Assembly: GCF_900108295.1 (NCBI RefSeq)
Contig: NZ_FNWK01000004.1
Coordinates: 62,001 to 126,000, forward strand
Length of the DNA stretch: 64,000 nucleotides
Reading direction: 5' to 3'
Source of the DNA: Sphingopyxis sp. YR583
GTDB taxonomy: Bacteria; Pseudomonadota; Alphaproteobacteria; Sphingomonadales; Sphingomonadaceae
Shown here piece by piece: positions 1-64,000 of this stretch (the first letter of the stretch is position 1; every line of letters begins with the position of its first letter). The notes under the pieces are model-generated. The model searched no databases and was not told where the DNA came from. It saw only the letters and a list, made by a program, of their open reading frames with translations. The translations under genes were made by a program, and so were the position numbers.

Positions 1-1
1 C

Positions 2-781
2 GTGTCGGAGGGCGCGCAGAAGGCGGGTTATTTCCCGTGGGGAACGATCGACGGCAAGGTCTTGCCGCGCCAACTCGTCGACACCTTCGATCGCGGCGAA
101 CAGGCTGCTGTGCCGATGATCGCTGGGTTCAACATCGGCGAAATCCGTTCGCTGCGTGTCCTTGCGCCGCCGGTTCCGGCGAATGCCGCAGCCTATGAGG
201 TCGCGATCCGTCAGCGTTATGGCGACCTCGCCGACGCATGGCTGAAGCTTTATCCCGCGCGCGACCTTGCCGAAACGATCCTCGCGACGCCGCGTGACGC
301 GCTCTATGGCTGGACGTCGGAACGGCTGGCGATCAAGCAGACCGCGCTAGGTCAATCTGCGTATCTTTATCTTTTCGACCATGGCTATCCAGCGGCGAGC
401 GAGGCAGGGTTGCACGGTTTCCACGCCGCGGAAATTCCGTTCGTGTTCGGCACGGCCAGCGATACGCCGCCCTATTGGCCCAAAATTCCCGACACGGTGG
501 CCGAGCGCCGCCTTGCCACCGCGATGGGCGACTATTGGGTGTCTTTCGCCAGAACCGGACAGCCCGAAGCGGCAGGGCAGGCTGCGTGGCGTCCTTATGG
601 CAAGGATGCCGCCTTCATGGCCTTTGCCGACATCCCGCGTTCGGGCGCGCGGCTGATGCCTGGAATGTACGCCCTTCACGAAGCTGCTGTCTGCCGCCGC
701 CGCGCCGCAGGCAATCAGCCTTGGAACTGGAATAGCGGTATCGTCTCCCCCGTGCTCGCGAAGGGCGAAAATTGTCCATGA
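2..781 (+). CDS. Carboxylesterase type B, C-terminal part (gene begins before the window)
   Basis: This frame is open from the first bases, so the gene is cut by the window edge and only about the last 260 residues are seen. It matches the C-terminal half of type-B carboxylesterases (alpha/beta hydrolases that cleave carboxylic esters). The HGFHAAEIPFVFG segment carries the His of the catalytic triad in its usual context, and the late WxPYG-type stretch is typical. The nucleophilic Ser and oxyanion motif would lie upstream, so activity cannot be judged. The stop TGA overlaps the ATG of the acyl-CoA ligase (ATGA), which suggests coupled translation: ester cleavage followed by activation of the freed acid. 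Substrate unknown. Confidence 0.85.
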   Translation: MSEGAQKAGYFPWGTIDGKVLPRQLVDTFDRGEQAAVPMIAGFNIGEIRSLRVLAPPVPANAAAYEVAIRQRYGDLADAWLKLYPARDLAETILATPRDALYGWTSERLAIKQTALGQSAYLYLFDHGYPAASEAGLHGFHAAEIPFVFGTASDTPPYWPKIPDTVAERRLATAMGDYWVSFARTGQPEAAGQAAWRPYGKDAAFMAFADIPRSGARLMPGMYALHEAAVCRRRAAGNQPWNWNSGIVSPVLAKGENCP

Positions 782-2364
782 TTCACGGTATGATGCAGGA
801 TTATCCGCTTACCCTCGACAAATTCCTCGATCATGCGGCGCGCTGGCATGGCGATGCCGAGGTCGTGACGGCACGCGAGGACGGCAGCGTGGCGCGCATC
901 GGCTACGGTCCCCTGCGCGAACGCAGCCTTGCGATATCGTCGCTGCTCACCGGTTTCGGGGTGGGCGAGGGCGATCGCGTCGCGACGCTCGCATGGAACA
1001 GCCAGGCACATGTCGAGGCATGGTACGCCACGATGGGCATCGGCGCCGTCTGTCACACCCTCAATCCGCGCCTGACCGCGCCGCAGCTCGCGGCCATGGC
1101 GGTGCAATCGGCGGCGAAGCTGCTGATTGTCAGCGCCGATCTGTTACCGCTCGCGCGATCGATCGTCGAGCGTGCACCGGCGATTGGGCAGGTTCTGGTC
1201 ATTGACGGGCGGGCGGGCGACTGGCCGGCATCCGCTCCGCCGCTGCTTGAGCTTGAGGGGCTGATCGGCGACGCACCGGAGGGCGCCCAATGGGGCGGCT
1301 TTGACGAGCGTTCGCCCGCCGGCCTCTGCTTCACCTCCGGAACCACGGGGGCGCCGAAGGGCGTGACCTACACGCATCGCGCAAGTTTCCTCCACACACT
1401 GCGCGCCCTGCAGGCCGATGTCATGGCCTTCACGCATCGTGATGCCGTGCTCGCCGTGGTGCCGATGTTCCACGCCAATGCCTGGGGTCTTCCCTTCGCG
1501 CTCCCCGCCGTCGGCGGTAAGCTCGTGCTCCCGGGCCGACAGGCGGACGGTGCGAGCCTAGCGCGACTGATCGCGGCCGAGAATGTGACGGTCGGTGTCG
1601 GCGTGCCCACCGTCTGGCTCGGCGTGGTCGAACATCTCGAAGCCGAGGGTGGGGAACTGCCGTCGCTGAAGCGCATCATTGTTGGCGGGGCGCCGATGCC
1701 GCCGGCGCTGATGGAGCGGATCGAGCGACGGCTTGGCGTCACTGTCCAGACAAGCTGGGGCATGACCGAATTGTCGCCGCTCGGCACGATCGCTCCTCCG
1801 GATGATCCGCTGCGCACCGCGTCGGTGTCCGGCCGCCCCGCTATCGGCGTTGACCTGCTGCTCACCGATGCAGCGGGTGTGGCGCTGCCCGAACAGCGCG
1901 GGGTCGAGGGGCATCTGCGCGTCCGCGGCGCGGCCGTTGTCGAACGCTATCTGGGACAGGAAGTGTCCGCGACCGACGATGGCGGCTGGTTCGCGACCGG
2001 CGACCTCGCGCGGATCGACGCGCGGGGCAATCTGTCGATCACCGGCCGCGCCAAGGATCTGATCAAATCGGGCGGCGAGTGGATCAACCCTGCCGAGATC
2101 GAGGCTGTCGTCGGGGCGCTGCCGCAGGTGTCGCTCGCCGCGGTGATCGGCCGCGAGGATCCCAAATGGGGCGAGCGGCCGGTGCTGCTCGTCGAGCTTG
2201 GCGCAGACACGGATATCAGCGATGCCGACCTCCTCGCGCCGCTTGCGGGCCGGGTGGCACCCTGGTGGATTCCCGATGCGGTCGTGCGCCTTGCCGCCAT
2301 GCCGCTGGCGCCGACGGGAAAAATAGATAAGATTCGCTTGCGGAACGACCATGGCGCGGGTTGA
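778..2364 (+). CDS. AlkK-like acyl-CoA synthetase (AMP-binding family)
   Basis: It activates a carboxylic acid to its CoA thioester through an acyl-adenylate, in the cytoplasm. The P-loop-like CFTSGTTGAPKG lies at about residues 183-195, the GWFATGDLARID motif near 403, and the catalytic Lys in APTGKIDK near 514. Length (528 aa) fits medium-chain ligases of the AlkK branch. I chose ATG 778 because it overlaps the esterase stop; ATG 790 is an alternative. A clear paralogue lies at 17413-18996, and both follow esterase genes. Chain length or aromatic preference cannot be read from sequence. The end overlaps the start of the TetR gene by 14 bases. Confidence 0.93.
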   Translation: MIHGMMQDYPLTLDKFLDHAARWHGDAEVVTAREDGSVARIGYGPLRERSLAISSLLTGFGVGEGDRVATLAWNSQAHVEAWYATMGIGAVCHTLNPRLTAPQLAAMAVQSAAKLLIVSADLLPLARSIVERAPAIGQVLVIDGRAGDWPASAPPLLELEGLIGDAPEGAQWGGFDERSPAGLCFTSGTTGAPKGVTYTHRASFLHTLRALQADVMAFTHRDAVLAVVPMFHANAWGLPFALPAVGGKLVLPGRQADGASLARLIAAENVTVGVGVPTVWLGVVEHLEAEGGELPSLKRIIVGGAPMPPALMERIERRLGVTVQTSWGMTELSPLGTIAPPDDPLRTASVSGRPAIGVDLLLTDAAGVALPEQRGVEGHLRVRGAAVVERYLGQEVSATDDGGWFATGDLARIDARGNLSITGRAKDLIKSGGEWINPAEIEAVVGALPQVSLAAVIGREDPKWGERPVLLVELGADTDISDADLLAPLAGRVAPWWIPDAVVRLAAMPLAPTGKIDKIRLRNDHGAG

Positions 2365-3103
2365 CCGGCAAGGGGGCGTCGCGGCAGGGGCGGCGACGGA
2401 ACAGAAACTGGAAGTCGGACGAGTGGCAGAACAGGCGAAAACGCGTCGGCGGTCGACCAAGGCCGAACAGCGCGCCGAGACGATGGAGCAGATCCTCGAC
2501 GAGGCAGAGTTGCTGTTTTCGCGGCACGGCCTGCACGGCGTCACGCTGAAGGACGTCGCGAAGCGCGTCGGTGTGCACCACACGCTGCTCAACTATTATT
2601 TCGAGGACAAGAAGAAGCTGTTCGATGCCGTGTTCGCACGGCGGGCGGTGGTGACGAGTACGAAGCGGATGCAGGCGCTCGACGAATATGATCGTGCGAG
2701 CAGCGGCAAGCCGACGATCGAAGGCGCACTGCACGCCTTTCTCGACACCGACCTCGATCTCTATATCCACGGCGGCGACGGCTGGAAGAATTACGGCGCG
2801 CTCGGCGCGCAGGTCGCGAACACGCCCGAATGGGGCGCCGAACTGATGGACAGCCATTTCGATCCGGTGGTCCTCCGCCTGATCGAGCTTCTGAAAAGGG
2901 CGATGCCCGACTGCGCCGAAGAGGATATCTTCTGGGGTTATCATTTCGTCACGGGCGCGCTGATGGTCACGCTCGCGCGTACCGGCCGCATCGACAAGCT
3001 TTCGGGCGGGGTCTGCAAGTCCGAGGATTTCGAAGCCATCAAGGCCCGCATGGCGTCGTTTATGGCCGCCGGCTTCCGGCAAATCTGCAGCGCCAAGGCC
3101 TGA
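2351..3103 (+). CDS. TetR-family transcriptional regulator
   Basis: DNA-binding repressor-type protein. The N-terminal helix-turn-helix (about residues 48-90 from this start) reads as TetR, with TLKDVAKRVGVHHTLLNYYF as the recognition region, followed by a helical ligand domain. This start overlaps the ligase gene. GTG 2423, just after a GGAAG stretch and just before a basic segment, is a good alternative and would give a more usual length of about 226 aa. The gene sits between the ligase and the SDR gene. The near-palindrome at 3147-3166, right before the SDR start, is the obvious candidate operator. The ligand may be an acyl-CoA or a related acid, by analogy with FadR-type TetR proteins, but this is not shown. 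Confidence 0.92.
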   Translation: MARVDRQGGVAAGAATEQKLEVGRVAEQAKTRRRSTKAEQRAETMEQILDEAELLFSRHGLHGVTLKDVAKRVGVHHTLLNYYFEDKKKLFDAVFARRAVVTSTKRMQALDEYDRASSGKPTIEGALHAFLDTDLDLYIHGGDGWKNYGALGAQVANTPEWGAELMDSHFDPVVLRLIELLKRAMPDCAEEDIFWGYHFVTGALMVTLARTGRIDKLSGGVCKSEDFEAIKARMASFMAAGFRQICSAKA

Positions 3104-3146
3104 ACGAAAGACGCGGATGCTGCCGCGTCCCGGCTTGTTCATTATG

Positions 3147-3166
3147 TTAACTCACTAGAGAGTGAA
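3147..3166. promoter_or_regulatory. Candidate TetR operator before the SDR gene
   Basis: TTAACTCACTAGAGAGTGAA is a 20-bp inverted repeat in which 16 of 20 positions pair around the central CT|AG. It ends 11 bases before the chosen SDR start codon and lies directly downstream of a TetR gene. This is the size and symmetry expected for a TetR-family operator. Binding is inferred. Confidence 0.5.
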
Positions 3167-3177
3167 TGGAGATCCAC

Positions 3178-4065
3178 ATGGGACATGATATTTTGCCGTT
3201 GCAGGGCCGGGTCGCGATCGTCACCGGCGCCGGAGGCGGACTCGGCCGCGCGCATGCCCTCTACCTCGCAAGTCAGGGCGCGCGCGTCGTGGTCAACGAC
3301 CTCGCGCTGCCCGCCGCCGAGCAGGTCGTATCGGAGATCGTGGCGAATGGCGGCGAGGCGCTGGCGATCGTCGCTTCGGTGACCGACGAGACAGCAGTCG
3401 AGGCGATGGTTCGCGATACGCTGGATGCGTGGGGGCGCATCGATATCCTCGTCAACAACGCGGGCATATTGCGCGACAAAAGCTTTGCGAAGATGAGCAT
3501 CGACGATTTCCGTCTGGTCGTCGACGTCCACCTGATGGGCGCCGCGATCTGCTGCAAGGCGGTGTGGGAGGCGATGCGCGCGCAGCAATATGGCCGCATC
3601 GTGATGACGACCTCATCGTCGGGGCTTTGGGGCAATTTCGGGCAGGCCAATTATGGCGCCGCCAAGATGGCGCTCGTCGGGCTGATGCAGACGCTGGCGA
3701 TCGAGGGCGAGAAATACGGCATCCGCGTCAACAGCCTCGCTCCGACGGCCGCGACGCAGATGACGCACGGCGTTCTGTCGGAGGAAAGCCTGACCGCGCT
3801 CGATCCCGCACTCGTCAGCCCGGGGCTGCTGGCGCTGGTCGGCGACGCGGCGCCGACGCGTGCCATTCTTTGTGCAGGCGCAGGTCATTTTGCGAGCGCC
3901 GAAATCACCTTGTCGGGCGGCGCATTCTTCGGCCGCGACGCGGATGCCGGCCGTCAGCTGACGGATCGCTGGTCGAGCGTTGTCGAGCGGCAGGATGCGA
4001 TCGTGCCGGCCTATGGCTTCGTGCAGGCGGAGCGCGAAGTGGCGAGCGCCGCCAACGGTAGCTAA
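3178..4065 (+). CDS. SDR-family dehydrogenase, MFE-2 / 17-beta-HSD4-like
   Basis: NAD(P)-dependent short-chain dehydrogenase of 295 aa. The cofactor motif TGAGGGLGRAH is at about residues 16-27, the NNAG motif follows in the first half, and the catalytic pair is Tyr159-x3-Lys163 in YGAAK with Ser about 13 residues before it. The order and the long tail resemble the dehydrogenase domain of peroxisomal multifunctional enzyme 2, which acts on 3-hydroxyacyl-CoA or hydroxysteroids. I chose ATG 3178 because GGAG lies about eight bases upstream; ATG 3166 lies inside the operator-like palindrome. With the esterase and ligase upstream it fits degradation of an ester-derived acid, but the substrate is open. 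Confidence 0.9.
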   Translation: MGHDILPLQGRVAIVTGAGGGLGRAHALYLASQGARVVVNDLALPAAEQVVSEIVANGGEALAIVASVTDETAVEAMVRDTLDAWGRIDILVNNAGILRDKSFAKMSIDDFRLVVDVHLMGAAICCKAVWEAMRAQQYGRIVMTTSSSGLWGNFGQANYGAAKMALVGLMQTLAIEGEKYGIRVNSLAPTAATQMTHGVLSEESLTALDPALVSPGLLALVGDAAPTRAILCAGAGHFASAEITLSGGAFFGRDADAGRQLTDRWSSVVERQDAIVPAYGFVQAEREVASAANGS

Positions 4066-4092
4066 TATGGCGATCCCGTTGGCGGGCTCGAA

Positions 4093-5019
4093 TCAATAGC
4101 CCTTTCGTCCGGGGCTCGCGAGTTCGGCTTCCGACGGCCAGTGACCCTGTGGGTTTTCGCGGACGATCTCGGTCAGCAGCGCCTTCGCGCCCGTCTCGTC
4201 ACCGGCGAACCGGCGTTCCATCGCGATAGCGAATTTGATCGTGCTGTCGCGCGTGTCCTTGACGCTCGCGGGATCGAGCCGGCCCTGCATGATCTGGACC
4301 GCCTGATAATAAGTGAAATTCTCAATCAGCTTGAGCCCCGGCTCGATCGCGTCGATCGCGGCGCGCGCCTTGTCGTGCTGGCCCATCTTGCGATAGGCGA
4401 GATAGGTCCAGTAGGCGGTCGGCACGCGCATGTCGTCGCGTGCGAAATCGGCCGACAGTTCGAGCGATTTCGCCATGCCCGTCACCATCGTCGGATAGTC
4501 GCCCGTCGCGAAGCTCGTTTGCGCGTGATAATAGACGATGTTGCCGCGGTACGTGCTGATGGTGAGACCGATCGGGTTCGGCATGCCGTCGGGCTCGAAG
4601 CTGTCGGGCGTGTCGCCCATCAGTTCGAGCGCCTTTTCATAGTCGGCGAGCGCTTCCTTGAATTTGCGCGCGCGGGTGAGGTCGCGGGCGCGGAAGCGGT
4701 AAAGTTTGTAGCTGTCCGGGAATTGCTTGATCCCGGCGCTGAAGGCATCGACCGCGTTGCAGATGCGCCCGGCATAGTCGAGCCGGCGGCCGTACCATAT
4801 ATGGCTGTCCTCGCGATCGGGGGCGATGCGCAGCGCGGCTTCGGCAATCGCGATATCCTCGTTGAGCATCTTTTGCGTCGCGGCCGAATATTTCGGGATC
4901 GTCAGCGGCGTCCCGATCAGGCTGGTCGCGCAATTCCCCGCGTCGGCGCCAGGGATGTTCGCCGACGCGGGGGCTGCTGCAAGCAGCAGAAGGGCGAGGG
5001 TGGACATGCGGAGGCTCAT
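4093..5019 (-). CDS. Exported TPR-repeat protein, co-encoded with M19 dipeptidase
   Basis: 308 aa with a signal peptide (MSLRMSTLALLLLAAAPASA) and then helical tetratricopeptide-type repeats (for example the segments around WYGRRLDYAGR, LYRFRARDLTRARKFKEALADYEKAL and TYWTYLAYRKMGQHDKARAAI). The likely place is the periplasm. The ATG overlaps the TGA of the dipeptidase gene (ATGA), which is why I reject the much longer open frame to 5625. It is related to the TPR protein at 12553-13548: both share the WYGR-x5-G start, the FP-x-S-x-KL segment and a YYH...TYW...L block in the same order. No enzymatic motif is visible. It could be a scaffold for peptide hydrolases. Confidence 0.85.
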   Translation of the reverse strand: MSLRMSTLALLLLAAAPASANIPGADAGNCATSLIGTPLTIPKYSAATQKMLNEDIAIAEAALRIAPDREDSHIWYGRRLDYAGRICNAVDAFSAGIKQFPDSYKLYRFRARDLTRARKFKEALADYEKALELMGDTPDSFEPDGMPNPIGLTISTYRGNIVYYHAQTSFATGDYPTMVTGMAKSLELSADFARDDMRVPTAYWTYLAYRKMGQHDKARAAIDAIEPGLKLIENFTYYQAVQIMQGRLDPASVKDTRDSTIKFAIAMERRFAGDETGAKALLTEIVRENPQGHWPSEAELASPGRKGY

Positions 5020-6080
5020 CCGATCACCTCCTGATAGATGCGACGGACATTGGTCCCCATGATCTTTTCGACCGTGGCTGAGGGGTAGCCGAGCTTGCGC
5101 ACGCCATCCCATACCACTTCCATGCGGCGCGGGCCGTTGAGTTCGTTGATGAACAGCGGCCAGTCGGGTTCGTGGAAATTGGCACCCTCTTCGGCCTTCA
5201 ATTCGGCGATATAGGCGTCGGTCATCTCGACGACGCGGTGATCGCGGTCGCTGCCGATCGCGACATGGTCGGCGCCCATCACTTTGACGGCATGGTCGAT
5301 GTGGCGGAAATATTCGGGCAGCGCGTCGTCGCGCTTGGTCGTCAGGAAAGGCCGCATCTGGCAGATGCCCGCGACGCCGCCCTTGTCTGCGAGCAGGCGC
5401 AAATTGGCATCGGTGGTGTTGCGGACATTGCTGTGCACCGCCATGCACGCGGTGTGCGAGACGATCACCGGTACTTTCGACGCATTGATCGTATCGGCCA
5501 TCGTCTGCATGTTCGAATGCGACAGGTCGATCAGCATGCGCCGCTCGTTCATCCGGCCGACGAGGTCGCGGCCGAAATGGGTGAGGCCGTTTGCGCCGAG
5601 TTCCTTGCACCCCGCGCCCGCCCAATTCTGGTCGTTATAGGTGATCTGCGCCGATGTGACCCCGAGCTTGCGGAACAGGTCGACATTGTCGAGGTCACGC
5701 CCGAACTGGGTGCTGTTCTGGAACAGGTAGAACAGCGCGAGCTGGCCGTTCTTGCGCGCGACGTCGATGTCGCTGGTGCTCGTCGCCTTCAGGAACAGTT
5801 CCGGGTGCTTGGCGATATGCGCGTCATGGTCGAGGACGGCCTGAATGGCCTCTTCATAGGCCTGCCCCTCATAGACTTTGGGATCGCAGAGCGTGATGGT
5901 GATTGCGTCGAGCCCGCTCGCGCGCATCTGGCCGATCAGCGCGGCGTCATACTCGAACCGCACCTCTCCCATCGCGTCGAAGGTGAGGGGGCGCGTCTTC
6001 GCCAGCGCCGCCGCCGCAGGTGCCAGTGCCATCGTGGCCGACAAGGCCGCCCCCGACAGGATAAAATTCCGTCTGTCCAT
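5016..6080 (-). CDS. M19 (membrane dipeptidase) family protein lacking the HxD zinc motif
   Basis: 354 aa with a twin-arginine-like signal peptide (MDRRNFILSGAALS), so probably exported. M19 landmarks are present: DLSH (His188), VSHTACMAVH with His209, RNTTD, and GSDRDH with Asp278. Family M19 enzymes are Zn dipeptidases whose metals are also held by an N-terminal HxD and a middle Glu. Here the N-terminal position reads FDAMGE (35-39) and the Glu region reads YLFQNSTQ (118-125). Two of the usual ligand positions are therefore missing, as in a sphingomonad/Caulobacter subgroup I recall. Activity may differ (one metal, or another substrate). It is translationally coupled to the TPR gene and sits downstream of the XRE-cupin regulator. 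Confidence 0.88.
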   Translation of the reverse strand: MDRRNFILSGAALSATMALAPAAAALAKTRPLTFDAMGEVRFEYDAALIGQMRASGLDAITITLCDPKVYEGQAYEEAIQAVLDHDAHIAKHPELFLKATSTSDIDVARKNGQLALFYLFQNSTQFGRDLDNVDLFRKLGVTSAQITYNDQNWAGAGCKELGANGLTHFGRDLVGRMNERRMLIDLSHSNMQTMADTINASKVPVIVSHTACMAVHSNVRNTTDANLRLLADKGGVAGICQMRPFLTTKRDDALPEYFRHIDHAVKVMGADHVAIGSDRDHRVVEMTDAYIAELKAEEGANFHEPDWPLFINELNGPRRMEVVWDGVRKLGYPSATVEKIMGTNVRRIYQEVIG

Positions 6081-6092
6081 AGCTTCGCCCTC

Positions 6093-6109
6093 TCCAATTC
6101 TCTATTGGA
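6093..6109. promoter_or_regulatory. Inverted repeat before the M19 gene, possible operator
   Basis: TCCAAT-TCTCT-ATTGGA: perfect 6-bp arms with a 5-nt spacer, 13 bases upstream of the dipeptidase start codon. Two other N5-spaced perfect repeats lie in the gaps of this locus (6908-6942 and 9517-9533), so this may be a site for the XRE-cupin regulator. It may also be chance. Confidence 0.3.
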
Positions 6110-6165
6110 AAGAAATTAGCGTATCGGAAAATTATTGCAAGCCCGATGATTGGGCGGAGAATTGG

Positions 6166-6789
6166 CTAGCCGGTGTTGACCCAGAGGACGACGGCATCCT
6201 CCTCGCTTGTCGAATAGGCGGCGTGCTGCATGCTGCTGTTGATATAGATGCTGTCGCCGACGCCGAGGATCGCGGGTTCGTAATGCTCGGTCTGGAAGCA
6301 GATCTCGCCTTCGAGCACATAGAGGAATTCTTCGCCGCTATGCTGCGACCAGCGCTTGAAATCCTCGAGGCTGCGCGCCTTGATCGTCGTGACGAATGGC
6401 AGGATTTTCTTGTTCTTGAGCTCGGCGGCGATCAGCCGGTGGCGATAGACTTCGGTTTCCATCAGGCGGCCTGCGCCGTCCATGGTGACGCTGCGCCTGC
6501 CCGCGGCATCCTGACCCATATTGCTCGCGAAAAGTTCGGTAATGTCGATGCCGAAGCCCGTCGCCAGTTTCTGCACGACGTCGAATGTCGGCGACATCTG
6601 GTCGTTCTCGATCTTTGATAAGGTCGAGGCGGCAAGTGCGGTCAGGCGGCCCGCATCTTCCAGCGTCATGCCGCGCTCCTTGCGTAACTGGCGGAGCCGC
6701 TCACCCAGATGAAAGCCTTCGGATCGAGGCCGCTTCGCGGTGCGAACGGCACCCAATACTTCCGGCTCGTCTCCATTTCTGGGCGGCAT
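6166..6789 (-). CDS. XRE-cupin transcriptional regulator
   Basis: 207 aa. An XRE-type helix-turn-helix (about residues 27-87, including LRQLRKERGMTLEDAG and STLSKIENDQMSPTFDV) is followed by a small cupin sensor domain (about 143-205, with EEFLYVLEGEICF and LGVGDSIYI). The architecture is that of PuuR/SutR-like regulators, which often control amino-acid, polyamine or peptide catabolism. I chose ATG 6789 because GGAG stands five bases upstream; the longer frame to 6867 adds residues that look non-coding. It lies between the TonB receptor and the dipeptidase genes, all leftward, so it probably controls this locus. The ligand is unknown. Confidence 0.9.
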   Translation of the reverse strand: MPPRNGDEPEVLGAVRTAKRPRSEGFHLGERLRQLRKERGMTLEDAGRLTALAASTLSKIENDQMSPTFDVVQKLATGFGIDITELFASNMGQDAAGRRSVTMDGAGRLMETEVYRHRLIAAELKNKKILPFVTTIKARSLEDFKRWSQHSGEEFLYVLEGEICFQTEHYEPAILGVGDSIYINSSMQHAAYSTSEEDAVVLWVNTG

Positions 6790-6907
6790 AAAACTCCAAT
6801 CCTTCACTTGCTCGAGATCGAACGGCGTTGGCCAATGGGGGACGGCTGGGGGAAGAGGTCCGGCCAATCAGCCGCCGCCACCTATAAGGCACAAATTTCC
6901 GATAGGC

Positions 6908-6942
6908 TACGGAATTGGCATATCCGCTATGCCAATTCCGTA
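6908..6942. repeat. Perfect 15-bp inverted repeat with 5-nt spacer
   Basis: Arms TACGGAATTGGCATA (6908-6922) and TATGCCAATTCCGTA (6928-6942) are exact reverse complements around TCCGC. The element lies between the TonB receptor stop (6984) and the XRE-cupin gene. There is no T-run on either side, so it is a poor intrinsic terminator. A strong operator, or an RNA hairpin that separates receptor and regulator expression, is more likely. Confidence 0.7.
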
Positions 6943-6983
6943 TTTGCCCACCGGAAACAGAGGCCGATCTCGATTAGACGAGA

Positions 6984-9425
6984 TCAGAATTTATACCTCG
7001 CATTCAAATAATAGAAGCCGCCGGCGACCCCGAATACGCTGTGGTTGTCATAGATCAGGCCGGCGCGGGCGCGGGCAGGGCCGCGACCCGGGGGAAAGAT
7101 GTTGAAGATATTGCGTGCACCGACGCTCAATTCGACATCCTGAATCCCCGAGTAAGTCACTTCGGCATCGAACAGCGTCACGGCCTTGCGCGGCAGGAAC
7201 GTCGCGCCATCGAGCCGGCGCCAGGCGCCATAGTGGATCGCACGCGCCATGAAGCCGACATCGCCGACCTTGGTCGTGGCCGAGAAATTGCCGCGCCAGC
7301 GCGGGGTACCGCGTTCGAACTCGGTGACGATCGCCGGGCTGAAGCCCGGAGGCGGCGCACCGCGCAGATGCTGTTCGTTATAGTTCACCGCGAGGCTGAA
7401 ATCGGTCGAGGCATTGTCCGACCAGCTGTGGCGATAGGTGCTCACAAGGTCGAAGCCGCGAACGCGCGTATCCATCTCGTTCTGGAAGTAACGCACCTGT
7501 TCGATGTCGGCGCCGTTCGGGAAGTTGATCGCGGCGAGCGCGGCGCGCTCGGCAGCGGTCGTGTTCCGCGACGGGGTCAGGAGCAGACGGTCGTCGACGT
7601 CGATCTGGTAGAAATCGAGCGTGGTCAGGAAGCCGTCGAGACCGGTGAAGACAACACCCGCCGACATGTTGAACGAGGTTTCGGGGGTCAGCGCCTTCGA
7701 TCCGAAGACCTGCGCAGCGGGCGATCCCGGAACGAGCACGGCGTCGAGGATGAAGCCGCCGACGCCGTCGAGCTGCGAGGTCAGGCTGGTACCGAAAACC
7801 TGTCCGGCGGCCGGAGCCCGGAAGCCCGTGCTGACCGAACCGCGCAGTGCAAAGGCATCGCTCAGCTCGAAGCGCGTAGACGCCTTGTAGCTGAAATTGT
7901 CGCCGAACTGGTCATAGTCTTCATAGCGGGCGGCCGCCGACAGGTTCCACCACGGCGTGATGTCGGCATCGACTTCGCCGAACACCGCATAGCTGTTCGA
8001 ATCGAAGCTGCCGGCGAATTCGGGCGAGAAGCCCTGGAAGCCGTTCGATCCGGCGGGCAGGTCCTGCAGCGGACCCGTCGTGTAGCTCGCGACGTCGCCT
8101 TCGCCGATGACATAGGTTTCCTTGCGGTGGCTGGCACCGGCAAAGACAAGGATATCCTTGCTCAGTTCATAGGAAACTTCCGCATCGAACTGGATTTCGC
8201 GTTGGGTGAGCGAGCCGGGCTTGAACGCGGTCGGCGACTTGACGCCCATCGACGCGTTGATCGTGCCGGTGATCGAATAGTCGACCGTGTTGGTGCCATA
8301 GCGTGCCGACAGATCCCACGTCAGCGGACCTTCCTGATCGCGCAGGCCGACGAGGGCGCTGAAATCTTCGAGATGGCCGCGGAACTCGGGCGTGAAGCCG
8401 CCCGGATAGATCAGCGCGAGGTTGAACTGCTCGGGATGCGCAGGCGACAGGTCGAACGCCGAATTGGCATAGGTGCCGTGCCCGTTCAGGCCGCCCGCCG
8501 CGAAGGGCTGGCGCAAGCCGAAGGTGACCGAGCTCTTGCCCGTCATATAGTTGCCGAAGCTGTAGAGTTCGAGTTCGTCGCTGAGTTCGATGCCGGCGTT
8601 CCACACCGATTTGAACGCCATGTAACGCGGATCGAGATTGCCTTCCGGATGTTCGGGCACGCCCGGGACGCTCAGCGCCTTCAGTGCCTCGGCGCCCGCA
8701 TGGGTCGCCTTCTTCGCATAGGCTTTGGCCTGATCGGTATATTGGGCCGCAATGTTGAAATAGGCATTGTCGCCGACCGGAACCGCCAGGTGGCCCTGGA
8801 TGTCATAGGTGCGGCCGCCGCTCTGATAATATTCGCCGACCTGCGCCGTGATCGAGCCGCCGCTCTGGGCCTTCTTCAGTTCCATGTTGATCACGCCGGC
8901 GATCGCGTCCGAGCCATATTGGGCCGACGCGCCGTCGCGCAGCACTTCGACGCTCGACAGCGCAATCGGCGGAATGACGTTGAAATCCTGTCCCTGCGAA
9001 CCCGAGGTCGAGGCGTGGCCGGTGCCGATCTGGACGATCGAGGCGCGGTGGCGGCGCTTGCCGTTCATCAGCAGCAGGACATGGTCGGCCGGTGAACCGC
9101 GCAGCGTGACGGGGCGCACGAACGACGAACCGTCATTGCCCTGCAGGCGCTGTGCGTTGAACGCGGGCACCAGCGTGCGCAGCGCATCGTTGACGTCCGA
9201 ATAGCCGGTCGTGGCGATCTGTTCGGGCGCGATGACGTCGATGGCAACCGAGCTATCGGTGATCGAGCGATCCTTGCGGCGCGTACCGATGACGACGATG
9301 TCGCTACCGCTACCGCCGGTTTCTGCGCCATCCTCTTCAGGCGGCGCCGACTGAGCATGCGCCATCGGCGTGATCGCAAATGCGAGCGCGGACGACAGCA
9401 GCAGGCGTGACACGAACTTTGACAT
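6984..9425 (-). CDS. TonB-dependent outer-membrane receptor (peptide/amino-acid locus)
   Basis: 813 aa after ATG 9425, which has AGGAGGG five bases upstream; the upstream ATG of the longer frame lacks support. The signal peptide ends near AMHAHAQS-type residues (ITPMAHAQSA). The plug domain follows, with DIVVIGTRRKDR as a TonB-box-like start and SVEVLRDGASAQYGSDAIAGVIN as the usual plug end (read in two parts). Then comes the barrel ending in YYLNARYKF with the terminal Phe. It imports a bulky nutrient across the outer membrane using TonB energy. Neighbours (dipeptidase, amidohydrolase, amino-acid permease) suggest peptides. It diverges from the amidohydrolase gene across a 176-base gap. Confidence 0.93.
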   Translation of the reverse strand: MSKFVSRLLLSSALAFAITPMAHAQSAPPEEDGAETGGSGSDIVVIGTRRKDRSITDSSVAIDVIAPEQIATTGYSDVNDALRTLVPAFNAQRLQGNDGSSFVRPVTLRGSPADHVLLLMNGKRRHRASIVQIGTGHASTSGSQGQDFNVIPPIALSSVEVLRDGASAQYGSDAIAGVINMELKKAQSGGSITAQVGEYYQSGGRTYDIQGHLAVPVGDNAYFNIAAQYTDQAKAYAKKATHAGAEALKALSVPGVPEHPEGNLDPRYMAFKSVWNAGIELSDELELYSFGNYMTGKSSVTFGLRQPFAAGGLNGHGTYANSAFDLSPAHPEQFNLALIYPGGFTPEFRGHLEDFSALVGLRDQEGPLTWDLSARYGTNTVDYSITGTINASMGVKSPTAFKPGSLTQREIQFDAEVSYELSKDILVFAGASHRKETYVIGEGDVASYTTGPLQDLPAGSNGFQGFSPEFAGSFDSNSYAVFGEVDADITPWWNLSAAARYEDYDQFGDNFSYKASTRFELSDAFALRGSVSTGFRAPAAGQVFGTSLTSQLDGVGGFILDAVLVPGSPAAQVFGSKALTPETSFNMSAGVVFTGLDGFLTTLDFYQIDVDDRLLLTPSRNTTAAERAALAAINFPNGADIEQVRYFQNEMDTRVRGFDLVSTYRHSWSDNASTDFSLAVNYNEQHLRGAPPPGFSPAIVTEFERGTPRWRGNFSATTKVGDVGFMARAIHYGAWRRLDGATFLPRKAVTLFDAEVTYSGIQDVELSVGARNIFNIFPPGRGPARARAGLIYDNHSVFGVAGGFYYLNARYKF

Positions 9426-9516
9426 TATTCCCTCCTTTTGGACCCGTTTCCCCACCGGAAATTCATTGATTTCCATCCTGTGTCATAAATTCTAAATTTT
9501 TCCTATCATAAAATTT

Positions 9517-9533
9517 ATTGCTCAACTAGCAAT
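9517..9533. promoter_or_regulatory. Inverted repeat in the divergent promoter region
   Basis: ATTGCT-CAACT-AGCAAT has perfect 6-bp arms and a 5-nt spacer, in the AT-rich gap between the TonB receptor gene and the amidohydrolase gene. It has the same geometry as the repeats at 6093-6109 and 6908-6942, which makes it a candidate XRE-cupin operator serving both directions. Confidence 0.35.
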
Positions 9534-9601
9534 TTGTTCCTATGCAATTGAAGAGCGCTGCAGGGGCGGCTTCGCGGCAGGGGCCGGAGGGAGGATTTCG
9601 C

Positions 9602-10918
9602 TTGAGCAGCATGATGAGATTGTCGGCGCTGCTGATCGGCGGGTCGCTTTCGGGTATGGCGCTTGCCGCCCCGGTCGGTGGGGGCGCCGAAGAGGATTTG
9701 GTGATCCATGCCGGCGCGATTGTCGCGATCCCGGGCGAAATCCAGCGTGGGCCGAGCACGATTGTGGTGCGCGGCGGGCGTATTGCCGAAATCGAGTCGG
9801 GTTATGTCGAGCGCCCCGGCGCCAAGCTTATCGACCTCAAGGGCCGGACGTTGCTGCCTGGCCTGATCGACACGCACGTCCATTTCAGCTTCTCGCCCGA
9901 AACGAAACTATGGTCGGGTGCGATCGACACGGCCGAGGATGTCGCGCTCTTCGCTTTTTCCAATGCGAAAAAGACGTTGGAGGCAGGGTTCACGACGGTT
10001 CGCGACGTCGGATCCGACGGCTATTCGATCCACGCGCTGCGCGATGCAGTGAACGAGGGTGTCGTGATCGGGCCGCGCATCTTCCTGTCGGGCACGTCCT
10101 TGTCGATCGTCGGCGGACATGGCGACATGTCGGGGCTGAATCGCAAGGCGACCGAGGCGCTTTATCCTTATGATTTTACCGGCGCGTGTACCGGTGCCGT
10201 CGAATGCGCGCTGCGCGTTCGCGAAGCCGCCAAATATGGCGCCGACCTGATCAAGATCACCTCGACCGGCGGCATCATGTCGCAGCAGGCGCGCGGGCTC
10301 GGCCAACATCTGAGCGACGAGGAACTGACCTCGATCGTCACCACCGCGCACGGCCTGGGTCTCAAGGTTGCGGCGCACGCGCATGGCGAGGGCGGTGTCG
10401 CCGCGTCGGTGCGCGCGGGGGTCGATTCGATCGAGCATGGCACTTATCTCGACGAGGATACCGCCAGGCTGATGGCCAAACGAGGCACCTGGCTCGTGCC
10501 GACGCTTGGTCTGCTCGACGGGCGCAAGGACGCCGATGCCAGTCCGGCGGTGCAGGCCAAGATGGCCGAAGCGCGCCGCGTCGCGGGGCGCAACATCCGC
10601 CTCGCGGTCCAATATAAGCTCAATGTCGCGTTCGGCACCGATGCGGGCGTGTCGCCGCACGGGCAGAATGCGCGCCAGTTCCGCCTGATGGTCGAGCAAG
10701 GGCCGATGACGCCGGCGGCGGCGCTGCGATCGGCAACGGTCGATGCCGCCGCGCTGCTCGGTCAGTCGGATAATCTCGGAACGATCGAGGTCGGCAAATA
10801 TGCCGACATGATCGCCGTCGCCGGCGATCCTTATCGCGACATCACGCTGCTCGAACATGTTCCCACCGTCATCAAGGACGGTCGGATCATCGTTCACGAC
10901 CAGCCAAGCGCGCCCTGA
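9602..10918 (+). CDS. Exported amidohydrolase, Xaa-Pro / Xaa-Lys/Arg dipeptidase-like
   Basis: Metal-dependent amidohydrolase of about 438 aa with a signal peptide (MMRLSALLIGGSLSGMALAA). The ligand set is complete: HxH in DTHVHF, the bridging Lys in LIKITSTGG, His in AAHAHG, His in SIEHGT and Asp in FGTDAG. This branch was long called prolidase or imidazolonepropionase-like; as I recall, characterised members such as Caulobacter Cc2672 cleave Xaa-Lys/Arg or Xaa-Pro dipeptides. TTG 9602 sits seven bases after GGAGGGAGGA; ATG 9611 or 9614 are alternatives. It heads a rightward run with the ALDH7, TPR and permease genes, so it probably frees amino acids from peptides in the periplasm. Confidence 0.9.
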   Translation: MSSMMRLSALLIGGSLSGMALAAPVGGGAEEDLVIHAGAIVAIPGEIQRGPSTIVVRGGRIAEIESGYVERPGAKLIDLKGRTLLPGLIDTHVHFSFSPETKLWSGAIDTAEDVALFAFSNAKKTLEAGFTTVRDVGSDGYSIHALRDAVNEGVVIGPRIFLSGTSLSIVGGHGDMSGLNRKATEALYPYDFTGACTGAVECALRVREAAKYGADLIKITSTGGIMSQQARGLGQHLSDEELTSIVTTAHGLGLKVAAHAHGEGGVAASVRAGVDSIEHGTYLDEDTARLMAKRGTWLVPTLGLLDGRKDADASPAVQAKMAEARRVAGRNIRLAVQYKLNVAFGTDAGVSPHGQNARQFRLMVEQGPMTPAAALRSATVDAAALLGQSDNLGTIEVGKYADMIAVAGDPYRDITLLEHVPTVIKDGRIIVHDQPSAP

Positions 10919-10961
10919 TCCCGACTTTCCTGTTATTTCAACGCTTTCAACGGACATCATA

Positions 10962-12524
10962 ATGAACGCTATCGATAAATCTCTCTCCTCTTCGACGGTT
11001 TCCGGCGCCTTTGCCGACGAGATTGCCGACCTGTTCGGCGAACTCGGCCTGTCGCTTTCGGGCGACCTCGGATCGGACCTTCCGGTCTTCTCGCCGATCG
11101 ACGGTTCGGCGCTCGCGACGCTGAAGATGCACCGCGCCGCCGACATGGATGCGATGGTCGCGAATGCCGGGGCCGCCTTCCTGGCATGGAAACGGGTGCC
11201 TGCGCCGCATCGCGGCGAACTCGTCCGGCGCTACGGCCAACTCGTGCGCGACCATAAGGAAGCTTTGTCGCGCCTGCTCACGATCGAGAATGGCAAGATC
11301 CTGACCGAAGCGCGCGGCGAAGTGCAGGAAGTGATCGATATTTGCGAATATGCCGTCGGCCTGTCGCGCCAGTTGTTCGGGCTGACCATCGCGTCGGAGC
11401 GCGCCGAGCACCGGCTTACCGAATATTGGCATCCGCTTGGCCCCCTCGGGCTGATCTCGGCATTCAATTTCCCCGCCGCCGTGTGGGCTTGGGGTACGAC
11501 CGTCGCGCTCGTTTGCGGTAACAGCGCGATCTGGAAGCCGTCGGAAAAGACGCCGCTGACCGCGCTCGCGTTCGCAAAGCTGCTCCAGAAGGCCGCGGCC
11601 GAATATGAATTTGCGCCCGATCATCTGGTCCAGATCGCGATCGGCGACGCCGAATGCGGCGGCATCATCGCCGATCATCCGGGGGTTTCGATGGTCAGCG
11701 CGACGGGCAGCGTCCGCATGGGGCAGGATGTCGGCGTGCGCGTGCAGCGCCGCTTCGGGCGTTCGGTGCTCGAACTCGGCGGCAACAATGCCGCGATTAT
11801 CGCGCCGAGCGCCGATATCGGGCTTGCGCTGCGCGGGACGATTTTCGCTGCGACCGGCACCTGCGGCCAGCGCTGTACAACGCTGCGCCGCCTGATCGTC
11901 CATGAGGATATTCGCGCCGATTTCGTGAAGCGCCTGATCGCGGCGGTCGGCAGCCTCAATATCGGCAGCCCGCTCGACGATGCGACGCACGTCGGGCCGC
12001 TGATCGACAAGGTGGCGTTCGACGCGATGCAACGCGCGCTCGAACAGGCGCGCAGCCAGGGCGGTACGGTCCATGGCGGCGACCGGATCGACGTCGCGGG
12101 ATCGCCCGACGCTTATTATGTCCGTCCCGCCATCGTCGAGATGCCGGCGCAGAGCGAAATCGTCCGCGAAGAAACCTTCGCGCCGATCCTGTACGTCCTG
12201 TCATATAAGGATTTTGCCGAGGCGATCGCGCTGCAAAATGGCGTGCCGCAGGGCCTCTCGTCCTGCGTCTTCACCAGCGACGTGCGCGAGGCCGAGACAT
12301 TCCAGTCGGCGCAGGGGAGCGACTGCGGCATCGTCAACGTCAACATCGGGACGAGCGGCGCCGAAATCGGCGGCGCGTTCGGCGGCGAGAAGGTGACGGG
12401 CGGCGGCCGCGTGTCGGGGTCCGACAGCTGGAAGAATTATATGCGCCGCGTTACCGCGACGGTGAACTACTCGACATCGCTCCCGCTTGCGCAGGGCGTG
12501 AAGTTCGATCTCGACATCGACTGA
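10962..12524 (+). CDS. ALDH7-family aldehyde dehydrogenase (aminoadipate semialdehyde / piperideine-6-carboxylate type)
   Basis: 520 aa from ATG 10962, the first ATG after the amidohydrolase gene in an AATG context. The catalytic Cys305 is in GQRCTTLRR and the general base Glu271 in LELGGNNAA. The late block IGGAFGGEKVTGGGRVSGSD and the following YMRRVTATVNYS are hallmarks of ALDH7 (antiquitin, AmaB), which oxidises alpha-aminoadipate semialdehyde in lysine and pipecolate breakdown. It is a soluble NAD(P)+-dependent enzyme. Its place behind a dipeptidase and before an amino-acid permease suggests lysine-derived aldehyde removal, though ALDH7 members also act on betaine aldehyde. The family call is firm, the substrate is not. 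Confidence 0.92.
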   Translation: MNAIDKSLSSSTVSGAFADEIADLFGELGLSLSGDLGSDLPVFSPIDGSALATLKMHRAADMDAMVANAGAAFLAWKRVPAPHRGELVRRYGQLVRDHKEALSRLLTIENGKILTEARGEVQEVIDICEYAVGLSRQLFGLTIASERAEHRLTEYWHPLGPLGLISAFNFPAAVWAWGTTVALVCGNSAIWKPSEKTPLTALAFAKLLQKAAAEYEFAPDHLVQIAIGDAECGGIIADHPGVSMVSATGSVRMGQDVGVRVQRRFGRSVLELGGNNAAIIAPSADIGLALRGTIFAATGTCGQRCTTLRRLIVHEDIRADFVKRLIAAVGSLNIGSPLDDATHVGPLIDKVAFDAMQRALEQARSQGGTVHGGDRIDVAGSPDAYYVRPAIVEMPAQSEIVREETFAPILYVLSYKDFAEAIALQNGVPQGLSSCVFTSDVREAETFQSAQGSDCGIVNVNIGTSGAEIGGAFGGEKVTGGGRVSGSDSWKNYMRRVTATVNYSTSLPLAQGVKFDLDID

Positions 12525-12552
12525 AGACACGGATTTGTTTCGGAGAGGATTA

Positions 12553-13548
12553 ATGATGAACCGCAGGCATTTGAAATTGCTGGTATCGGCCGGCTTGTTG
12601 CTGATTGCGGCGCCGGTATCGGCCGCCGCGCAGGAAGGCAGCTTTCAGGGCATGTCGCTGCTCGGTGAACGGATGGTCACTGCGCCCGCGCGCAATGCGA
12701 ACATTGCGTCGGTCGAGACGCTGGAGCGCGCCGCGCGCGACGCCAAGACGGCGTATGAGGCGAATATGACCGTCGACAGCGCGACCTGGTACGGCCGCAT
12801 CCTCTTCTATCAGGGCTATACCAAGGAATCGGCGGCGGTTTACGATCAGGCGCTGAAGCGCTTCCCCAATTCGGGCAAGCTGCTCCGCCACCGCGCGCAT
12901 CGCGCTTTCTCGCTGCGCGAATTCGACAAGTCGGTCGAGCTGGGGCTGAAAGCGGCGAAGCTTTACGAGAACCAGCCGCTCGAGCGCGAAAAGCCGGGCC
13001 CCGACTATTTCCCCGGTGACCCTGATGTCGTGCAATATTATCTCTATTACCATCTCGGGCAGGCCTATTTCGGCAAGCATGATTTCGAAAATGCCGCGAA
13101 ATGGTTCGCCAAATCGGCGGAATCGGCGGCCTTCACGCACGATATCGAAGCGCGCACGGCCAACACCTATTGGGAATATCTGTCGCTCGCGCGCGCCGGG
13201 AATCTCCGCGAAGCGCAGAAGCTGCTCGACAGCTATGACCTGAGCCTGTTCGAAGTGCATCCGAAGGGCGGATCGGACACCTATTTCGACGGCATCCAGC
13301 TGTTCAAGGGCAACCGCGCCGCCGACAGCTTTTTCAGCGACAAGGATGGTGGTCGTGCCTTCGCGACCGCCGACGGGGTCGCGGCGTCGACCGCCTACAG
13401 CCTTGCCAACTATTATATCCTGAGCGGCGAACCCGAGAAGGCGAAACCCTGGCTCAAGCGCTCGATCGCGGTCGATAGCTGGAGCTTCTTCGCACGCATC
13501 CAGGCCGAAGCCGACTGGCTGCTGCTGTTCCCCAACGAAAAGCCCTGA
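12553..13548 (+). CDS. Exported TPR-repeat protein, second copy in the locus
   Basis: 331 aa. The signal peptide (MNRRHLKLLVSAGLLLIAAPVSAAAQ) is followed by helical TPR-type repeats, for example around WYGRILFYQGYTKESAAVYD, KLLRHRAHRAFSLREFDKSV and LGQAYFGKHDFENAAKWFAK. ATG 12553 has GGAGAGGA just upstream. It is paralogous to the TPR protein at 4093-5019 by shared order of motifs, though diverged. Both lie next to exported peptide hydrolases on opposite arms of the same locus, which suggests a shared periplasmic role such as holding hydrolases or a receptor complex together. No catalytic residues are recognised. Confidence 0.85.
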   Translation: MMNRRHLKLLVSAGLLLIAAPVSAAAQEGSFQGMSLLGERMVTAPARNANIASVETLERAARDAKTAYEANMTVDSATWYGRILFYQGYTKESAAVYDQALKRFPNSGKLLRHRAHRAFSLREFDKSVELGLKAAKLYENQPLEREKPGPDYFPGDPDVVQYYLYYHLGQAYFGKHDFENAAKWFAKSAESAAFTHDIEARTANTYWEYLSLARAGNLREAQKLLDSYDLSLFEVHPKGGSDTYFDGIQLFKGNRAADSFFSDKDGGRAFATADGVAASTAYSLANYYILSGEPEKAKPWLKRSIAVDSWSFFARIQAEADWLLLFPNEKP

Positions 13549-13622
13549 ACTCAGGCATCGATTGACGCACCGGGGTGAGCGGCGGACCCGAACCATCGGG
13601 CCGGATATTTGGGAGACAAATC

Positions 13623-15035
13623 GTGAGTAACTGGACCCGCCGCAAACCCCTGTTGCCGTCCGGCGAACGCAGCGCCGACGCGCTTCCGCCGAGCCTGTCG
13701 TGGCCGCAACTGATGGCGATGGGCGTCGGTGCGATCATCGGCACCGGCATCCTCACGCTGATCGGCGTCGGCGTCGACCGGGCGGGGCCCGCCGTGCTCA
13801 TCTCCTTTGCCATCGCCGGTGCGGTGTGCGCGTGCGCGGCGCTTGCCTATGCCGAACTGTCGGCAATGATGCCCGCGGCGGGCAGCGCCTATAGTTATTC
13901 CTACGCAGGCCTTGGCGAGGTTTTCGCATGGGTCGTCGGCTGGAGCCTGATCCTCGAATATTCGCTGGTCGTTTCGACGGTCGCGGTGGGCTGGTCGGGC
14001 TATGCCTCACCGCTGTTGATGGGAATCGGGTTTCCAGAGGCTTTGACCAAAGGGCCCGAACTTGGCGGGCTGATCAACCTTCCCGCGGTGGCGATCATCG
14101 CGGTCGTCGCGGGCCTGTTGCTGCTGGGGACGCGCGAAAGCGCGCGCATCAACTCGATCCTCGTCGTCGTGAAGATCGTCACCTTGCTGCTCTTCGTCGG
14201 CTACACGCTGCCCCATTTCGACGCGGCGAACCTCGATCCATTCATGCCCTATGGCTATGTCGCGCATATCGACGGCGACGGGGTGCAACGCGGCGTCATG
14301 GCAGCCGCGGCGATCATCTTCTTCGCCTTTTACGGTTTCGATGCGATTTCGACCGCGGCGGAAGAAACCAAGCGCCCGGCGCGCGATCTGCCGATTGCCA
14401 TCATCGGGTCGATGGCCGTTTGCACGCTCATCTATATGCTCGTCGCCGCTACGGCGGTTGGCGCCACCCCCTTCAAGACGTTCGCCGACAGTCCCGAACC
14501 ACTCGCGCTCATCCTGCGCTCGATCGGGCAGGGGGGTATAGCCCAGATCGTGGCGACGACCGCCGTGGTCGCGCTTCCGACCGTATTGCTTGCTTTCCTC
14601 TATGGGCAAAGCCGCATTTTCCTCGCGATGGCGCGCGACGGCTTCCTCCCGCACCGCCTCGCGCATATTTCGAGGCGCGGTACGCCGACGCGGATCACTT
14701 TGTTGACCGCGCTGATCGTTGCGGTCCTCGCCGGCCTGCTGCCGATCGGCAAGGTCGCCGCGCTCGCCAATGCCGGCACGCTGATCGCCTTCATGGCGGT
14801 CGGGATCTGCCTGCTCGTCCTTCGCCGCCGCGCGCCCGATATGCCCCGGCCATTTCGCGTTCGCGCGGCCTGGTTCGTCGGGCTCGGGACGGTCGGCGGT
14901 TGCCTTTACCTGTTCCTGAGCCTGCCGGTCGAAACCCTCTTGTGGTGCCTGATCTGGAACCTGATCGGCCTCGGCCTCTATGCGGTCTATGGGCAGCGCC
15001 AGAGCCGATTGGCGCAGACGGGCGTCGAGGGCTGA
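13623..15035 (+). CDS. APC-family amino-acid permease (cationic amino acid transporter-like)
   Basis: 470 aa inner-membrane protein with about 12 hydrophobic segments. The N-terminal MGVGAIIGTGILTLIGVGVD is the unwound first helix that binds the amino-acid backbone in APC proteins. FFAFYGFDAISTAAEETKRP is the conserved segment of helix 6 and after. The pattern is closest to the CAT/YfnA group of H+-coupled permeases. GTG 13623 follows GGGAGACAAATC; the in-frame ATG further upstream is less well placed. As the last gene of the amidohydrolase run it would carry amino acids freed in the periplasm into the cell. The side chain preferred is not known. Confidence 0.92.
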   Translation: MSNWTRRKPLLPSGERSADALPPSLSWPQLMAMGVGAIIGTGILTLIGVGVDRAGPAVLISFAIAGAVCACAALAYAELSAMMPAAGSAYSYSYAGLGEVFAWVVGWSLILEYSLVVSTVAVGWSGYASPLLMGIGFPEALTKGPELGGLINLPAVAIIAVVAGLLLLGTRESARINSILVVVKIVTLLLFVGYTLPHFDAANLDPFMPYGYVAHIDGDGVQRGVMAAAAIIFFAFYGFDAISTAAEETKRPARDLPIAIIGSMAVCTLIYMLVAATAVGATPFKTFADSPEPLALILRSIGQGGIAQIVATTAVVALPTVLLAFLYGQSRIFLAMARDGFLPHRLAHISRRGTPTRITLLTALIVAVLAGLLPIGKVAALANAGTLIAFMAVGICLLVLRRRAPDMPRPFRVRAAWFVGLGTVGGCLYLFLSLPVETLLWCLIWNLIGLGLYAVYGQRQSRLAQTGVEG

Positions 15036-15058
15036 GCCCTTTACCGTAGCATAGTATC

Positions 15059-15113
15059 AGCCAGCTCGAATTTCATGTCCCGATATAATCGGGCTGGCGA
15101 ATTCGAAATTCGA
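15059..15113. repeat. Nested inverted repeats in the gap before the MFS gene
   Basis: The inner repeat is CCCGAT-ATA-ATCGGG (15079-15093). The outer repeat is TCGAATTTC (15066-15074) with GAAATTCGA (15105-15113), and GCCAG/CTGGC flank between them. The 128-base gap 15036-15163 thus holds a cruciform-like structure. It could end transcription of the permease operon or act as a control site for the MFS-esterase pair. No T-run follows. Confidence 0.5.
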
Positions 15114-15163
15114 ATGACATCGATAACAATAGCGACTATGCGTTGCCTCCACGGGAGAGGTAT

Positions 15164-16405
15164 ATGGATGCAAGACATGGCGATCTGGCGGCCAAAGTCG
15201 GCGGCTCCGGCCGGCATGAAGGCGATTCCGGCAGGCTGGGACTCGGCGTTTCGGGCCTCTATCTGGCCCTCTATATCCACTATGGCTTTTTCGCTTTTCT
15301 GCCGCTTTGGCTGAAGGCGACGGGGGCGTCGCCCGAGGAAATCGGCATATTGCTGGCGATCCCGCTGGTCCTGCGCTTGTTGACCGTCGCGCCCTTTTCG
15401 GCCTTTGTCGGCCGGCGCGGCTGGGTGCGCAATGCCATCGCCTACACCTCGCTGGCGTCGGCGGCGATCGTGTTGTTGCTGCTCGGCGAGCCCGACCATG
15501 CCGGGCGGATCGTAATCGTCATCCTCTTCTCGATCGTCTGGGATCAGATCCCGGTGCTGACCGATGCCTATGCGGTGATGGCGGTGCGCAGCCGGTCGCT
15601 CGATTTCGGGCGATTGCGCGTCTGGGGATCGATCGCGGTCGTCGCGTCGAACGCCGCAGCGGGATGGGCGATCGGGATCGCCGGGATCAAGATGTTGCCG
15701 CTGATGATCGCGGTACTGCTGATCGCACCGGCGATGGTCGCGTTCCTGTTGCCCACGGATCGCAAGCTTTCTGCCGTCGACGATGCAGCTGGCGGACGGT
15801 GGCGCGACCTGATCGGCGACCGCGGCCTGATCCTCGCGATGGTCGCGGCCTCACTGATCATGGGAAGCCACGGCGTGCTGACCAGCTTCGGGGCGATCCA
15901 GTGGGAGTCGCAAGGGATTTCGACGACGACGATCGGCCTGTTGCAGGCACTGGCGGTCGCGGCGGAGATCGGCGCTTTCTGGTTCGGTGCGAAGCTGCTC
16001 GGCAATCGCGATCCGCGCCTGTTGATCGTCGCGGGCGCGATCGCGGGGGCGCTGCGCTGGGCGATCATGGCGGCCAGCCCCGGGCTTCCGCTGCTCGTTT
16101 TCGGCCAGCTGCTCAACGGGATCACCGCGACCGGTACGATCCTTGGCATCATGCTCGTGATCGCGCAGCGCGTGCCGACGCATCTCAGCGCGACCGCGCA
16201 GGGGATGAACGCGGTGCTGCTGGGACTGGTGCTGGCCGTCGCAACGGCGGGGTCGGGGCTTTTGTGGTCCTATGGTCTGGCCGTCGCCTATCTCGCGATG
16301 TCGGTGCTCGCGCTGCTCGGCGCGCTTTGCGCATGGCCGCGCGGGGCCGGTTTCGGGAAACATGATTCAACGGACATGCTGTCCACCTCGGGAGCCGAAG
16401 GATGA
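15164..16405 (+). CDS. MFS transporter, LacY/HcaT-like (MFS_1_like)
   Basis: 413 aa with about 12 membrane segments. The opening GLGVSGLYLALYIHYGFFAFL and the WLKATGASPEEIGILLAIP loop resemble the HcaT/LacY/NupG-type half of the major facilitator superfamily, proton symporters for sugars, nucleosides or aromatic acids. ATG 15164 has GGGAGAGG just upstream. The stop overlaps the ATG of an exported esterase (ATGA), so the two are co-translated. Since the trehalase further right has no signal peptide, this carrier is the best candidate in the window for bringing deacylated sugar (or the freed acid) across the inner membrane. That role is inferred. Confidence 0.87.
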   Translation: MDARHGDLAAKVGGSGRHEGDSGRLGLGVSGLYLALYIHYGFFAFLPLWLKATGASPEEIGILLAIPLVLRLLTVAPFSAFVGRRGWVRNAIAYTSLASAAIVLLLLGEPDHAGRIVIVILFSIVWDQIPVLTDAYAVMAVRSRSLDFGRLRVWGSIAVVASNAAAGWAIGIAGIKMLPLMIAVLLIAPAMVAFLLPTDRKLSAVDDAAGGRWRDLIGDRGLILAMVAASLIMGSHGVLTSFGAIQWESQGISTTTIGLLQALAVAAEIGAFWFGAKLLGNRDPRLLIVAGAIAGALRWAIMAASPGLPLLVFGQLLNGITATGTILGIMLVIAQRVPTHLSATAQGMNAVLLGLVLAVATAGSGLLWSYGLAVAYLAMSVLALLGALCAWPRGAGFGKHDSTDMLSTSGAEG

Positions 16406-17406
16406 TCCGCCAGACAATGCTTATTTTCGCTGCGCTGCTCGCGGCGGCGACCCCGACACTCGCGCAGGAGGCATCGAAGGTGCAGAATATGCAGGACTGG
16501 CCGCTTCCCGAAACGGTGAGCCCCGAAGGGCGCACTGCCGTGGCGGCGATGGCGGCGCAAAAAATGCCCGACCCGCTGCCGCCCGTCGAGGAAATCCGCA
16601 AATTCGCGGACATGATGCAGGCGACACTCGGCGCGCAGCTAGAAAAGCGTCATGCGGTGCGCATCGAGAATTCGACGATCGCCGGCGTTCCGGTGCGCAT
16701 CGTCTACCCCAAGGGCGTGACCGGCCTCGGCGATGGGCCGGTGCTGCTCAACCTTCACGGCGGTGGCTTCGCGGTCGATTCGGGGTCGCTGACCGAAACC
16801 ATCCCCGTCGCGGCGCGGAGCGGGCTGCCCGTCGTGGCGGTGCTCTATCGGCTCACCCCCGAGCATCCATATCCTGCCGCGCTCGACGATGCGCTGGCAG
16901 TCTATCAGGCGCTGGAAAAGGATCGCGAGGCGAGCCGGATCGGCGTGTTCGGGACGTCGGCGGGCGCGGGCCTGTCGGGACAGCTCGTTGCGAAGCTGAC
17001 GAGCATGGGCAAGCCGATGCCCGGCGCGCTCGGCTATTTCTCGGGCAATGCCGACGCGAGCGTGAAGGGCGATTCAGAAGCATGGATGCCGGGCCCGGGT
17101 TTCGACTGGATCGCGACCTATGCGGGCAAGACCCCGCTGACCGATCCGATCCTGTCGCCCATCCATGGCGATGTTTCGCGCTTTCCGCCGACATTGCTCG
17201 TCACCAGCACGCGGGATTTCCTGCTGAGTCCTACGTCGATCTTCGCGCGTGCGCTGACCGAACAGGGCGTCGATGCGCGGCTCGTGGTGTTCGACGGCCT
17301 GCCGCACGCTTTCTGGGCCTATATGGATATTCCCGAAAGCGATCAGGCGAACGAACTGATCGCGCGCTTCTTCAAGGATAAGCTAAGCAAGACCGCAAAG
17401 AAATAA
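16402..17406 (+). CDS. Exported HSL-type alpha/beta-hydrolase (esterase)
   Basis: 334 aa. It has a clear signal peptide (MIRQTMLIFAALLAAATPTLAQ), unlike the three other HSL-type esterases nearby, so this is probably the periplasmic one. The oxyanion HGGG starts at His119, the nucleophile is Ser186 in GTSAGA, the acid Asp272 in STRDF and the His302 in LPHAFW: a complete hormone-sensitive-lipase triad. The start overlaps the MFS stop. It is most like the cytoplasmic esterase at 20502-21458 (shared SLTETIP and FPPxxLxTSTRD segments). Expected role: cleaving short or medium acyl esters before import by the MFS carrier. Confidence 0.9.
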   Translation: MIRQTMLIFAALLAAATPTLAQEASKVQNMQDWPLPETVSPEGRTAVAAMAAQKMPDPLPPVEEIRKFADMMQATLGAQLEKRHAVRIENSTIAGVPVRIVYPKGVTGLGDGPVLLNLHGGGFAVDSGSLTETIPVAARSGLPVVAVLYRLTPEHPYPAALDDALAVYQALEKDREASRIGVFGTSAGAGLSGQLVAKLTSMGKPMPGALGYFSGNADASVKGDSEAWMPGPGFDWIATYAGKTPLTDPILSPIHGDVSRFPPTLLVTSTRDFLLSPTSIFARALTEQGVDARLVVFDGLPHAFWAYMDIPESDQANELIARFFKDKLSKTAKK

Positions 17407-17412
17407 GGACAC

Positions 17413-18996
17413 TCAACCGTTCGCGAGATGATCGCGATATCGGTCGCGCAGCGCCTTCTTGTCGATCTTGCCTGTCGCGGTCAGCGGAACGGTGTCGAAC
17501 AGGATGTCGTCGGGCATCCACCAGCGCACGACGCGTGTTTCGAGATGCGTGCGGATGGCGTCCGCCGCGACCGTCTCGCCCTCGTGCGTTTCGATGACCA
17601 GCAGCGGGCGCTCTTCCCATTTCGGGTGTTGGACGCCGATCACTGCGGCGATGCGAACGCCGGGACAGCCGACCGCCGCATTTTCAAGGTCGATCGAACT
17701 GATCCACTCGCCGCCCGATTTGATGACATCCTTGGCGCGATCGGTGAGGCGCAGGAAGCCAAAGCGGTCGATCGTTCCGATATCGCCGGTGTCGAACCAG
17801 CCATCGCCGGCGGCGGCGGGCAGGTCGGGGTAATAGCGGTCGACCACCCACGGCCCGCGCACCTGCAACTTGCCCGCCTGTTCGCCGTCCCACGCCAGCG
17901 GTGCGCCTTCGTCGTCGATGATTCGTAGCTCGATCCCGAACTGCATCCGGCCCTGCCGCGTCAGGATCGTCTCGTTCGCGAAATCCTCGCCCTCTGCCAT
18001 CAGCAACGGGGTCGGGGTCGCGATGACACCCAGCGGATTTGTTTCGGTCATGCCCCATATCTGGAGCACGGTGACGCCATAACGCTCGCGGAAGGTCTCG
18101 GCCATCGCGCGCGGAACCGCCGAGCCACCGATGACGAGGCGCTTGAGGTGGCCGACGCCTTTGCCGCTGGTCTCGAGATGGGCGAGATACATCGTCCAGA
18201 TCGTCGGCACGCCGCCCGAGAAGGTCACGCCTTCGCCCAGGATCAGTTCAGCGAGGCTTGCGCCGTCCATCTTGTCGCAAGGGAGGACGAGCTTGCAGCC
18301 ATTGATCGCGGCGGTGAACGGCAGGCCCCACGCCGTCGCATGATACATCGAGGAACAGGGCATGATCGTGTCGAAGGCGCTGAACCCGAACGCGCTGCTG
18401 AGCCCCGCCGCCATTCCATGGAGTACGATCGAGCGGTGGCTGTAGAGTACGCCCTTGGGATCGCCGGTCGTACCCGAGGTATAACAGAGGAAAGCGGCGG
18501 CATTCTCGTCGAAGCGCGGCCAGTCGAAATTGCCGTCCTCGGCGGCGACGAGTTCCTCATAGGGCGCGGCGAGCAGCACAAAATGTTCGATGGCAGGAAG
18601 TAATGGCTTCAGCCGTTCGACCAGCTCGGCGAGGTTCGCGTCGAAGAAAAGGATGCGGCTGCCCGCATGGTTGATCGTGAAAGCGATCTGATCGTCGCTG
18701 AGCCGGGGATTCGCGGTGTGGAGCACGGCGCCGATGCCGGGGACCGCGTAAAAAAGTTCGAGATGTCGGTGGGTGTTCCACGCGAGCGAGGACACGCGGT
18801 CGCCGCTTTCGATCCCCAGCGTGCCGAGCATCTGCGCCGCGCGCCGCGATCGGATCTCGCAGCCCGCCCAGTCGTACCGCCACGTCGGCTCACCTGCGAG
18901 TTTCGAGACGATCTCGCGCGCCCCGTGCGCGCGGGCGGCGTGGGTCAGGATTGCACTGATCTGCAGGGGGGCATCCTGCATCAAACCGGGTAGCAT
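17413..18996 (-). CDS. AlkK-like acyl-CoA synthetase, last gene of the trehalase operon
   Basis: 527 aa adenylate-forming ligase. CYTSGTTGDPKG at about residue 170, GWFDTGDIGTID near 402, DRAKDVIKSGGEWISS just after, and the catalytic Lys in TATGKIDKK near 513. It is paralogous to the ligase at 778-2364 (the WGLPF, GVPT-W and IWGMTE-NPLG blocks align). It starts 24 bases after the trehalase stop on the same strand. It meets the MFS-esterase pair head-on with only six bases between. In an operon with a TonB receptor, an esterase and a trehalase it probably activates fatty acids released from a sugar ester. Confidence 0.93.
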   Translation of the reverse strand: MLPGLMQDAPLQISAILTHAARAHGAREIVSKLAGEPTWRYDWAGCEIRSRRAAQMLGTLGIESGDRVSSLAWNTHRHLELFYAVPGIGAVLHTANPRLSDDQIAFTINHAGSRILFFDANLAELVERLKPLLPAIEHFVLLAAPYEELVAAEDGNFDWPRFDENAAAFLCYTSGTTGDPKGVLYSHRSIVLHGMAAGLSSAFGFSAFDTIMPCSSMYHATAWGLPFTAAINGCKLVLPCDKMDGASLAELILGEGVTFSGGVPTIWTMYLAHLETSGKGVGHLKRLVIGGSAVPRAMAETFRERYGVTVLQIWGMTETNPLGVIATPTPLLMAEGEDFANETILTRQGRMQFGIELRIIDDEGAPLAWDGEQAGKLQVRGPWVVDRYYPDLPAAAGDGWFDTGDIGTIDRFGFLRLTDRAKDVIKSGGEWISSIDLENAAVGCPGVRIAAVIGVQHPKWEERPLLVIETHEGETVAADAIRTHLETRVVRWWMPDDILFDTVPLTATGKIDKKALRDRYRDHLANG

Positions 18997-19020
18997 CGTC
19001 TCTCCTTTCGCGGCGCCTGT

Positions 19021-20502
19021 TTACGCCGTCGGTGGCATCAGGTCGTACCGATCGATAAAATCGGCAGTCACACCATTTGTCCAGCCGAACCCGGTCTGCG
19101 TATCATATTCGCCGCCGCCGCCGGCCCCGGGCGTCTCGACGTCATATTTCTCGAACAGCAGGCCGGTGCGGGCAAAGGTCTCGCCAACCGTGTGAACCCA
19201 GCGCTCGGCGATGTCGCGCGCCAACGCGTCGTGGCCATAGTTTCTGAGGCCCGCGACCGCGATCCATTGCAAGGGCGCCCAGCCGTTCGGCCGGTCCCAT
19301 TGCTGACCGGACCGCGCCAGCGTCGTGTTGAGCCCGCCCGAAGCCAGAAGGTCGTCCTCGACCGCCTTTGCCGTCGCGTCGGCTTGCGCCTGCGTCGCGG
19401 CCCCGACCAGCAGCGGTGCCAAAGATGCAGCCGTCAGCGGACTCCGAAGCACCCCGTTTTCGATGTCGTAATCGGAAAAATAGCCGCCCGCCGCGTTCCA
19501 GAGGCAGTTTATCGCCTCGCGCCGATCGGAGGCAAGACGTGCGTATCGAGCGGCTTCGGCGTCGTCGCTCGCGGCGATGGCCGTTTCCAGACCGAACAGG
19601 AATGCGTTGAGATCGATCGGCGCGATCATCGTGGTGCGGATCGACGAGAGCGCTTTGCCATCGAGCCAGCGCGATGAAAAATCCCAGCCGCTTTCGGCAC
19701 CGGCGCGAAGGTCTCGGTAGACGTCGCCGGCCGCACGCCCGCTTTCGGAAGCGGTCGCGACATCCTCGCGCCAGCTTTCGTCGCGCGGCGTGTCGCGTGG
19801 ATCCCAATAGCGGTTGAGAAGCTGGCCGCCGGCAAGCCGGGCGACGCGTGCGCCCTGACTGCCCGGGGCAACGCTTTCGGAGCCCTCCATCCACCAGCCA
19901 TGTTCGCGTTTCATTGCCGACAGTCGGCGCGCCGCGACTGCAGGGCGGTCGTCGCCGAGCAGTTCGACCATCATGTGAAATAATGGCGGCTGCGAACGGC
20001 CGAGATAATAGGTGCGCGATCCGTTGGGGATGTGACCGTGCGTGTCGATCAGGTCGGTCAGCGTATCGACGATGCCGTTGGCGAGTTCGAATTCACCGTC
20101 GCGGACGAGGCCGAGCATGGTGAAGAAACTGTCCCAATAATATATCTCGCGAAAGCGGCCACCGGGGACGACATGCCGATGCTGGACGGGAAGCGCCGAT
20201 CCACTCGATGCCTGTTCGGGCGCGCGGGCGAGATCTTTCCAGAGCGCGCGGATATGGTCGCGGAGCGGGAGCACGGCAGGGCGCGCCTCCATCGCCGCTG
20301 CGGGCAGGTCGAAATTCGCGGCGATAAACGACCGCAGGGCCTCATCGCCCGCCGGAAGCTTGGCGAAATCGCGCATGATCTCGTCGACCGGGCGCCGGGG
20401 CAGCGCATCGACGAAGGTCTTGCCATCGGCCAGGATCGCGCGCTCCTGAACCTTTGCGAGCAATGGGCCATAGAGGTCGGCAGGGCTGGGTTCGACGCCC
20501 AT
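19021..20502 (-). CDS. GH37 alpha,alpha-trehalase, cytoplasmic
   Basis: 493 aa. It hydrolyses alpha,alpha-trehalose to two glucoses by inversion. Both family signatures are intact: PGGRFREIYYWDSFF (113-127) and QWDRPNGWAP (401-410). The expected acid Asp274 sits in SGWDFSSRW, and the base Glu465 follows the glycine loop GGGGEY with GFGWTNGV after it. No signal peptide is seen from ATG 20502, which overlaps the esterase stop by one base (TGATG); the longer frame to 20577 adds only arginine-rich shadow sequence. So this is a TreF-like cytoplasmic enzyme. Finding it coupled between an esterase and an acyl-CoA ligase is unusual and points to an acylated trehalose substrate. Confidence 0.93.
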   Translation of the reverse strand: MGVEPSPADLYGPLLAKVQERAILADGKTFVDALPRRPVDEIMRDFAKLPAGDEALRSFIAANFDLPAAAMEARPAVLPLRDHIRALWKDLARAPEQASSGSALPVQHRHVVPGGRFREIYYWDSFFTMLGLVRDGEFELANGIVDTLTDLIDTHGHIPNGSRTYYLGRSQPPLFHMMVELLGDDRPAVAARRLSAMKREHGWWMEGSESVAPGSQGARVARLAGGQLLNRYWDPRDTPRDESWREDVATASESGRAAGDVYRDLRAGAESGWDFSSRWLDGKALSSIRTTMIAPIDLNAFLFGLETAIAASDDAEAARYARLASDRREAINCLWNAAGGYFSDYDIENGVLRSPLTAASLAPLLVGAATQAQADATAKAVEDDLLASGGLNTTLARSGQQWDRPNGWAPLQWIAVAGLRNYGHDALARDIAERWVHTVGETFARTGLLFEKYDVETPGAGGGGEYDTQTGFGWTNGVTADFIDRYDLMPPTA

Positions 20503-21458
20503 CAGCTTGCGAGATGGCGGCTGAAGAAATCGGCTTGCGCGGCGAGTGCCACGTCGGTTTCCGGGCATTCGATCCACGCCCAGAATGCGTGCGCCATGCC
20601 TTCATATACGCGCAGGTCGACGTCAACTCCGGCGCGGCGCAGCGCGAGATCGGCGAGCACCGTATGGCTGAGCAACTGGTCGCGCGTGCTGGTCATCAGC
20701 ATCATGGGCGGAAAGCCCGACAGGTCACCACGGGCAGGGGAGAAGAGCGGATCGCCGGGATCACAAGCCCCCCGATATTCGGCGAGCGTTTCGGCCGCCG
20801 TGCGCGAGCCCATGATGGAAGGCAGATAGGCCTCGCAATCGCCGATCAGCGAGAGGTCGCAGGCGCCGGAGAAGACGCCGGCCGCGGCGGGCATCGGCAG
20901 CCCTTCGGCCTTGATCCGCGCCAGCAATTGCACTGTCAGGATCGCACCCGCCGAGCTGCCATAGATACCTATAGAGCCGGGCGCCCGATGCGCGAGCGCG
21001 TCGATGTAGACCGCAAGCGCATCGTCGACCGCCGCAGGAAAGACATGCTCGGGTGCCATCCGGTACATCACGGTGACGACCGGGATGCCGGTCAGCCCGG
21101 CGATCGGAATCGTTTCGGTCAGCGAGCCGGCGTCCACGATAAAGCCGCCGCCGTGGAAGTTGATGAGCAGGCGCGGGTCGGCGGGATCGCTATCCTGCCG
21201 CCGCACATGCTTGACCGGTATCCCGGCAATTTTGTCCTTGGTGACATCGACCCCGAAGCGTTTCGCGCGGCCCTTGTTCAACGGTTTCAGGTGATTGGCC
21301 GCGGCGGCGCGGACCGCCGCCCGGGTGATCGGGTTGCGGAGCAGCGTCGCGGTGACCTCGGGGGCCGAGCCGCCCTTCAGCATCGGGTCCATGACCGCCC
21401 GCGCCTCGGCGCTGACGGTCATGGCAAAGGGTGGTTGCGGCGGCGACGCGGCAGCCAT
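20502..21458 (-). CDS. HSL-type alpha/beta-hydrolase (esterase), cytoplasmic
   Basis: 318 aa with no signal peptide. It has the HGGGF oxyanion motif, the nucleophile in GSSAGA, the acid in TSTRDQ and the His in MAHAFW, the full triad of the hormone-sensitive-lipase family. It starts three bases after the TonB receptor stop, and its own stop overlaps the trehalase ATG, so all are co-translated. ATG 21422 is an alternative start. The partner in sequence is the exported esterase at 16402-17406. It probably removes acyl groups from the imported compound before trehalase acts. The acyl length is unknown; this family often prefers short to medium chains. Confidence 0.9.
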   Translation of the reverse strand: MAAASPPQPPFAMTVSAEARAVMDPMLKGGSAPEVTATLLRNPITRAAVRAAAANHLKPLNKGRAKRFGVDVTKDKIAGIPVKHVRRQDSDPADPRLLINFHGGGFIVDAGSLTETIPIAGLTGIPVVTVMYRMAPEHVFPAAVDDALAVYIDALAHRAPGSIGIYGSSAGAILTVQLLARIKAEGLPMPAAAGVFSGACDLSLIGDCEAYLPSIMGSRTAAETLAEYRGACDPGDPLFSPARGDLSGFPPMMLMTSTRDQLLSHTVLADLALRRAGVDVDLRVYEGMAHAFWAWIECPETDVALAAQADFFSRHLAS

Positions 21459-21461
21459 CGA

Positions 21462-23765
21462 TCAGTTCCCGAACCGGTAGCCGATCCGCACGCCGTACAT
21501 CCGCGGCTCGGTATAGGTCAGGCCGACGGTGCCCGAACTGCCGGCATATTGATCGAGCACGCCGACCGGCTTCGCCTCGTTGGTGATATTGTTCGCAAAC
21601 AACGTCACGTCGACCGGACGGCCGCCGATGTCCTTCAGCCCGATGGTGGCGTTGAGCAGGCCGTATGCGGGCAGGAAGTTATAGAAGGAGGCATTGGTCT
21701 GCGCGGTCGAGACCTTGCTCTGCCGCGCATAGTTGACCGACATCGCCAGGTCGCCCGCACTTCCCAGCGATGTCTCGTAAGACGCGCCGACCGAGAATTT
21801 ATGCTTGGGCGTATAAGGAAAGGGCGCGCCGTTCAGGATCGCGCCGGCGCTGGGGTCGGCAACGTCGGTGTAGCGCGCGTCGATATAGGAATAGCTGCCG
21901 TTCAGGGTCAGTCCCCGCGCGGGCATGACCGCGAGGTTCAACTCGACGCCTTCGATCTTGCCCTTCGCGGCGCTGCGCGTGACGTTGAGCAGCACAGGGC
22001 CGCTCGGCGTCTGCACTGCCTCCACGGTGGTGCGCTGGATGTCGTCGTAAATGCCGCGATAGGCGGCGACATTGGCGCGAACGTCGACATTGCCGACAGA
22101 GAATTGCGATTTCAGCCCAACCTCGATGTCGGACAGGCGCTCGGGCGGGAAGGTGCGGAACGCCGAACCGTCGGGCACGGGCCCATTGGCGCCTCCCGAT
22201 TTATAGGCGTCGCGTGCGGTAACATAGACATGCACCCCGGGCGTCACGTCATAGTCGAGCGTCGCGGTGTAGCTCGGATATTTGCTGTCGACCGATCCCG
22301 TGATCGCGGGCGGTCCGCCGATCGTCTGCGAGGAGAAGCTATGCTCCCAGGTGTAGCGCAGGCCGCCGGTGACGCTGAGCCCGGTCAGCGCGCCCGACAG
22401 CTTGCCGAGATCGACCGTCGCCTGCCCGAAGACGGCCTCGCTATGGTTGCGGTTGTCGAAATAGCCGAAAATCGGCGGGATCAGCGTGCCAATCGGGAAG
22501 AAGGTATATTCCTCGATACCCGACGGATTCTTCGTGGTCGCGCGATCGAGATAGCCGCCGACCGCGAAATCGATCGCATCGTCCAGCAACGTGCCCTGAA
22601 GCTGCAGTTCTTCGGTCAGGACGTCCGGTGCCAGCGTGTTGATATTGCGCGAGGACTGGCCCGCCAGCGGAAAGGGCGTGGCATCATAGTCGTAGCCGTA
22701 ACGATTGCGGAACTGCGAATAGCTGATGATGTTACGCAGCTTGATATTGTCGGTGATCTGCACCGATGCCTGATTGATCACCTGCCAATATTCGACCTCC
22801 GAAAACTGGTCGAGATCATAGGACACGCGGCGCGGGCCCCGCGCCTGCTGTTCGGCGACGATGGTCGCGGCGCCCGGATGGAAGGCGAGGACGGGGATGA
22901 AGCCGAACGGCGGGCCGAGGTCGGCGCCGGCCGCCGGATTGAACGCGTCGATGACGGTGCCGCCGCCATTATTGTCCGAATGATAATAGCGCAGCATCGT
23001 ATAAAGTTCGATGTTGTCGGTCGGCCGAAGCGTCAGGCCGAAACGGAAGCTTTCGTAGGAAAGATTGTCATAATCCTTGCCCGCGAAGTTAGGGCCGACA
23101 TCCTTGGTATAGCCGTCGCGCCGGCCCACTTCGCCGGCGATGCGCAGCAGCACCCGGCCGGGAACGATCGGGGTGTTGAGCGCGCCTTCGATCCGGCGGT
23201 CGTTATAGTTGCCGAACTGGACGCGGGCATGGCCTTCGAATTCGTCCTTGGGCTTGACCGGCTCGAACAATATGTTGCCGCCGGTGGCGTTCTTGCCGAA
23301 CAGGGTGCCCTGCGGCCCGGCCAAGACCTGAACGTTGGCGAGGTCGAAATAGGTGCCGACGCGGCCGTCGATGTTCACGCTGTTGGGAACTTCGGCGAAA
23401 TAGTTGAGGACGCCCGGGGTCGAGCCAAAGGCGGGGCCCTGACCGCGCAGTGCGAAAAAGGCGAACTCGCGGGGATAGCCGCCGTTGATCGTGAACAGCG
23501 ACGGCGTATTGTCGGCGAGCGAGGTGCGGTCGGTGATGCCTTTTTGCGCAATCGTCTCTTCGGTGAAGGCGGTCACCGCGATCGGGACGCTTTGCAGATT
23601 CTCTTCGCGGCGGCGGGCGGTGACGATGATGTCGCCGAGACCGCTGTCGTCGCTGGCGACGGCTTGGTCGGCGGGCGGCGTTTCGGTCTGCGCAAAGGCG
23701 GCGGCGGGCAGCAGGCTCGCGCTGCTCGCAAGGGCAAGCAGAAAGGCGGAACGCATCGAAATCAT
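21462..23765 (-). CDS. TonB-dependent outer-membrane receptor of the trehalase operon
   Basis: 767 aa. The signal peptide ends near AAAFAQ; GDIIVTARRREENLQSVP is the typical FecA/sphingomonad-type plug start, and GPQGTLFGKNATGG ends the plug. The barrel ends in VRIGYRFGN, with Asn after the usual terminal Phe-Gly. ATG 23765 follows GGGAGGGAAGTG, so I prefer it to the GTG one codon upstream. It heads a tightly packed operon with esterase, trehalase and acyl-CoA ligase, and a LacI-type operator lies about 60 bases upstream. Predicted job: energy-driven import of the acylated sugar through the outer membrane. Receptors of this subgroup also take up many other amphiphiles. Confidence 0.93.
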   Translation of the reverse strand: MISMRSAFLLALASSASLLPAAAFAQTETPPADQAVASDDSGLGDIIVTARRREENLQSVPIAVTAFTEETIAQKGITDRTSLADNTPSLFTINGGYPREFAFFALRGQGPAFGSTPGVLNYFAEVPNSVNIDGRVGTYFDLANVQVLAGPQGTLFGKNATGGNILFEPVKPKDEFEGHARVQFGNYNDRRIEGALNTPIVPGRVLLRIAGEVGRRDGYTKDVGPNFAGKDYDNLSYESFRFGLTLRPTDNIELYTMLRYYHSDNNGGGTVIDAFNPAAGADLGPPFGFIPVLAFHPGAATIVAEQQARGPRRVSYDLDQFSEVEYWQVINQASVQITDNIKLRNIISYSQFRNRYGYDYDATPFPLAGQSSRNINTLAPDVLTEELQLQGTLLDDAIDFAVGGYLDRATTKNPSGIEEYTFFPIGTLIPPIFGYFDNRNHSEAVFGQATVDLGKLSGALTGLSVTGGLRYTWEHSFSSQTIGGPPAITGSVDSKYPSYTATLDYDVTPGVHVYVTARDAYKSGGANGPVPDGSAFRTFPPERLSDIEVGLKSQFSVGNVDVRANVAAYRGIYDDIQRTTVEAVQTPSGPVLLNVTRSAAKGKIEGVELNLAVMPARGLTLNGSYSYIDARYTDVADPSAGAILNGAPFPYTPKHKFSVGASYETSLGSAGDLAMSVNYARQSKVSTAQTNASFYNFLPAYGLLNATIGLKDIGGRPVDVTLFANNITNEAKPVGVLDQYAGSSGTVGLTYTEPRMYGVRIGYRFGN

Positions 23766-23823
23766 CACTTCCCTCCCAAAGGATAGCCGGATTCGTCCGG
23801 TCGATGATGCGGATGCTCGAAAA

Positions 23824-23837
23824 TGGTATCGATGTCA
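23824..23837. promoter_or_regulatory. LacI-type operator 1 (TonB-esterase-trehalase operon side)
   Basis: TGGTATCGATGTCA matches the shared 14-bp palindrome TGATATCGATATCA at 12 of 14 positions, with the central ATCGAT intact. It lies in the divergent gap between the TonB receptor operon and the esterase gene at 23916, about 59 bases from the receptor start. The LacI gene is 1 kb away. Confidence 0.65.
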
Positions 23838-23889
23838 ATAGAAGTTGCAAACGGAATGGGAAAGTCTATCAATGGATCATATTCAGACC

Positions 23890-23903
23890 TGATATCGATA
23901 ACA
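23890..23903. promoter_or_regulatory. LacI-type operator 2 (before the divergent esterase)
   Basis: TGATATCGATAACA matches TGATATCGATATCA at 13 of 14 positions. It ends 12 bases before the esterase start codon and is 66 bases (centre to centre) from operator 1, so a LacI-family dimer pair could loop the short promoter region. Confidence 0.7.
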
Positions 23904-23915
23904 GAGAGGGATGGG

Positions 23916-24845
23916 ATGAGCGACGCCGGGCAATTCGGGCCGTGGGTCAGCGACGAGGCAAAGCTGCGGTTCCGCGCTTTTCTTAAGGAGTCGGCAACGC
24001 CGTCCGACCTGGCCGCAGCACGCCCCTTCTTTCGTGACTATAATCAGCGGCTGCTCGACAAGGCGCTGGCCCGATATGCCGTCGATGTTGTGACGCGTGA
24101 GATCGCCGGGGTCACGGTATATGACGTCGTTCCGTCGGGCGGCGCTGCCGATGCGCCGGTGCTGCTCTGCCTGCACGGCGGCGCCTTCTTGTGGGGCGAG
24201 GGGCCGGGTGCCATGCTCGAAGCGGTACCGATCGCGGCGACCGCCGGAATGCGCGTGCTGGCGATCGATTACCGGCTTGCGCCCGAACATGCCTATCCCG
24301 CCGCGGTCGACGATGTCGTTGCGGTCTATCGCGCCCTCACCGATACCGTCGATCCGGCGAGTATCGGCATATATGGCTGCTCCGCGGGGGCGGTGCTGAC
24401 AACGCAGGTGGTTGCACGCCTTCTCCATGACGACGTGCCGGGGCCCGGTGCGATCGGGATATTTCATGGAGCGCCCCTCCCGTTCGCGGGCGATGCGGCG
24501 CTTGCGCAGTCGCTGTTCGATCCCCGGGCCGAAACGGGCGCGGTGCCGAAGATCGAGGAGCTTCCCTATTTTGCGGGTGCCGACCTGTCCGATCCGCTCG
24601 TGCTATCCGCCGGGCATCCCGAGCTGCTCGCACGCTTCCCGCCGAGCTTGCTGATCTCGGCGACGCGTGACTTCGCCGCCAGCGCGGTGTCGGTCATGCA
24701 TCGCCGTTTGCTTGCTGCGGGCGTCGATGCCGATTTCGTTCTGTTCGATGGCCTCTGGCACGCGCATCATATGGATGTCGACCTGCCCGAATCGGTCGAA
24801 ACCTATGCGATCATCGCCGATTTCTTCCGCAAACGGCTGGGCTAG
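23916..24845 (+). CDS. HSL-type alpha/beta-hydrolase (esterase), divergent from the TonB operon
   Basis: 309 aa with no signal peptide. Oxyanion HGGAF, nucleophile in GCSAGA, acid in SATRDF and His in LWHAHH. ATG 23916 follows GAGAGGGATGG and lies just downstream of a LacI operator; the longer frame to 23823 would run through both operators, so I reject it. Its last four bases overlap the end of the convergent LacI gene. It differs clearly from the other esterases in the locus and so may take a different acyl position or chain. Confidence 0.9.
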   Translation: MSDAGQFGPWVSDEAKLRFRAFLKESATPSDLAAARPFFRDYNQRLLDKALARYAVDVVTREIAGVTVYDVVPSGGAADAPVLLCLHGGAFLWGEGPGAMLEAVPIAATAGMRVLAIDYRLAPEHAYPAAVDDVVAVYRALTDTVDPASIGIYGCSAGAVLTTQVVARLLHDDVPGPGAIGIFHGAPLPFAGDAALAQSLFDPRAETGAVPKIEELPYFAGADLSDPLVLSAGHPELLARFPPSLLISATRDFAASAVSVMHRRLLAAGVDADFVLFDGLWHAHHMDVDLPESVETYAIIADFFRKRLG

Positions 24846-25843
24846 CGGCTGGTCTCGCGTGCAATCAACTCGACGGGCAATGCCTGCGCCGTGGCGGACG
24901 CGTTGCCCTCGATCAAGGCGATGAGCGCATGGGCGAGCGCGTGGCCCGCCTCGGCGCCGTCCTGACGGATCGAGCTGATCGACGGACGATGGACGCTTGC
25001 GATCGGTGCGTCGTCGAAGCCGACGATCGCGACGTCGCCGGGAACCGAGAGCCCGCGCGCGGACAAGGCGTCGCAGGCGCCGGCGGCGATGAAGTCGCTC
25101 GCGGCAAAGAGCGCGTCGAATGCCGTTCCTGCGTCGAGCGCGTCGCGCACCGCCGCGGCGCCACCCTCGGCGGTGAAGGGGCAGGGCAGCGCGCCGACCA
25201 GCCGCGCCTCGCTCGACGCGAGCGCTTCGCGAAACCCTTCGAGCCGCGCGGCAATTTCGGGATGCTGTATGTCGCCGAGGAACAGAAGGCGGGTCGCGCC
25301 CCGGCCGACCAGATGCTCGGCAGCGAGTTTGCCGCCCATGCGATTGTCGCTGCCGACGACTTTCGCGCTGACCCCGGGAACGGGTTCGCCCCAGACGACG
25401 ATCGGCAGGTTCATTGCCGACACCTGCGTAACGCGGTGTGCGCCTTCGCCCTGTCCCAGCATCACGGCACCATCGGCGCCGACCGCGCTCGATGACAGGA
25501 AATGCTCGTTGGTGGTCAGCAAGGTCGAATAGCCCGCCGGGGTCAGCGTTTCGAGCAGCCCGCCGATGATCGAGAGGATCAGCGGGTCGGTATGCGACTG
25601 GCGGCCGGGGTCGATATGGTCGATCACCACCGCGATCGTCCGCGTTTCGCGCGTCCGCAGGCTGCGCGCGGCGACATTCATGCGGTAACCGACCTCGTTC
25701 GCCACCTTGGCGATGCGTTCGCGCACTTCGGGGCGGACAAGGTCGCTGCCGCGCAGCGCGCGCGACACGGTGATTTTCGAGACGCCGGCAAGCGTCGCGA
25801 CCATTTCCATGGTCGGGCGTTCGTCCTTGCCGATCCTGCCCAT
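24842..25843 (-). CDS. LacI-family transcriptional regulator
   Basis: 333 aa. The N-terminal LacI helix-turn-helix (MEMVATLAGVSKITVSRALRG, read as residues 12-32) is followed by the hinge and a periplasmic-binding-protein-like sugar domain, with VGFDDAPIASVHRPSISSIRQ as the typical late motif. LacI proteins bind palindromes and are usually released by a sugar or sugar phosphate. Three sites of one palindrome class are found only in the gaps before the TonB operon, the esterase at 23916 and the esterase at 25873, so this is very probably their regulator. A trehalose-related effector would fit the trehalase. Ends overlap the neighbouring esterase by four bases. Confidence 0.93.
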   Translation of the reverse strand: MGRIGKDERPTMEMVATLAGVSKITVSRALRGSDLVRPEVRERIAKVANEVGYRMNVAARSLRTRETRTIAVVIDHIDPGRQSHTDPLILSIIGGLLETLTPAGYSTLLTTNEHFLSSSAVGADGAVMLGQGEGAHRVTQVSAMNLPIVVWGEPVPGVSAKVVGSDNRMGGKLAAEHLVGRGATRLLFLGDIQHPEIAARLEGFREALASSEARLVGALPCPFTAEGGAAAVRDALDAGTAFDALFAASDFIAAGACDALSARGLSVPGDVAIVGFDDAPIASVHRPSISSIRQDGAEAGHALAHALIALIEGNASATAQALPVELIARETSR

Positions 25844-25872
25844 GATTGAACGTCCCCCGAAAATCCGAAACC

Positions 25873-26778
25873 CTATGTAGCCGCGAAGTAGCGGCGCACC
25901 AGCCCTCCGATCAAGTCATTGGCGGCAGCAACGGCGGGAATCGTGATCGGCAGGAACTGAAATCCGTGCGGCAGGCCCTGCAGGCGGCGCGCCAGCGTTT
26001 CGACGCCGGCGCGGACCAGTGCGGCGGCATAATATTCGCCATCGTCGCGCAGCGGGTCTTCCGAAGCGGTCAGCACGATCGCGGGAGCGAGTCCCGCGTG
26101 GCTCTCTGCAAGAAGGGGCGAGGCGAACGGATCGGATTCGGGAACATCGCCAAGATAATATTCGCGGCATGCGTCGAGATAGGTTTTCGACAGGCCCGGC
26201 GCCGCGATTTCAGTGAACGACGGCAGCGAGAAACGCATGTCGGTCGCGGGATGGATCAGCAACTGGAACAGCGGCTGCGGCTTACCCTCGGCGCGCAGGC
26301 GCAGCGTGGCGGCGGCGGTCAGATTGCCGCCCGCGCTTTCGCCGCCGAGCGCAATACGGCCCGGGTCGCAACGGAGGTCGGCCGCCGACCGGCGCGCCCA
26401 GTCTAGCGCGGTCATCGCGTCGTCGAGGCCTGCGGGAAATTTGTGCTCGGGCGCCAGCCGGTAACCGACGCCAAGCACCGCGCAGCCGCTTGCCGCTGCG
26501 AGGTGGCGCGTCATCGCGTCGTGCGTCTCAAGGTCGCCGAACATCCAGCCCCCGCCATGAAGAAAGACGAGCAGCGGCAGCGGGGCGTCCGACGCGGGGC
26601 GATAGAGGCGGACCGGCACGCCCCCGGCGTCGAAATCCTCGACATGATCGATATCGGCTCCCGGCATCGCCGCCGCCATCATCGCCATATGCGCGCGCAT
26701 CATCGGGATGATCTCCGGGCTCAGCGGCGGCATGTCCTGTGGTTGGCCGATAGCGGCCGCGATATCGGGATCGAGCAT
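25873..26778 (-). CDS. HSL-type alpha/beta-hydrolase (esterase/lipase), LacI-controlled
   Basis: 301 aa, classic bacterial hormone-sensitive-lipase form: HGGGW oxyanion motif, nucleophile in GESAGG, acid in TASEDPLRDDG and His in LPHGFQF. No signal peptide. ATG 26778 has GAGAGGAATT upstream; the in-frame ATG at 26808 lies within the LacI palindrome. A perfect LacI operator stands 16 bases upstream of the start codon. This GESAGG type differs from the other three esterases, so the locus holds at least two branches of the family. Probably another acyl-ester hydrolase of the same regulon. Confidence 0.92.
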   Translation of the reverse strand: MLDPDIAAAIGQPQDMPPLSPEIIPMMRAHMAMMAAAMPGADIDHVEDFDAGGVPVRLYRPASDAPLPLLVFLHGGGWMFGDLETHDAMTRHLAAASGCAVLGVGYRLAPEHKFPAGLDDAMTALDWARRSAADLRCDPGRIALGGESAGGNLTAAATLRLRAEGKPQPLFQLLIHPATDMRFSLPSFTEIAAPGLSKTYLDACREYYLGDVPESDPFASPLLAESHAGLAPAIVLTASEDPLRDDGEYYAAALVRAGVETLARRLQGLPHGFQFLPITIPAVAAANDLIGGLVRRYFAAT

Positions 26779-26793
26779 GGAATTCCTCTCAGA

Positions 26794-26807
26794 TGATATC
26801 GATATCA
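26794..26807. promoter_or_regulatory. LacI-type operator 3 (perfect palindrome)
   Basis: TGATATCGATATCA is a perfect 14-bp palindrome directly before the esterase gene at 25873-26778. It is the consensus form of operators 1 and 2. Confidence 0.75.
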
Positions 26808-26919
26808 ATTTCCGCCCGGCGCGTCCAGCATAGATCGCGGACCGTTATCGCGTGCGGAAACCTTCACGGGGTATCCGCGATGGCTTTTCAACAATATCAT
26901 GGGGTTTCGATATTCGGGC

Positions 26920-26995
<76 letters not shown>

Positions 26996-27069
26996 ACTTG
27001 GCGCCCTCTAGGCATTTTTGAGGCGGATGGGAATATCTGGCGTCGGGAAAATGCGGCGGGCAGGGCATT

Positions 27070-27939
27070 TTAGATGATCCCAAAGGTCCAGCCTTCGGTT
27101 CGCGCGAGCGCATTGGTCAGCGGCGACGGCGACCAGGGCGCGGTCTCGCCCGCCACCGCGCGGAGCCATGCCGCGGTGAGTAGCGCGTCGCTTGCATGAT
27201 CGCTGATCGGTCCCGACAAAAGGCAGGGCGACGAGCCCAGCGCAGCGAGCGCCGTGTCGAGCGCCGCGCCGTCGCGGATCTTGCTGCGCCCTGGGGGGAG
27301 TCCGGCGGCGCGCGCGGCAAGGCTGGTATAGATTTCGACGAGCATCGGTCCCGCCGCTGGCACAGGATCGCCGGGCCATAGCGGGATGCGGCCCGTTAGC
27401 CGGTGGAGCAGGCGCATTCCCGACAAGCTGGCCTTGCCGACCTGCGCGGCGCCGACGAGGTTGAAATTGCTGACGCTGGCGGCTTGCTTCGTTGCGCGCT
27501 GATGCTTCTCGACGACCCGCAGCCGCCCCGCGCCAGCCTCGAACAGGTCGCCTGCCGCACCTGTTTGCCGGAAGTGCCGCCGCGCTTCGGGGTGTGCAAG
27601 GAAGCCGCCTGCCTCATAATATGGATCGCTGGCGGTGAGCCGCTCCACAAGCGCCCAGAGCGCGCGCATGTCGGCCGGGCTTTTCTCCCAGCCCGGGAAA
27701 TAGGCGCCATGGTCCGCAAAGGCGAAGGCGGCCGAAAAATCGAAACCGATCAGCATATTCTCGCCGGCCGCCGCAACGCCCTCCAGCCATCCCAGAATTT
27801 CGGCGCGCGACCATATATGTCCCGGCCGCACCAGCGCGGGCGCTGCCGCGCCGCTGGCGACGGCCAACGCGATCCCGCGCTGACGCGGTCCGCGGGCGCC
27901 GGACCAGTCGAGTACGGCAAAATGGGTGAAGCGGCGCAT
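27070..27939 (-). CDS. Hypothetical protein, possible RNase H-like fold (DUF429-like)
   Basis: 289 aa soluble protein with no signal peptide. The N-terminal AVLDWSGA, the MLIGFDFSAAF strand and the late VEIYTSLAARAAG and DHASDALLTAAWLRA segments resemble the acidic strand-and-helix pattern of DUF429-type predicted nucleases with an RNase H fold (Asp11, Asp76 region, Glu and the late DxxD). This is pattern recognition, not proof. It diverges from the NfuA-like gene across 63 bases and may share that promoter region. Function unknown. Confidence 0.7.
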   Translation of the reverse strand: MRRFTHFAVLDWSGARGPRQRGIALAVASGAAAPALVRPGHIWSRAEILGWLEGVAAAGENMLIGFDFSAAFAFADHGAYFPGWEKSPADMRALWALVERLTASDPYYEAGGFLAHPEARRHFRQTGAAGDLFEAGAGRLRVVEKHQRATKQAASVSNFNLVGAAQVGKASLSGMRLLHRLTGRIPLWPGDPVPAAGPMLVEIYTSLAARAAGLPPGRSKIRDGAALDTALAALGSSPCLLSGPISDHASDALLTAAWLRAVAGETAPWSPSPLTNALARTEGWTFGII

Positions 27940-28002
27940 CGCCGCGCCTTAGCGCATCCCTATCATCTTGCACAAAGCCTCGCTCCGCCCCACATGCACG
28001 CC

Positions 28003-28575
28003 ATGCTGATCGAAACCGAATCGACGCCCAATCCCGCGACGCTGAAATTCCTGCCCGGCCGGGCGGTGATGGAAACGGGAACCCGTGACTTCGCCAGTCC
28101 AGAAGAGGCCGAAGCGTCTCCGCTCGCGAGCGCGCTTTTCTCGCTCGGCGATGTGACGGGCGTGTTCTTCGGCCGCGAATTCGTGTCGGTGACAATCGCG
28201 CCCGGCGCCGAATGGGCTGATGTGAAGCCCGATGTGCTCGGCATCGTCATGGACCATTTCCTCGCCGAAGTGCCGCTGTTCAATGCCGCCAGTGCGGGTT
28301 TTTCGGTGCCGGCCGAGGATGCGGGCTTCGCCGACGATCCCGCCGACGCCGATATCATCGACCAGATCAAGGAACTCATCGAAACGCGCGTCCGCCCGGC
28401 GGTCGCCAACGATGGCGGCGATATCGTCTACCGCGGTTTCGACAAGGGTAATGTCTATCTGAAAATGCAGGGCGCCTGCGCGGGATGTCCGTCGTCGACG
28501 GCAACTTTGAAGAATGGCATCGAGTCCCTCTTGAAACATTATGTGCCCGAGGTAACGGCAGTTCACGCCGTCTGA
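28003..28575 (+). CDS. NfuA/Nfu-type iron-sulfur scaffold protein
   Basis: 190 aa. The N-terminal Nfu domain begins with the conserved MLIETESTPNPATLKFLPG, and the C-terminal NifU-like domain carries CAGC (about residues 162-165), which binds a transferable Fe-S cluster. The protein passes clusters to apo-enzymes in the cytoplasm. I chose ATG 28003 because family members start here; ATG 27994 is also in frame. MiaB, an Fe-S enzyme, is encoded 4 kb downstream. No Shine-Dalgarno sequence is obvious, so translation may be leader-poor. Confidence 0.93.
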   Translation: MLIETESTPNPATLKFLPGRAVMETGTRDFASPEEAEASPLASALFSLGDVTGVFFGREFVSVTIAPGAEWADVKPDVLGIVMDHFLAEVPLFNAASAGFSVPAEDAGFADDPADADIIDQIKELIETRVRPAVANDGGDIVYRGFDKGNVYLKMQGACAGCPSSTATLKNGIESLLKHYVPEVTAVHAV

Positions 28576-28599
28576 CCATTTTTCCCGAGGAGTTATCCC

Positions 28600-29193
28600 A
28601 TGAGCGAGCCGCTTTCCGACAGCGCTCTCGACCAGCTGTTTCGCACTGCGCGCACCTATAACGGCTATCTCGACAAGCCCGTTTCGGAGGCGCAACTCCA
28701 TGCGATCTGGGATCTGGTGAAGTTCGGCCCGACGAGCGCCAACAGCCTGCCGGCGCGGATCGTCTGGTGCGTGACCGACGAGGCGAAGGCGAAGCTCGCC
28801 GCGCTGGCACTGCCTGCCAACGCCGAAAAAATCCTGAAGGCACCGGTCACCGCGATCATCGCGAGCGACAACGAGTTCTACGAAAACCTGCCCGAACTTT
28901 TTCCGCACGCCGATGCGCGTAGCTGGTTCGTCGGCAATGAGGCACTCGCGCAGACCACTGCGTTCCGCAATTCGAGCCTGCAGGGCGCCTATTTCATCCT
29001 CGCGGCGCGCGCGCTCGGTCTCGATACCGGGGCGATGTCGGGCTTCAACAATGCCGGCGTCGATGAAGCCTTCTTCGCCGACCAGCCGCAGGTAAAGAGC
29101 AATTTCATCTCGACCCTTGGCTATGGCGACCCCGCGACGATCTTCGAGCGCAGCCCGCGCCCCGATTTCGCCCGCTTCAATCGCATCGCCTGA
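28600..29193 (+). CDS. RutE-like nitroreductase-fold oxidoreductase (malonic semialdehyde reductase family)
   Basis: 197 aa FMN-type nitroreductase fold. [29 protein letters not shown] and the late [14 protein letters not shown] are typical of the HadB/RutE group, which includes the E. coli enzyme reducing malonic semialdehyde in pyrimidine breakdown. No other rut genes lie nearby, so the physiological substrate here is uncertain. It follows the Nfu gene by 24 bases, with GAGG before the ATG, and probably shares its transcript. Confidence 0.88.
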
Positions 29194-29210
29194 CGGACCC
29201 TCGATCCTCC

Positions 29211-29828
29211 ATGCGGCATCTGGTCATCGATTCGGCGAGTGAGGCCTGTTCGGTGGCGTTGCTGGAGGCGGGAGCGGTCGTCGACTATCGACATGAGGTG
29301 ATCGGCCGTGGCCATGCCGAACGGCTCGTCCCGCTGATCGCCGAACTTGCCGGGGGCGGCCGCGCCGATACTATCGTCGCGGGATGCGGCCCGGGCAGCT
29401 TTGCCGGGGTCCGGATCGGCGTCGCCGCGGCGCGCGCGCTGGCGCTCGGCTGGCAGGTTCCGGTGCATGGCTTTTCGACACTTGCACTGGTCGCCGCGGG
29501 CGCCGCCGCCGACATCGAAGCGGCGGGCGGGGCGCTCGTGGTGATGGAGGGTGGGCATGGCCAATGGTTCGTCCAGCCATTCGCCGCCGATCTGTCGCCG
29601 CGCGCAGAAATCCGTTCGCTCGTCCCCGACGAGGCCGTCCTGCTTGGCGACGAACTTATCGTTGGCAATCGGGCCGAGCCCTTTGTCGCGCTCCGCGGTT
29701 CGGGGCGTGCCGTCCCGACGCTGCCCGACGCGCGCGCGTTTCTCCAATTGCCGGCTGCGGCGCTGATCGAACAGCCGCGGCCGATTTATGGCCGGGCGCC
29801 CGATGCCAAGCCGATGGCCCCCGCATGA
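29211..29828 (+). CDS. tsaB: tRNA threonylcarbamoyladenosine biosynthesis protein TsaB
   Basis: 205 aa ASKHA-fold protein. The start (LVIDSASEACSVALLE) and the GCGPGSFAGVRIGVAAARALA motif are those of TsaB, which joins TsaD and TsaE to place threonylcarbamoyl on A37 of tRNAs reading ANN codons. Its ATGA stop overlap with rimI is the common arrangement. The C-terminal half is short and diverged, as usual for TsaB compared with TsaD. Confidence 0.95.
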   Translation: MRHLVIDSASEACSVALLEAGAVVDYRHEVIGRGHAERLVPLIAELAGGGRADTIVAGCGPGSFAGVRIGVAAARALALGWQVPVHGFSTLALVAAGAAADIEAAGGALVVMEGGHGQWFVQPFAADLSPRAEIRSLVPDEAVLLGDELIVGNRAEPFVALRGSGRAVPTLPDARAFLQLPAAALIEQPRPIYGRAPDAKPMAPA

Positions 29829-30307
29829 CGGGCGAAGTCCGCCTCGCCACCGCCCGCGTCGGCGATCTTGCCGCCGTGATGCGCGTGATGGATGCGGCAT
29901 TCGCTCCAGCCTATGGCGAAGCGTGGAGCGGCGCACAGCTTCTGACCCTGTTTGCCTTGCCTTCGGCGCGCGTCTGCCTGGCGTGGGACGGTGATCAGAT
30001 ATGCGGTTTTTCGGCGGCGCGCATCGCCGGCCCCGAAAGCGAATTATTGTTGCTCGCAGTCGATCCGCTATTTCGTCGTCGCGGTATCGCTGCGTTACTG
30101 ATGGACGACTGGCAAACTTGGGCAACCGGACAGGGCGCCGAGGACTATTTCCTTGAAATGCGGTCGGATAATGACGCCGTTCACCTTTATGAGGCGAGCG
30201 GTTTTGTAGAGTGTGGCCGGCGTCCGGCCTATTACCGTGGCAATGACGGGGTGGTTCGCGACGCAATTACGATGCGTCGATCCGCACGGGAACGAAAGCC
30301 CGACTGA
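29825..30307 (+). CDS. rimI: Ribosomal-protein-alanine N-acetyltransferase RimI-like (GNAT)
   Basis: 160 aa GNAT acetyltransferase. The acetyl-CoA-binding segment LLAVDPLFRRRGIAALLMDD (V-x-P-x-x-R-R-x-G-x-A form) is followed by FLEMRSDNDAVHLYEASGF, as in RimI, which acetylates the N terminus of ribosomal protein S18. The start ATG 29825 overlaps the tsaB stop. The tsaB-rimI pairing supports the name. Confidence 0.9.
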   Translation: MTGEVRLATARVGDLAAVMRVMDAAFAPAYGEAWSGAQLLTLFALPSARVCLAWDGDQICGFSAARIAGPESELLLLAVDPLFRRRGIAALLMDDWQTWATGQGAEDYFLEMRSDNDAVHLYEASGFVECGRRPAYYRGNDGVVRDAITMRRSARERKPD

Positions 30308-30415
30308 TCTGTCATTGCGGAATTGCATCCAAAGTGGCAGTAATCCTGCCGGCGAAAGAACAAATCCAATATTCGCTAGCCTTGCTTCTGGGTAATATAA
30401 ACAAGGAATAGTCTC

Positions 30416-30850
30416 ATGTCCGACCAAGCCGATACCAATGAGATGCTCGTTACGCTGACCGCCGACATCGTCGCTGCGCATGTCAGCAACAACAGCGTCG
30501 CCATTTCGGATCTCTCCCTATTGATAAACAATGTCCACGCCGCGCTGTCGGGGCTCGGCAGCGAGCCGGTCGTCGAGGAAAAGCTGGTGCCGGCGGTGTC
30601 GATCCGCACCTCGGTCAAGCCCGACTACATCGTCTGTCTCGAGGACGGCAAGAAGCTGAAAATGCTGCGCCGTCACCTGATGACGCATTATGGCATGACC
30701 CCCGACGATTATCGCGCCAAATGGGGCCTGCCCGCCGATTATCCGATGGTCGCGCCGAACTATGCCGAAAAGCGCCGCGCGCTGGCCAAGGAAATCGGCC
30801 TCGGCACCAAGGGCCGCGGTGGCGGGCGCAAGCGCAAGGCCAAGGCCTGA
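30416..30850 (+). CDS. mucR: MucR/Ros-family transcriptional regulator
   Basis: 144 aa. MucR/Ros proteins are alphaproteobacterial H-NS-like regulators with a prokaryotic zinc-finger-like domain. The N-terminal part (residues 8-45) is the oligomerising helix region. The core is CLEDGKKLKMLRRHLMTHYG followed by MTPDDYRAKWGLPADYPMVA. Presumed ligands are Cys74, Asp77, His87 and His91, with Asp in place of the second Cys of classic fingers, a variation known in this family. The basic tail GRGGGRKRKAKA is typical. Such proteins commonly control polysaccharide, motility and their own gene from AT-rich sites; the 30310-30415 leader is AT-rich. Confidence 0.93.
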   Translation: MSDQADTNEMLVTLTADIVAAHVSNNSVAISDLSLLINNVHAALSGLGSEPVVEEKLVPAVSIRTSVKPDYIVCLEDGKKLKMLRRHLMTHYGMTPDDYRAKWGLPADYPMVAPNYAEKRRALAKEIGLGTKGRGGGRKRKAKA

Positions 30851-30865
30851 CATTTGCGGTAAATC

Positions 30866-30912
30866 GCTCCGACTGGAGCAGGGAAGGGCGGTGTCGTAGG
30901 GGCGCCGCCCTT
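30866..30912. terminator. Two tandem hairpins after mucR
   Basis: GCTCC-GACT-GGAGC (30866-30879) is followed by AAGGGCGG (30884-30891) pairing perfectly with CCGCCCTT (30905-30912). They lie between mucR and fur. A U-tract is lacking, so they may be transcript-end stabilisers or a Rho-linked end rather than a strict intrinsic terminator. Confidence 0.4.
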
Positions 30913-30985
30913 GTCCTATCCGCGGGGCGTGCCTATACAGTTTGCAACAAAGACAAACACGGCTGCATCTGCAGGAAAGGCAAGC

Positions 30986-31411
30986 ATGTCCGGCAATATC
31001 GATCTCGAAGCCCTGTGTCACGAAAAGGGCCTGCGCATTACCGAGCAGCGCCGCATCATTGCGCGCGTCATCTCGGATTCGGAGGATCATCCCGATGTCG
31101 AGACGCTCTATGAGCGCGCGTCCAAGGTCGACAGCGGTATCTCGATCGCCACCGTCTATCGCACCGTGCGTCTGTTCGAAGAAGCGGGAATTCTCGACCG
31201 TCACGATTTCGGCGACGGCCGCTCGCGCTACGAAGCCGCGCCCGAGGCGCATCACGATCATCTGATCGACGTCGAAACGGGCAAGGTGATCGAATTCGTC
31301 GATCCCGAACTCGAAGCGTTGCAGAAGGTGATCGCCGAACGGCTGGGCTTCCGCCTCGTCGACCACCGCATGGAGCTTTATGGTGTCGCCATCGATCGCA
31401 AGCGCGACTGA
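30986..31411 (+). CDS. fur: Ferric uptake regulator Fur
   Basis: 141 aa from ATG 30986, preceded by GGAAAGG. The N-terminal winged helix has the SGISIATVYRTVRLFEEAGI segment, and EAHHDHLID carries the His-rich metal site of Fur family members. There are no CxxC pairs for a structural zinc site, which is common in alphaproteobacterial Fur. With Fe(II) it represses iron-uptake genes. Two Fur-like boxes lie before the TonB receptor at 34910. Mur (manganese-responsive) is an alternative for alphaproteobacterial members. The end overlaps the acyltransferase gene by 32 bases. Confidence 0.92.
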   Translation: MSGNIDLEALCHEKGLRITEQRRIIARVISDSEDHPDVETLYERASKVDSGISIATVYRTVRLFEEAGILDRHDFGDGRSRYEAAPEAHHDHLIDVETGKVIEFVDPELEALQKVIAERLGFRLVDHRMELYGVAIDRKRD

Positions 31412-32168
31412 TCGCAGCGCGATTACCTGGCGGACGGTCGCCCGTCTCGCCCTGATGGTGCTGACGCTCCTTTTTCTGATCGTCCCGCATCTCCTCTACC
31501 GCGCTGTCGGTCGCCCGTCGCCGATGGTCATGGCCTTCCTCAATGCCGTTGGCTGGATCGCCGGGCTGCGCATCCGCACGACGGGGGCGCGGCTCCGGCG
31601 CAATGTCCTGTTCGTGTCGAACCATGTCAGCTGGCTCGATATCCTTGCGCTCGGCGGCGCTGCGCGCTCGGCCTTTGTGTCGAAGGCGGAGGTCGGCACG
31701 ACTCCGCTCGTCGGCTGGCTCGCCGACCAGAACCACACCGTTTACGTCCAGCGCGAAGCGCGGCGCGAGATCCACAATCAGGCGAACGACCTGCGCAACG
31801 CGCTCGCACGCGGCCGCCCGGTGACGCTGTTTCCCGAAGGGACGACGGGGCCGGGCGACGGACTGCTGCCCTTCCGTGCCTCGCTGTTCCAGGCGGTGAT
31901 CCCGACGCCGCCGAACCTGCGCGTCCAGCCGGTGTTTCTCGACTATGGGGCAGAGGCGAACGACATCGCCTGGCTCGATCCCGAATCCGGGCTCGGCAAC
32001 TTCAAACGGCTGCTCGCGCGCAAGCGGCCGATCCACCTGACGATCCATTATCTCGACCCGCTTCCCGACATCGTCGAAGCCGATCGCAAGCTCCTTGCCG
32101 AGGCGGCACGCGCCACGATTGCGGCCGAAATCGCACGGTCTTCCGCCAGCGCGCCGCATCGCCTATAG
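31380..32168 (+). CDS. 1-acyl-sn-glycerol-3-phosphate acyltransferase (PlsC-type)
   Basis: 262 aa. It transfers an acyl chain to lysophosphatidic acid (or another lysolipid) at the inner membrane. One N-terminal membrane helix ([18 protein letters not shown]) is followed by the acyltransferase box NHVSWLD (HX4D) and the FPEGTT substrate motif. The reading frame begins inside fur; ATG 31380 and GTG 31383 are both possible, so translation is probably coupled. An ornithine-lipid OlsA-type role cannot be excluded. Confidence 0.92.
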
Positions 32169-32175
32169 CGCGCCG

Positions 32176-33513
32176 ATGAAATCCGACTCTCCTAAAACCT
32201 TTCACGTCAAATCCTTCGGCTGCCAGATGAACGTCTATGACGGCGAGCGCATGGCCGAGATGTTGGGCGCCGAGGGCTATGTCGCCGCCGCAGACGGCGC
32301 CGACGCCGACCTCGTCGTGCTCAACACCTGCCACATCCGCGAAAAGGCGGCCGAGAAGGTTTATTCGGACATCGGTCGGCTGAAGCGCGCCGACGGCAGC
32401 ACGCCGACGATCGCCGTTGCCGGCTGCGTTGCGCAGGCTGAGGGCGCCGAAATCGCGCGCCGCGCGCCGAGTGTCGACGTCGTCGTCGGCCCGCAAGCCT
32501 ATCACCGCCTACCCGACCTGATCGCGCGCGCCGAAAGGGGCGAGAAGGCGGTCGACCTCGACATGCCGCTCGAAAGCAAGTTCGGCGCATTGCCGAAGCG
32601 GGCTGGCGGCCAACGCCCGACTGCGTTCCTGACCGTGCAGGAAGGCTGCGACAAATTCTGCACCTATTGCGTCGTGCCCTATACACGCGGCGCCGAGATC
32701 AGCCGCCCCTTCGCCGACCTGATCGCCGAGGCGCGCGCGCTCGTCGCGGGTGGGGTGCGCGAAATCACCTTGCTCGGTCAGAACGTCAATGCGTGGGACG
32801 GCGAGGATGAGAAGGGCCGGGCGATCGGCCTCGACGGGCTGATCCGCGAACTTGCGCGCGAGGATGGGCTCGAACGTATCCGCTACACGACCAGCCACCC
32901 CAACGACATGACCGAGGGGCTCATCGCCGCGCATGGTGAGGTCGACAAGCTGATGCCCTTCCTCCACCTGCCGGTGCAGGCGGGCAGCGACCGCATCCTT
33001 GCTGCGATGAACCGCAGCCACAGTGTCGAAAGCTACCTCAAGATCATCGAACGCGTCCGCGCGGTGCGTCCGGATATCGCGATTTCGGGCGACTTCATCG
33101 TCGGCTTCCCCGGTGAGACCGACGCCGATTTCGAAGCGACGCTCGATATCGTCCGCGCGACCAACTATGCGATGGCGTACAGCTTCAAATATTCGCGTCG
33201 TCCCGGCACGCCCGCCGCGACGATGGACGAACAGGTCGAAGAGGCGGTGATGAACGAGCGCCTCCAGCGCTTGCAGGCCTTGCTCAACGAGCAGCAGCAG
33301 GCGTTCAACGAAGCCACCGTCGGCCGCACGACGCGCCTGCTCCTTGAGCGGAAGGGCAAGCTCGACGGTCAGTTGATCGGCAAGTCACCATGGCTGCAGT
33401 CGGTGCATGTCATCGCGCCGGGGCTCAAGATCGGTGACATGATCGACGTGCGCATCACCTCGGCTGGCGCGAACAGCGTCGGTGCCGAAGCGCTGATCGA
33501 AGAGGTCGCCTAG
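32176..33513 (+). CDS. miaB: tRNA-2-methylthio-N6-dimethylallyladenosine synthase MiaB
   Basis: 445 aa radical-SAM methylthiotransferase acting on A37 of tRNAs reading UNN codons. The N-terminal domain starts with [14 protein letters not shown] and holds three Cys for the auxiliary cluster (also NTCHIREKA and VAGCVAQ). The radical-SAM motif CDKFCTYC is near residue 158, and the C-terminal TRAM domain follows. ATG 32176 is eight bases after the acyltransferase stop; the longer frame to 32095 overlaps that gene. The miaB-phoH order is usual. Confidence 0.97.
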
Positions 33514-33520
33514 TGCAGCG

Positions 33521-33608
33521 GACGGAAGCTGTCTCCCCGAAGACACACTCCGCCTCCTTCCGTCGCATTTCCATCTCGCAGGTCATGGACTCCCGCCTTG
33601 ACGGGAGT
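33521..33608. terminator. Hairpins between miaB and phoH
   Basis: GACGGAAG (33521-33528) pairs with CTTCCGTC (33557-33564). A compact hairpin ACTCCCG-CCTTGA-CGGGAGT (33589-33608) follows, 35 bases before phoH. They probably end miaB transcripts or shape the phoH leader. There is no strong U-tract. Confidence 0.4.
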
Positions 33609-33643
33609 AGAGTCATGTCGTCGACCGAAGGAGCTTTGCCCAT

Positions 33644-34651
33644 ATGTCCAAACGCCCGCTGACCGCCTCCACCCCCGCCGAACCCGGCGACCGCGTCAGA
33701 CTGACCGCGGAATTTGAGCGAACGCAGCTTTTGGGCATTCTTTTCGGCGAGTTTGACCGCAACCTCGTCGCGATCGAAAACCGCCTCGGCGTCTATATCT
33801 CGGCGCGCGGCAATCGTGTGCAGATCGAAGGTGAAGCCGAAGCCGCAGCGCGCGCGCGCGATGTGCTCACCGAACTCTACAATCGCATCGAACAGGGGCA
33901 GGAGGTCGATACCGGCCTTGTCGACGGCGTGATCGCCATGTCGGCGCAGCCGACGCTCGCCGGCATCATCCGCCACGACAAGGACGAGGCGCCGCCGATC
34001 ATGATCCGCACGCGCAAAAAGACGATTGTCCCGCGTGCGCCGTCGCAGGTCCCTTATATGCAGGCGCTCGCGCGCGATGACGTGATTTTCGCGCTCGGCC
34101 CGGCGGGCACCGGCAAGACCTATCTTGCGGTCGCGCAGGCCGTGGCGCAGCTGATCACCGGCAGCGTTCAGCGCCTGATCCTCTCGCGCCCCGCGGTCGA
34201 GGCGGGTGAGAAACTCGGCTTCCTGCCCGGCGACATGAAGGAAAAGGTCGATCCCTATCTGCGCCCGCTCTACGACGCGCTCCACGACTGCCTGCCCGCC
34301 GAACAGGTCGAGCGCCGCATCGCGTCGGGCGAGATCGAGATTGCGCCGCTTGCGTTCATGCGCGGGCGTACGCTCGCCGATGCCTTCATCATCCTCGATG
34401 AAGCGCAAAACACGACGATCCCGCAGATGAAGATGTTCCTGACGCGCTTCGGCATGAACAGCCGCATGGTAATCTGCGGCGACCCCAAGCAGGTCGACTT
34501 GCCGATCCCGGCAACCTCGGGCCTCGCCGACGCGGTCGGCAGGCTCGAAGGGCTGGAGGGCATCAACGTCAGCTATTTCACCAGCGCCGACGTCGTTCGC
34601 CATCCGATCGTCGGGCGGATCGTCGATGCCTATGAAGGGCCGGGGGCCTGA
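33644..34651 (+). CDS. phoH: PhoH-family ATPase (YbeZ-like)
   Basis: 335 aa. An N-terminal KH-like domain (VYISARGNRVQIEGE) precedes the P-loop ATPase core with GPAGTGKTYLAVAQAV (about residues 151-166) and the Walker B ADAFIILDEAQNTT. This PhoH type works with YbeY in 16S rRNA maturation and normally sits directly before ybeY; here ybeY follows only after a 6.4-kb insertion. Start ATG 33644 follows GAAGGAG. The gap 34652-34809 shows only a small CTTGC/GCAAG palindrome. Confidence 0.95.
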   Translation: MSKRPLTASTPAEPGDRVRLTAEFERTQLLGILFGEFDRNLVAIENRLGVYISARGNRVQIEGEAEAAARARDVLTELYNRIEQGQEVDTGLVDGVIAMSAQPTLAGIIRHDKDEAPPIMIRTRKKTIVPRAPSQVPYMQALARDDVIFALGPAGTGKTYLAVAQAVAQLITGSVQRLILSRPAVEAGEKLGFLPGDMKEKVDPYLRPLYDALHDCLPAEQVERRIASGEIEIAPLAFMRGRTLADAFIILDEAQNTTIPQMKMFLTRFGMNSRMVICGDPKQVDLPIPATSGLADAVGRLEGLEGINVSYFTSADVVRHPIVGRIVDAYEGPGA

Positions 34652-34809
34652 GCCTGGCAGTGCGCTAGCCGACACGAAGGACAGACGGGTATCGGAGACC
34701 GACAAGGCCGACTCCCCTTGCCCTTGCGCAAGCCCAATCTACCAAAATGTCGGAGTCGATCAATCGGCGCGGATCCATGATCGATGTCGGCCGCCCGCCT
34801 CAATTTTGA

Positions 34810-34828
34810 CAAGCAAATGATTCGCAAT
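34810..34828. promoter_or_regulatory. Candidate Fur box A
   Basis: Read on the minus strand this is ATTGCGAATCATTTGCTTG. It matches box B (34874-34892) at 13 of 19 positions, including ATTGCGA-x-TCA. It lies 11 bases upstream of the -35 element. Iron control is inferred from the site pair and the TonB gene that follows. Confidence 0.45.
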
Positions 34829-34838
34829 AGCATAACAC

Positions 34839-34867
34839 TTGACCCTTAGATTTCGCGCGCCTAGACG
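34839..34867 (+). promoter_or_regulatory. Sigma-70-like promoter of the heme-type TonB operon
   Basis: TTGACC (34839-34844), a 17-base spacer and TAGACG (34862-34867). It lies between the two Fur-like boxes, so repressor bound at either would cover it. The transcript start would be near 34874, inside box B. Confidence 0.5.
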
Positions 34868-34873
34868 GCCGCT

Positions 34874-34892
34874 ATTGCGAGTCAGTCGCAAT
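34874..34892. promoter_or_regulatory. Candidate Fur box B
   Basis: ATTGCGAGTCAGTCGCAAT: a 19-bp palindrome with perfect 7-bp arms, the size of a Fur site, 17 bases upstream of the TTG start of the TonB receptor gene. Confidence 0.55.
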
Positions 34893-34909
34893 CAATCAGG
34901 GGAAGAAAA

Positions 34910-37180
34910 TTGAACATCCAACGTCTGCCGTCCGTAACCCGCCTTGCCGCAGGCAGCGCGCTGGGCCTCGTGCTCGCCGCGACCGCTGCGCCGGCCTTTG
35001 CGCAGGACAATGACGGCGACTATTGGGTGGCGCGCAAGAACCAGATCGTCGTCACTGCGACGCGCACCGCGGTGAAGGCTGAGGACGTTCCGGTCACCGT
35101 CACCGTCAAGACCGACGAACAGATCGCCGACGAGCTCGTCACCGACATCCGCGACCTCGTCCGCTTCGAACCCGGCGTCAGCGTCCAGCGCCAGCCCGCG
35201 CGCTTCGGTGCTGCGCTCGGCGCGACCGGCCGGGCCGGCAACGACAGCTTCAACATCCGCGGCATCGGCGGCAACCGCGTGTTGATCCAGGTCGATGGCG
35301 TGCGCGTCCCCGATGGTTTCAGTTTTGGCGCACAAGCATCGGGTCGCGGCGATTATGTCGACCTCGGTCTCGTCAAGTCGGTCGAAATCCTGCGTGGTCC
35401 GTCGTCGGCGCTGTACGGCAGCGACGGGCTTGCGGGCGCGGTCAGCTTCATCACCTCGGACCCCGTCGACTTCCTCGAGGAGGGCAAGAATGTCGGCGGC
35501 CTTCTCCGCGCCGGCTACAGTAGCGCCGATGAGGAATTCAGCGAAACCGTGATCCTCGCGGGACGCAGCGGCGACTGGTCGCTGATGGCGGCCTACACCC
35601 GCCGCGATTACAAGGAACTCGAAAATCAGGGCAGCCTTGGCACCGCGAACGGTATCGGCGCATCGCGGACGCTCGCCAATCCGCAAGACGGCCGCTCGGA
35701 CGCCGCGCTCGCGCGCATCGTCTATGATCCCGCCAATGGCCACAAACTGCGCCTGACCGGCGAATATCTCGATACGCGCCTCTACACCAACGGCCTCAGC
35801 GGCCTCGGCTCGAACGGTCTCGGCGCAGTCGTCGATCGCCTCGAAGGGTTCGATACAGGGGAACGCAAGCGCGTTTCGCTCGACTGGAGCTGGGAAGGCG
35901 AAGGCGTGATCGATTTCGCCCGCGTCGCGCTTTACTGGCAGGACGGCGAAGATCGCCAATATACCGAGGAAGATCGTACCCCTTCGGTCGACCGCACCCG
36001 CCTCAACACCTTCGAAAACCGGGTCTTCGGTGCCTCGGCCGACGCGCGCGCCGATTTCGCCACCGGTGCGATCACGCACCGCCTCGTCTTCGGCGGCGAT
36101 ATCAGCAAGACGCGCCAGCGCGGCCTTCGCGGCGGCACCGTGCCGCCGGCGGGCGAAACCTATCCGACGCGCGCCTTCCCCAGCACCGACTTCACCCGCG
36201 CCGGGCTGTTCGTGGGCGACGAAATCTCGGTCGCCGACGGGCGCCTGCTTCTCTACCCGGCGCTGCGCTTCGACTGGTTCGACCTGTCGCCCGACAACGA
36301 CCCGCTGCTGCCGACCTTCCGCGGTGCCAAGCAGGACGGTTCGCGCGTCTCGCCGAAATTCGGGGCGGTGTGGAAGGTCACCGATGACGTCCGGCTGTTC
36401 GCCAACTATGCGACCGGCTTCAAGGCGCCCGAACCGGGGCAGGTCAACCAGTTCTTCGAAAACCTGACCTCGCCCTTCTTCTCCTACCGGACGCTTCCGA
36501 ACCCCGATCTGGGGCCCGAGCGCAGCGAAAGCTTTGAAGGCGGGGTGCGCTTTTCCAGCGATGCTGTCAGCCTCGACGTCACCGCCTTTTCCGCGCGGTA
36601 CAAGGATTTCATCAGTCAGGAACAGGTCGGCGGCACTGGAACGATCGCCAACCCCATCCTCTATCAATTCGTGAATCTCGATCGCGTCCGGGTCAAAGGG
36701 GCCGAGGCGCGGTTCGAGGGGCGAGCGTCGTCCGGCCTGTATACGACGCTCGCCCTATCCTATGCGAAGGGTGACATCATCGACCCCGATGGCCTGCGCT
36801 CGCCGCTGTCGTCGATCGATCCGCTCAAGCTCGTTGCCGGGCTTGGTTATCGCGATCGCGAAGGACGCTTCGGCGGCCAGATCATCGTGACGCATGCGAG
36901 ACGCAAGGAAGCGTCGCGCACGACGGGGCTCTGCACCCCCGAATGTTTCCGCCCCGACGCCTTCACCATCCTCGATGCGACGGCGTTCGTCCAGGTGATG
37001 GAAAAGCTTACGCTGCGCGCAGGCGTCTTCAACCTCCTCGACAAGAAATACAGCTGGTGGAGCGATGTGCGCGGTCTCGCGATGGGCGGAACAGTGACCG
37101 CGCCGACGGTCCCGGCGAGCGCCGACGCCTATACCCAGCCCGGCCGTAACGCGAGCGTGTCGCTGAGTTTCCGCTTCTAA
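34910..37180 (+). CDS. TonB-dependent receptor, heme/hemoglobin type
   Basis: 756 aa from TTG 34910, behind AGGGGAAG; the signal peptide ends at PAFAQD. Plug start NQIVVTATRTAVKAEDVPV and plug end VEILRGPSSALYGSDGLAGA are those of the hemoglobin/heme receptor family. In the barrel, ATGFKAPEPGQVNQFFEN with PNPDLGPERSES resembles the FRAP...NPNL signature of heme receptors, with Lys for Arg. The C terminus is VSLSFRF. Twin Fur-like boxes and a downstream DUF6607 gene, which I recall near such receptors, support an iron/heme role. The substrate could also be another iron complex. Confidence 0.9.
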   Translation: MNIQRLPSVTRLAAGSALGLVLAATAAPAFAQDNDGDYWVARKNQIVVTATRTAVKAEDVPVTVTVKTDEQIADELVTDIRDLVRFEPGVSVQRQPARFGAALGATGRAGNDSFNIRGIGGNRVLIQVDGVRVPDGFSFGAQASGRGDYVDLGLVKSVEILRGPSSALYGSDGLAGAVSFITSDPVDFLEEGKNVGGLLRAGYSSADEEFSETVILAGRSGDWSLMAAYTRRDYKELENQGSLGTANGIGASRTLANPQDGRSDAALARIVYDPANGHKLRLTGEYLDTRLYTNGLSGLGSNGLGAVVDRLEGFDTGERKRVSLDWSWEGEGVIDFARVALYWQDGEDRQYTEEDRTPSVDRTRLNTFENRVFGASADARADFATGAITHRLVFGGDISKTRQRGLRGGTVPPAGETYPTRAFPSTDFTRAGLFVGDEISVADGRLLLYPALRFDWFDLSPDNDPLLPTFRGAKQDGSRVSPKFGAVWKVTDDVRLFANYATGFKAPEPGQVNQFFENLTSPFFSYRTLPNPDLGPERSESFEGGVRFSSDAVSLDVTAFSARYKDFISQEQVGGTGTIANPILYQFVNLDRVRVKGAEARFEGRASSGLYTTLALSYAKGDIIDPDGLRSPLSSIDPLKLVAGLGYRDREGRFGGQIIVTHARRKEASRTTGLCTPECFRPDAFTILDATAFVQVMEKLTLRAGVFNLLDKKYSWWSDVRGLAMGGTVTAPTVPASADAYTQPGRNASVSLSFRF

Positions 37181-37202
37181 AACAAAAAGAAGGACTGCAA
37201 CG

Positions 37203-38180
37203 ATGAAAACCTATCGCAAGATTGCCGCCGGGCTGCTGCTGCTCACCGCCGCGCTGCCCGTCGTGGCGTCGGCCCATCCGCCGATCGCCGCCGAGGCCGC
37301 GGCCGCCAATTTCGAACAGGACCGCGCCGACATCCTCGCGATGGCAGGCAATTACCGCGTCAGCTTCAACATGCAGGAATCGACGCGCTGGGATCCCGAC
37401 TACGAAGTCCTCGAACCCAAGCGTTCGGGCGGCAACGAAGTCGTGCGCGTGATCGAGGACACCGGCCGCAAGATCAGCCTGCAGCATATGCTCGTCATTA
37501 CCGGCGACGACGACAAGAGCATGATCATCAAGCATTGGCGCCAGGATTGGGAATATGAACCCGCGAAGGTGCTCGTCTATTCGGACCGCAATGCGTGGAC
37601 GTGGGAAGACGTCCCTGAAAAGATGCGCACCGGCCGCTGGTCGCAGACGGTCTATCAGGTCGACGACAGCCCGCGGTACGGCGGCTGGGGCCAGTTTGAA
37701 ACGCAGGGTGGCGTCCGCCGCTGGCGCTCGAACTGGACATGGCGCCCGCTCGCGCGCCGCGATGCCGTGCGCAATCCGGTTTACGACCGTTACCTCTCGA
37801 TCAACCGCCACCAGCCTTCGCCCGACGGCTGGGTCCACTGGCAGGACAATACCAAGATGGGGACGAAGGACGGCAAGCTGGTGCCGATCGTCCAGGAATA
37901 TGTCCTCAACACCTATATCAAATACGACCAGTATGATGTGAAGGCGGCCGACGATTATTGGGCGGCGACCAAGGATTATTGGGCGGCCGTGCGCGCCGAG
38001 TGGGACCGCGTCGCCGCAACCAAGGGCGGCATCGCGATCGAAGAAAAGGCCGACACCGGCACCGTGATCAGCGGCCGTCTGCTCGAAATGGCCGACGAGG
38101 TTCAGGAAAAAAAGCTGACCACCGCGAAAGCCATTTCCGAAGCGAAGAAGCTGATCGAAACGAACACGCGCAAGCTCTGA
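37203..38180 (+). CDS. DUF6607-family secreted protein
   Basis: 325 aa with a signal peptide (MKTYRKIAAGLLLLTAALPVVASA). Strongly aromatic: HWRQDWEYEP, NAWTWEDVPEKM, the WGQFETQGGVRRWRSNWTWR segment and late DDYWAATKDYWAAVRAEWDR. These match what I know as DUF6607, an uncharacterised periplasmic family found next to TonB heme receptors. It starts 22 bases after the receptor stop with AAGAAGGA before the ATG, so it is in the same transcript. It may bind heme or process the ligand through its aromatic and His residues, but no mechanism is known. Confidence 0.85.
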   Translation: MKTYRKIAAGLLLLTAALPVVASAHPPIAAEAAAANFEQDRADILAMAGNYRVSFNMQESTRWDPDYEVLEPKRSGGNEVVRVIEDTGRKISLQHMLVITGDDDKSMIIKHWRQDWEYEPAKVLVYSDRNAWTWEDVPEKMRTGRWSQTVYQVDDSPRYGGWGQFETQGGVRRWRSNWTWRPLARRDAVRNPVYDRYLSINRHQPSPDGWVHWQDNTKMGTKDGKLVPIVQEYVLNTYIKYDQYDVKAADDYWAATKDYWAAVRAEWDRVAATKGGIAIEEKADTGTVISGRLLEMADEVQEKKLTTAKAISEAKKLIETNTRKL

Positions 38181-38208
38181 CGACCTTCACCATGTGAAGC
38201 CCGAAACT

Positions 38209-38240
38209 GGGGGCGGCTCGCGAGGGTCGCCCCTTTATTT
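38209..38240 (+). terminator. Intrinsic terminator of the TonB-DUF6607 operon
   Basis: GGGGCG (38210-38215) pairs with CGCCCC (38228-38233), followed by TTTATTTT. It overlaps the last codons of the convergent gene at 38235-38735. Confidence 0.7.
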
Positions 38241-38735
38241 TGAGGGAAGACGTTGCGCCGTAGCGGGGCCGTGTTGCTCCTCAAAGATCGGCTGTGGGTT
38301 CTTTCCACGGCACGCCTCATACTCGACTGGCGGGTCATTCCGGAACCGGGTTGGCCAGCCGGGCAAACATGTGATTGTCGTCGTATCGAGTCCCCTTGCT
38401 AGGGCAAGAGACATTGAATGAGACCGTGCTTCGCCGATCAGGCAATTCAGGTTGGCGGGCGGCGTCGTATCGATCCGAACGAAGGACGATCCGGCGTGAT
38501 CTGGAATTGTCGAATCGGTCGTAAACGCGTCGATACCGCAACTCCGGATCAACCGGACGCTGGTCGGCCCATCCTCATCCTTTGAGCTATGTGCGAATAT
38601 TTCGTCGAAATTGTCATCCGCAATCCGCAGATAGAGCGGCTCGGGACGATCCTTGAACCACACGCTGGCAATTGCGGCGCCGACCAATGCCAGCGCCGCG
38701 CCCAGTGCCGTGCCCCACAGGAACGATCTGCGCAT
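38235..38735 (-). CDS. Hypothetical single-pass membrane protein
   Basis: 166 aa. One N-terminal membrane helix (FLWGTALGAALALVGAAIAS) leaves a soluble domain in the periplasm with four Cys (RSCGID, NLNCLI, TITCLP, YEACRG), likely two disulfides. I do not recognise a family. It lies convergent to the DUF6607 gene and 17 bases downstream of the DoxX gene on the same strand, so it may be co-transcribed with DoxX. Codon use looks lower in GC than its neighbours in places, consistent with an accessory gene. Confidence 0.65.
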   Translation of the reverse strand: MRRSFLWGTALGAALALVGAAIASVWFKDRPEPLYLRIADDNFDEIFAHSSKDEDGPTSVRLIRSCGIDAFTTDSTIPDHAGSSFVRIDTTPPANLNCLIGEARSHSMSLALARGLDTTTITCLPGWPTRFRNDPPVEYEACRGKNPQPIFEEQHGPATAQRLPSK

Positions 38736-38752
38736 GCCGGGTTTTCTGGCAG

Positions 38753-39133
38753 TTATTTCTTCCTCGCGCCCTCGACGCTCCAGATCCCCGCACCGCTCGT
38801 CGCGATGAACAGGAAGATGAAGCAGTAGAGGATGATCGTCTCGCCGCCGTTGGCGATCGGGTAAAGCCCCTGCGTGCCGTGTGCGGTCCAGTAACCCACC
38901 GCCGACATGCCGCTCGCGATAAAGGCTGCGGGACGGGTGAACAGCCCGATGATGATGAGCGCGCCCGCGATCAGTTCGATCGTGCCTGCGCCATACAGCA
39001 TCGGGTTGAGCGGATAGGGAAAGGCGGCCGGAAATGCGAAAAACTTCTGTACGCCGTGCGCGAGGAACAACAGCCCTGCGACAATACGCAGCAGCGCATA
39101 GGCCTGTTCGCCGAAACCATCGAGAAATTTCAT
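38753..39133 (-). CDS. DoxX-family membrane protein
   Basis: 126 aa with four predicted membrane helices. LLRIVAGLLFLAHGVQKFF at the start and the middle GTIELIAGALIIIGLFTRPAAFIASG are the DoxX/DoxD signature. In several bacteria DoxX proteins take part in redox stress or thiosulfate/quinone chemistry, but most are uncharacterised. It diverges from the carboxymuconolactone-decarboxylase and ECF41 pair, a setting common for ECF41 groups. Confidence 0.9.
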   Translation of the reverse strand: MKFLDGFGEQAYALLRIVAGLLFLAHGVQKFFAFPAAFPYPLNPMLYGAGTIELIAGALIIIGLFTRPAAFIASGMSAVGYWTAHGTQGLYPIANGGETIILYCFIFLFIATSGAGIWSVEGARKK

Positions 39134-39293
39134 GATCGATCCCCCTTCAAACCAATGACGCCGGCGATGCTAGCGGCTTGCCACGGGACATCAACCTATA
39201 TCCCGGCGGACCTTATCCTATCCCAAAGTGGCATTGCCTTTGCCCCCTGCCGTCACGGAAAAATGCATCGCGCGAAAAAATAATCGCCCGGCA

Positions 39294-39320
39294 TGTCACA
39301 TTCGCCGCGCGTTGCTCGTC
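39294..39320 (+). promoter_or_regulatory. ECF41-type promoter before the CMD-sigma pair
   Basis: TGTCACA (39294-39300), 16 bases, CGTC (39317-39320). As I recall, this is the published ECF41 consensus. It lies 33 bases before the CMD start codon, whose transcript also encodes the ECF41 sigma factor. This promoter is also why the ATG-like start at 39293 cannot be the true one. Confidence 0.7.
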
Positions 39321-39352
39321 AAGTCCGTACAAACCAATCAAAGGAGCTTGCA

Positions 39353-39808
39353 ATGACCAAGGTCAACGACCCCTATGCCGCCGCCCCGCACCTGATGAAG
39401 CAGTGGATGGCCGCCAGCCTCGCCGCCGAAAAGAGCCTCGAGCCAAGCTTGATCGAGCTGGTGAAAATCCGCTCGTCGATCCTCAACGGCTGCGCCAACT
39501 GCATCAACATGCACACGGTCGAAGCCCGCGCGAAGGGCGAAACCGAACAGCGCATCTATCTGCTCTCGGCCTGGCACGAAGCGCCGGTCTACACCGACCG
39601 CGAGCGTGCCGCGCTGGCGTGGACCGATGCCTTGACCCGCCTTTCGGAAGGGCACACACAGAAGGCCGCAAAGCAGGCGCTCGAAGCGCATTTCACGCCG
39701 GAGGAGCAGGTGAACCTGACCGTGATGATCAACGTCATCAATGGCTGGAACCGTATCGCGGTCGGTTTCGACCTCTGGTACGAAAACGGCGCGCTGAAGG
39801 CCGCCTGA
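39353..39808 (+). CDS. AhpD-like carboxymuconolactone decarboxylase (CMD) family protein
   Basis: 151 aa. SSILNGCANCINMHTVEAR carries the CxxC...H redox triad of AhpD-type alkylhydroperoxidases within the CMD fold. Such proteins reduce peroxides or act on lactones, but the partner of this subgroup is unknown. ATG 39353 has AAAGGAG seven bases upstream. It is the classic target gene of ECF41 sigma factors and is transcribed together with one (13-base gap). Confidence 0.92.
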   Translation: MTKVNDPYAAAPHLMKQWMAASLAAEKSLEPSLIELVKIRSSILNGCANCINMHTVEARAKGETEQRIYLLSAWHEAPVYTDRERAALAWTDALTRLSEGHTQKAAKQALEAHFTPEEQVNLTVMINVINGWNRIAVGFDLWYENGALKAA

Positions 39809-39821
39809 TGACCCGCGCTCG

Positions 39822-40700
39822 ATGACTGGCGGGGGCATCCGCGGCGAAATCGATGCGGCGGCGGACGCGGCGGTCAGCTTCGACCCGTTGCGCCCGCTGC
39901 TCACCCGCGTCGCCTATCGTATGCTCGGTTCGGTCGCCGATGCCGAGGATGTCGTGCAGGACGCATATATCCGCTGGCTCGGCACCGATCGCGGTGCGGT
40001 GCGTGAGCCGGCGGCATTCCTGCGGCGAACCGTGACGCGGCTCTGCCTCGACCAGCTCAAGTCGGCGCGAAGCCAACGCGAAACCTATATCGGCCCCTGG
40101 CTCCCTGACCCGCTGGTCGAGGAGGAAGAAGAGGATGACGTCACGCTGCCGCTGATGCTTGCACTAGAACGCTTGTCGCCGCTCGAGCGCGCGGCGTTTC
40201 TCCTGCACGACGTCTTCGGCGTCGAGTTCGAGGAGGTCGCGAAGACGATCGACCGCGACCCCGCCGCAACGCGTCAACTCGCGGCGCGCGCGCGAACCCA
40301 CGTCCGCGATGCGCGCCCGCGCTACAAGCTCGAAAAGGAACAGGGGCTTCAGATCGCAAACGCTTTTTTCGCCGCATCGCGGAGCGGCGACATGGGCGCG
40401 CTCGGCGCCTTGCTTGCCGCCGATGTCGGCATGTGGGCCGACGGTGGCGGCAAGCGGCCTGCGGCGATGGGCGTCATCCTTGGCGTCGATACGGTAGTGA
40501 AACTGCATCGCAGCCTCGCCGTGCTCTTTGGCAAATATGGCTCGACGCTCGTCCATACCGGGACGATCAACGGCCTGCCGGGTTTCGTCACGCGCGAAGC
40601 CGACGGCGAACTGCAAACCACCGCGCTCGAAATCGAGGAAGGCAAGATCGCCGCCATCTATGTCATGCGCAATCCCGACAAGCTGCGCCACATGCACTGA
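39822..40700 (+). CDS. ECF41-type RNA polymerase sigma factor (SigJ-like) with SnoaL-like tail
   Basis: 292 aa. Sigma-70 region 2 (LTRVAYRMLGSVADAEDVVQ and DAYIRWL) and region 4 (LALERLSPLERAAFLLHDVFG with EEVAKTIDRDPAATRQLAARA) are followed by a C-terminal SnoaL-like domain of about 110 residues. The tail has WADGGGKRPA, the DGGGK signature of ECF41, through which the extension controls activity in place of a separate anti-sigma factor. It is co-transcribed with the CMD gene from an ECF41-type promoter, so it probably activates itself. The stress it senses is unknown. Confidence 0.93.
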   Translation: MTGGGIRGEIDAAADAAVSFDPLRPLLTRVAYRMLGSVADAEDVVQDAYIRWLGTDRGAVREPAAFLRRTVTRLCLDQLKSARSQRETYIGPWLPDPLVEEEEEDDVTLPLMLALERLSPLERAAFLLHDVFGVEFEEVAKTIDRDPAATRQLAARARTHVRDARPRYKLEKEQGLQIANAFFAASRSGDMGALGALLAADVGMWADGGGKRPAAMGVILGVDTVVKLHRSLAVLFGKYGSTLVHTGTINGLPGFVTREADGELQTTALEIEEGKIAAIYVMRNPDKLRHMH

Positions 40701-41054
40701 TCGCCGCGGCGCCTATCAGGTGCTCAAAATGGTAGGGAAAAAGAAACCGGGTGCGCTATGGAAACGCATTTCTGCGCCAACCCGCTGAATTTCTTTGCGA
40801 ACCGAATCCGATGCAAGTGGGTCATATTTACCGGAAAGTTGAATCGCCAATTATTGGCGACAGGCCGTGCCGCGCTAGCCATCGGTATCCGAGAGGCCTG
40901 CGGGGTCTTTTTTGCTGTCCTACATCGTGTCGCGGCTATAGCGTCGCGCCATGATCCACAGCCAGCCTATGCGGGTTTCGCCTGCCGCCTCCGATATGCG
41001 ATTTCAGAGTGAAGTTACGCAGTTTTCAGCCAGTTCCTGCTCGGGTGATTTTCC
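40701..41054. other. 354-base gap between the ECF41 gene and ybeY
   Basis: No convincing gene: the 84-codon frame from 40758 has no ribosome site or familiar composition. It holds a perfect palindrome TCGCCAA-TTA-TTGGCGA (40844-40860) and a weak hairpin AGGCC-TGCG-GGTCT followed by six T (40894-40913), a possible terminator. This is the right edge of the stretch that separates phoH from ybeY. Confidence 0.5.
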
Positions 41055-41561
41055 ATGCTGAGCGTCGAAACCCATGCCGCGACGCCATGGCCCGATCCGC
41101 TCGACTGGGAGGCGCGGGCAGGGGAGGCGGTCGCCGCGGCGCTTGCGCTGACGCCCTATGCCTCGCTCGCCGATGCTGCGCCGCTCGTCGAGGTGTCGGT
41201 GCGGCTGACCGACGATGCGGAGGTGCATACCCTCAACCGCGACTTTCGCGGCAAGGACAAGCCGACCAATGTCCTCTCCTTTCCGCAGGTGCAGGATGAC
41301 CTGCTCGAAAGTCTCGCCAACAGCGACGATGCCGAAATCCTGCTCGGCGACATCGTGCTGGCGCGCGAAACCTGCGCGCGCGAGGCGGAAGAGAAGGGGA
41401 TTTCGATCCCCGATCATGCGACGCATCTGATCGTTCACGGGACGCTGCATCTGGTTGGATATGACCATATGGACGACGCCTCCGCCGCCGCGATGGAGGC
41501 GCTCGAGGTGAAAGCGCTTGCATCGCTGGGCATCGCCAATCCATATGCGGATCAGGATTAA
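41055..41561 (+). CDS. ybeY: Endoribonuclease YbeY (rRNA maturation)
   Basis: 168 aa zinc metalloprotein. HGTLHLVGYDH is the HGxLHLxGYDH zinc motif, and NRDFRGKDKPTNVLSFP is the second conserved block. It acts in 16S rRNA 3-prime processing and ribosome quality control together with PhoH-like ATPases. It lies 20 bases upstream of corC. Its usual upstream partner phoH is 6.4 kb away here, so ybeY must have its own promoter in the gap before it. Confidence 0.95.
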   Translation: MLSVETHAATPWPDPLDWEARAGEAVAAALALTPYASLADAAPLVEVSVRLTDDAEVHTLNRDFRGKDKPTNVLSFPQVQDDLLESLANSDDAEILLGDIVLARETCAREAEEKGISIPDHATHLIVHGTLHLVGYDHMDDASAAAMEALEVKALASLGIANPYADQD

Positions 41562-41580
41562 CAGGGAAAAGCCATTATCT

Positions 41581-42519
41581 ATGCCCGACGACCAGGGATC
41601 TTCGAACCGATCGGAAGAGGACAGTAGTAGACCCGGACTATTGTCCGGGCTGAAAACGCTGTTGTTCGGCGACGACAAGGAACCGTCGCTGCGCGAACAG
41701 ATCGAAGAGGTCATCGACGAGGCCGAGGAAGATGGGCCGGAACGGCGCGGCAGCAGCGTCGTCGGCGACCTCTCGCCGATCGAGCGTAAGATGTTGCGTA
41801 ACCTCCTGCACTTCGGCGAGCAGACCGTCGACGATGTCGCGGTGCCGCGCGCCGATATTATCGCGATCCCCGAAAGTGCGAGCTTTGCCGACATCGTCGC
41901 GCTGTTCGCCGAGGCCGGGCACAGCCGCCTGCCGGTCTATCGCGAAAATCTGGATGAAGTCGTCGGCATGATCCACGTCAAGGACGTGTTCGCCGTACTT
42001 GCCGAAGGACGCACGCCGCCGCCTTTGCTCGACCTGATCCGGCAGCCGCTTTACGTCCCGCAGTCGATGGGCGTGCTCGACCTGCTCGCCGAAATGCGCG
42101 CGAAGCGGACCCATTTGGCGATCGTAATCGACGAATATTCGGGGACCGAGGGGCTGCTCACGATCGAGGATCTGGTCGAGGAAATCGTCGGCGAGATTGA
42201 GGACGAGCATGACGATGAACCGACCGTGCTCTTCGCGCCCGGCGACGGGGGATGTTGGGAAGCCGATGCGCGCGCCGAACTCGACGACGTCGGCGAGGCG
42301 ATCGACCCGCGGCTTGCCGAGGTGGAGGAAGATGTCGATACGCTGGGCGGCCTCGCCGCCGTGCTCGCGGGCCATGTTCCCGAGGTCGGTGAAATCCTCC
42401 AGCATCCGAGCGGCTGGCGTATCGAGGTGACCGAGGCAGACGAACGCCGCGTCCACCATTTGCGGCTTCACCCGCCGGTGGTCGTCGATCTTGAGGCGCC
42501 GTCGGAAACCGGGGACTAG
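41581..42519 (+). CDS. corC: CorC/HlyC-type CBS-domain protein (YbeX-like)
   Basis: 312 aa. Paired CBS domains (about residues 75-200, with VPRADIIAIPESASFADIV, VIDEYSGTEGLLTIEDLVEE) and a C-terminal CorC_HlyC domain (YxVxG-poor form, DTLGGLAAVLAGHVPEVGE). No membrane segments, so it is the soluble YbeX type linked to Mg/Co efflux and ribosome metabolism, not a CNNM channel. ATG 41581 follows the ybeY stop by 20 bases. The lnt gene that often follows is absent; a convergent gene comes next. Confidence 0.92.
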   Translation: MPDDQGSSNRSEEDSSRPGLLSGLKTLLFGDDKEPSLREQIEEVIDEAEEDGPERRGSSVVGDLSPIERKMLRNLLHFGEQTVDDVAVPRADIIAIPESASFADIVALFAEAGHSRLPVYRENLDEVVGMIHVKDVFAVLAEGRTPPPLLDLIRQPLYVPQSMGVLDLLAEMRAKRTHLAIVIDEYSGTEGLLTIEDLVEEIVGEIEDEHDDEPTVLFAPGDGGCWEADARAELDDVGEAIDPRLAEVEEDVDTLGGLAAVLAGHVPEVGEILQHPSGWRIEVTEADERRVHHLRLHPPVVVDLEAPSETGD

Positions 42520-42528
42520 CCGCGCCGG

Positions 42529-43254
42529 CTAATCGGGGCTGATGTTGATTACATTATAGCGCAGCGCCTCTGCGGGTGTCAGGCATCGGCGGGTCGATCG
42601 GTCGCTTTCGGTCGCGACCGCCTTTTGCCGGTACATGATGTCCGACAACAGATCGCGCGAGACGTCGAGCCGGATCAACAGGTCATTGTCCTCGGTCGCC
42701 ATCAGCGCGGCTTCGCGTTCGACGTCGCTGATCAATTCGGTCGTGGAATCGGCTCCCATCGCGACGCTCGACTGGATGGCGTTCTTGTCTCCGGTCATCG
42801 TGAACATATGGACCATGAAATGGCCGCCGGGATCGATCGTGCGAGCGCGACCGCCCATGAAGACGAAATTGCACGCACTGAAACAGGTCCATCCCGACGG
42901 AATGCGCGTCACCATCTGGCGTTCCTTGCTGAACTTGCGGATCAGCAGCCCCGCCGCATTGCCGGCCCGCGCATCGCCGCCCGGCGACCGGATCCAGATC
43001 TCGCTGATCGCCGGATTGTCGGTCAGGATTTTTTCGAGCCGGGCGGGCAGCTCGCTGTCGATGCGCCCCTCGGCCAGCAACACGGTTTCGCCGCTGCGCT
43101 TGAACGGCGTCAGCACCATCGTCTTGTAGTCTGACCAGTTGGGCTCTGCGGGGCAGGTGGGATTGTCGGGGTCCATCTCCATCCCCGGGGGCGTCGCCGC
43201 GGTGCATGCCACCATCGCAGTCCACGCCGTGAGCGATTTGATCCAAGGGTTCAT
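42529..43254 (-). CDS. Putative exported ClpP/crotonase-fold protein (COG3904-like)
   Basis: 241 aa. An N-terminal signal with a lipobox-like AMVAC suggests a lipoprotein or periplasmic protein. EIWIRSPGGDARAGNAAGLL and SGWTCFSACNFVFMGGRARTI resemble the oxyanion strand and nucleophile elbow of periplasmic ClpP-like proteases, with His in GGHFMVHMF. The candidate nucleophile is the Ser of CFSAC. This matches an uncharacterised predicted periplasmic group; whether it is a protease is not known. It converges with corC and diverges from the glycine-zipper gene. Confidence 0.7.
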   Translation of the reverse strand: MNPWIKSLTAWTAMVACTAATPPGMEMDPDNPTCPAEPNWSDYKTMVLTPFKRSGETVLLAEGRIDSELPARLEKILTDNPAISEIWIRSPGGDARAGNAAGLLIRKFSKERQMVTRIPSGWTCFSACNFVFMGGRARTIDPGGHFMVHMFTMTGDKNAIQSSVAMGADSTTELISDVEREAALMATEDNDLLIRLDVSRDLLSDIMYRQKAVATESDRSTRRCLTPAEALRYNVINISPD

Positions 43255-43270
43255 ACGATCATCCCCACAT

Positions 43271-43292
43271 CAAGCGGACCCCCGACCGCTTG
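43271..43292. repeat. Inverted repeat in a divergent promoter gap
   Basis: CAAGCGG (43271-43277) and CCGCTTG (43286-43292) with an 8-base spacer, in the 175-base gap between the ClpP-like gene and the glycine-zipper gene. Possible operator. Confidence 0.35.
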
Positions 43293-43429
43293 TGCGATCA
43301 TATCAGGTCGTTGCCGGAACCGAAACAATATCGCAGCGCGGATGCCTATGGTGTGACTGGTATCATTGCCCCGGCTTGTGAGCCCGTCCATTCAAGCCTA
43401 GCCTTGGAGGCGAGGTTGGGAGTTCGGTC

Positions 43430-44491
43430 ATGCGAACAAAGCTGCGACACGGGTTGGCGGTCGGGGTCGTCTTCATGGCACTGATGTCGGGCCATGGCGA
43501 CGCGACGGCTTGGCAAGGTCAGCCGAGCGAGGGGGACAAGGCCTTTGTTCCGCCGCCCGTCACCGAACCCGCGCTGCCGGCGCTTCCGATCCGACCGGTG
43601 CTCGATACCGAAAGCTACCCCGCCTGCCGCGAGGATTATCGCAAGATCGACGCGCCTTTTGACAAGGCCGCGGCGATCAACCGCTGCACGGTGGCGATCG
43701 ACACCTATTACCGGAACAAGATGCTTCCCTATCGCGAAGCGATGATCGTCTATCAGGGGGCTCTGTCGTCGCTTTATACGGAGAAGGTTGGGGGCAATAT
43801 GCGCTATTCCCCCGCGACGCAGGACCGCTTCTACAAAGCCGTTATGGTCGAGCATGCGGCGTCCGATCCCGGGGGCGCCAATCTGGCCGCCTATCGTGCG
43901 GTCGAGGCGCAATATCAGACCGACCGCGCCTATCTGGCCGACCGTTTCTGCTTCAACACGGGCTGCAACGGCTATCCAGTCCCGGCATCGCCGGTCAAAA
44001 TGGCGGTGCCCGACGCAACAGAAAAACCCGCCGAGACGAAAGGTACGGAGGAAAAGCGTGCGAGCAACGACAATCCCGACCCCAAGTGCAAGCGTGCCCG
44101 CAAGCGCGGCGGTGCGCTGGGCGGATTGATCGGCGGTGTCGCGGGGAGCGCGGTGGGCCTCAAGGGCGTCGGTACACTTGTGTCCGGGCTGGTCGGGGCG
44201 GTGCTCGTCGCCGAAATCGCCTGCCAGCTCGATGAAAAGGAGCAGAAGGCCGCTGCCGAGGCGACCGTTGCGGTGACGAAAAAGGAAGAGGTCGGGGCGA
44301 CCGCCAAATGGACCAGCCCGACGCGCGAAGGCGTTGCGGGATCGTCGACGATCACCGCGCTCAACACCGAACCCAACGGCAGTAAATGTCTCGCGATCAC
44401 CGACATCGCGATCGTCGAGGGCGAGGAGACGCGCGTATCGAAACGCATGTGCCGTGCGAAGCCCGGCGAACCGTACAGCATCATGGCCTGA
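43430..44491 (+). CDS. Exported protein with glycine-zipper membrane segment
   Basis: 353 aa. A signal peptide (LAVGVVFMALMSGHGDATA) precedes a Cys-containing helical domain (PACREDYRKIDAPFDKAAAI, NRCTVAIDTYYRNKMLPYRE). A lysine-rich linker and a Gly-zipper stretch GGALGGLIGGVAGSAVGLKG follow, then LVSGLVGAVLVAEIACQLDE, the pattern of outer-membrane or pore-like glycine-zipper proteins. The last 80 residues resemble a small domain with two Cys. The family is not recognised. It is followed by a glycosyltransferase gene after 44 bases, which may be on the same transcript. Confidence 0.65.
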   Translation: MRTKLRHGLAVGVVFMALMSGHGDATAWQGQPSEGDKAFVPPPVTEPALPALPIRPVLDTESYPACREDYRKIDAPFDKAAAINRCTVAIDTYYRNKMLPYREAMIVYQGALSSLYTEKVGGNMRYSPATQDRFYKAVMVEHAASDPGGANLAAYRAVEAQYQTDRAYLADRFCFNTGCNGYPVPASPVKMAVPDATEKPAETKGTEEKRASNDNPDPKCKRARKRGGALGGLIGGVAGSAVGLKGVGTLVSGLVGAVLVAEIACQLDEKEQKAAAEATVAVTKKEEVGATAKWTSPTREGVAGSSTITALNTEPNGSKCLAITDIAIVEGEETRVSKRMCRAKPGEPYSIMA

Positions 44492-44535
44492 CGGCGGCGT
44501 TGCGTTTGCGCCGCGACGGGACTAGCGGAGGCGTG

Positions 44536-45693
44536 ATGGACGTCTCAGACCTTCGCATCGCCCTGTTCAGTGGCAATTATAATATGACCACCGACGGCGC
44601 GAACAAGGCGCTGAACCGTCTGGTGGCTTATCTTCTGGCCCATGGCGCCGCGGTTCGCGTCTATTCGCCGACCGTCGCAATCCCCGCCTTCGAACCGACG
44701 GGCGATCTCGTTAGCGTGCCTTCAGTCGCGATTCCGGGGCGAAGCGAATATCGCATTCCCGTGTCCTTTTCGTCGCGCGTGCGTGAGGACATCACCGCTT
44801 TTGCGCCGAACATCGTTCATATCTCCAGCCCCGATCGCGTTGCCAGGCAGGCGGCGGCATGGGCGCGGCGGCGGCGGCTCCCGGTCGCCTGTTCGGTGCA
44901 CACGCGTTTCGAAACCTACGTTCGCTATTATAATCTGTCGTTCCTCGAGCCGGTTATGGTCGCATGGCTCCGCAAGCTTTACCGCAAGTGCGACGCGCTG
45001 ATCGCGCCGTCCGAAAGCTTTGCGCAGGTGCTGCGCGAACAGCGGATGAACTATGATATCGGCATCTGGACCCGCGGCGTCGAGCAGGGCGTTTTCAATC
45101 CCGGCCGCCGCGACATGGCGTGGCGCCGCTCGCTCGATATCGCCGACGATGTTCCCGCCATTGCCTTCCTCGGCCGGCTGGTGATGGAAAAGGGGCTCGA
45201 CGTCTTCGCCGACGCGATCGACGTGCTCCAGCGCCGCGGCGTGCCGCACAAGGTCGTCGTGATCGGCGAAGGGCCGGCGGGCGAATGGTTCGAATCGCGC
45301 CTGCCCAACGCGAAGTTCGTCGGTTTCCAGGGCGGTGAGGATCTCGCGCGTGCGCTTGCCTCATGCGATATTTTCTTCAACCCGTCGGTCACCGAAACCT
45401 TTGGCAATGTGACGCTCGAAGCGATGGCCTGCGGCTTGCCCGTCGTTGCGGCGCGCGCGACGGGCAGCGCCAGCATCGTCAAGCATGGACAAACCGGTTA
45501 TCTGGTCGCCCCCGGATCGATCACAGGCTTTGCCGACCATCTGCAGCGCTATTGCCGCGACATCCAGCTTCGCGCCGAGCATGGTGCCGCGGCGGTGCTC
45601 GAAAGCGGTGCCTATCAATGGGACGCGATCAACCGGACGGTTGCCGACACCTATATTCGCCTGATCCGTCAGAAGCAGCGGCACCGGAGTTGA
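44536..45693 (+). CDS. GT4-family glycosyltransferase (mannosyltransferase-like)
   Basis: 385 aa with a GT-B fold. N-terminal ALFSGNYNMTTDGANKALNR and HTRFETYVRYYNL are typical of the acceptor domain. TRGVEQGVFNPGRRD marks the domain link, and the EX7E motif lies in VTETFGNVTLEAMACGLPVV. It resembles the MgtA/PimB-like alpha-mannosyl- and glucosyltransferases that build glycolipids or capsule precursors from nucleotide sugars. GCGGAGG precedes ATG 44536. In a sphingomonad a membrane glycolipid is a plausible product, unproven. rarA follows by seven bases. Confidence 0.9.
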   Translation: MDVSDLRIALFSGNYNMTTDGANKALNRLVAYLLAHGAAVRVYSPTVAIPAFEPTGDLVSVPSVAIPGRSEYRIPVSFSSRVREDITAFAPNIVHISSPDRVARQAAAWARRRRLPVACSVHTRFETYVRYYNLSFLEPVMVAWLRKLYRKCDALIAPSESFAQVLREQRMNYDIGIWTRGVEQGVFNPGRRDMAWRRSLDIADDVPAIAFLGRLVMEKGLDVFADAIDVLQRRGVPHKVVVIGEGPAGEWFESRLPNAKFVGFQGGEDLARALASCDIFFNPSVTETFGNVTLEAMACGLPVVAARATGSASIVKHGQTGYLVAPGSITGFADHLQRYCRDIQLRAEHGAAAVLESGAYQWDAINRTVADTYIRLIRQKQRHRS

Positions 45694-45700
45694 GATAGGC

Positions 45701-47020
45701 ATGGCCGGGGATCTGTTCGGCGAGGAAGTGCCCGGTGCGGAGCAGGGCAGCGCAACCGGCCCGGTGCCGCTGGCCGAACGGCTGCGTCCGCGCACCCTCG
45801 CCGAGGTCGTCGGGCAGGAGCATCTGACCGGGGCCGAGGGGGCGATCGGCCGGATGGTCGCGGCGGGCCAATTGGCCTCGATCATCCTGTGGGGTCCGCC
45901 GGGAACCGGCAAGACGACGATCGCGCGGCTGCTTGCAGAGGCGGTGGGCATGCGGTTCGCGCCGCTGTCGGCTGTCTTCTCGGGCGTCGCCGATCTTCGC
46001 CAAGCCTTCGCCGACGCGGAGAAGATGGCGGCAGCGGGCAAGCGGACATTGCTCTTCGTCGACGAAATCCATCGGTTTAATCGGGCGCAGCAGGACGGCT
46101 TTCTGCCCTATGTCGAACGCGGCACCGTGGTGCTGGTGGGTGCGACGACCGAGAATCCGAGTTTCACGCTCAATGCCGCACTGCTCAGCCGCGCGCAGGT
46201 GCTCGTCCTCAATCGCCTCGGCGAAGCGGCGCTGGGCACGCTCGTCGAGCGGGCGGAGACCGAGGTTGGCGAGCGCCTGCCAGTGACCGACGAGGCGCGC
46301 GCCGCGCTGATCGCCAGCGCCGACGGCGACGGGCGTTTCCTGCTCAATCAGGTCGAAACGCTTTTCTCGGTGACGATCGAGAAACCGCTCGACCCGGCCG
46401 AGTTGGCGCAGTTCCTGCACCGCCGGATGCCCGTCTATGACAAGGATCGCGACGGCCATTATAACCTGATCTCGGCGCTGCATAAGGCGCTGCGCGGATC
46501 GGACCCGCAAGCCGCGCTCTACTGGCTCGCGCGGATGCTCGTCGCGGGCGAGGAGCCGCTCTATGTGCTCCGGCGAATCACCCGCTTCGCGAGCGAGGAC
46601 ATCGGGCTCGCCGACCCGCAGGCGCTTGTGCAATGCCTCGCCGCAAAGGACGCGTATCAGTTCCTCGGATCGCCCGAAGGCGAACTCGCGATCGTGCAGG
46701 CGTGCCTCTATTGCGCCACCGCGCCCAAGTCGAACGCCGCCTATGCGGCGCAGAAGGCAGCATGGGCTGCCGCGCGCGAAACCGGCAGCCTCGCGCCCCC
46801 GGCCAATATCCTCAATGCGCCGACCAAGCTGATGAAAGATTTGGGTTATGGTGCGGGCTACAGTTACGACCATGACGCGCCCGACGGCTTTTCGGGCGGC
46901 AATTACTGGCCCGACGACATGGCGCCGGTCGACTTTTACCGGCCGGTCGATCGCGGCTTCGAAAAGCGTATCGCCGAACGTATCGCCTGGTGGGACGAAC
47001 GCCGACACGTGAAGGAATGA
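45701..47020 (+). CDS. rarA: Replication-associated recombination protein RarA (MgsA)
   Basis: 439 aa AAA+ ATPase of the clamp-loader-like group that acts at stalled replication forks. The N-terminal RPRTLAEVVGQEHLTGAEG, Walker A GPPGTGKTT, Walker B LLFVDEIHRFNRAQQDGFLP and the sensor region ATTENPSFTLNAALLSRAQV are intact. The C-terminal DNA-binding and tetramer part includes NYWPDDM. The short distance to the glycosyltransferase suggests read-through only. Confidence 0.95.
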   Translation: MAGDLFGEEVPGAEQGSATGPVPLAERLRPRTLAEVVGQEHLTGAEGAIGRMVAAGQLASIILWGPPGTGKTTIARLLAEAVGMRFAPLSAVFSGVADLRQAFADAEKMAAAGKRTLLFVDEIHRFNRAQQDGFLPYVERGTVVLVGATTENPSFTLNAALLSRAQVLVLNRLGEAALGTLVERAETEVGERLPVTDEARAALIASADGDGRFLLNQVETLFSVTIEKPLDPAELAQFLHRRMPVYDKDRDGHYNLISALHKALRGSDPQAALYWLARMLVAGEEPLYVLRRITRFASEDIGLADPQALVQCLAAKDAYQFLGSPEGELAIVQACLYCATAPKSNAAYAAQKAAWAAARETGSLAPPANILNAPTKLMKDLGYGAGYSYDHDAPDGFSGGNYWPDDMAPVDFYRPVDRGFEKRIAERIAWWDERRHVKE

Positions 47021-47096
47021 CGTCAGCCTTGCCCCGCATCGCGCATGGGTATAGTTTTGGTACCAATCGGGTCGCGCCGGAATTGGGGTAGTCATC

Positions 47097-47843
47097 ATGG
47101 CATTGGCGCTTGTCCTTGCCGCTGCAGCGACACCGATCCTGTCCTGTCCAGGCGGCACCATCGAAACAAAATGCACCGCTGCGGAGGTGGCGGCGAAGAT
47201 TGCGATCACGCGTGCGCGCGTCACCAATATCGCGCAGCGATGTCTGTACGACTTCGGGGGCAAGTGCAGCGTCGAGGCAAGCGGACGGATCAACAGCAGC
47301 GATCGCGGCGCGACCTTGCTTTGGCAAAAGATGCTGCTCGCGCCGCGTGACGGTCCGCAGGCGCGGATGCTGGTCCTGTTATCGCAGGACAAGGCGGGCA
47401 AGACGGCGCTTGCCGGCTTCGCCGAAAGTTCGGGATCGATCGGCGCGCCCGATCTGGTCGTCGACAATGACAAGCGGCGGCTCGTCCATGTCGGCGGCAC
47501 GCTCGCCGGCAGCGGGGGTGGCAACGCCGATGCCCTGTTCGTAAGCGATACCGCTACGCCCCAGTGGCGCCGCGTCGATCTGTCCGACTGGGCGGAGCAG
47601 GGCGGCAAGCTGCTGCCGACGGGCTATTGGCTGCGTGGCCCGGCACAATTTGCCTTCGACGAAATGTTCGCCTCGGCGCCCGTCGCGCGCGACGGCGACG
47701 GCAATTGCTGTCCCCGCGGGGGCAACGCTTTCTATGATCTCGATATTCAGGGCGACCGGCTGGTGTTGACGCGTCTGCGCTTCCAGCCCATGCAGCCGTT
47801 GGGACGGGACGTCGAGGTTACAGCCGGGACGCTCGAAGACTAG
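47097..47843 (+). CDS. Hypothetical exported protein
   Basis: 248 aa. A signal peptide (MALALVLAAAATPILSC; the Cys could be a lipobox but LSC is weak) is followed by a mainly beta-strand domain. Cys pairs occur in SCPGG / KCTAAE, RCLYDFGGKC and NCCPRGG. The stretch NAFYDLDIQGDRLVLTRLRF ends the likely fold. No family recognised. It lies between rarA and a YjbR gene, all rightward; the 76-base gap before it may hold its promoter. Confidence 0.7.
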   Translation: MALALVLAAAATPILSCPGGTIETKCTAAEVAAKIAITRARVTNIAQRCLYDFGGKCSVEASGRINSSDRGATLLWQKMLLAPRDGPQARMLVLLSQDKAGKTALAGFAESSGSIGAPDLVVDNDKRRLVHVGGTLAGSGGGNADALFVSDTATPQWRRVDLSDWAEQGGKLLPTGYWLRGPAQFAFDEMFASAPVARDGDGNCCPRGGNAFYDLDIQGDRLVLTRLRFQPMQPLGRDVEVTAGTLED

Positions 47844-47857
47844 TTCGACGGGACGCC

Positions 47858-48211
47858 ATGGCGCTTGTATTCGATAGCTGGGACGATGTGGTGGCTTTTG
47901 CCTGCGCGCTTCCCGATGTCGAGATGCTTTCCTTTTACGGCACCCCTTGTCCCAAGCTGGGCGGCAAGGCTCTCGCGTCTCCGGGACGCGAGCCGGGCAG
48001 TTTTGCGGTGATGTGCAACCCCGACGAAAAGGAAATCCTGCTTGAAACCGATCCCGACACCTTCTGGCAAACACCGCATTATGAAGGCTGGCACGCGCTT
48101 CTTGTCCGCTTCGGATCGGACGATCCCGAACGCGTTGCCAATGTCATCAGGCGCGCCTGGTGGGATCGCGCCAAGAAGGCACAGCGGCAGGCGTTCGGCG
48201 AACGGCCCTGA
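47858..48211 (+). CDS. MmcQ/YjbR family protein
   Basis: 117 aa. Fits the CyaY-like double-wing fold of MmcQ/YjbR: early DDVVAFACALPDVE and SFYGTPCPKLGGKALA, middle CNPDEKEILLETDPDTFWQT, late HALLVRFGSDDPERVANVIRRAW. DNA binding has been suggested for the family, but the role is open. It starts 14 bases after the previous gene, and its stop is five bases before the serine hydrolase start. Confidence 0.88.
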   Translation: MALVFDSWDDVVAFACALPDVEMLSFYGTPCPKLGGKALASPGREPGSFAVMCNPDEKEILLETDPDTFWQTPHYEGWHALLVRFGSDDPERVANVIRRAWWDRAKKAQRQAFGERP

Positions 48212-48215
48212 CCTG

Positions 48216-49562
48216 TTGCGCATTCTCGGCGCCTTGCTCCTTGTCGGCGCCGTGCCCGCGGCAGCACAGGCGCCGAAGCCCAATGCCGATCTGAACCGCG
48301 CCTGGGCCGCGGGTTATCGCGCGGCCTTCGTCTGTTCATCCTTGTGGAACGGTGCGGGCAAACCGCTCGAGACGATCGAACGCGACGAGCTCACCGGAAT
48401 TTACCCCGAGATCGAGGCCGACGTTCGTGCGTTGAAGGCTGATGTCGACGACAAGATGAAAAGCGTCAGCGTCAGATATCGCGACGATATGCCGCCGCGG
48501 ATTGCCCAATGGAGCGGGCGCGACGGCTGCGTCACGCTGCCGATCGGGGCTCAGTCGGCAGCGTTTCCCGCCGCCGAACGCCGCGCCGACCTCGATGCGC
48601 GCCCTTGGCCGATCGGCGACAAGAATGCGCGGCGTCCCGCCACCAAGGGCTTGGGTCCGTTCGAAGAGACGGCAATGGGCATCGACCGCTTCGGCGGACG
48701 CACCAGTTCGCTACTGATCGTCAAGAACGGTCGGATTGCGTTTGAGCGCTATTGGGGCGGGCACGATATCCACACCGCCCAGCGCACCTTCTCGGTCGCG
48801 AAATCGATGGCGGCGACGCTGATCGGTCATGCGGTGCAACAGGGCCGGATGGACGTGACGAAGCCCGCGACGATCGCCGAATGGCAGACGCAGGGGGATC
48901 CGCGGGCGGTGATCACCACCGAACAGCTGATGCGTATGGCGAGCGGCCTGACCAGCGATACCGCGGGCAACCGCAGCGACGCCATCTATATGGGCGGTGC
49001 ATCGGTTCGCCAGTGGACGACGCAATGGCCGCTGCTCAACCCGCCGAACAGCCGTTATCGCTATGCCAACAACGACACGCTGCTCGCAACGCTGTCGCTG
49101 AAAGCGGCGTTGAAAAAGACGGGCGAACCGCTCGACCCCGCCGCCTTCTTCGACCGGCTTGGCATGACGCGCACCTTCGTCGAGCATGACAAGGACGGCG
49201 ATTATATCCTGTCGAGCCAGGTGTGGACGACCGCGCGCGATTTGGCGCGGCTGGGGCTCCTCTATCAGAAGGACGGGATGTGGCAGGGCGAGCGCCTGCT
49301 CCCCGCCGACTGGCGCCGCTTCGTCACGATGCCGAGCGGGCCGCAGCCCGATGGCGCGTTCGGTTATGGGGCGGGCTTCTGGCTGCTCAACAAGTCGGAA
49401 GGAATTCCTGCCGACGCTTTCGGTGCCTTCGGCAACCGCGGCCAATATGTCATCATCATCCCGTCGCGCGAACTGGTGATCGTCCGCCAGGGTTATGACG
49501 ACGACAAGACGCGGCTCGATACCGCCGAACTCGTCAAGGCCGTGGTCGCCGCCGACCGCTGA
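48216..49562 (+). CDS. Serine hydrolase, class C beta-lactamase family, exported
   Basis: 448 aa. TTG 48216 opens a signal peptide (LRILGALLLVGAVPAAAQ), the only start that fits the region after the YjbR gene. The catalytic SxxK is in FSVAKSMAATL, the YxN in YRYANND, and GYGAGFWL with the following loop replaces the KTG box, as in many carboxylesterase or D-aminopeptidase-like members. About 130 extra residues precede the catalytic domain. The likely place is the periplasm. It could be an esterase or a peptidase; resistance to beta-lactams should not be assumed. Confidence 0.88.
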   Translation: MRILGALLLVGAVPAAAQAPKPNADLNRAWAAGYRAAFVCSSLWNGAGKPLETIERDELTGIYPEIEADVRALKADVDDKMKSVSVRYRDDMPPRIAQWSGRDGCVTLPIGAQSAAFPAAERRADLDARPWPIGDKNARRPATKGLGPFEETAMGIDRFGGRTSSLLIVKNGRIAFERYWGGHDIHTAQRTFSVAKSMAATLIGHAVQQGRMDVTKPATIAEWQTQGDPRAVITTEQLMRMASGLTSDTAGNRSDAIYMGGASVRQWTTQWPLLNPPNSRYRYANNDTLLATLSLKAALKKTGEPLDPAAFFDRLGMTRTFVEHDKDGDYILSSQVWTTARDLARLGLLYQKDGMWQGERLLPADWRRFVTMPSGPQPDGAFGYGAGFWLLNKSEGIPADAFGAFGNRGQYVIIIPSRELVIVRQGYDDDKTRLDTAELVKAVVAADR

Positions 49563-49979
49563 TCATTCGAAGGGCGGATAACGCTCGAACGCCGGCAACT
49601 CGTTGAGCTTTTCCATCCAGCCGATGCGGTCGGCGGTCTGAATCTGCGCCTGCGCGGGGATCGCGTCGGGGTCGTCGAGCGTCGCGGTCTGCACGTCGAT
49701 CTGGCCGGGGAAGATCGCATCGTTGGTATAGAAGAGCCCCGTGCCGCAATCGGCGCAGAAATGCCGGCGGCCATGCTCGGACGAGGCATAGACCTTCGCC
49801 GTGCCGTCGATGTCGATTTCGTCATTGCCGACAAGCGCCCAGCCGACGAGCGGTGCGCCCGAATGGCGGCGACAGTCGCTGCAGTGGCACAGCGCATGAT
49901 GCTGCACCGCAGTGCTCATCGAATAGCGGATCGCACCGCAATGGCATTGGCCGGAGGCACGGGCGGCTGGCTCGGTCAT
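49563..49979 (-). CDS. GFA (glutathione-dependent formaldehyde-activating)-like zinc protein
   Basis: 138 aa. The Cys pattern QCHCGAIRY, LCHCSDCRR and HFCADCGTGLFY is the beta-tent zinc fold of the GFA/CENP-V family. The founding member speeds glutathione-formaldehyde adduct formation, but most relatives have unknown substrates. Convergent with the serine hydrolase; its stop directly abuts that gene. The gap 49980-50178 upstream shows only AT-rich promoter-like sequence. Confidence 0.9.
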   Translation of the reverse strand: MTEPAARASGQCHCGAIRYSMSTAVQHHALCHCSDCRRHSGAPLVGWALVGNDEIDIDGTAKVYASSEHGRRHFCADCGTGLFYTNDAIFPGQIDVQTATLDDPDAIPAQAQIQTADRIGWMEKLNELPAFERYPPFE

Positions 49980-50178
49980 CTCTCTCTCCTCAAGTTATCG
50001 ATGGGGAACATAACATAAACATCATGCGCTCGGCAATTTGAAATAGCGTACTGTCATCCGATCCAAGAGGGGAAACAGCTTCTGGCCGTAGGTCGGAATT
50101 CTGCGGAAAACTGGGCCATTAACCTGATATTTACGTTGTCTGGTCACAAATCCGCAGCATCAATCAAGGGGGGCTGCA

Positions 50179-50388
50179 TTGAAAAAGACTTTTCCTGACA
50201 TGCTGTTCGCTGTCTTCGCGTTTATCGCGTTCAGCTTCGCGACCACCACACCGGCCTATGCTTATCTTGACGGCGCGACCGTCAGCATGGCGCTGCAGGC
50301 TCTCACCGGCGCGGTCGCCAGTGTTTTGCTGTTCGGCAAAATCTATTGGGCAAAGCTCAAGAACATCGTCAAGCGCCAGCAGGACTGA
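50179..50388 (+). CDS. Small membrane protein at the head of a lipid/glycan-modification group
   Basis: 69 aa from TTG 50179, preceded by AAGGGGGG. A signal or first helix (MLFAVFAFIAFSFATTTPAYA) and a second helix (MALQALTGAVASVLLFGKIYW) are followed by a basic cytoplasmic tail KLKNIVKRQQ. It lies five bases before the methyltransferase gene, and the next two genes follow in the same direction. It could be a small subunit or anchor for these membrane enzymes. I recall similar short proteins beside alkaline-phosphatase-like genes, without known function. Confidence 0.75.
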   Translation: MKKTFPDMLFAVFAFIAFSFATTTPAYAYLDGATVSMALQALTGAVASVLLFGKIYWAKLKNIVKRQQD

Positions 50389-50393
50389 CCTTC

Positions 50394-51779
50394 ATGAAAT
50401 TCGACGCGGGATCATTCCGCGACCCTTCGGGTCGCGTGCTTCGTCATGACAATCGCGTCCTGCGCGCGGTGTTCGAGGCCGGCGCATCGCAGTTCGCTGC
50501 CGTCAAGGACAGCGGCGTGCTCGACGACATGATCGGCCAGGGCTGGTTGCTTCCGGCCGACACGCTGGCGAACGAAAATCTCGACGAATTGGCTCCCGGC
50601 GCAATCCATTGGCTGGAGCATCCGGTCCTCGATTTCGTGTCCTATCCATACGAATGGTGCTTCTCCGCGCTGAAAGCCGCGGCGCTTCATCATCTCGATT
50701 TCCATATCGCCCTGCTGGGGCGGGGGTTCACCCTGTCAGATGCGACGGCCTATAATGTCCAGTTCCAGGGGACGAAGCCGGTCTTCATCGATCATCTCTC
50801 GATCATTCCCTATGAAGATGGATCCGCATGGGCGGGGCAGCGGCAGTTCGGAATGCAGTTCCTCAACCCGCTTTACCTCTGGGCAAAGAAGGGCATCGCT
50901 CCGCACGCATGGTATCGCGGTTCGGTGGAAGGCATCGAGCCCGAAGAGCTGGTAAAGCTCCTCGGCCTGCGCGATCGCCTGTCGTTCACCGTCATGGCGC
51001 ATATCGTCGGGCCCGCGGCCTTCGCGCGTCGCCGCGTTGCAGAGGGGCTGGACACCAAGCCGCACCGCGCCGCGCATTTGCCCAAGCAGCGTCTGATCGC
51101 GTTGCTGACCAGCCTGCGCGACTATATCGCGGGTCTCGCTCTCGCCGGCGAAAAGACGGTGTGGGATGATTACGCCGCCAACAACAGCTATGACGAAGCA
51201 CGCCGCAATACGAAGCACGCCTTTGTCGCAGAGACGGTCGGCCGTGTCGCGCCGGACATGTTGTTCGACATCGGCTGCAACAGCGGGGACTTCAGCCAGA
51301 CGTCGATCGACGCCGGCGCCCGCAGCGTCGTCGGGTTCGACTTCGATTTCGGCGCGCTCGAACGCGCTTTTGCCCGGTTCGATCGGTCGGGTGCCCGTGT
51401 CTTGCCGCTATGGCTCGATGCGACCAATCCGAGTCCGGCGCAAGGATGGGCGGGCGCCGAGCGCAAGAGCCTGCTCGATCGCTCGAACGCCGACATGGTG
51501 CTTGCGCTTGCCGTGATCCATCATCTGGCAATCGCCAAGAATATCCCGCTCGATATGGCGGTCGACTGGCTTATGAGCCTCGCGCCCTCGGGCGTCATCG
51601 AATTTCCCTCCAAGGCCGACCCGATGGTCGCGCAATTGCTGCGCCACCGGCCCGACATTTTCCCGGACTATACCGAAGAGGCCTTTCTTCGGCACGTCGG
51701 CGCGCGCGGCCGCATCGTCCGCGAAGATCGCATTGGCGAGGGTGGACGGCTGATCGTCGCATACGATCGCCGCGGCTGA
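50394..51779 (+). CDS. NoeA-like SAM-dependent methyltransferase
   Basis: 461 aa. The C-terminal half is a class I methyltransferase: LFDIGCNSGDFSQTSI (motif I, about residues 290-305), VVGFDFDFGALERA (motif II) and LALAVIHHLAI (motif IV-like). The N-terminal 280 residues (YPYEWCFSALKAAALHHLD, DATAYNVQFQGTKPVFIDHLS) are the extra domain typical of nodulation NoeA-like methyltransferases, which modify sugar or lipid groups. ATG 50394 overlaps nothing and follows the small gene by five bases; the sulfatase-like gene follows by four. Confidence 0.88.
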   Translation: MKFDAGSFRDPSGRVLRHDNRVLRAVFEAGASQFAAVKDSGVLDDMIGQGWLLPADTLANENLDELAPGAIHWLEHPVLDFVSYPYEWCFSALKAAALHHLDFHIALLGRGFTLSDATAYNVQFQGTKPVFIDHLSIIPYEDGSAWAGQRQFGMQFLNPLYLWAKKGIAPHAWYRGSVEGIEPEELVKLLGLRDRLSFTVMAHIVGPAAFARRRVAEGLDTKPHRAAHLPKQRLIALLTSLRDYIAGLALAGEKTVWDDYAANNSYDEARRNTKHAFVAETVGRVAPDMLFDIGCNSGDFSQTSIDAGARSVVGFDFDFGALERAFARFDRSGARVLPLWLDATNPSPAQGWAGAERKSLLDRSNADMVLALAVIHHLAIAKNIPLDMAVDWLMSLAPSGVIEFPSKADPMVAQLLRHRPDIFPDYTEEAFLRHVGARGRIVREDRIGEGGRLIVAYDRRG

Positions 51780-51783
51780 ACCT

Positions 51784-53340
51784 ATGAGTTCGCTGACCGC
51801 TCGTGTGGCAAAATATCCTGTCGCCGGGATATTGGTCACGCTCATCGCAGTCATCGCGTTCTGGAACGGCAATCAGCTTCGTCTGGGCTTCGAGAGCGTC
51901 TGGCCGACGATGGCCAGTGCCATCGCCGTCGCGGCAATCGTCACGACGCTTTTCCGCGCGATATGCGGCGACTGGATGCGCGCCGGCATCGCGTCGGGTT
52001 TCGCGGCCTTCTACTTCTTCTATATCCCGCGGCTGCTGGCGTTGCTGCCCCTGCCTTTTGCGGCGGCAGCCGCTGCGCATGTTGCGGTTATCGCGGGCCT
52101 TGTTCTGCTCTATCGCGCGCTCCCTTCCGATCGGGCGAAATTCGGCGATATCGGGGGGCGGATCAATTTATTGTGCGCTTTGCTCCTGACGATCAATATT
52201 GCACCGCTCGCGGTCCAGCAACTGCGCCTCGAAGCCGCACGCGGACCGGCGCTGGAAGGCTTGGCGGCGTTAGAGGGCAGGGCGGAAGCCCGCGACCCCG
52301 ACGTGTGGCACATCCTGTTTGATCGCTATGCCGCCGCCGACACGTTGAAATCGCGCTATGGTTTCGACAATCAGCCTTTTGTCGACGCGCTGCGCCAGCG
52401 TGGCTTCGTGGTCCAGGATCACGCCTATTCCAATTATCAGCGGACGAGCCATTCGGTCGCTTCCACGATGAACGGCGTGCTGCTCGACCGGATGGGCGGG
52501 CGGATGACCGGAGAGCCGGGCGATTGGGTTCCGATTTATCGCGCCGCGCGTGACGGGGATGCCATTCGGCGATTCAATGATTTCGGCTATCGTACCATTT
52601 TCGCCGGCAGCTGGTGGGAACCGACGCGGTTCAGCACCGCCGCGCAGGATTCGATCCGGATCCGGGCGCTGCCGCAACTCGCCCGACTGGCGATCGACCA
52701 GTCGGCCGCGGGCTTCTGGCTAGGCAGGCTCGACCTGCCCTATTTCGACGGACGCGGGGACCAATGCCACCGCGCTAACGAGAAATTTCGCAGGCTGCGC
52801 GAAGTCGCGCGCGATCCGGCGCGAAAGCATGTATTCGCCCATTTCCTGGTACCGCACCCGCCGTTCGTATTGAACGCCGACGGCAGTTGCCGGACGCTGG
52901 AAGCCGCGCAAAAGGCGTCGCGCTCCGAAAATTATGTCGATCAGGTGCGCTTCGCCAATCGGGAGGTGCTGGGGCTCATCGATGCGATCCTCGCCGGGCC
53001 ACGGCCCGCGGTTATCGTCCTCCACAGCGATGAAGGGCCTTGGCCCGCCCCCTATGTCGGCGACGAGCACGGCCTTGGCACCGACCCGGTTCCCGTCCCG
53101 TGGAGCAAATTGTCGGATGGTCAACTCCGCGAGAAAATGGGCATATTGCTCGCCGTGCGCGATCCGTCGGGCCGCGCGCCGGTCACGATGCCCGCATCGC
53201 CCGTGCAAATCTATCCCGCCATCCTGCGTGATCATTTCGGATCGACACAGCCGCTGCCGCCGTCCCGCCACTACATGTTCAAGGGCGACAGTGCGCTTTA
53301 TGACTTCGAGGACGTCAGCGACAGGCTCGCCGCCAACTAG
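51784..53340 (+). CDS. Alkaline-phosphatase-superfamily membrane protein (sulfatase-like)
   Basis: 518 aa. About five N-terminal membrane helices (to residue 150) are followed by a periplasmic phosphatase/sulfatase-like domain: HILFDRYAAADTLKSRYGFD, SNYQRTSHSVASTMNGVLLD, FAHFLVPHPPFVLN and VIVLHSDEGPW with EHGLG. The metal-site pattern (Asp, Thr/Ser, Asp-His) fits phosphoethanolamine or phosphoglycerol transferases and sulfatases, but the usual N-terminal D-x-x-x-C/T-P core is diverged. It may move or remove a head group on a lipid or glycan. It is coupled to the methyltransferase gene. Confidence 0.8.
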   Translation: MSSLTARVAKYPVAGILVTLIAVIAFWNGNQLRLGFESVWPTMASAIAVAAIVTTLFRAICGDWMRAGIASGFAAFYFFYIPRLLALLPLPFAAAAAAHVAVIAGLVLLYRALPSDRAKFGDIGGRINLLCALLLTINIAPLAVQQLRLEAARGPALEGLAALEGRAEARDPDVWHILFDRYAAADTLKSRYGFDNQPFVDALRQRGFVVQDHAYSNYQRTSHSVASTMNGVLLDRMGGRMTGEPGDWVPIYRAARDGDAIRRFNDFGYRTIFAGSWWEPTRFSTAAQDSIRIRALPQLARLAIDQSAAGFWLGRLDLPYFDGRGDQCHRANEKFRRLREVARDPARKHVFAHFLVPHPPFVLNADGSCRTLEAAQKASRSENYVDQVRFANREVLGLIDAILAGPRPAVIVLHSDEGPWPAPYVGDEHGLGTDPVPVPWSKLSDGQLREKMGILLAVRDPSGRAPVTMPASPVQIYPAILRDHFGSTQPLPPSRHYMFKGDSALYDFEDVSDRLAAN

Positions 53341-53488
53341 AGGTTCGACTGCGGTCCATTTTGTTCCAGGCGGCTGCGCGGCATCCGATTTAGCCCTAAA
53401 TTAACCTTGTTGTGGCACCTCGTCGCTGCGGGAGGAGCGGCATCGACTGCTCACCGCGGGACCAGTTTTCTGCCTTTTGGGGTAACCG

Positions 53489-54454
53489 ATGCGATCCAGC
53501 CTACGCGCCATTCCGCCCGAGATTGTCATTGCCGGGGCTTCATTGGCGGTGATGTTCCTCCTGTCGGTCGCCTTCAATCTGCCGATCGTCTTGCCGTCGG
53601 GCAATCGGGCCGCCTTCGTCGGGGTTCATTATCTCTATCCGCTGATCGGCGTCGCGCTTCTGGGCGTGGCGACATTCGCCGCCGGAAAGCGTGATGTTTC
53701 GGCGAGCTTCTTCATCGCATTGCCATGCTATATCGCGATCCTGTTCGCGCACTTCCACATCAAGCTTTGGATTCCGCATATCAATCCCGCACTTTATGAC
53801 GATTTTTACTGGCAGACGGATCAGATGGTCCGCCCGATCGTCGATGCGTGCATCTATATCCGGAAAAACCTGTTCGGGTTGGTGACGTATGAATCGAACT
53901 TCTACATGCTGTCGTTTATCGGCCTGTTCTACACCAGCTTCCTCTATCACGCGATGAAGACGCCCGCCCATTTCCGGACGTTGGTCGTGGCCGTCCTGCT
54001 CGTGCAATCGCTCGGCGCGATCGCCTATCTGGTCGCGCCGGCGGTGGGGCCGTTCATCTATGAACGCGGCATCGATCCCTTCGTCACGCCGGGCCAACTC
54101 GGCATGCTCGATTTCTATCGCAGCTCGGTTGCGGGGGGCTCGGAATGGCTGGCAGAGCGTGGCGGCACCGATTTTACCGCAGGGCTGGCCGCAATGCCGT
54201 CGCTGCACGCCGCCGGGGCTTTCCTGTTCTTTCTCTTCGCCTGGAAGCACGGCCGGATCCTCCTGCCGCTCTATTCGATCATCCTCTTTTTCATCCTCGT
54301 CACATCGATCGCGACCCGCTGGCATTATGTCATCGACGTGCCTGTCGGTATCGCGCTGGCGTGGGGCTGCCTCTGGCTTGCCGAGCGGATCGTTCCCGTC
54401 GAAAAGGTCGAAACTGTCGAGCCGACCGGGGATGCGGTGCCCGCCGTCGCCTGA
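53489..54454 (+). CDS. PAP2-superfamily membrane enzyme, AUR1/inositolphosphotransferase-like
   Basis: 321 aa with about seven membrane helices. AAMPSLHAAGAFLF (PSLH) and SIATRWHYVIDVPVGIALA (H...D) form the PAP2 catalytic site; the long spacing and overall layout match PAP2_3, the branch holding fungal inositol phosphorylceramide synthase AUR1. Such enzymes move a phospho-head group between lipids, or remove a lipid phosphate. A sphingolipid-making sphingomonad gives an obvious possible acceptor, but simple phosphatidate phosphatase activity is equally open. It lies 148 bases after the sulfatase-like gene and may have its own promoter; ATG follows TTTTGGGGTAACCG. Confidence 0.85.
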   Translation: MRSSLRAIPPEIVIAGASLAVMFLLSVAFNLPIVLPSGNRAAFVGVHYLYPLIGVALLGVATFAAGKRDVSASFFIALPCYIAILFAHFHIKLWIPHINPALYDDFYWQTDQMVRPIVDACIYIRKNLFGLVTYESNFYMLSFIGLFYTSFLYHAMKTPAHFRTLVVAVLLVQSLGAIAYLVAPAVGPFIYERGIDPFVTPGQLGMLDFYRSSVAGGSEWLAERGGTDFTAGLAAMPSLHAAGAFLFFLFAWKHGRILLPLYSIILFFILVTSIATRWHYVIDVPVGIALAWGCLWLAERIVPVEKVETVEPTGDAVPAVA

Positions 54455-54475
54455 CCCTTGCTTCCGCCGCGGCGT

Positions 54476-56773
54476 TCAATCGCCGAGGTCGACCCCATGC
54501 GCGGTCGCCCAGTTCCGATACTGGCTGCGCGGATCGGCTGACGGTTGCGCCAACAGCCCGGGCATGTCGGCGCGCAGCGCGGCGAGATCGAGCGAGCGGA
54601 TCATCGCCTTGACCGGGCCGACACCCGCGGGCGTGATCGACAGGCGTTCGATACCGACACCAAGCAACGCCATGGCTTCGAGCGGACGTCCGCCCATTTC
54701 GCCGCATACGCCCAGCGCGACCTTCGATCCCGACACCGTTCGCACAACGCGCGCAAGGTAGCGCATCACCGTCGGCGACAACCAGTCATAGCGTTCGGCA
54801 AGCCGCGGGTGTGCGCGGTCGGCCGCGAACAGGAACTGCGTGAGGTCGTTGGTGCCGATCGACAGAAAATCGAGGTGCGGCAGCATCAGGTCGAGCGTTT
54901 CGAGAAGGCCCGGCACTTCGAGCATCGCGCCATAGCGGATCGCGACGGGCAGCTTCTTGTTATGGCTGGCAAGCCAGGCGCGCTGGCCGACGAAGAGGTT
55001 GCGCGCGGCTTCATATTCCCAAGGCTCCGACACCATCGGGAACATCACGTTGAGCGTCCGACCGGCGGCGGCTTCCATCAGCGCCCGCGCCTGAACCTTC
55101 AAAAGTCCTTCGCGTTCGAGCGCAAGGCGCAGCGCGCGCCAGCCCATCGCCGGATTTTCCTCATGCGCGCTGTCGCCGACATTCATATAGGGCAGCGCCT
55201 TGTCGCCGCCGATGTCGACGGTGCGAAAGATCACCGGGCGGTCGCCCGCGGCGTCGAGCACATCGCGATAGAGCCGCTGCTGACGGTCACGCGACGGCAA
55301 AGTCGCCGATACGAGGAACTGGAATTCGGTGCGGAACAGGCCGATCCCGCGCGCGCCCGTCAGGTCGAGCGCGGCGACATCTTCGCGCAGGCCCGCATTG
55401 ATCATCAGTTCGATTGCGACACCGTCCTTGGTGACTGCGGGAAGATCGCGGAGCGAAGCGAGATTGGCGCGGCGCTTTTGCGAAATTTCCAGCTTGGCGT
55501 CGAACGCGTCCTGCACCGCCTGCGTCGGGCGCACGTGAAGCTGGCCTGCCGAGGCATCGAGCAGCAACAGATCGCCTTCGCGGATCGACGCGCGCACATC
55601 GCTGACGCGGCCGATCACCGGTACGCCCATTGCGCGCGCGACGATGATGACGTGCGCGGTCAGGGATCCTTCCTCGAGCACGACGCCTTTCAGGCGGCGG
55701 CGGTCATATTCGAGCAGTTCGGCGGGGCCGAGGTTGCGCGCGATCAGGATCGAATCCTGCCGCAGGCCCATTTGCGCTGCGGTGCCCATCTGGCCCGACA
55801 CGATGCGGATCAGCCGGTTCGACAGATCTTCCAGATCGTGCATGCGGTCGCGCAGCAACGGGTCGTCGATCTGGCGCATCCGCATCCGGGTGCGTTGCTG
55901 AACGCGCTCGATCGCCGCCTCGGCGGTCAGGCCGCTGTCGATTGCCTCGTTGATCCGGCGCGACCATCCCTCGTCATAGGCGAACATCTTGTAGGTCTCG
56001 ATGACCTCCTCATGCTCGCCGCCGACGCCGAAGTCGGCCGAGCTCGCCATGCGGTCGATCTGTTCGCGCATCTTGTCGAACGCGGCATAGACGCGGTGAC
56101 GCTCGGCCTCGGTATCGTCGGCGACCGTGTGCTCGATGGTGATGCGCGGCTGGTGAAACACCGCGACCCCGGCGCCCATGCCGTCGACCAGCTTCTGCCC
56201 GTTCAGCCGCTGCGCCGACTGATCGGCTGCGGCGGCATCGGTGCGTGCCGCGGTGTCGACGAGGTCGGCGTTGGCGATCAGTTCGGACAGCACCATCGCG
56301 ACGGTCTGCAACGTCTCGATCTCGATATCGTCATAGCGGCGCGGATCTGCGTGCTGAACGCAAAGCACCCCGACCGCGCGCTCGCGGCGGATGATCGGGA
56401 CACCGGCAAAGCTGTGGAACAATTCTTCGCCGGTTTCGGGGCGATAGGAAAAGTCGGGGTGCGCTGCGGCTTCATCGAGGTTGAGCGTTTCGATCTGGTC
56501 GGCGATCATTCCGACCAACCCCTCGCCGAGGCCAAGGCGCGTGACGTGTACCGCCTCCTGCTTCAGCCCGCGTGTCGCATAAAGTTCGAGCGCGCCTTCG
56601 CGCAGCAGGTAGATCGAGCAGACCTCGCTATCGAGGCATTCGCCGATGATCCCGACGACCTGGTTCAGCTTTCCTTGCGCATTGGCGCGCGATGCCATGA
56701 CCTCGTGCAGCCGGGTCAGGATGGTGCGCGCCGACTGGGCGGCCGACGAGGGCGGGGGCGGGGCGTTGGTCAT
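54476..56773 (-). CDS. ptsP: Phosphoenolpyruvate-protein phosphotransferase of the nitrogen PTS (PtsP)
   Basis: 765 aa. An N-terminal GAF domain (about 15-160, EVCSIYLLREGALELYATRG) precedes EI-type domains: the phospho-His region GSLTAHVIIVARAMGVPVIG, and the PEP-binding barrel with RGIGLFRTEFQFLV, GTNDLTQFLFAADR and CGEMGGRP. It starts the nitrogen-related phosphorelay EI-Ntr to NPr to EIIA-Ntr, linking nitrogen and potassium state to regulation. ATG 56773 is the natural start; the longer frame to 56833 lacks support. It is convergent with the PAP2 gene. Confidence 0.95.
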   Translation of the reverse strand: MTNAPPPPSSAAQSARTILTRLHEVMASRANAQGKLNQVVGIIGECLDSEVCSIYLLREGALELYATRGLKQEAVHVTRLGLGEGLVGMIADQIETLNLDEAAAHPDFSYRPETGEELFHSFAGVPIIRRERAVGVLCVQHADPRRYDDIEIETLQTVAMVLSELIANADLVDTAARTDAAAADQSAQRLNGQKLVDGMGAGVAVFHQPRITIEHTVADDTEAERHRVYAAFDKMREQIDRMASSADFGVGGEHEEVIETYKMFAYDEGWSRRINEAIDSGLTAEAAIERVQQRTRMRMRQIDDPLLRDRMHDLEDLSNRLIRIVSGQMGTAAQMGLRQDSILIARNLGPAELLEYDRRRLKGVVLEEGSLTAHVIIVARAMGVPVIGRVSDVRASIREGDLLLLDASAGQLHVRPTQAVQDAFDAKLEISQKRRANLASLRDLPAVTKDGVAIELMINAGLREDVAALDLTGARGIGLFRTEFQFLVSATLPSRDRQQRLYRDVLDAAGDRPVIFRTVDIGGDKALPYMNVGDSAHEENPAMGWRALRLALEREGLLKVQARALMEAAAGRTLNVMFPMVSEPWEYEAARNLFVGQRAWLASHNKKLPVAIRYGAMLEVPGLLETLDLMLPHLDFLSIGTNDLTQFLFAADRAHPRLAERYDWLSPTVMRYLARVVRTVSGSKVALGVCGEMGGRPLEAMALLGVGIERLSITPAGVGPVKAMIRSLDLAALRADMPGLLAQPSADPRSQYRNWATAHGVDLGD

Positions 56774-56859
56774 CGCAATCCTGCTAACAGAAGGATGCGG
56801 TGCGCGCCAATACCCCGCGCACGATTGGCCCATCTATTCCTGCGCGGCGCGCCGGCGCG

Positions 56860-57588
56860 TCAGTGGTTCCCCGACGATGGGAGGGTGACCGATGCGGTGG
56901 TACCAACCGGAGCCGGTGTGGCCGGCGTCATGATCGTTGCCGGCTTCGGTGCATATTTGGCATCCCAAGCGACGACATCGACCTGATATTGGGCATAGGC
57001 CTGATAGAATTCGTTGAACGGCTCATCGAGCCGTGCGAGATGCGCCGGCGCTTGTTCGAGCAGTTGCGCGGTCGGTGTCGACGAGACGATCTGGGCGATC
57101 TCGTTCGCACGGGGACAGAAAGCGCGCTGTGCCGGCGGCTGCGCGAAATAGTTGAACAATTGCGTCGACAGCCGGTCGCGCGGGGCGATGCCGTTGTTCT
57201 TATTCTCCTTGCCCAGCTGGGTGATCACCGATTTCTCGGTCGATTTGATTACTTTGCCATGCGTCTTGATGATGTTGTTATACGCTGAGACGAGCGTGCT
57301 TTCCTCGAGCCCGCGGCAGCCGATAGCCGCGACGTTCAGCCCGATCTTGAGCTGCCAGAAGGCCTTGTCGCCGGTGACGCCGCTATTTGCGGTGACGAAG
57401 CGGCCGTCGAGCCCGCGCGCGGGCAGGATCTGGGTCAGCGAGGCATTGCCCGGCGGCAGCGGCCGCGGCGGTATGACGACCGCAACGGGCGGCGGCGGGG
57501 GCGGCGGGGGCGGCGCGACCGGTTTGGGCGCACAGGCGGCTACGCTCGCAAGCAGACCGGCTACGATAATTTTACGCGACAAATTCAT
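56860..57588 (-). CDS. Lipoprotein with proline-rich linker, hypothetical
   Basis: 242 aa. The lipobox LLASVAAC makes it a lipoprotein with mature Cys19, followed by a run of nine prolines and a 200-residue soluble domain with two Cys (AIGCRGL, AFCPRA) and many polar helices. The Pro run would span part of the periplasm or peptidoglycan. No family recognised. ATG 57588 has GGGGAGTGGG upstream. It lies 86 bases before ptsP on the same strand and 32 bases after the nitronate monooxygenase-like gene, so the three may be co-transcribed. Confidence 0.75.
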   Translation of the reverse strand: MNLSRKIIVAGLLASVAACAPKPVAPPPPPPPPPVAVVIPPRPLPPGNASLTQILPARGLDGRFVTANSGVTGDKAFWQLKIGLNVAAIGCRGLEESTLVSAYNNIIKTHGKVIKSTEKSVITQLGKENKNNGIAPRDRLSTQLFNYFAQPPAQRAFCPRANEIAQIVSSTPTAQLLEQAPAHLARLDEPFNEFYQAYAQYQVDVVAWDAKYAPKPATIMTPATPAPVGTTASVTLPSSGNH

Positions 57589-57620
57589 GACCCACTCCCC
57601 ATCCGCATAACCATGCGGGA

Positions 57621-58625
57621 TCAACCCCGGGCGTGCAACGCCGCTTCGGCCTGTTGCACCAGAGATGCGACGATTGCTGCCGCGCTCTCCTCTTCCGATA
57701 CCATACCGACAGATTGCCCTGCCATTAACGAACCATTTTCGACGTCGCCGTCGATCACCGCGCGGCGCAGCGCGCCGGCCCAATAATGCTCGATTTCAAG
57801 CTGCGCTTCCATCATGTCGACCTCGCCCTTGTCGAGCTTGTTCGCGACTTCGCGCTGTTTTGCGGTGAAAGCTTCGGTGCCCGCGTTCTTGAGCGCGCGG
57901 ACCGGGATGACCGGCAGGCGCGGGTCGATCTGGACGCTCGCCACCGCTTCGCGTGCCGAGGCGCGCAGGAAGGCCTTTTTGAAATTGGGGTGCGCGATGC
58001 TTTCGGTCGCGCAGACGAAGCGGGTGCCGAGTTGGACCCCCGATGCGCCCATTTCGAGATAAGCGGCGATCGCTTCGCCGCGGCCGATACCCCCGGCGAC
58101 GAACACCGGGACTTCGTCCGCGAGCGTGGGAAGAATTTCCTGCGCCAGCACGCTCGTCGAAACCGGACCGATATGGCCGCCGGCTTCCATCCCCTCGATC
58201 ACCAGCGCATCGACGCCCGAGCGGACCAGCTTTTTCGCCAGTGCCAGCGTGGGGGCAAAGCAGAGGACCTTGGCGCCTGATGCCTTGATCGCCTCCAGGC
58301 TGCCCTTGGGCGGCAGCCCGCCCGCGAGTACGACATGGCCGACATCATGCTTCGCACAGACCTCGATCAGGTCGAACAATTGCGGGTGCATCGTGATCAG
58401 GTTGACGCCGAAATTGCGCGTTGCCAGCGCCTTGGTCGCGGCGATTTCGGTATCGAGCAGTTCGGGCGTCATTGCGCCGCACGCGATCACGCCGAACCCG
58501 CCGGCATTGCTGATCGCGCTGACCAGATGGCGTTCGGAAACCCAGCTCATCGCACCGCAGAGAATGGCATAGTCGCTGCCGAGAAGTTCGGTTCCGCGGG
58601 CCATCAGATCGTTAATTTTGCTCAT
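57621..58625 (-). CDS. Nitronate monooxygenase-family flavoprotein
   Basis: 334 aa FMN-dependent TIM barrel. CGAMSWVSERHLVSAISNAG (substrate/FMN side), EGMEAGGHIGP (active-site His) and FVAGGIGRGEAIAAYLEMGA plus QLGTRFVCATES (phosphate-binding part) are the nitronate monooxygenase / 2-nitropropane dioxygenase pattern. FabK-type enoyl-ACP reductases and several unknown oxidases share it. ATG 58625 follows a sparse ribosome site. The true substrate is not predicted. Confidence 0.88.
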   Translation of the reverse strand: MSKINDLMARGTELLGSDYAILCGAMSWVSERHLVSAISNAGGFGVIACGAMTPELLDTEIAATKALATRNFGVNLITMHPQLFDLIEVCAKHDVGHVVLAGGLPPKGSLEAIKASGAKVLCFAPTLALAKKLVRSGVDALVIEGMEAGGHIGPVSTSVLAQEILPTLADEVPVFVAGGIGRGEAIAAYLEMGASGVQLGTRFVCATESIAHPNFKKAFLRASAREAVASVQIDPRLPVIPVRALKNAGTEAFTAKQREVANKLDKGEVDMMEAQLEIEHYWAGALRRAVIDGDVENGSLMAGQSVGMVSEEESAAAIVASLVQQAEAALHARG

Positions 58626-58768
58626 TGAGGACGCCTTTGCCAGCACTGGGACTCGCGCGCAATCCCCGGCGTCGCCCGGTCGGTCGGCTCGTCGCATGCT
58701 CGAATCCGTTCGCCGCGGTCCGTTTGGCGCAACAACCCAACCTTTCGGCGCAGAAAGCAAATCAATCA

Positions 58769-58796
58769 TTGTCTACTAAATCACTTGGCATATGCT
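58769..58796 (+). promoter_or_regulatory. Candidate promoter of the DUF2292-TonB pair
   Basis: TTGTCT (58769-58774), a 16-base spacer and TATGCT (58791-58796), 33 bases before the DUF2292 start codon in an AT-rich gap. Confidence 0.45.
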
Positions 58797-58829
58797 TGAC
58801 CGGCGAATCCACGAGGGAAAGGAATTACC

Positions 58830-59000
58830 ATGAGCGCTATCAACGAAGTCGCCAAAGGCGGCTCCGAAGAGGTGCCGCGCGCCATTCAGACCGTGCTCGA
58901 AGCACTCGACAAGCTGAAGTTCGGTGCAATCCAGCTGACCGTGCACGAGGGGCGTCTTGTGCAGGTCGATGTGACCGAACGGCACCGCTACCCGAACTGA
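58830..59000 (+). CDS. DUF2292 (YezD-family) small protein
   Basis: 56 aa: start MSAINEVAKGGSEEVPRAIQ, core LDKLKFGAIQLTVHEGRLV, end VDVTERHRYPN. The core matches the YezD/DUF2292 family, small proteins I recall next to sulfur-assimilation and TonB receptor genes. ATG 58830 follows GAGGGAAAGGAATTACC, a good ribosome site. The gene is 92 bases before a TonB receptor gene on the same strand, with a hairpin between. Its role may be small regulator or adaptor in sulfur starvation, but this is inferred from family context only. Confidence 0.82.
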   Translation: MSAINEVAKGGSEEVPRAIQTVLEALDKLKFGAIQLTVHEGRLVQVDVTERHRYPN

Positions 59001-59017
59001 AATTTTTTGAGCTCCCA

Positions 59018-59034
59018 AGGGGACTGCGTCCCCT
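59018..59034 (+). other. Hairpin between the DUF2292 and TonB genes
   Basis: AGGGGAC-TGC-GTCCCCT: perfect 7-bp stem, no U-tract after it. It could tune read-through, processing or translation between the small gene and the receptor gene. The T-run lies before the stem (59003-59008), opposite to a rightward terminator. Confidence 0.5.
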
Positions 59035-59091
59035 CCTGCCGCAGACCGGACCGCCGGATGTGGTGATTTCTATTGCAACAGGAATTGACCC

Positions 59092-61608
59092 ATGACTGCG
59101 AAATATCCTTCGGTCCGCCGCCGCGTGCAGGCCTCCTCACTTACCTTGTCGCTCTTGCTCGCGGGCGCCGCGACGCCCGCTTTGGCTGCTGAAGCCGCCG
59201 CCGATGAAGCCGGCGCTGCCACCGCGACCGCTGCGGCCGACGATACCGATGACCAGGCCAGCCGCGGCGATATCATCATCGTCACTGCCCGCCGCCGCCA
59301 GGAAACCGCACAGGAAGTGCCCGTTGCGATCTCGGTGATCCGCGGCGATTCGATCGAGGCGACCGGCAATTTCAACGTCGTGAAGCTCCAGCAGCTCGCA
59401 CCGACGCTTCAGGTTTATACGTCGAACCCGCGCAACACCTCGGTCAACATCCGCGGCCTCGGCGTGCCGTTTGGCCTGACCAGCGACGGGTTCGAACAGG
59501 GCGTCGGCATCTATGTCGACGACGTCTATAATTCGCGCGTCGCCGCCGCGACATTCGACTTTCTCGATGTCGCGCAGGTCGAAGTGCTGCGCGGCCCGCA
59601 GGGCACGCTGTACGGCAAGAATACGACGGCCGGCGCGATCAACATCACGACCAACCAGCCGACCTTCGATTTCGAGGGGCGCGCCGAGGTCAGCGTCGGC
59701 AACCTCAACTATCGTCAGGCGAAGGCGGCGATCTCGGGCCCGCTGACCGACAAGATTGCGGCACGCATCGCGATCGCCGCGACCAGCCGCCGCGGCACGC
59801 TCTATAACGTCACGAGCGACCGCTGGATTAACGAACAGGACAATCTGGGGCTTCGCGGCCAATTGCTGTTCCAGCCCAATGACGATCTCAGCATCACGGT
59901 CGCGGGCGATTACAGCAAGCAGGATCCCGAAGGCTATGGCACGACCTATGTCCGCGTCGGCCGGACGCAGCGCGTGCTCACTCGCCAGTATGATGCGCTG
60001 GTCGCGGCGGTCAACGCCGCCAATCCCGGCCGCAACTATGCGGTGCCAAGCGCCAACCCCTATGCGCGCCTCACCGACCTCGACGCCAGCCTCAACGCGG
60101 GCAACAAGATCGGCGGCGCGTCTGTTCGGGTGAAGTGGGACGTCGGTCCCGGCACGCTTACGTCGATCAGCGCTTGGCGCTTTTGGGATTGGAAGCCCGA
60201 AAACGATCGCGACTTTACCGGCCTGTCGATCGTTTCGCGGTCGCAGAATCCCTCGCAGCAGGACCAGTATAGCCAGGAATTCCGCTATAATTACGAGGGC
60301 GACAAGGTCGACTTCGTCCTCGGCCTGTTCGGCTTCAAGCAGCGAATCGACACACAGGGTACGGAACAACAGGGCGCCGACGCGAGCAAGTGGAGCCTGA
60401 CCGGCGCGCTCGCGAACGATCCCAGCGTCCTCAACGGTCTGACGGCCACCAATACGCAGTATCTCAAGAGCACCAGCGCGGCGCTGTTCGGCCAGCTGAG
60501 CTGGAAGGTTACGGACGCCCTGACGATCCAGCCGGGCGCGCGCCTCAACTATGACAAGAAATCGGGCTTCTACCGGCGCGTCGTGACGAATGGTGCCGGG
60601 CAGGTCATCAATTGCACCCCGACCCCGGGCAACCCGCTTCCCGCGGTGCTGGCTGCGCAGTGCGGCGTCTACCAGCCACAGGAAAGCGCGCCGTCGGACA
60701 GCGCGTGGAACTTTACCTACGACTTCAACGTCAACTACAAGCTTGCGCCCGACATTCTGGCCTATGCGACCTATGCCAAGAGCTTCAAGACGCTGGGCAT
60801 CAACCAGAATGGTCTGCCGCTCAACGCCGACAACACGGTCAATTACGATGCGAGCACGGTGAAGCCTGAATCGATCGATCATTTCGAAATCGGTCTCAAG
60901 ACGCAGTTCCTGAACCGGCGGGCGACATTCAACCTCTCGGCTTACCGCACCGACATCAAGGATTTCCAGGCGACGGTGAACGGCGGGCAGTTTGGCACGG
61001 TGCGCGGCTATCTCGCCAACGCCGACAAGGTCCGGACGCAGGGCATCGAGGCGGATCTGAAGATCGTGGCGAGCGACCGTTTCACCGCTTATGCGAACGG
61101 CGCCTATACCGACGCAAAATACAAGAAATTCACCAACGCGCCGTGCCCGCCCGAACTGTCCGGCGGGACGCTCCAGCCGTCGGGTGCTGCGCCCGATTAT
61201 TCCAACGCCGGCGTTCCCAACACCGCCAGCCCGCGTCAATGCGATATCTCGGGCCAGCGTCTGCCAGGCGTATCCAAATGGGCCTTCTCCTACGGTGCAG
61301 AGACCAACGTCCCCGTCACGCTGCTGGCGAAAGAGGGGCAGATCTATCTCGGCGTCGACGGCAATTATCGTTCGCACTGGAATTCGAACGCATCGCCGTC
61401 GATCTACACCAATGTGAAGGGCTATGCGCTCACCAACTTCCGCGTCGGCTTCCGCGGCGAAGGGCTCGATGTCTTCGGATGGGTCCGCAACGCTTTCGAC
61501 ACCAACTATATCGAACTTTTACAGGTTGCTCCCGGCAATACCGGATTGATTGCCGGGCAGGTTGGCGACGAACGCACGTGGGGCGGGACGGTGAAGTTCA
61601 GTTTCTAG
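59092..61608 (+). CDS. TonB-dependent receptor downstream of DUF2292
   Basis: 838 aa. A signal peptide ends near ATPALAAEA; plug start GDIIIVTARRRQETAQEVPV, plug end VEVLRGPQGTLYGKNTTAGA, and C terminus GGTVKFSF. It belongs to the large sphingomonad group of receptors for plant- or pollutant-derived small molecules. Pairing with a DUF2292 gene suggests a sulfur compound such as an organosulfonate or sulfate ester. ATG 59092 follows AACAGGAATTGACCC. The long frame on the opposite strand across this gene is only a codon-bias shadow. Confidence 0.92.
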   Translation: MTAKYPSVRRRVQASSLTLSLLLAGAATPALAAEAAADEAGAATATAAADDTDDQASRGDIIIVTARRRQETAQEVPVAISVIRGDSIEATGNFNVVKLQQLAPTLQVYTSNPRNTSVNIRGLGVPFGLTSDGFEQGVGIYVDDVYNSRVAAATFDFLDVAQVEVLRGPQGTLYGKNTTAGAINITTNQPTFDFEGRAEVSVGNLNYRQAKAAISGPLTDKIAARIAIAATSRRGTLYNVTSDRWINEQDNLGLRGQLLFQPNDDLSITVAGDYSKQDPEGYGTTYVRVGRTQRVLTRQYDALVAAVNAANPGRNYAVPSANPYARLTDLDASLNAGNKIGGASVRVKWDVGPGTLTSISAWRFWDWKPENDRDFTGLSIVSRSQNPSQQDQYSQEFRYNYEGDKVDFVLGLFGFKQRIDTQGTEQQGADASKWSLTGALANDPSVLNGLTATNTQYLKSTSAALFGQLSWKVTDALTIQPGARLNYDKKSGFYRRVVTNGAGQVINCTPTPGNPLPAVLAAQCGVYQPQESAPSDSAWNFTYDFNVNYKLAPDILAYATYAKSFKTLGINQNGLPLNADNTVNYDASTVKPESIDHFEIGLKTQFLNRRATFNLSAYRTDIKDFQATVNGGQFGTVRGYLANADKVRTQGIEADLKIVASDRFTAYANGAYTDAKYKKFTNAPCPPELSGGTLQPSGAAPDYSNAGVPNTASPRQCDISGQRLPGVSKWAFSYGAETNVPVTLLAKEGQIYLGVDGNYRSHWNSNASPSIYTNVKGYALTNFRVGFRGEGLDVFGWVRNAFDTNYIELLQVAPGNTGLIAGQVGDERTWGGTVKFSF

Positions 61609-61631
61609 GCGGAGTCCCTTCCGCTAAAAGA

Positions 61632-61661
61632 AAAGGGCCGCCCCTGAAGGGGCGGCCCTTT
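61632..61661. terminator. Bidirectional intrinsic terminator
   Basis: AAAGGGCCGCCCC-TGAA-GGGGCGGCCCTTT: perfect 13-bp stem with A/T ends on both sides. It serves the TonB receptor gene from the left and the small Gln-rich gene from the right. Confidence 0.9.
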
Positions 61662-61680
61662 CTCATGCAGGCTGACGAGG

Positions 61681-61824
61681 TCAGCGCTGCTGCGGGCTCT
61701 GGCGGCCCTGATCGGGGCGCTGGTCGCTGCCGGGCTGGCGGTTCTGGCCGCCCTGCTGTTGCTGCTGACGGTCACGATCCGACTGCGGTTTCTTTTCATT
61801 CTGCTGGTTCGGGTTGTTAGCCAC
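61681..61824 (-). CDS. Glutamine-rich small protein
   Basis: 47 aa. GTG 61824 has AAGGAG seven bases upstream and opens V/M-ANNPNQQNEKKPQSDRD, continuing with QQQQQGGQN and RQPGSDQRPDQGRQSPQQ. The content is almost only Gln, Asn, Arg, Pro, Asp and Gly, so it is probably disordered. It ends 19 bases before a shared terminator. The ribosome site, the convergent terminator and the lack of a better frame argue for a real gene. Function unknown; similar Gln-rich miniature proteins occur in sphingomonads, to my recollection. Confidence 0.6.
   Translation of the reverse strand: MANNPNQQNEKKPQSDRDRQQQQQGGQNRQPGSDQRPDQGRQSPQQR

Positions 61825-64000
<2,176 letters not shown>

Follow-up and report, generated by a model that had tools for sequence, protein, structure and literature searches.

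The locus at positions 15164-26778 of the stretch analysed is probably (roughly 0.6 by our estimate) a LacI-controlled, TonB-dependent locus for the use of acylated trehalose, more likely with acyl groups of short or medium length. It would belong with the CUT loci, which PMC1790865 describes as carbohydrate utilisation loci containing TonB-dependent receptors (TBDRs). The stretch (the window) comprises 64,000 nt of Sphingopyxis sp. YR583 (GCF_900108295.1, contig NZ_FNWK01000004.1, positions 62,001-126,000 of the forward strand). Open reading frames and family profiles showed an MFS carrier, four HSL esterases, an acyl-CoA ligase, a GH37 trehalase, a TBDR and a LacI-type regulator, and all of the family calls of the earlier note were borne out by profile matches. 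The features are as follows (operators are predicted sites and carry no strand).

15115-15128: LacI-type operator TGACATCGATAACA, preceding the MFS-EstA unit
15164-16405, plus strand: MFS carrier (PF12832 MFS_1_like, 127.7 bits), proposed to act in inner-membrane import
16402-17406, plus strand: EstA, HSL esterase of the GTSAG subfamily (above the NCBIfam cut-off), with a signal-peptide-like N-terminus
17413-18996, minus strand: acyl-CoA ligase (AMP-binding), without signal peptide
19021-20502, minus strand: GH37 trehalase, without signal peptide, the sole GH37 match in the genome
20502-21458, minus strand: EstB, HSL esterase without signal peptide, overlapping the trehalase gene by 1 base
21462-23768, minus strand: TBDR (Plug and barrel above cut-off), heading the leftward operon
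23824-23837: LacI-type operator TGGTATCGATGTCA, in the divergent EstC/TBDR promoter region
23890-23903: LacI-type operator TGATATCGATAACA, 66 bp from the operator at 23824
23916-24845, plus strand: EstC, HSL esterase without signal peptide (GCSAG model nearest, below its cut-off), start set by comparison
24842-25843, minus strand: LacI-family regulator (family profile), kept in relatives with its operators
25873-26778, minus strand: EstD, HSL esterase (LipP1 model nearest, below its cut-off), same strand as lacI and 29 bases upstream of it
26794-26807: LacI-type operator TGATATCGATATCA, a perfect palindrome preceding EstD-LacI

The leftward operon of TBDR, HSL esterase, GH37 and ligase, with gaps of 3, -1 and 24 bases, was confirmed from the coordinates when the trehalase starts at the ATG at 20502; its longest reading frame starts further out, at a GTG at 20577. 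EstA corresponds to the exported esterase that the earlier note coupled to the MFS carrier: the two genes overlap by 4 bases, and most relatives that have EstA show a similar signal-peptide-like N-terminus. By its predicted functions the locus has the components of a CUT locus: a TBDR, an adjoining carbohydrate-degrading enzyme, an inner-membrane transporter and a sugar-type regulator. All four esterases scored over the Pfam Abhydrolase_3 cut-off, and the HGG and GxSAG motifs were read in their translations. These four genes lie within 11.65 kb, against about 0.06 expected (independence assumed) from the at least 23 HSL genes of the genome, a count for which 33 of the 37 candidates were scored.

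The earlier claim of operators at three promoters agrees with four predicted sites (15115, 23824, 23890 and 26794), which fall within three promoter regions. One type of operator-like site appears to stand at all four transcription units. The pattern TGNNATCGATNNCA had seven matches in the 4.31-Mb genome. Four were at promoters of this locus; each of the other three fell within a predicted ORF, in one case about 45 bases past the predicted start. The longest-ORF start of EstC (23823) is too long: in relatives, stop codons interrupt this frame before a conserved start, which matches 23916 and is therefore taken as the true one, and both middle operators thus lie between the divergent EstC and TBDR starts. 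An operator-like pair spaced 66-67 bp was present (at most 3 mismatches per site) in 19/19 loci whose contig covers the EstC/TBDR region, and the site preceding the MFS gene was also present in five related loci.

The window trehalase had a GH37 profile score of 448 bits and carried the signature motif PGGRFREIYYWD together with SGWDF and FEKYD, which we take to hold the acid Asp and the base Glu, respectively. It passed the cut-off of the NCBIfam TreF subfamily (527.2 vs 512) and fell below both TreA cut-offs (533.6 vs 560; 558.8 vs 941). The type-1 GH37s group in a single clade of 15 rows (support 100/99), to which type 2 and L032 do not belong; the type-2 trehalase locus was found in nine genomes of the window's genus. 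A signal peptide was absent from all 15 type-1 GH37s examined and present in 30/30 GH37s without HSL neighbours. A single origin of the MFS-linked trehalases without signal peptide, a group that was defined once the first tree had been seen, was rejected, but marginally (p-AU 0.046 for the joint grouping of types 1 and 2), and two origins are for that reason likely rather than proven.

A GH37 of relaxed or altered specificity, acting on some other acylated glycoside, is very unlikely. Such a substrate would agree with other HSL-GH37 loci, which carry β-glycosidases (GH1, GH3, GH42) or a sulfatase, and with the type-2 GH37, where 7/7 rows have His instead of Gln at a motif position that is invariant elsewhere. 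In favour of acylated trehalose, the GH37s of these other HSL-GH37 loci belong to different lineages. Moreover, across 16 aligned type-1 rows, 16 of the 17 motif residues were intact in every row and the remaining one in 15/16, and we know of GH37 only as a trehalase family.

Among 80 genomes of the window's genus, 13 carried the type-1 trehalase, and the TBDR occurred in exactly these. In a second genus (295 genomes, three TBDR candidates scored per genome), 6/6 TBDR-bearing genomes had a GH37 adjoining or in the same gene run. The two were thus found together in 19/19 genomes, although related genomes are non-independent observations in these counts. The locus is therefore not unique, and the earlier note's worry that the gene order might exist only here is ruled out. 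As for a conserved TonB-HSL-GH37-ligase order, the gene set recurs but the exact order varies, and the ligase is swapped or moved in some genomes. An MFS carrier was present in every type-1 locus whose contig extends that far. The Novosphingobium locus L009 had a split EstC, and the activating enzyme and EstA were absent within reach. In a family-wide sample, seven of 36 GH37 genes were HSL-linked; with the window's own gene left out, the figure was 6/35, compared with 1.9 expected at the HSL density of the genus (P = 0.011).

An enzyme that could activate the released acid was present in 19/19 loci of both genera (12 with ligase a, two with ligase b and five with a CoA-transferase). Of the 13 genomes of the genus with a type-1 locus, 12 had an orthologue of the window ligase (90-95%) that either adjoined the trehalase or was separated from it by one other ligase gene; the remaining genome had a different ligase at a different place. 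In the second genus, a CoA-transferase mostly stands in for the ligase. The model nearest to the window ligase was 3-(methylthio)propionyl-CoA ligase (NF005426), of which it is a related non-member (662.3 bits vs an equivalog cut-off of 822), and the nearest solved structure was 6ihk.

These enzymes bear on chain length. The same machinery could serve long-chain actinobacterial trehalolipids (diesters, tetraesters or mycolates), the source named in the earlier note, which we consider rather unlikely. The window ligase did score above the subfamily cut-off of the long-chain-fatty-acid--CoA ligase model NF004837 (512.6 vs 476 bits), and its third-best solved match was the long-chain enzyme 1ult. 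On the other hand, HSL esterases usually prefer short acyl chains, and the CoA-transferase found instead of a ligase in 5/19 loci hints at short acids: its nearest solved chains were 4-hydroxybutyrate CoA-transferases, and that of L155 also approached the butyryl-CoA:acetate CoA-transferase model TIGR03948, below its equivalog cut-off (250.3 vs 674.8 bits). The natural trehalose esters reviewed in PMC4365757 are products of Rhodococcus, Nocardia, Tsukamurella, Mycobacterium and other actinobacteria, which speaks for the trehalolipid reading. They include some with short or medium acyl groups, such as the C16-18/C2-6 diesters of Tsukamurella and a C7-12 succinic tetraester of Nocardia, in line with the main reading.

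It is unlikely, too, that the locus is a mixed scavenging set, in which the trehalase would serve free trehalose, the esterases and ligase would serve separate esters occurring alongside it (e.g., in fungal or insect remains), and LacI would merely time them together. HSL esterases are numerous in this genome, and the esterase set differs among type-1 loci (EstB was not found in two of them, nor EstA in a third). The ligase clade was also found beside other ester hydrolases, in 8/8 loci examined, with no recognised sugar enzyme, so it does not in itself point to trehalose. Moreover, in eight plain TBDR-GH37 loci of Sphingomonadaceae the TBDR adjoins the GH37 gene, as in the window, and these loci probably serve free trehalose. 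Their GH37, however, has a signal peptide, and HSL or MFS genes were not found there with the seeds used, whereas in type-1 and type-2 loci the GH37 lacks a signal peptide and an MFS carrier is present. Two further points argue against separate substrates: TBDR and type-1 trehalase occur jointly in 19/19 genomes, and in a parallel locus the esterase and ligase are combined with GH68 instead.

The earlier idea of acyl-trehalose uptake, deacylation, cleavage and acid activation passed the comparative tests tried. For acylated trehalose as substrate, we infer the following steps. The TBDR would carry it across the outer membrane, and periplasmic EstA would strip part of the acyl groups. The MFS carrier may then import free or partly acylated trehalose, and EstB, EstC and EstD, which have no signal peptide, would complete deacylation. 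The cytosolic GH37 would cleave trehalose to two glucoses, and the acyl-CoA ligase (the CoA-transferase in relatives) would activate the released acid. LacI is predicted to keep all four units repressed in the absence of an inducer.

The locus lies beside a tRNA-Thr gene. In 8/8 genomes of the genus fetched around the adjacent gene, DNA similarity to the window's right flank starts at 26920, the end of the tRNA-Thr gene that is closest to the locus, and the fetched stretches did not contain the genes of the window's left flank. A mobile island at this tRNA was considered and rejected: neither the window nor the genome showed a second copy of the tRNA-Thr end, and all seven phage-integrase matches of the genome lie outside the window. 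We therefore describe a variable region beside a tRNA, with no evidence for a mobile element. A search for plasmid copies of the locus gave none, the best plasmid TBDR being 36.5% identical.

More tentatively, and with somewhat less than even confidence, sphingomonads may hold a class of sugar-ester (acyl-disaccharide) utilisation loci on one plan, with LacI, TBDR, MFS, HSL esterases, a disaccharide hydrolase and often acid activation, whose variants match known trehalose decorations. Type 1 would then handle acyl groups only; type 2 (GH1, GH3, GH42) acyl groups plus β-linked sugars, as in trehalose oligosaccharide lipids; and the sulfatase type acyl groups plus sulfate, as in trehalose sulfolipids. 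The GH68 locus would be the sucrose counterpart. If the reading of the window locus is true, it supplies genes to examine for trehalose-ester use, together with an operator and a straightforward test of induction. It would also provide a compact, regulated group of enzymes with which sugar esters could be trimmed, and suggest that some of the numerous sphingomonad HSL esterases can be assigned to sugar-ester loci by their neighbourhood. Many actinobacteria have trehalose esters as surface lipids and biosurfactants (PMC4365757). Searches of the open-licence PMC literature found no paper on an acyl-trehalose locus of such composition and no bacterial pathway feeding on trehalose esters; the single parts all belong to familiar types, and it is their combination that appears not to have been described before.

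Among known systems, an esterase locus with a TonB receptor and a permease is reportedly present in the fumonisin-degradation cluster of Sphingopyxis sp. MTA144, where the substrate is a toxin ester and no sugar hydrolase takes part. Within the window's genus, a LacI-MFS-TBDR-GH68-ROK-β-lactamase-HSL-ligase locus (seven loci) follows the same plan, with GH68 and a ROK kinase (nearest to the fructokinase ScrK, below cut-off) in place of GH37 and a ligase 66-67% identical to that of the window. The GH68-ROK-HSL-ligase set was present in 7/7 genomes found with the 67% ligase clade, its substrate is probably acyl-sucrose, and our literature search found no paper on such a locus. The string "trehal" is absent from the main text of the CUT-locus paper (PMC1790865). 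The type CUT locus described there, the sux locus of Xanthomonas campestris, has a TBDR, an intracellular disaccharide-cleaving enzyme, an inner-membrane carrier and a LacI-type repressor, as here; compared with it, the window locus adds HSL esterases and an acid-activating enzyme, and its disaccharide enzyme is a GH37.

The locus lies in a 4.31 Mb host genome (the window is G000:C4:62001-126000), bounded by an amino-acid permease gene and tRNA-Thr. The genus is taken to be Sphingopyxis because most of the nearest trehalase relatives are Sphingopyxis records. Four transcription units were found in between, with TBDR denoting the TonB-dependent receptor and EstA to EstD the four HSL esterases:

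MFS-EstA, rightward
EstC, rightward
TBDR-EstB-trehalase-ligase, leftward
EstD-LacI, leftward

All nine genes exceeded their Pfam family cut-offs, which bears out the gene set claimed in the earlier note. The trehalase is the sole GH37 match in the host genome and can be aligned across almost its entire length to the solved structure 2jf4, the E. coli periplasmic trehalase. Similarity with eight genomes of the genus starts at the locus-facing end of tRNA-Thr (window 26920-26995). The DNA to its left is a variable region, near which no repeated tRNA end or integrase was found within the window. Another possible ester-utilisation unit occurs at window 2-3103, where a carboxylesterase end, an AMP-binding ligase and a TetR regulator are consecutive.

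A trehalase scan of genome contigs kept 80 of 132 loci, and nine of these (L002-L010) had surrounding genes in common. In a separate set of 80 Sphingopyxis genomes, GH37 was present in 22 (23 genes, one split across two contigs). The trehalase of loci like the window's (type 1) was encoded in 13 of the 80, with 72-100% identity, and the TBDR in the same 13, with 82-100% identity (13 candidates scored per genome). As far as the contigs extend, the neighbourhoods of these genomes, L003 serving for one, had an identical gene set, except that in one genome ligase b substituted for the window's ligase a. In a second genus, the TBDR occurred in 6 of 295 genomes at E-values no higher than 1e-180, with 3 candidates scored in each genome, and in all six GH37 adjoined it or shared its gene run. 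These loci also encode LacI, an MFS carrier and three or four HSL esterases, but no EstB was found in L240 and L241 and no EstA in L239. The earlier note's refuting condition, a gene order found only here, is thus ruled out, though the exact order varies between loci. Among 397 genomes of a family sample, each scored for 2 candidates, only the source genome and G395 had the TBDR. Of the 120 TBDR relatives listed from the protein database, 110 had at least 68% identity; the names among them include Sphingopyxis, Novosphingobium, Sphingomonas and Tsuneonella.

Three records deserve comment. In L009 (Novosphingobium), EstC matched as two overlapping pieces at 5739-6762, and neither EstA nor an activating enzyme was found within contig reach; it is possibly a decaying copy of the locus. 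Two loci titled Bacillus are perhaps mislabelled or contaminated assemblies: the L024 trehalase is 53% identical to the window's, within the range of sphingomonad records, and the L078 match covers the same residues with the same identity as that of L052, a Rhizobiales record.

A carboxylate-activating enzyme was encoded in all 19 type-1 loci of both genera (L009 lies outside this count), and its kind differs: ligase a in 12, ligase b (28-29% identical to ligase a) in 2, and a CoA-transferase in 5. The CoA-transferases are 67-87% identical to that of L155, one of the five, and their closest solved relatives are 4-hydroxybutyrate CoA-transferases. L190 and L191 had a third ligase in addition. 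Since one chemistry replaces another at the same locus, this exchange is in our view the strongest sign that a released acid would be activated. Together with the conserved gene set, it supports the plan put forward earlier, of uptake, deacylation, trehalose cleavage and acid activation. The best score of the window ligase was to a 3-(methylthio)propionyl-CoA ligase model, below its cut-off; it exceeded the cut-off of the long-chain-fatty-acid--CoA ligase subfamily model, which favours long-chain acyl-trehalose as the substrate, a reading that we consider unlikely. We favour a locus for acyl-trehalose with mainly short or medium chains, at a probability of roughly 0.6.

Ligase relatives at 67% identity occurred in seven of the 80 Sphingopyxis genomes, all within a LacI-MFS-TBDR-GH68-ROK-beta-lactamase-HSL-ligase locus (L209, L210, L214-L218). 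The closest model for its ROK protein is the fructokinase ScrK, with a score below cut-off. Because GH68 and the fructokinase-like kinase point to sucrose, and HSL and the ligase to acyl groups, this locus probably serves acyl-sucrose utilisation. A third ligase clade (83-85% identity, 18 rows) neighbours a carboxylesterase and a beta-lactamase-type protein in all eight neighbourhoods seen (L206-L208, L211-L213, L219, L220), which also have a 434-residue protein with no Pfam match. No sugar enzyme was recognised among their scanned genes. By predicted gene content this is an ester locus, and the window-type ligase tracks esterases, not trehalose.

The operators that the earlier note placed at three promoters were recovered as palindromes close to TGATATCGATATCA: one before MFS, one before EstD, and two, spaced 66 bp, between EstC and TBDR. 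The relaxed pattern TGNNATCGATNNCA had seven matches in the whole genome, four of them at this locus; the remaining three lie within predicted ORFs, one about 45 bases past the predicted start. Across 1.43 Mb from 71 further loci, no site matched with one mismatch or fewer and seven matched with two; the trehalase-esterase-sulfatase locus L032 accounts for two of the seven. A 66-67 bp site pair (up to 3 mismatches per site) was present at the TBDR promoter in all 19 type-1 loci with contig coverage of that region. From the shared operator-like sites, we infer that one LacI would control every gene of the locus.

A second form (type 2) occurred in nine genomes of the genus (L183-L185, L199, L201-L205). 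It holds a TBDR, alpha/beta hydrolases, one or two GH1, two HSL, MFS, GH37, GH3 and/or GH42, and LacI where within reach. One genome had both types, and another had GH37 with two TBDRs and without HSL. In the genus, 22 of the 23 GH37 genes were HSL-linked versus 5.5% expected per 16 kb (1142 HSL matches in 322.8 Mb, at most 33 candidates scored per genome), although detection is not alike in the two counts and kinship makes for fewer than 22 independent events. The family sample had 7 of 36, or, minus the window's own gene, 6 of 35 versus 1.9 expected at the genus density (P = 0.011). Type-2 neighbours pair with GH37s lacking a signal peptide (L183 and kin) and also with a signal-peptide GH37 of another lineage (L150). 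Likewise, sulfatases that share about 66-69% identity and contain the CxPxR motif are found next to GH37s of differing lineages, together with HSL and TBDR:

L032:2658-11536, sulfatase, TBDR and HSL beside GH37
L157:3985-10725, sulfatase, TBDR and HSL beside GH37
L161:9024-15685, sulfatase, TBDR and HSL beside GH37

These three are candidates for sulfated acyl-trehalose utilisation. Trehalases of different lineages occur with the same accessory set, which suggests a need for trehalase activity in the type-2 and sulfatase loci.

Signal peptides were judged by eye from a hydropathy scan, using for each gene the start with the highest value. None was seen in the 15 type-1 GH37 N-termini examined, in the nine type-2 GH37s of the genus or in L032, and an MFS gene accompanies these GH37s where the contig permits. 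All 30 GH37s without HSL neighbours had a signal-peptide-like N-terminus, as did the HSL-linked exceptions L150, L151, L153 (which also has an MFS gene), L157 and L161. EstA has a signal peptide and EstB lacks one. Given the absent signal peptide and the MFS gene, the type-1 trehalase probably acts in the cytosol, the compartment of the ligase. At 17 motif residues, presumably active-site or signature positions, type-1 GH37s were invariant at 16 in all 16 aligned rows, and one Arg was kept in 15; three further rows were left out of this alignment. One motif position changed from Gln to His in all seven aligned rows of type 2 and L032 (three identical rows left out), with Gln in all 51 other rows.

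No published account of such a locus was found in the open-licence literature searched. Natural trehalose esters, according to a review, include oligosaccharide and sulfated forms, Tsukamurella diesters with one C2-C6 and one C16-18 chain, and a Nocardia tetraester with C7-C12 chains (PMC4365757). Because such esters exist, acyl-trehaloses of these kinds are a plausible substrate, which falls short of proof. CUT loci are defined, in PMC1790865, by a TBDR adjoining degradative enzymes, an inner-membrane transporter and a sugar-related regulator. By its predicted functions the locus is a CUT locus under this definition; it shares all four components and differs in its additional arm for deacylation and acid activation.
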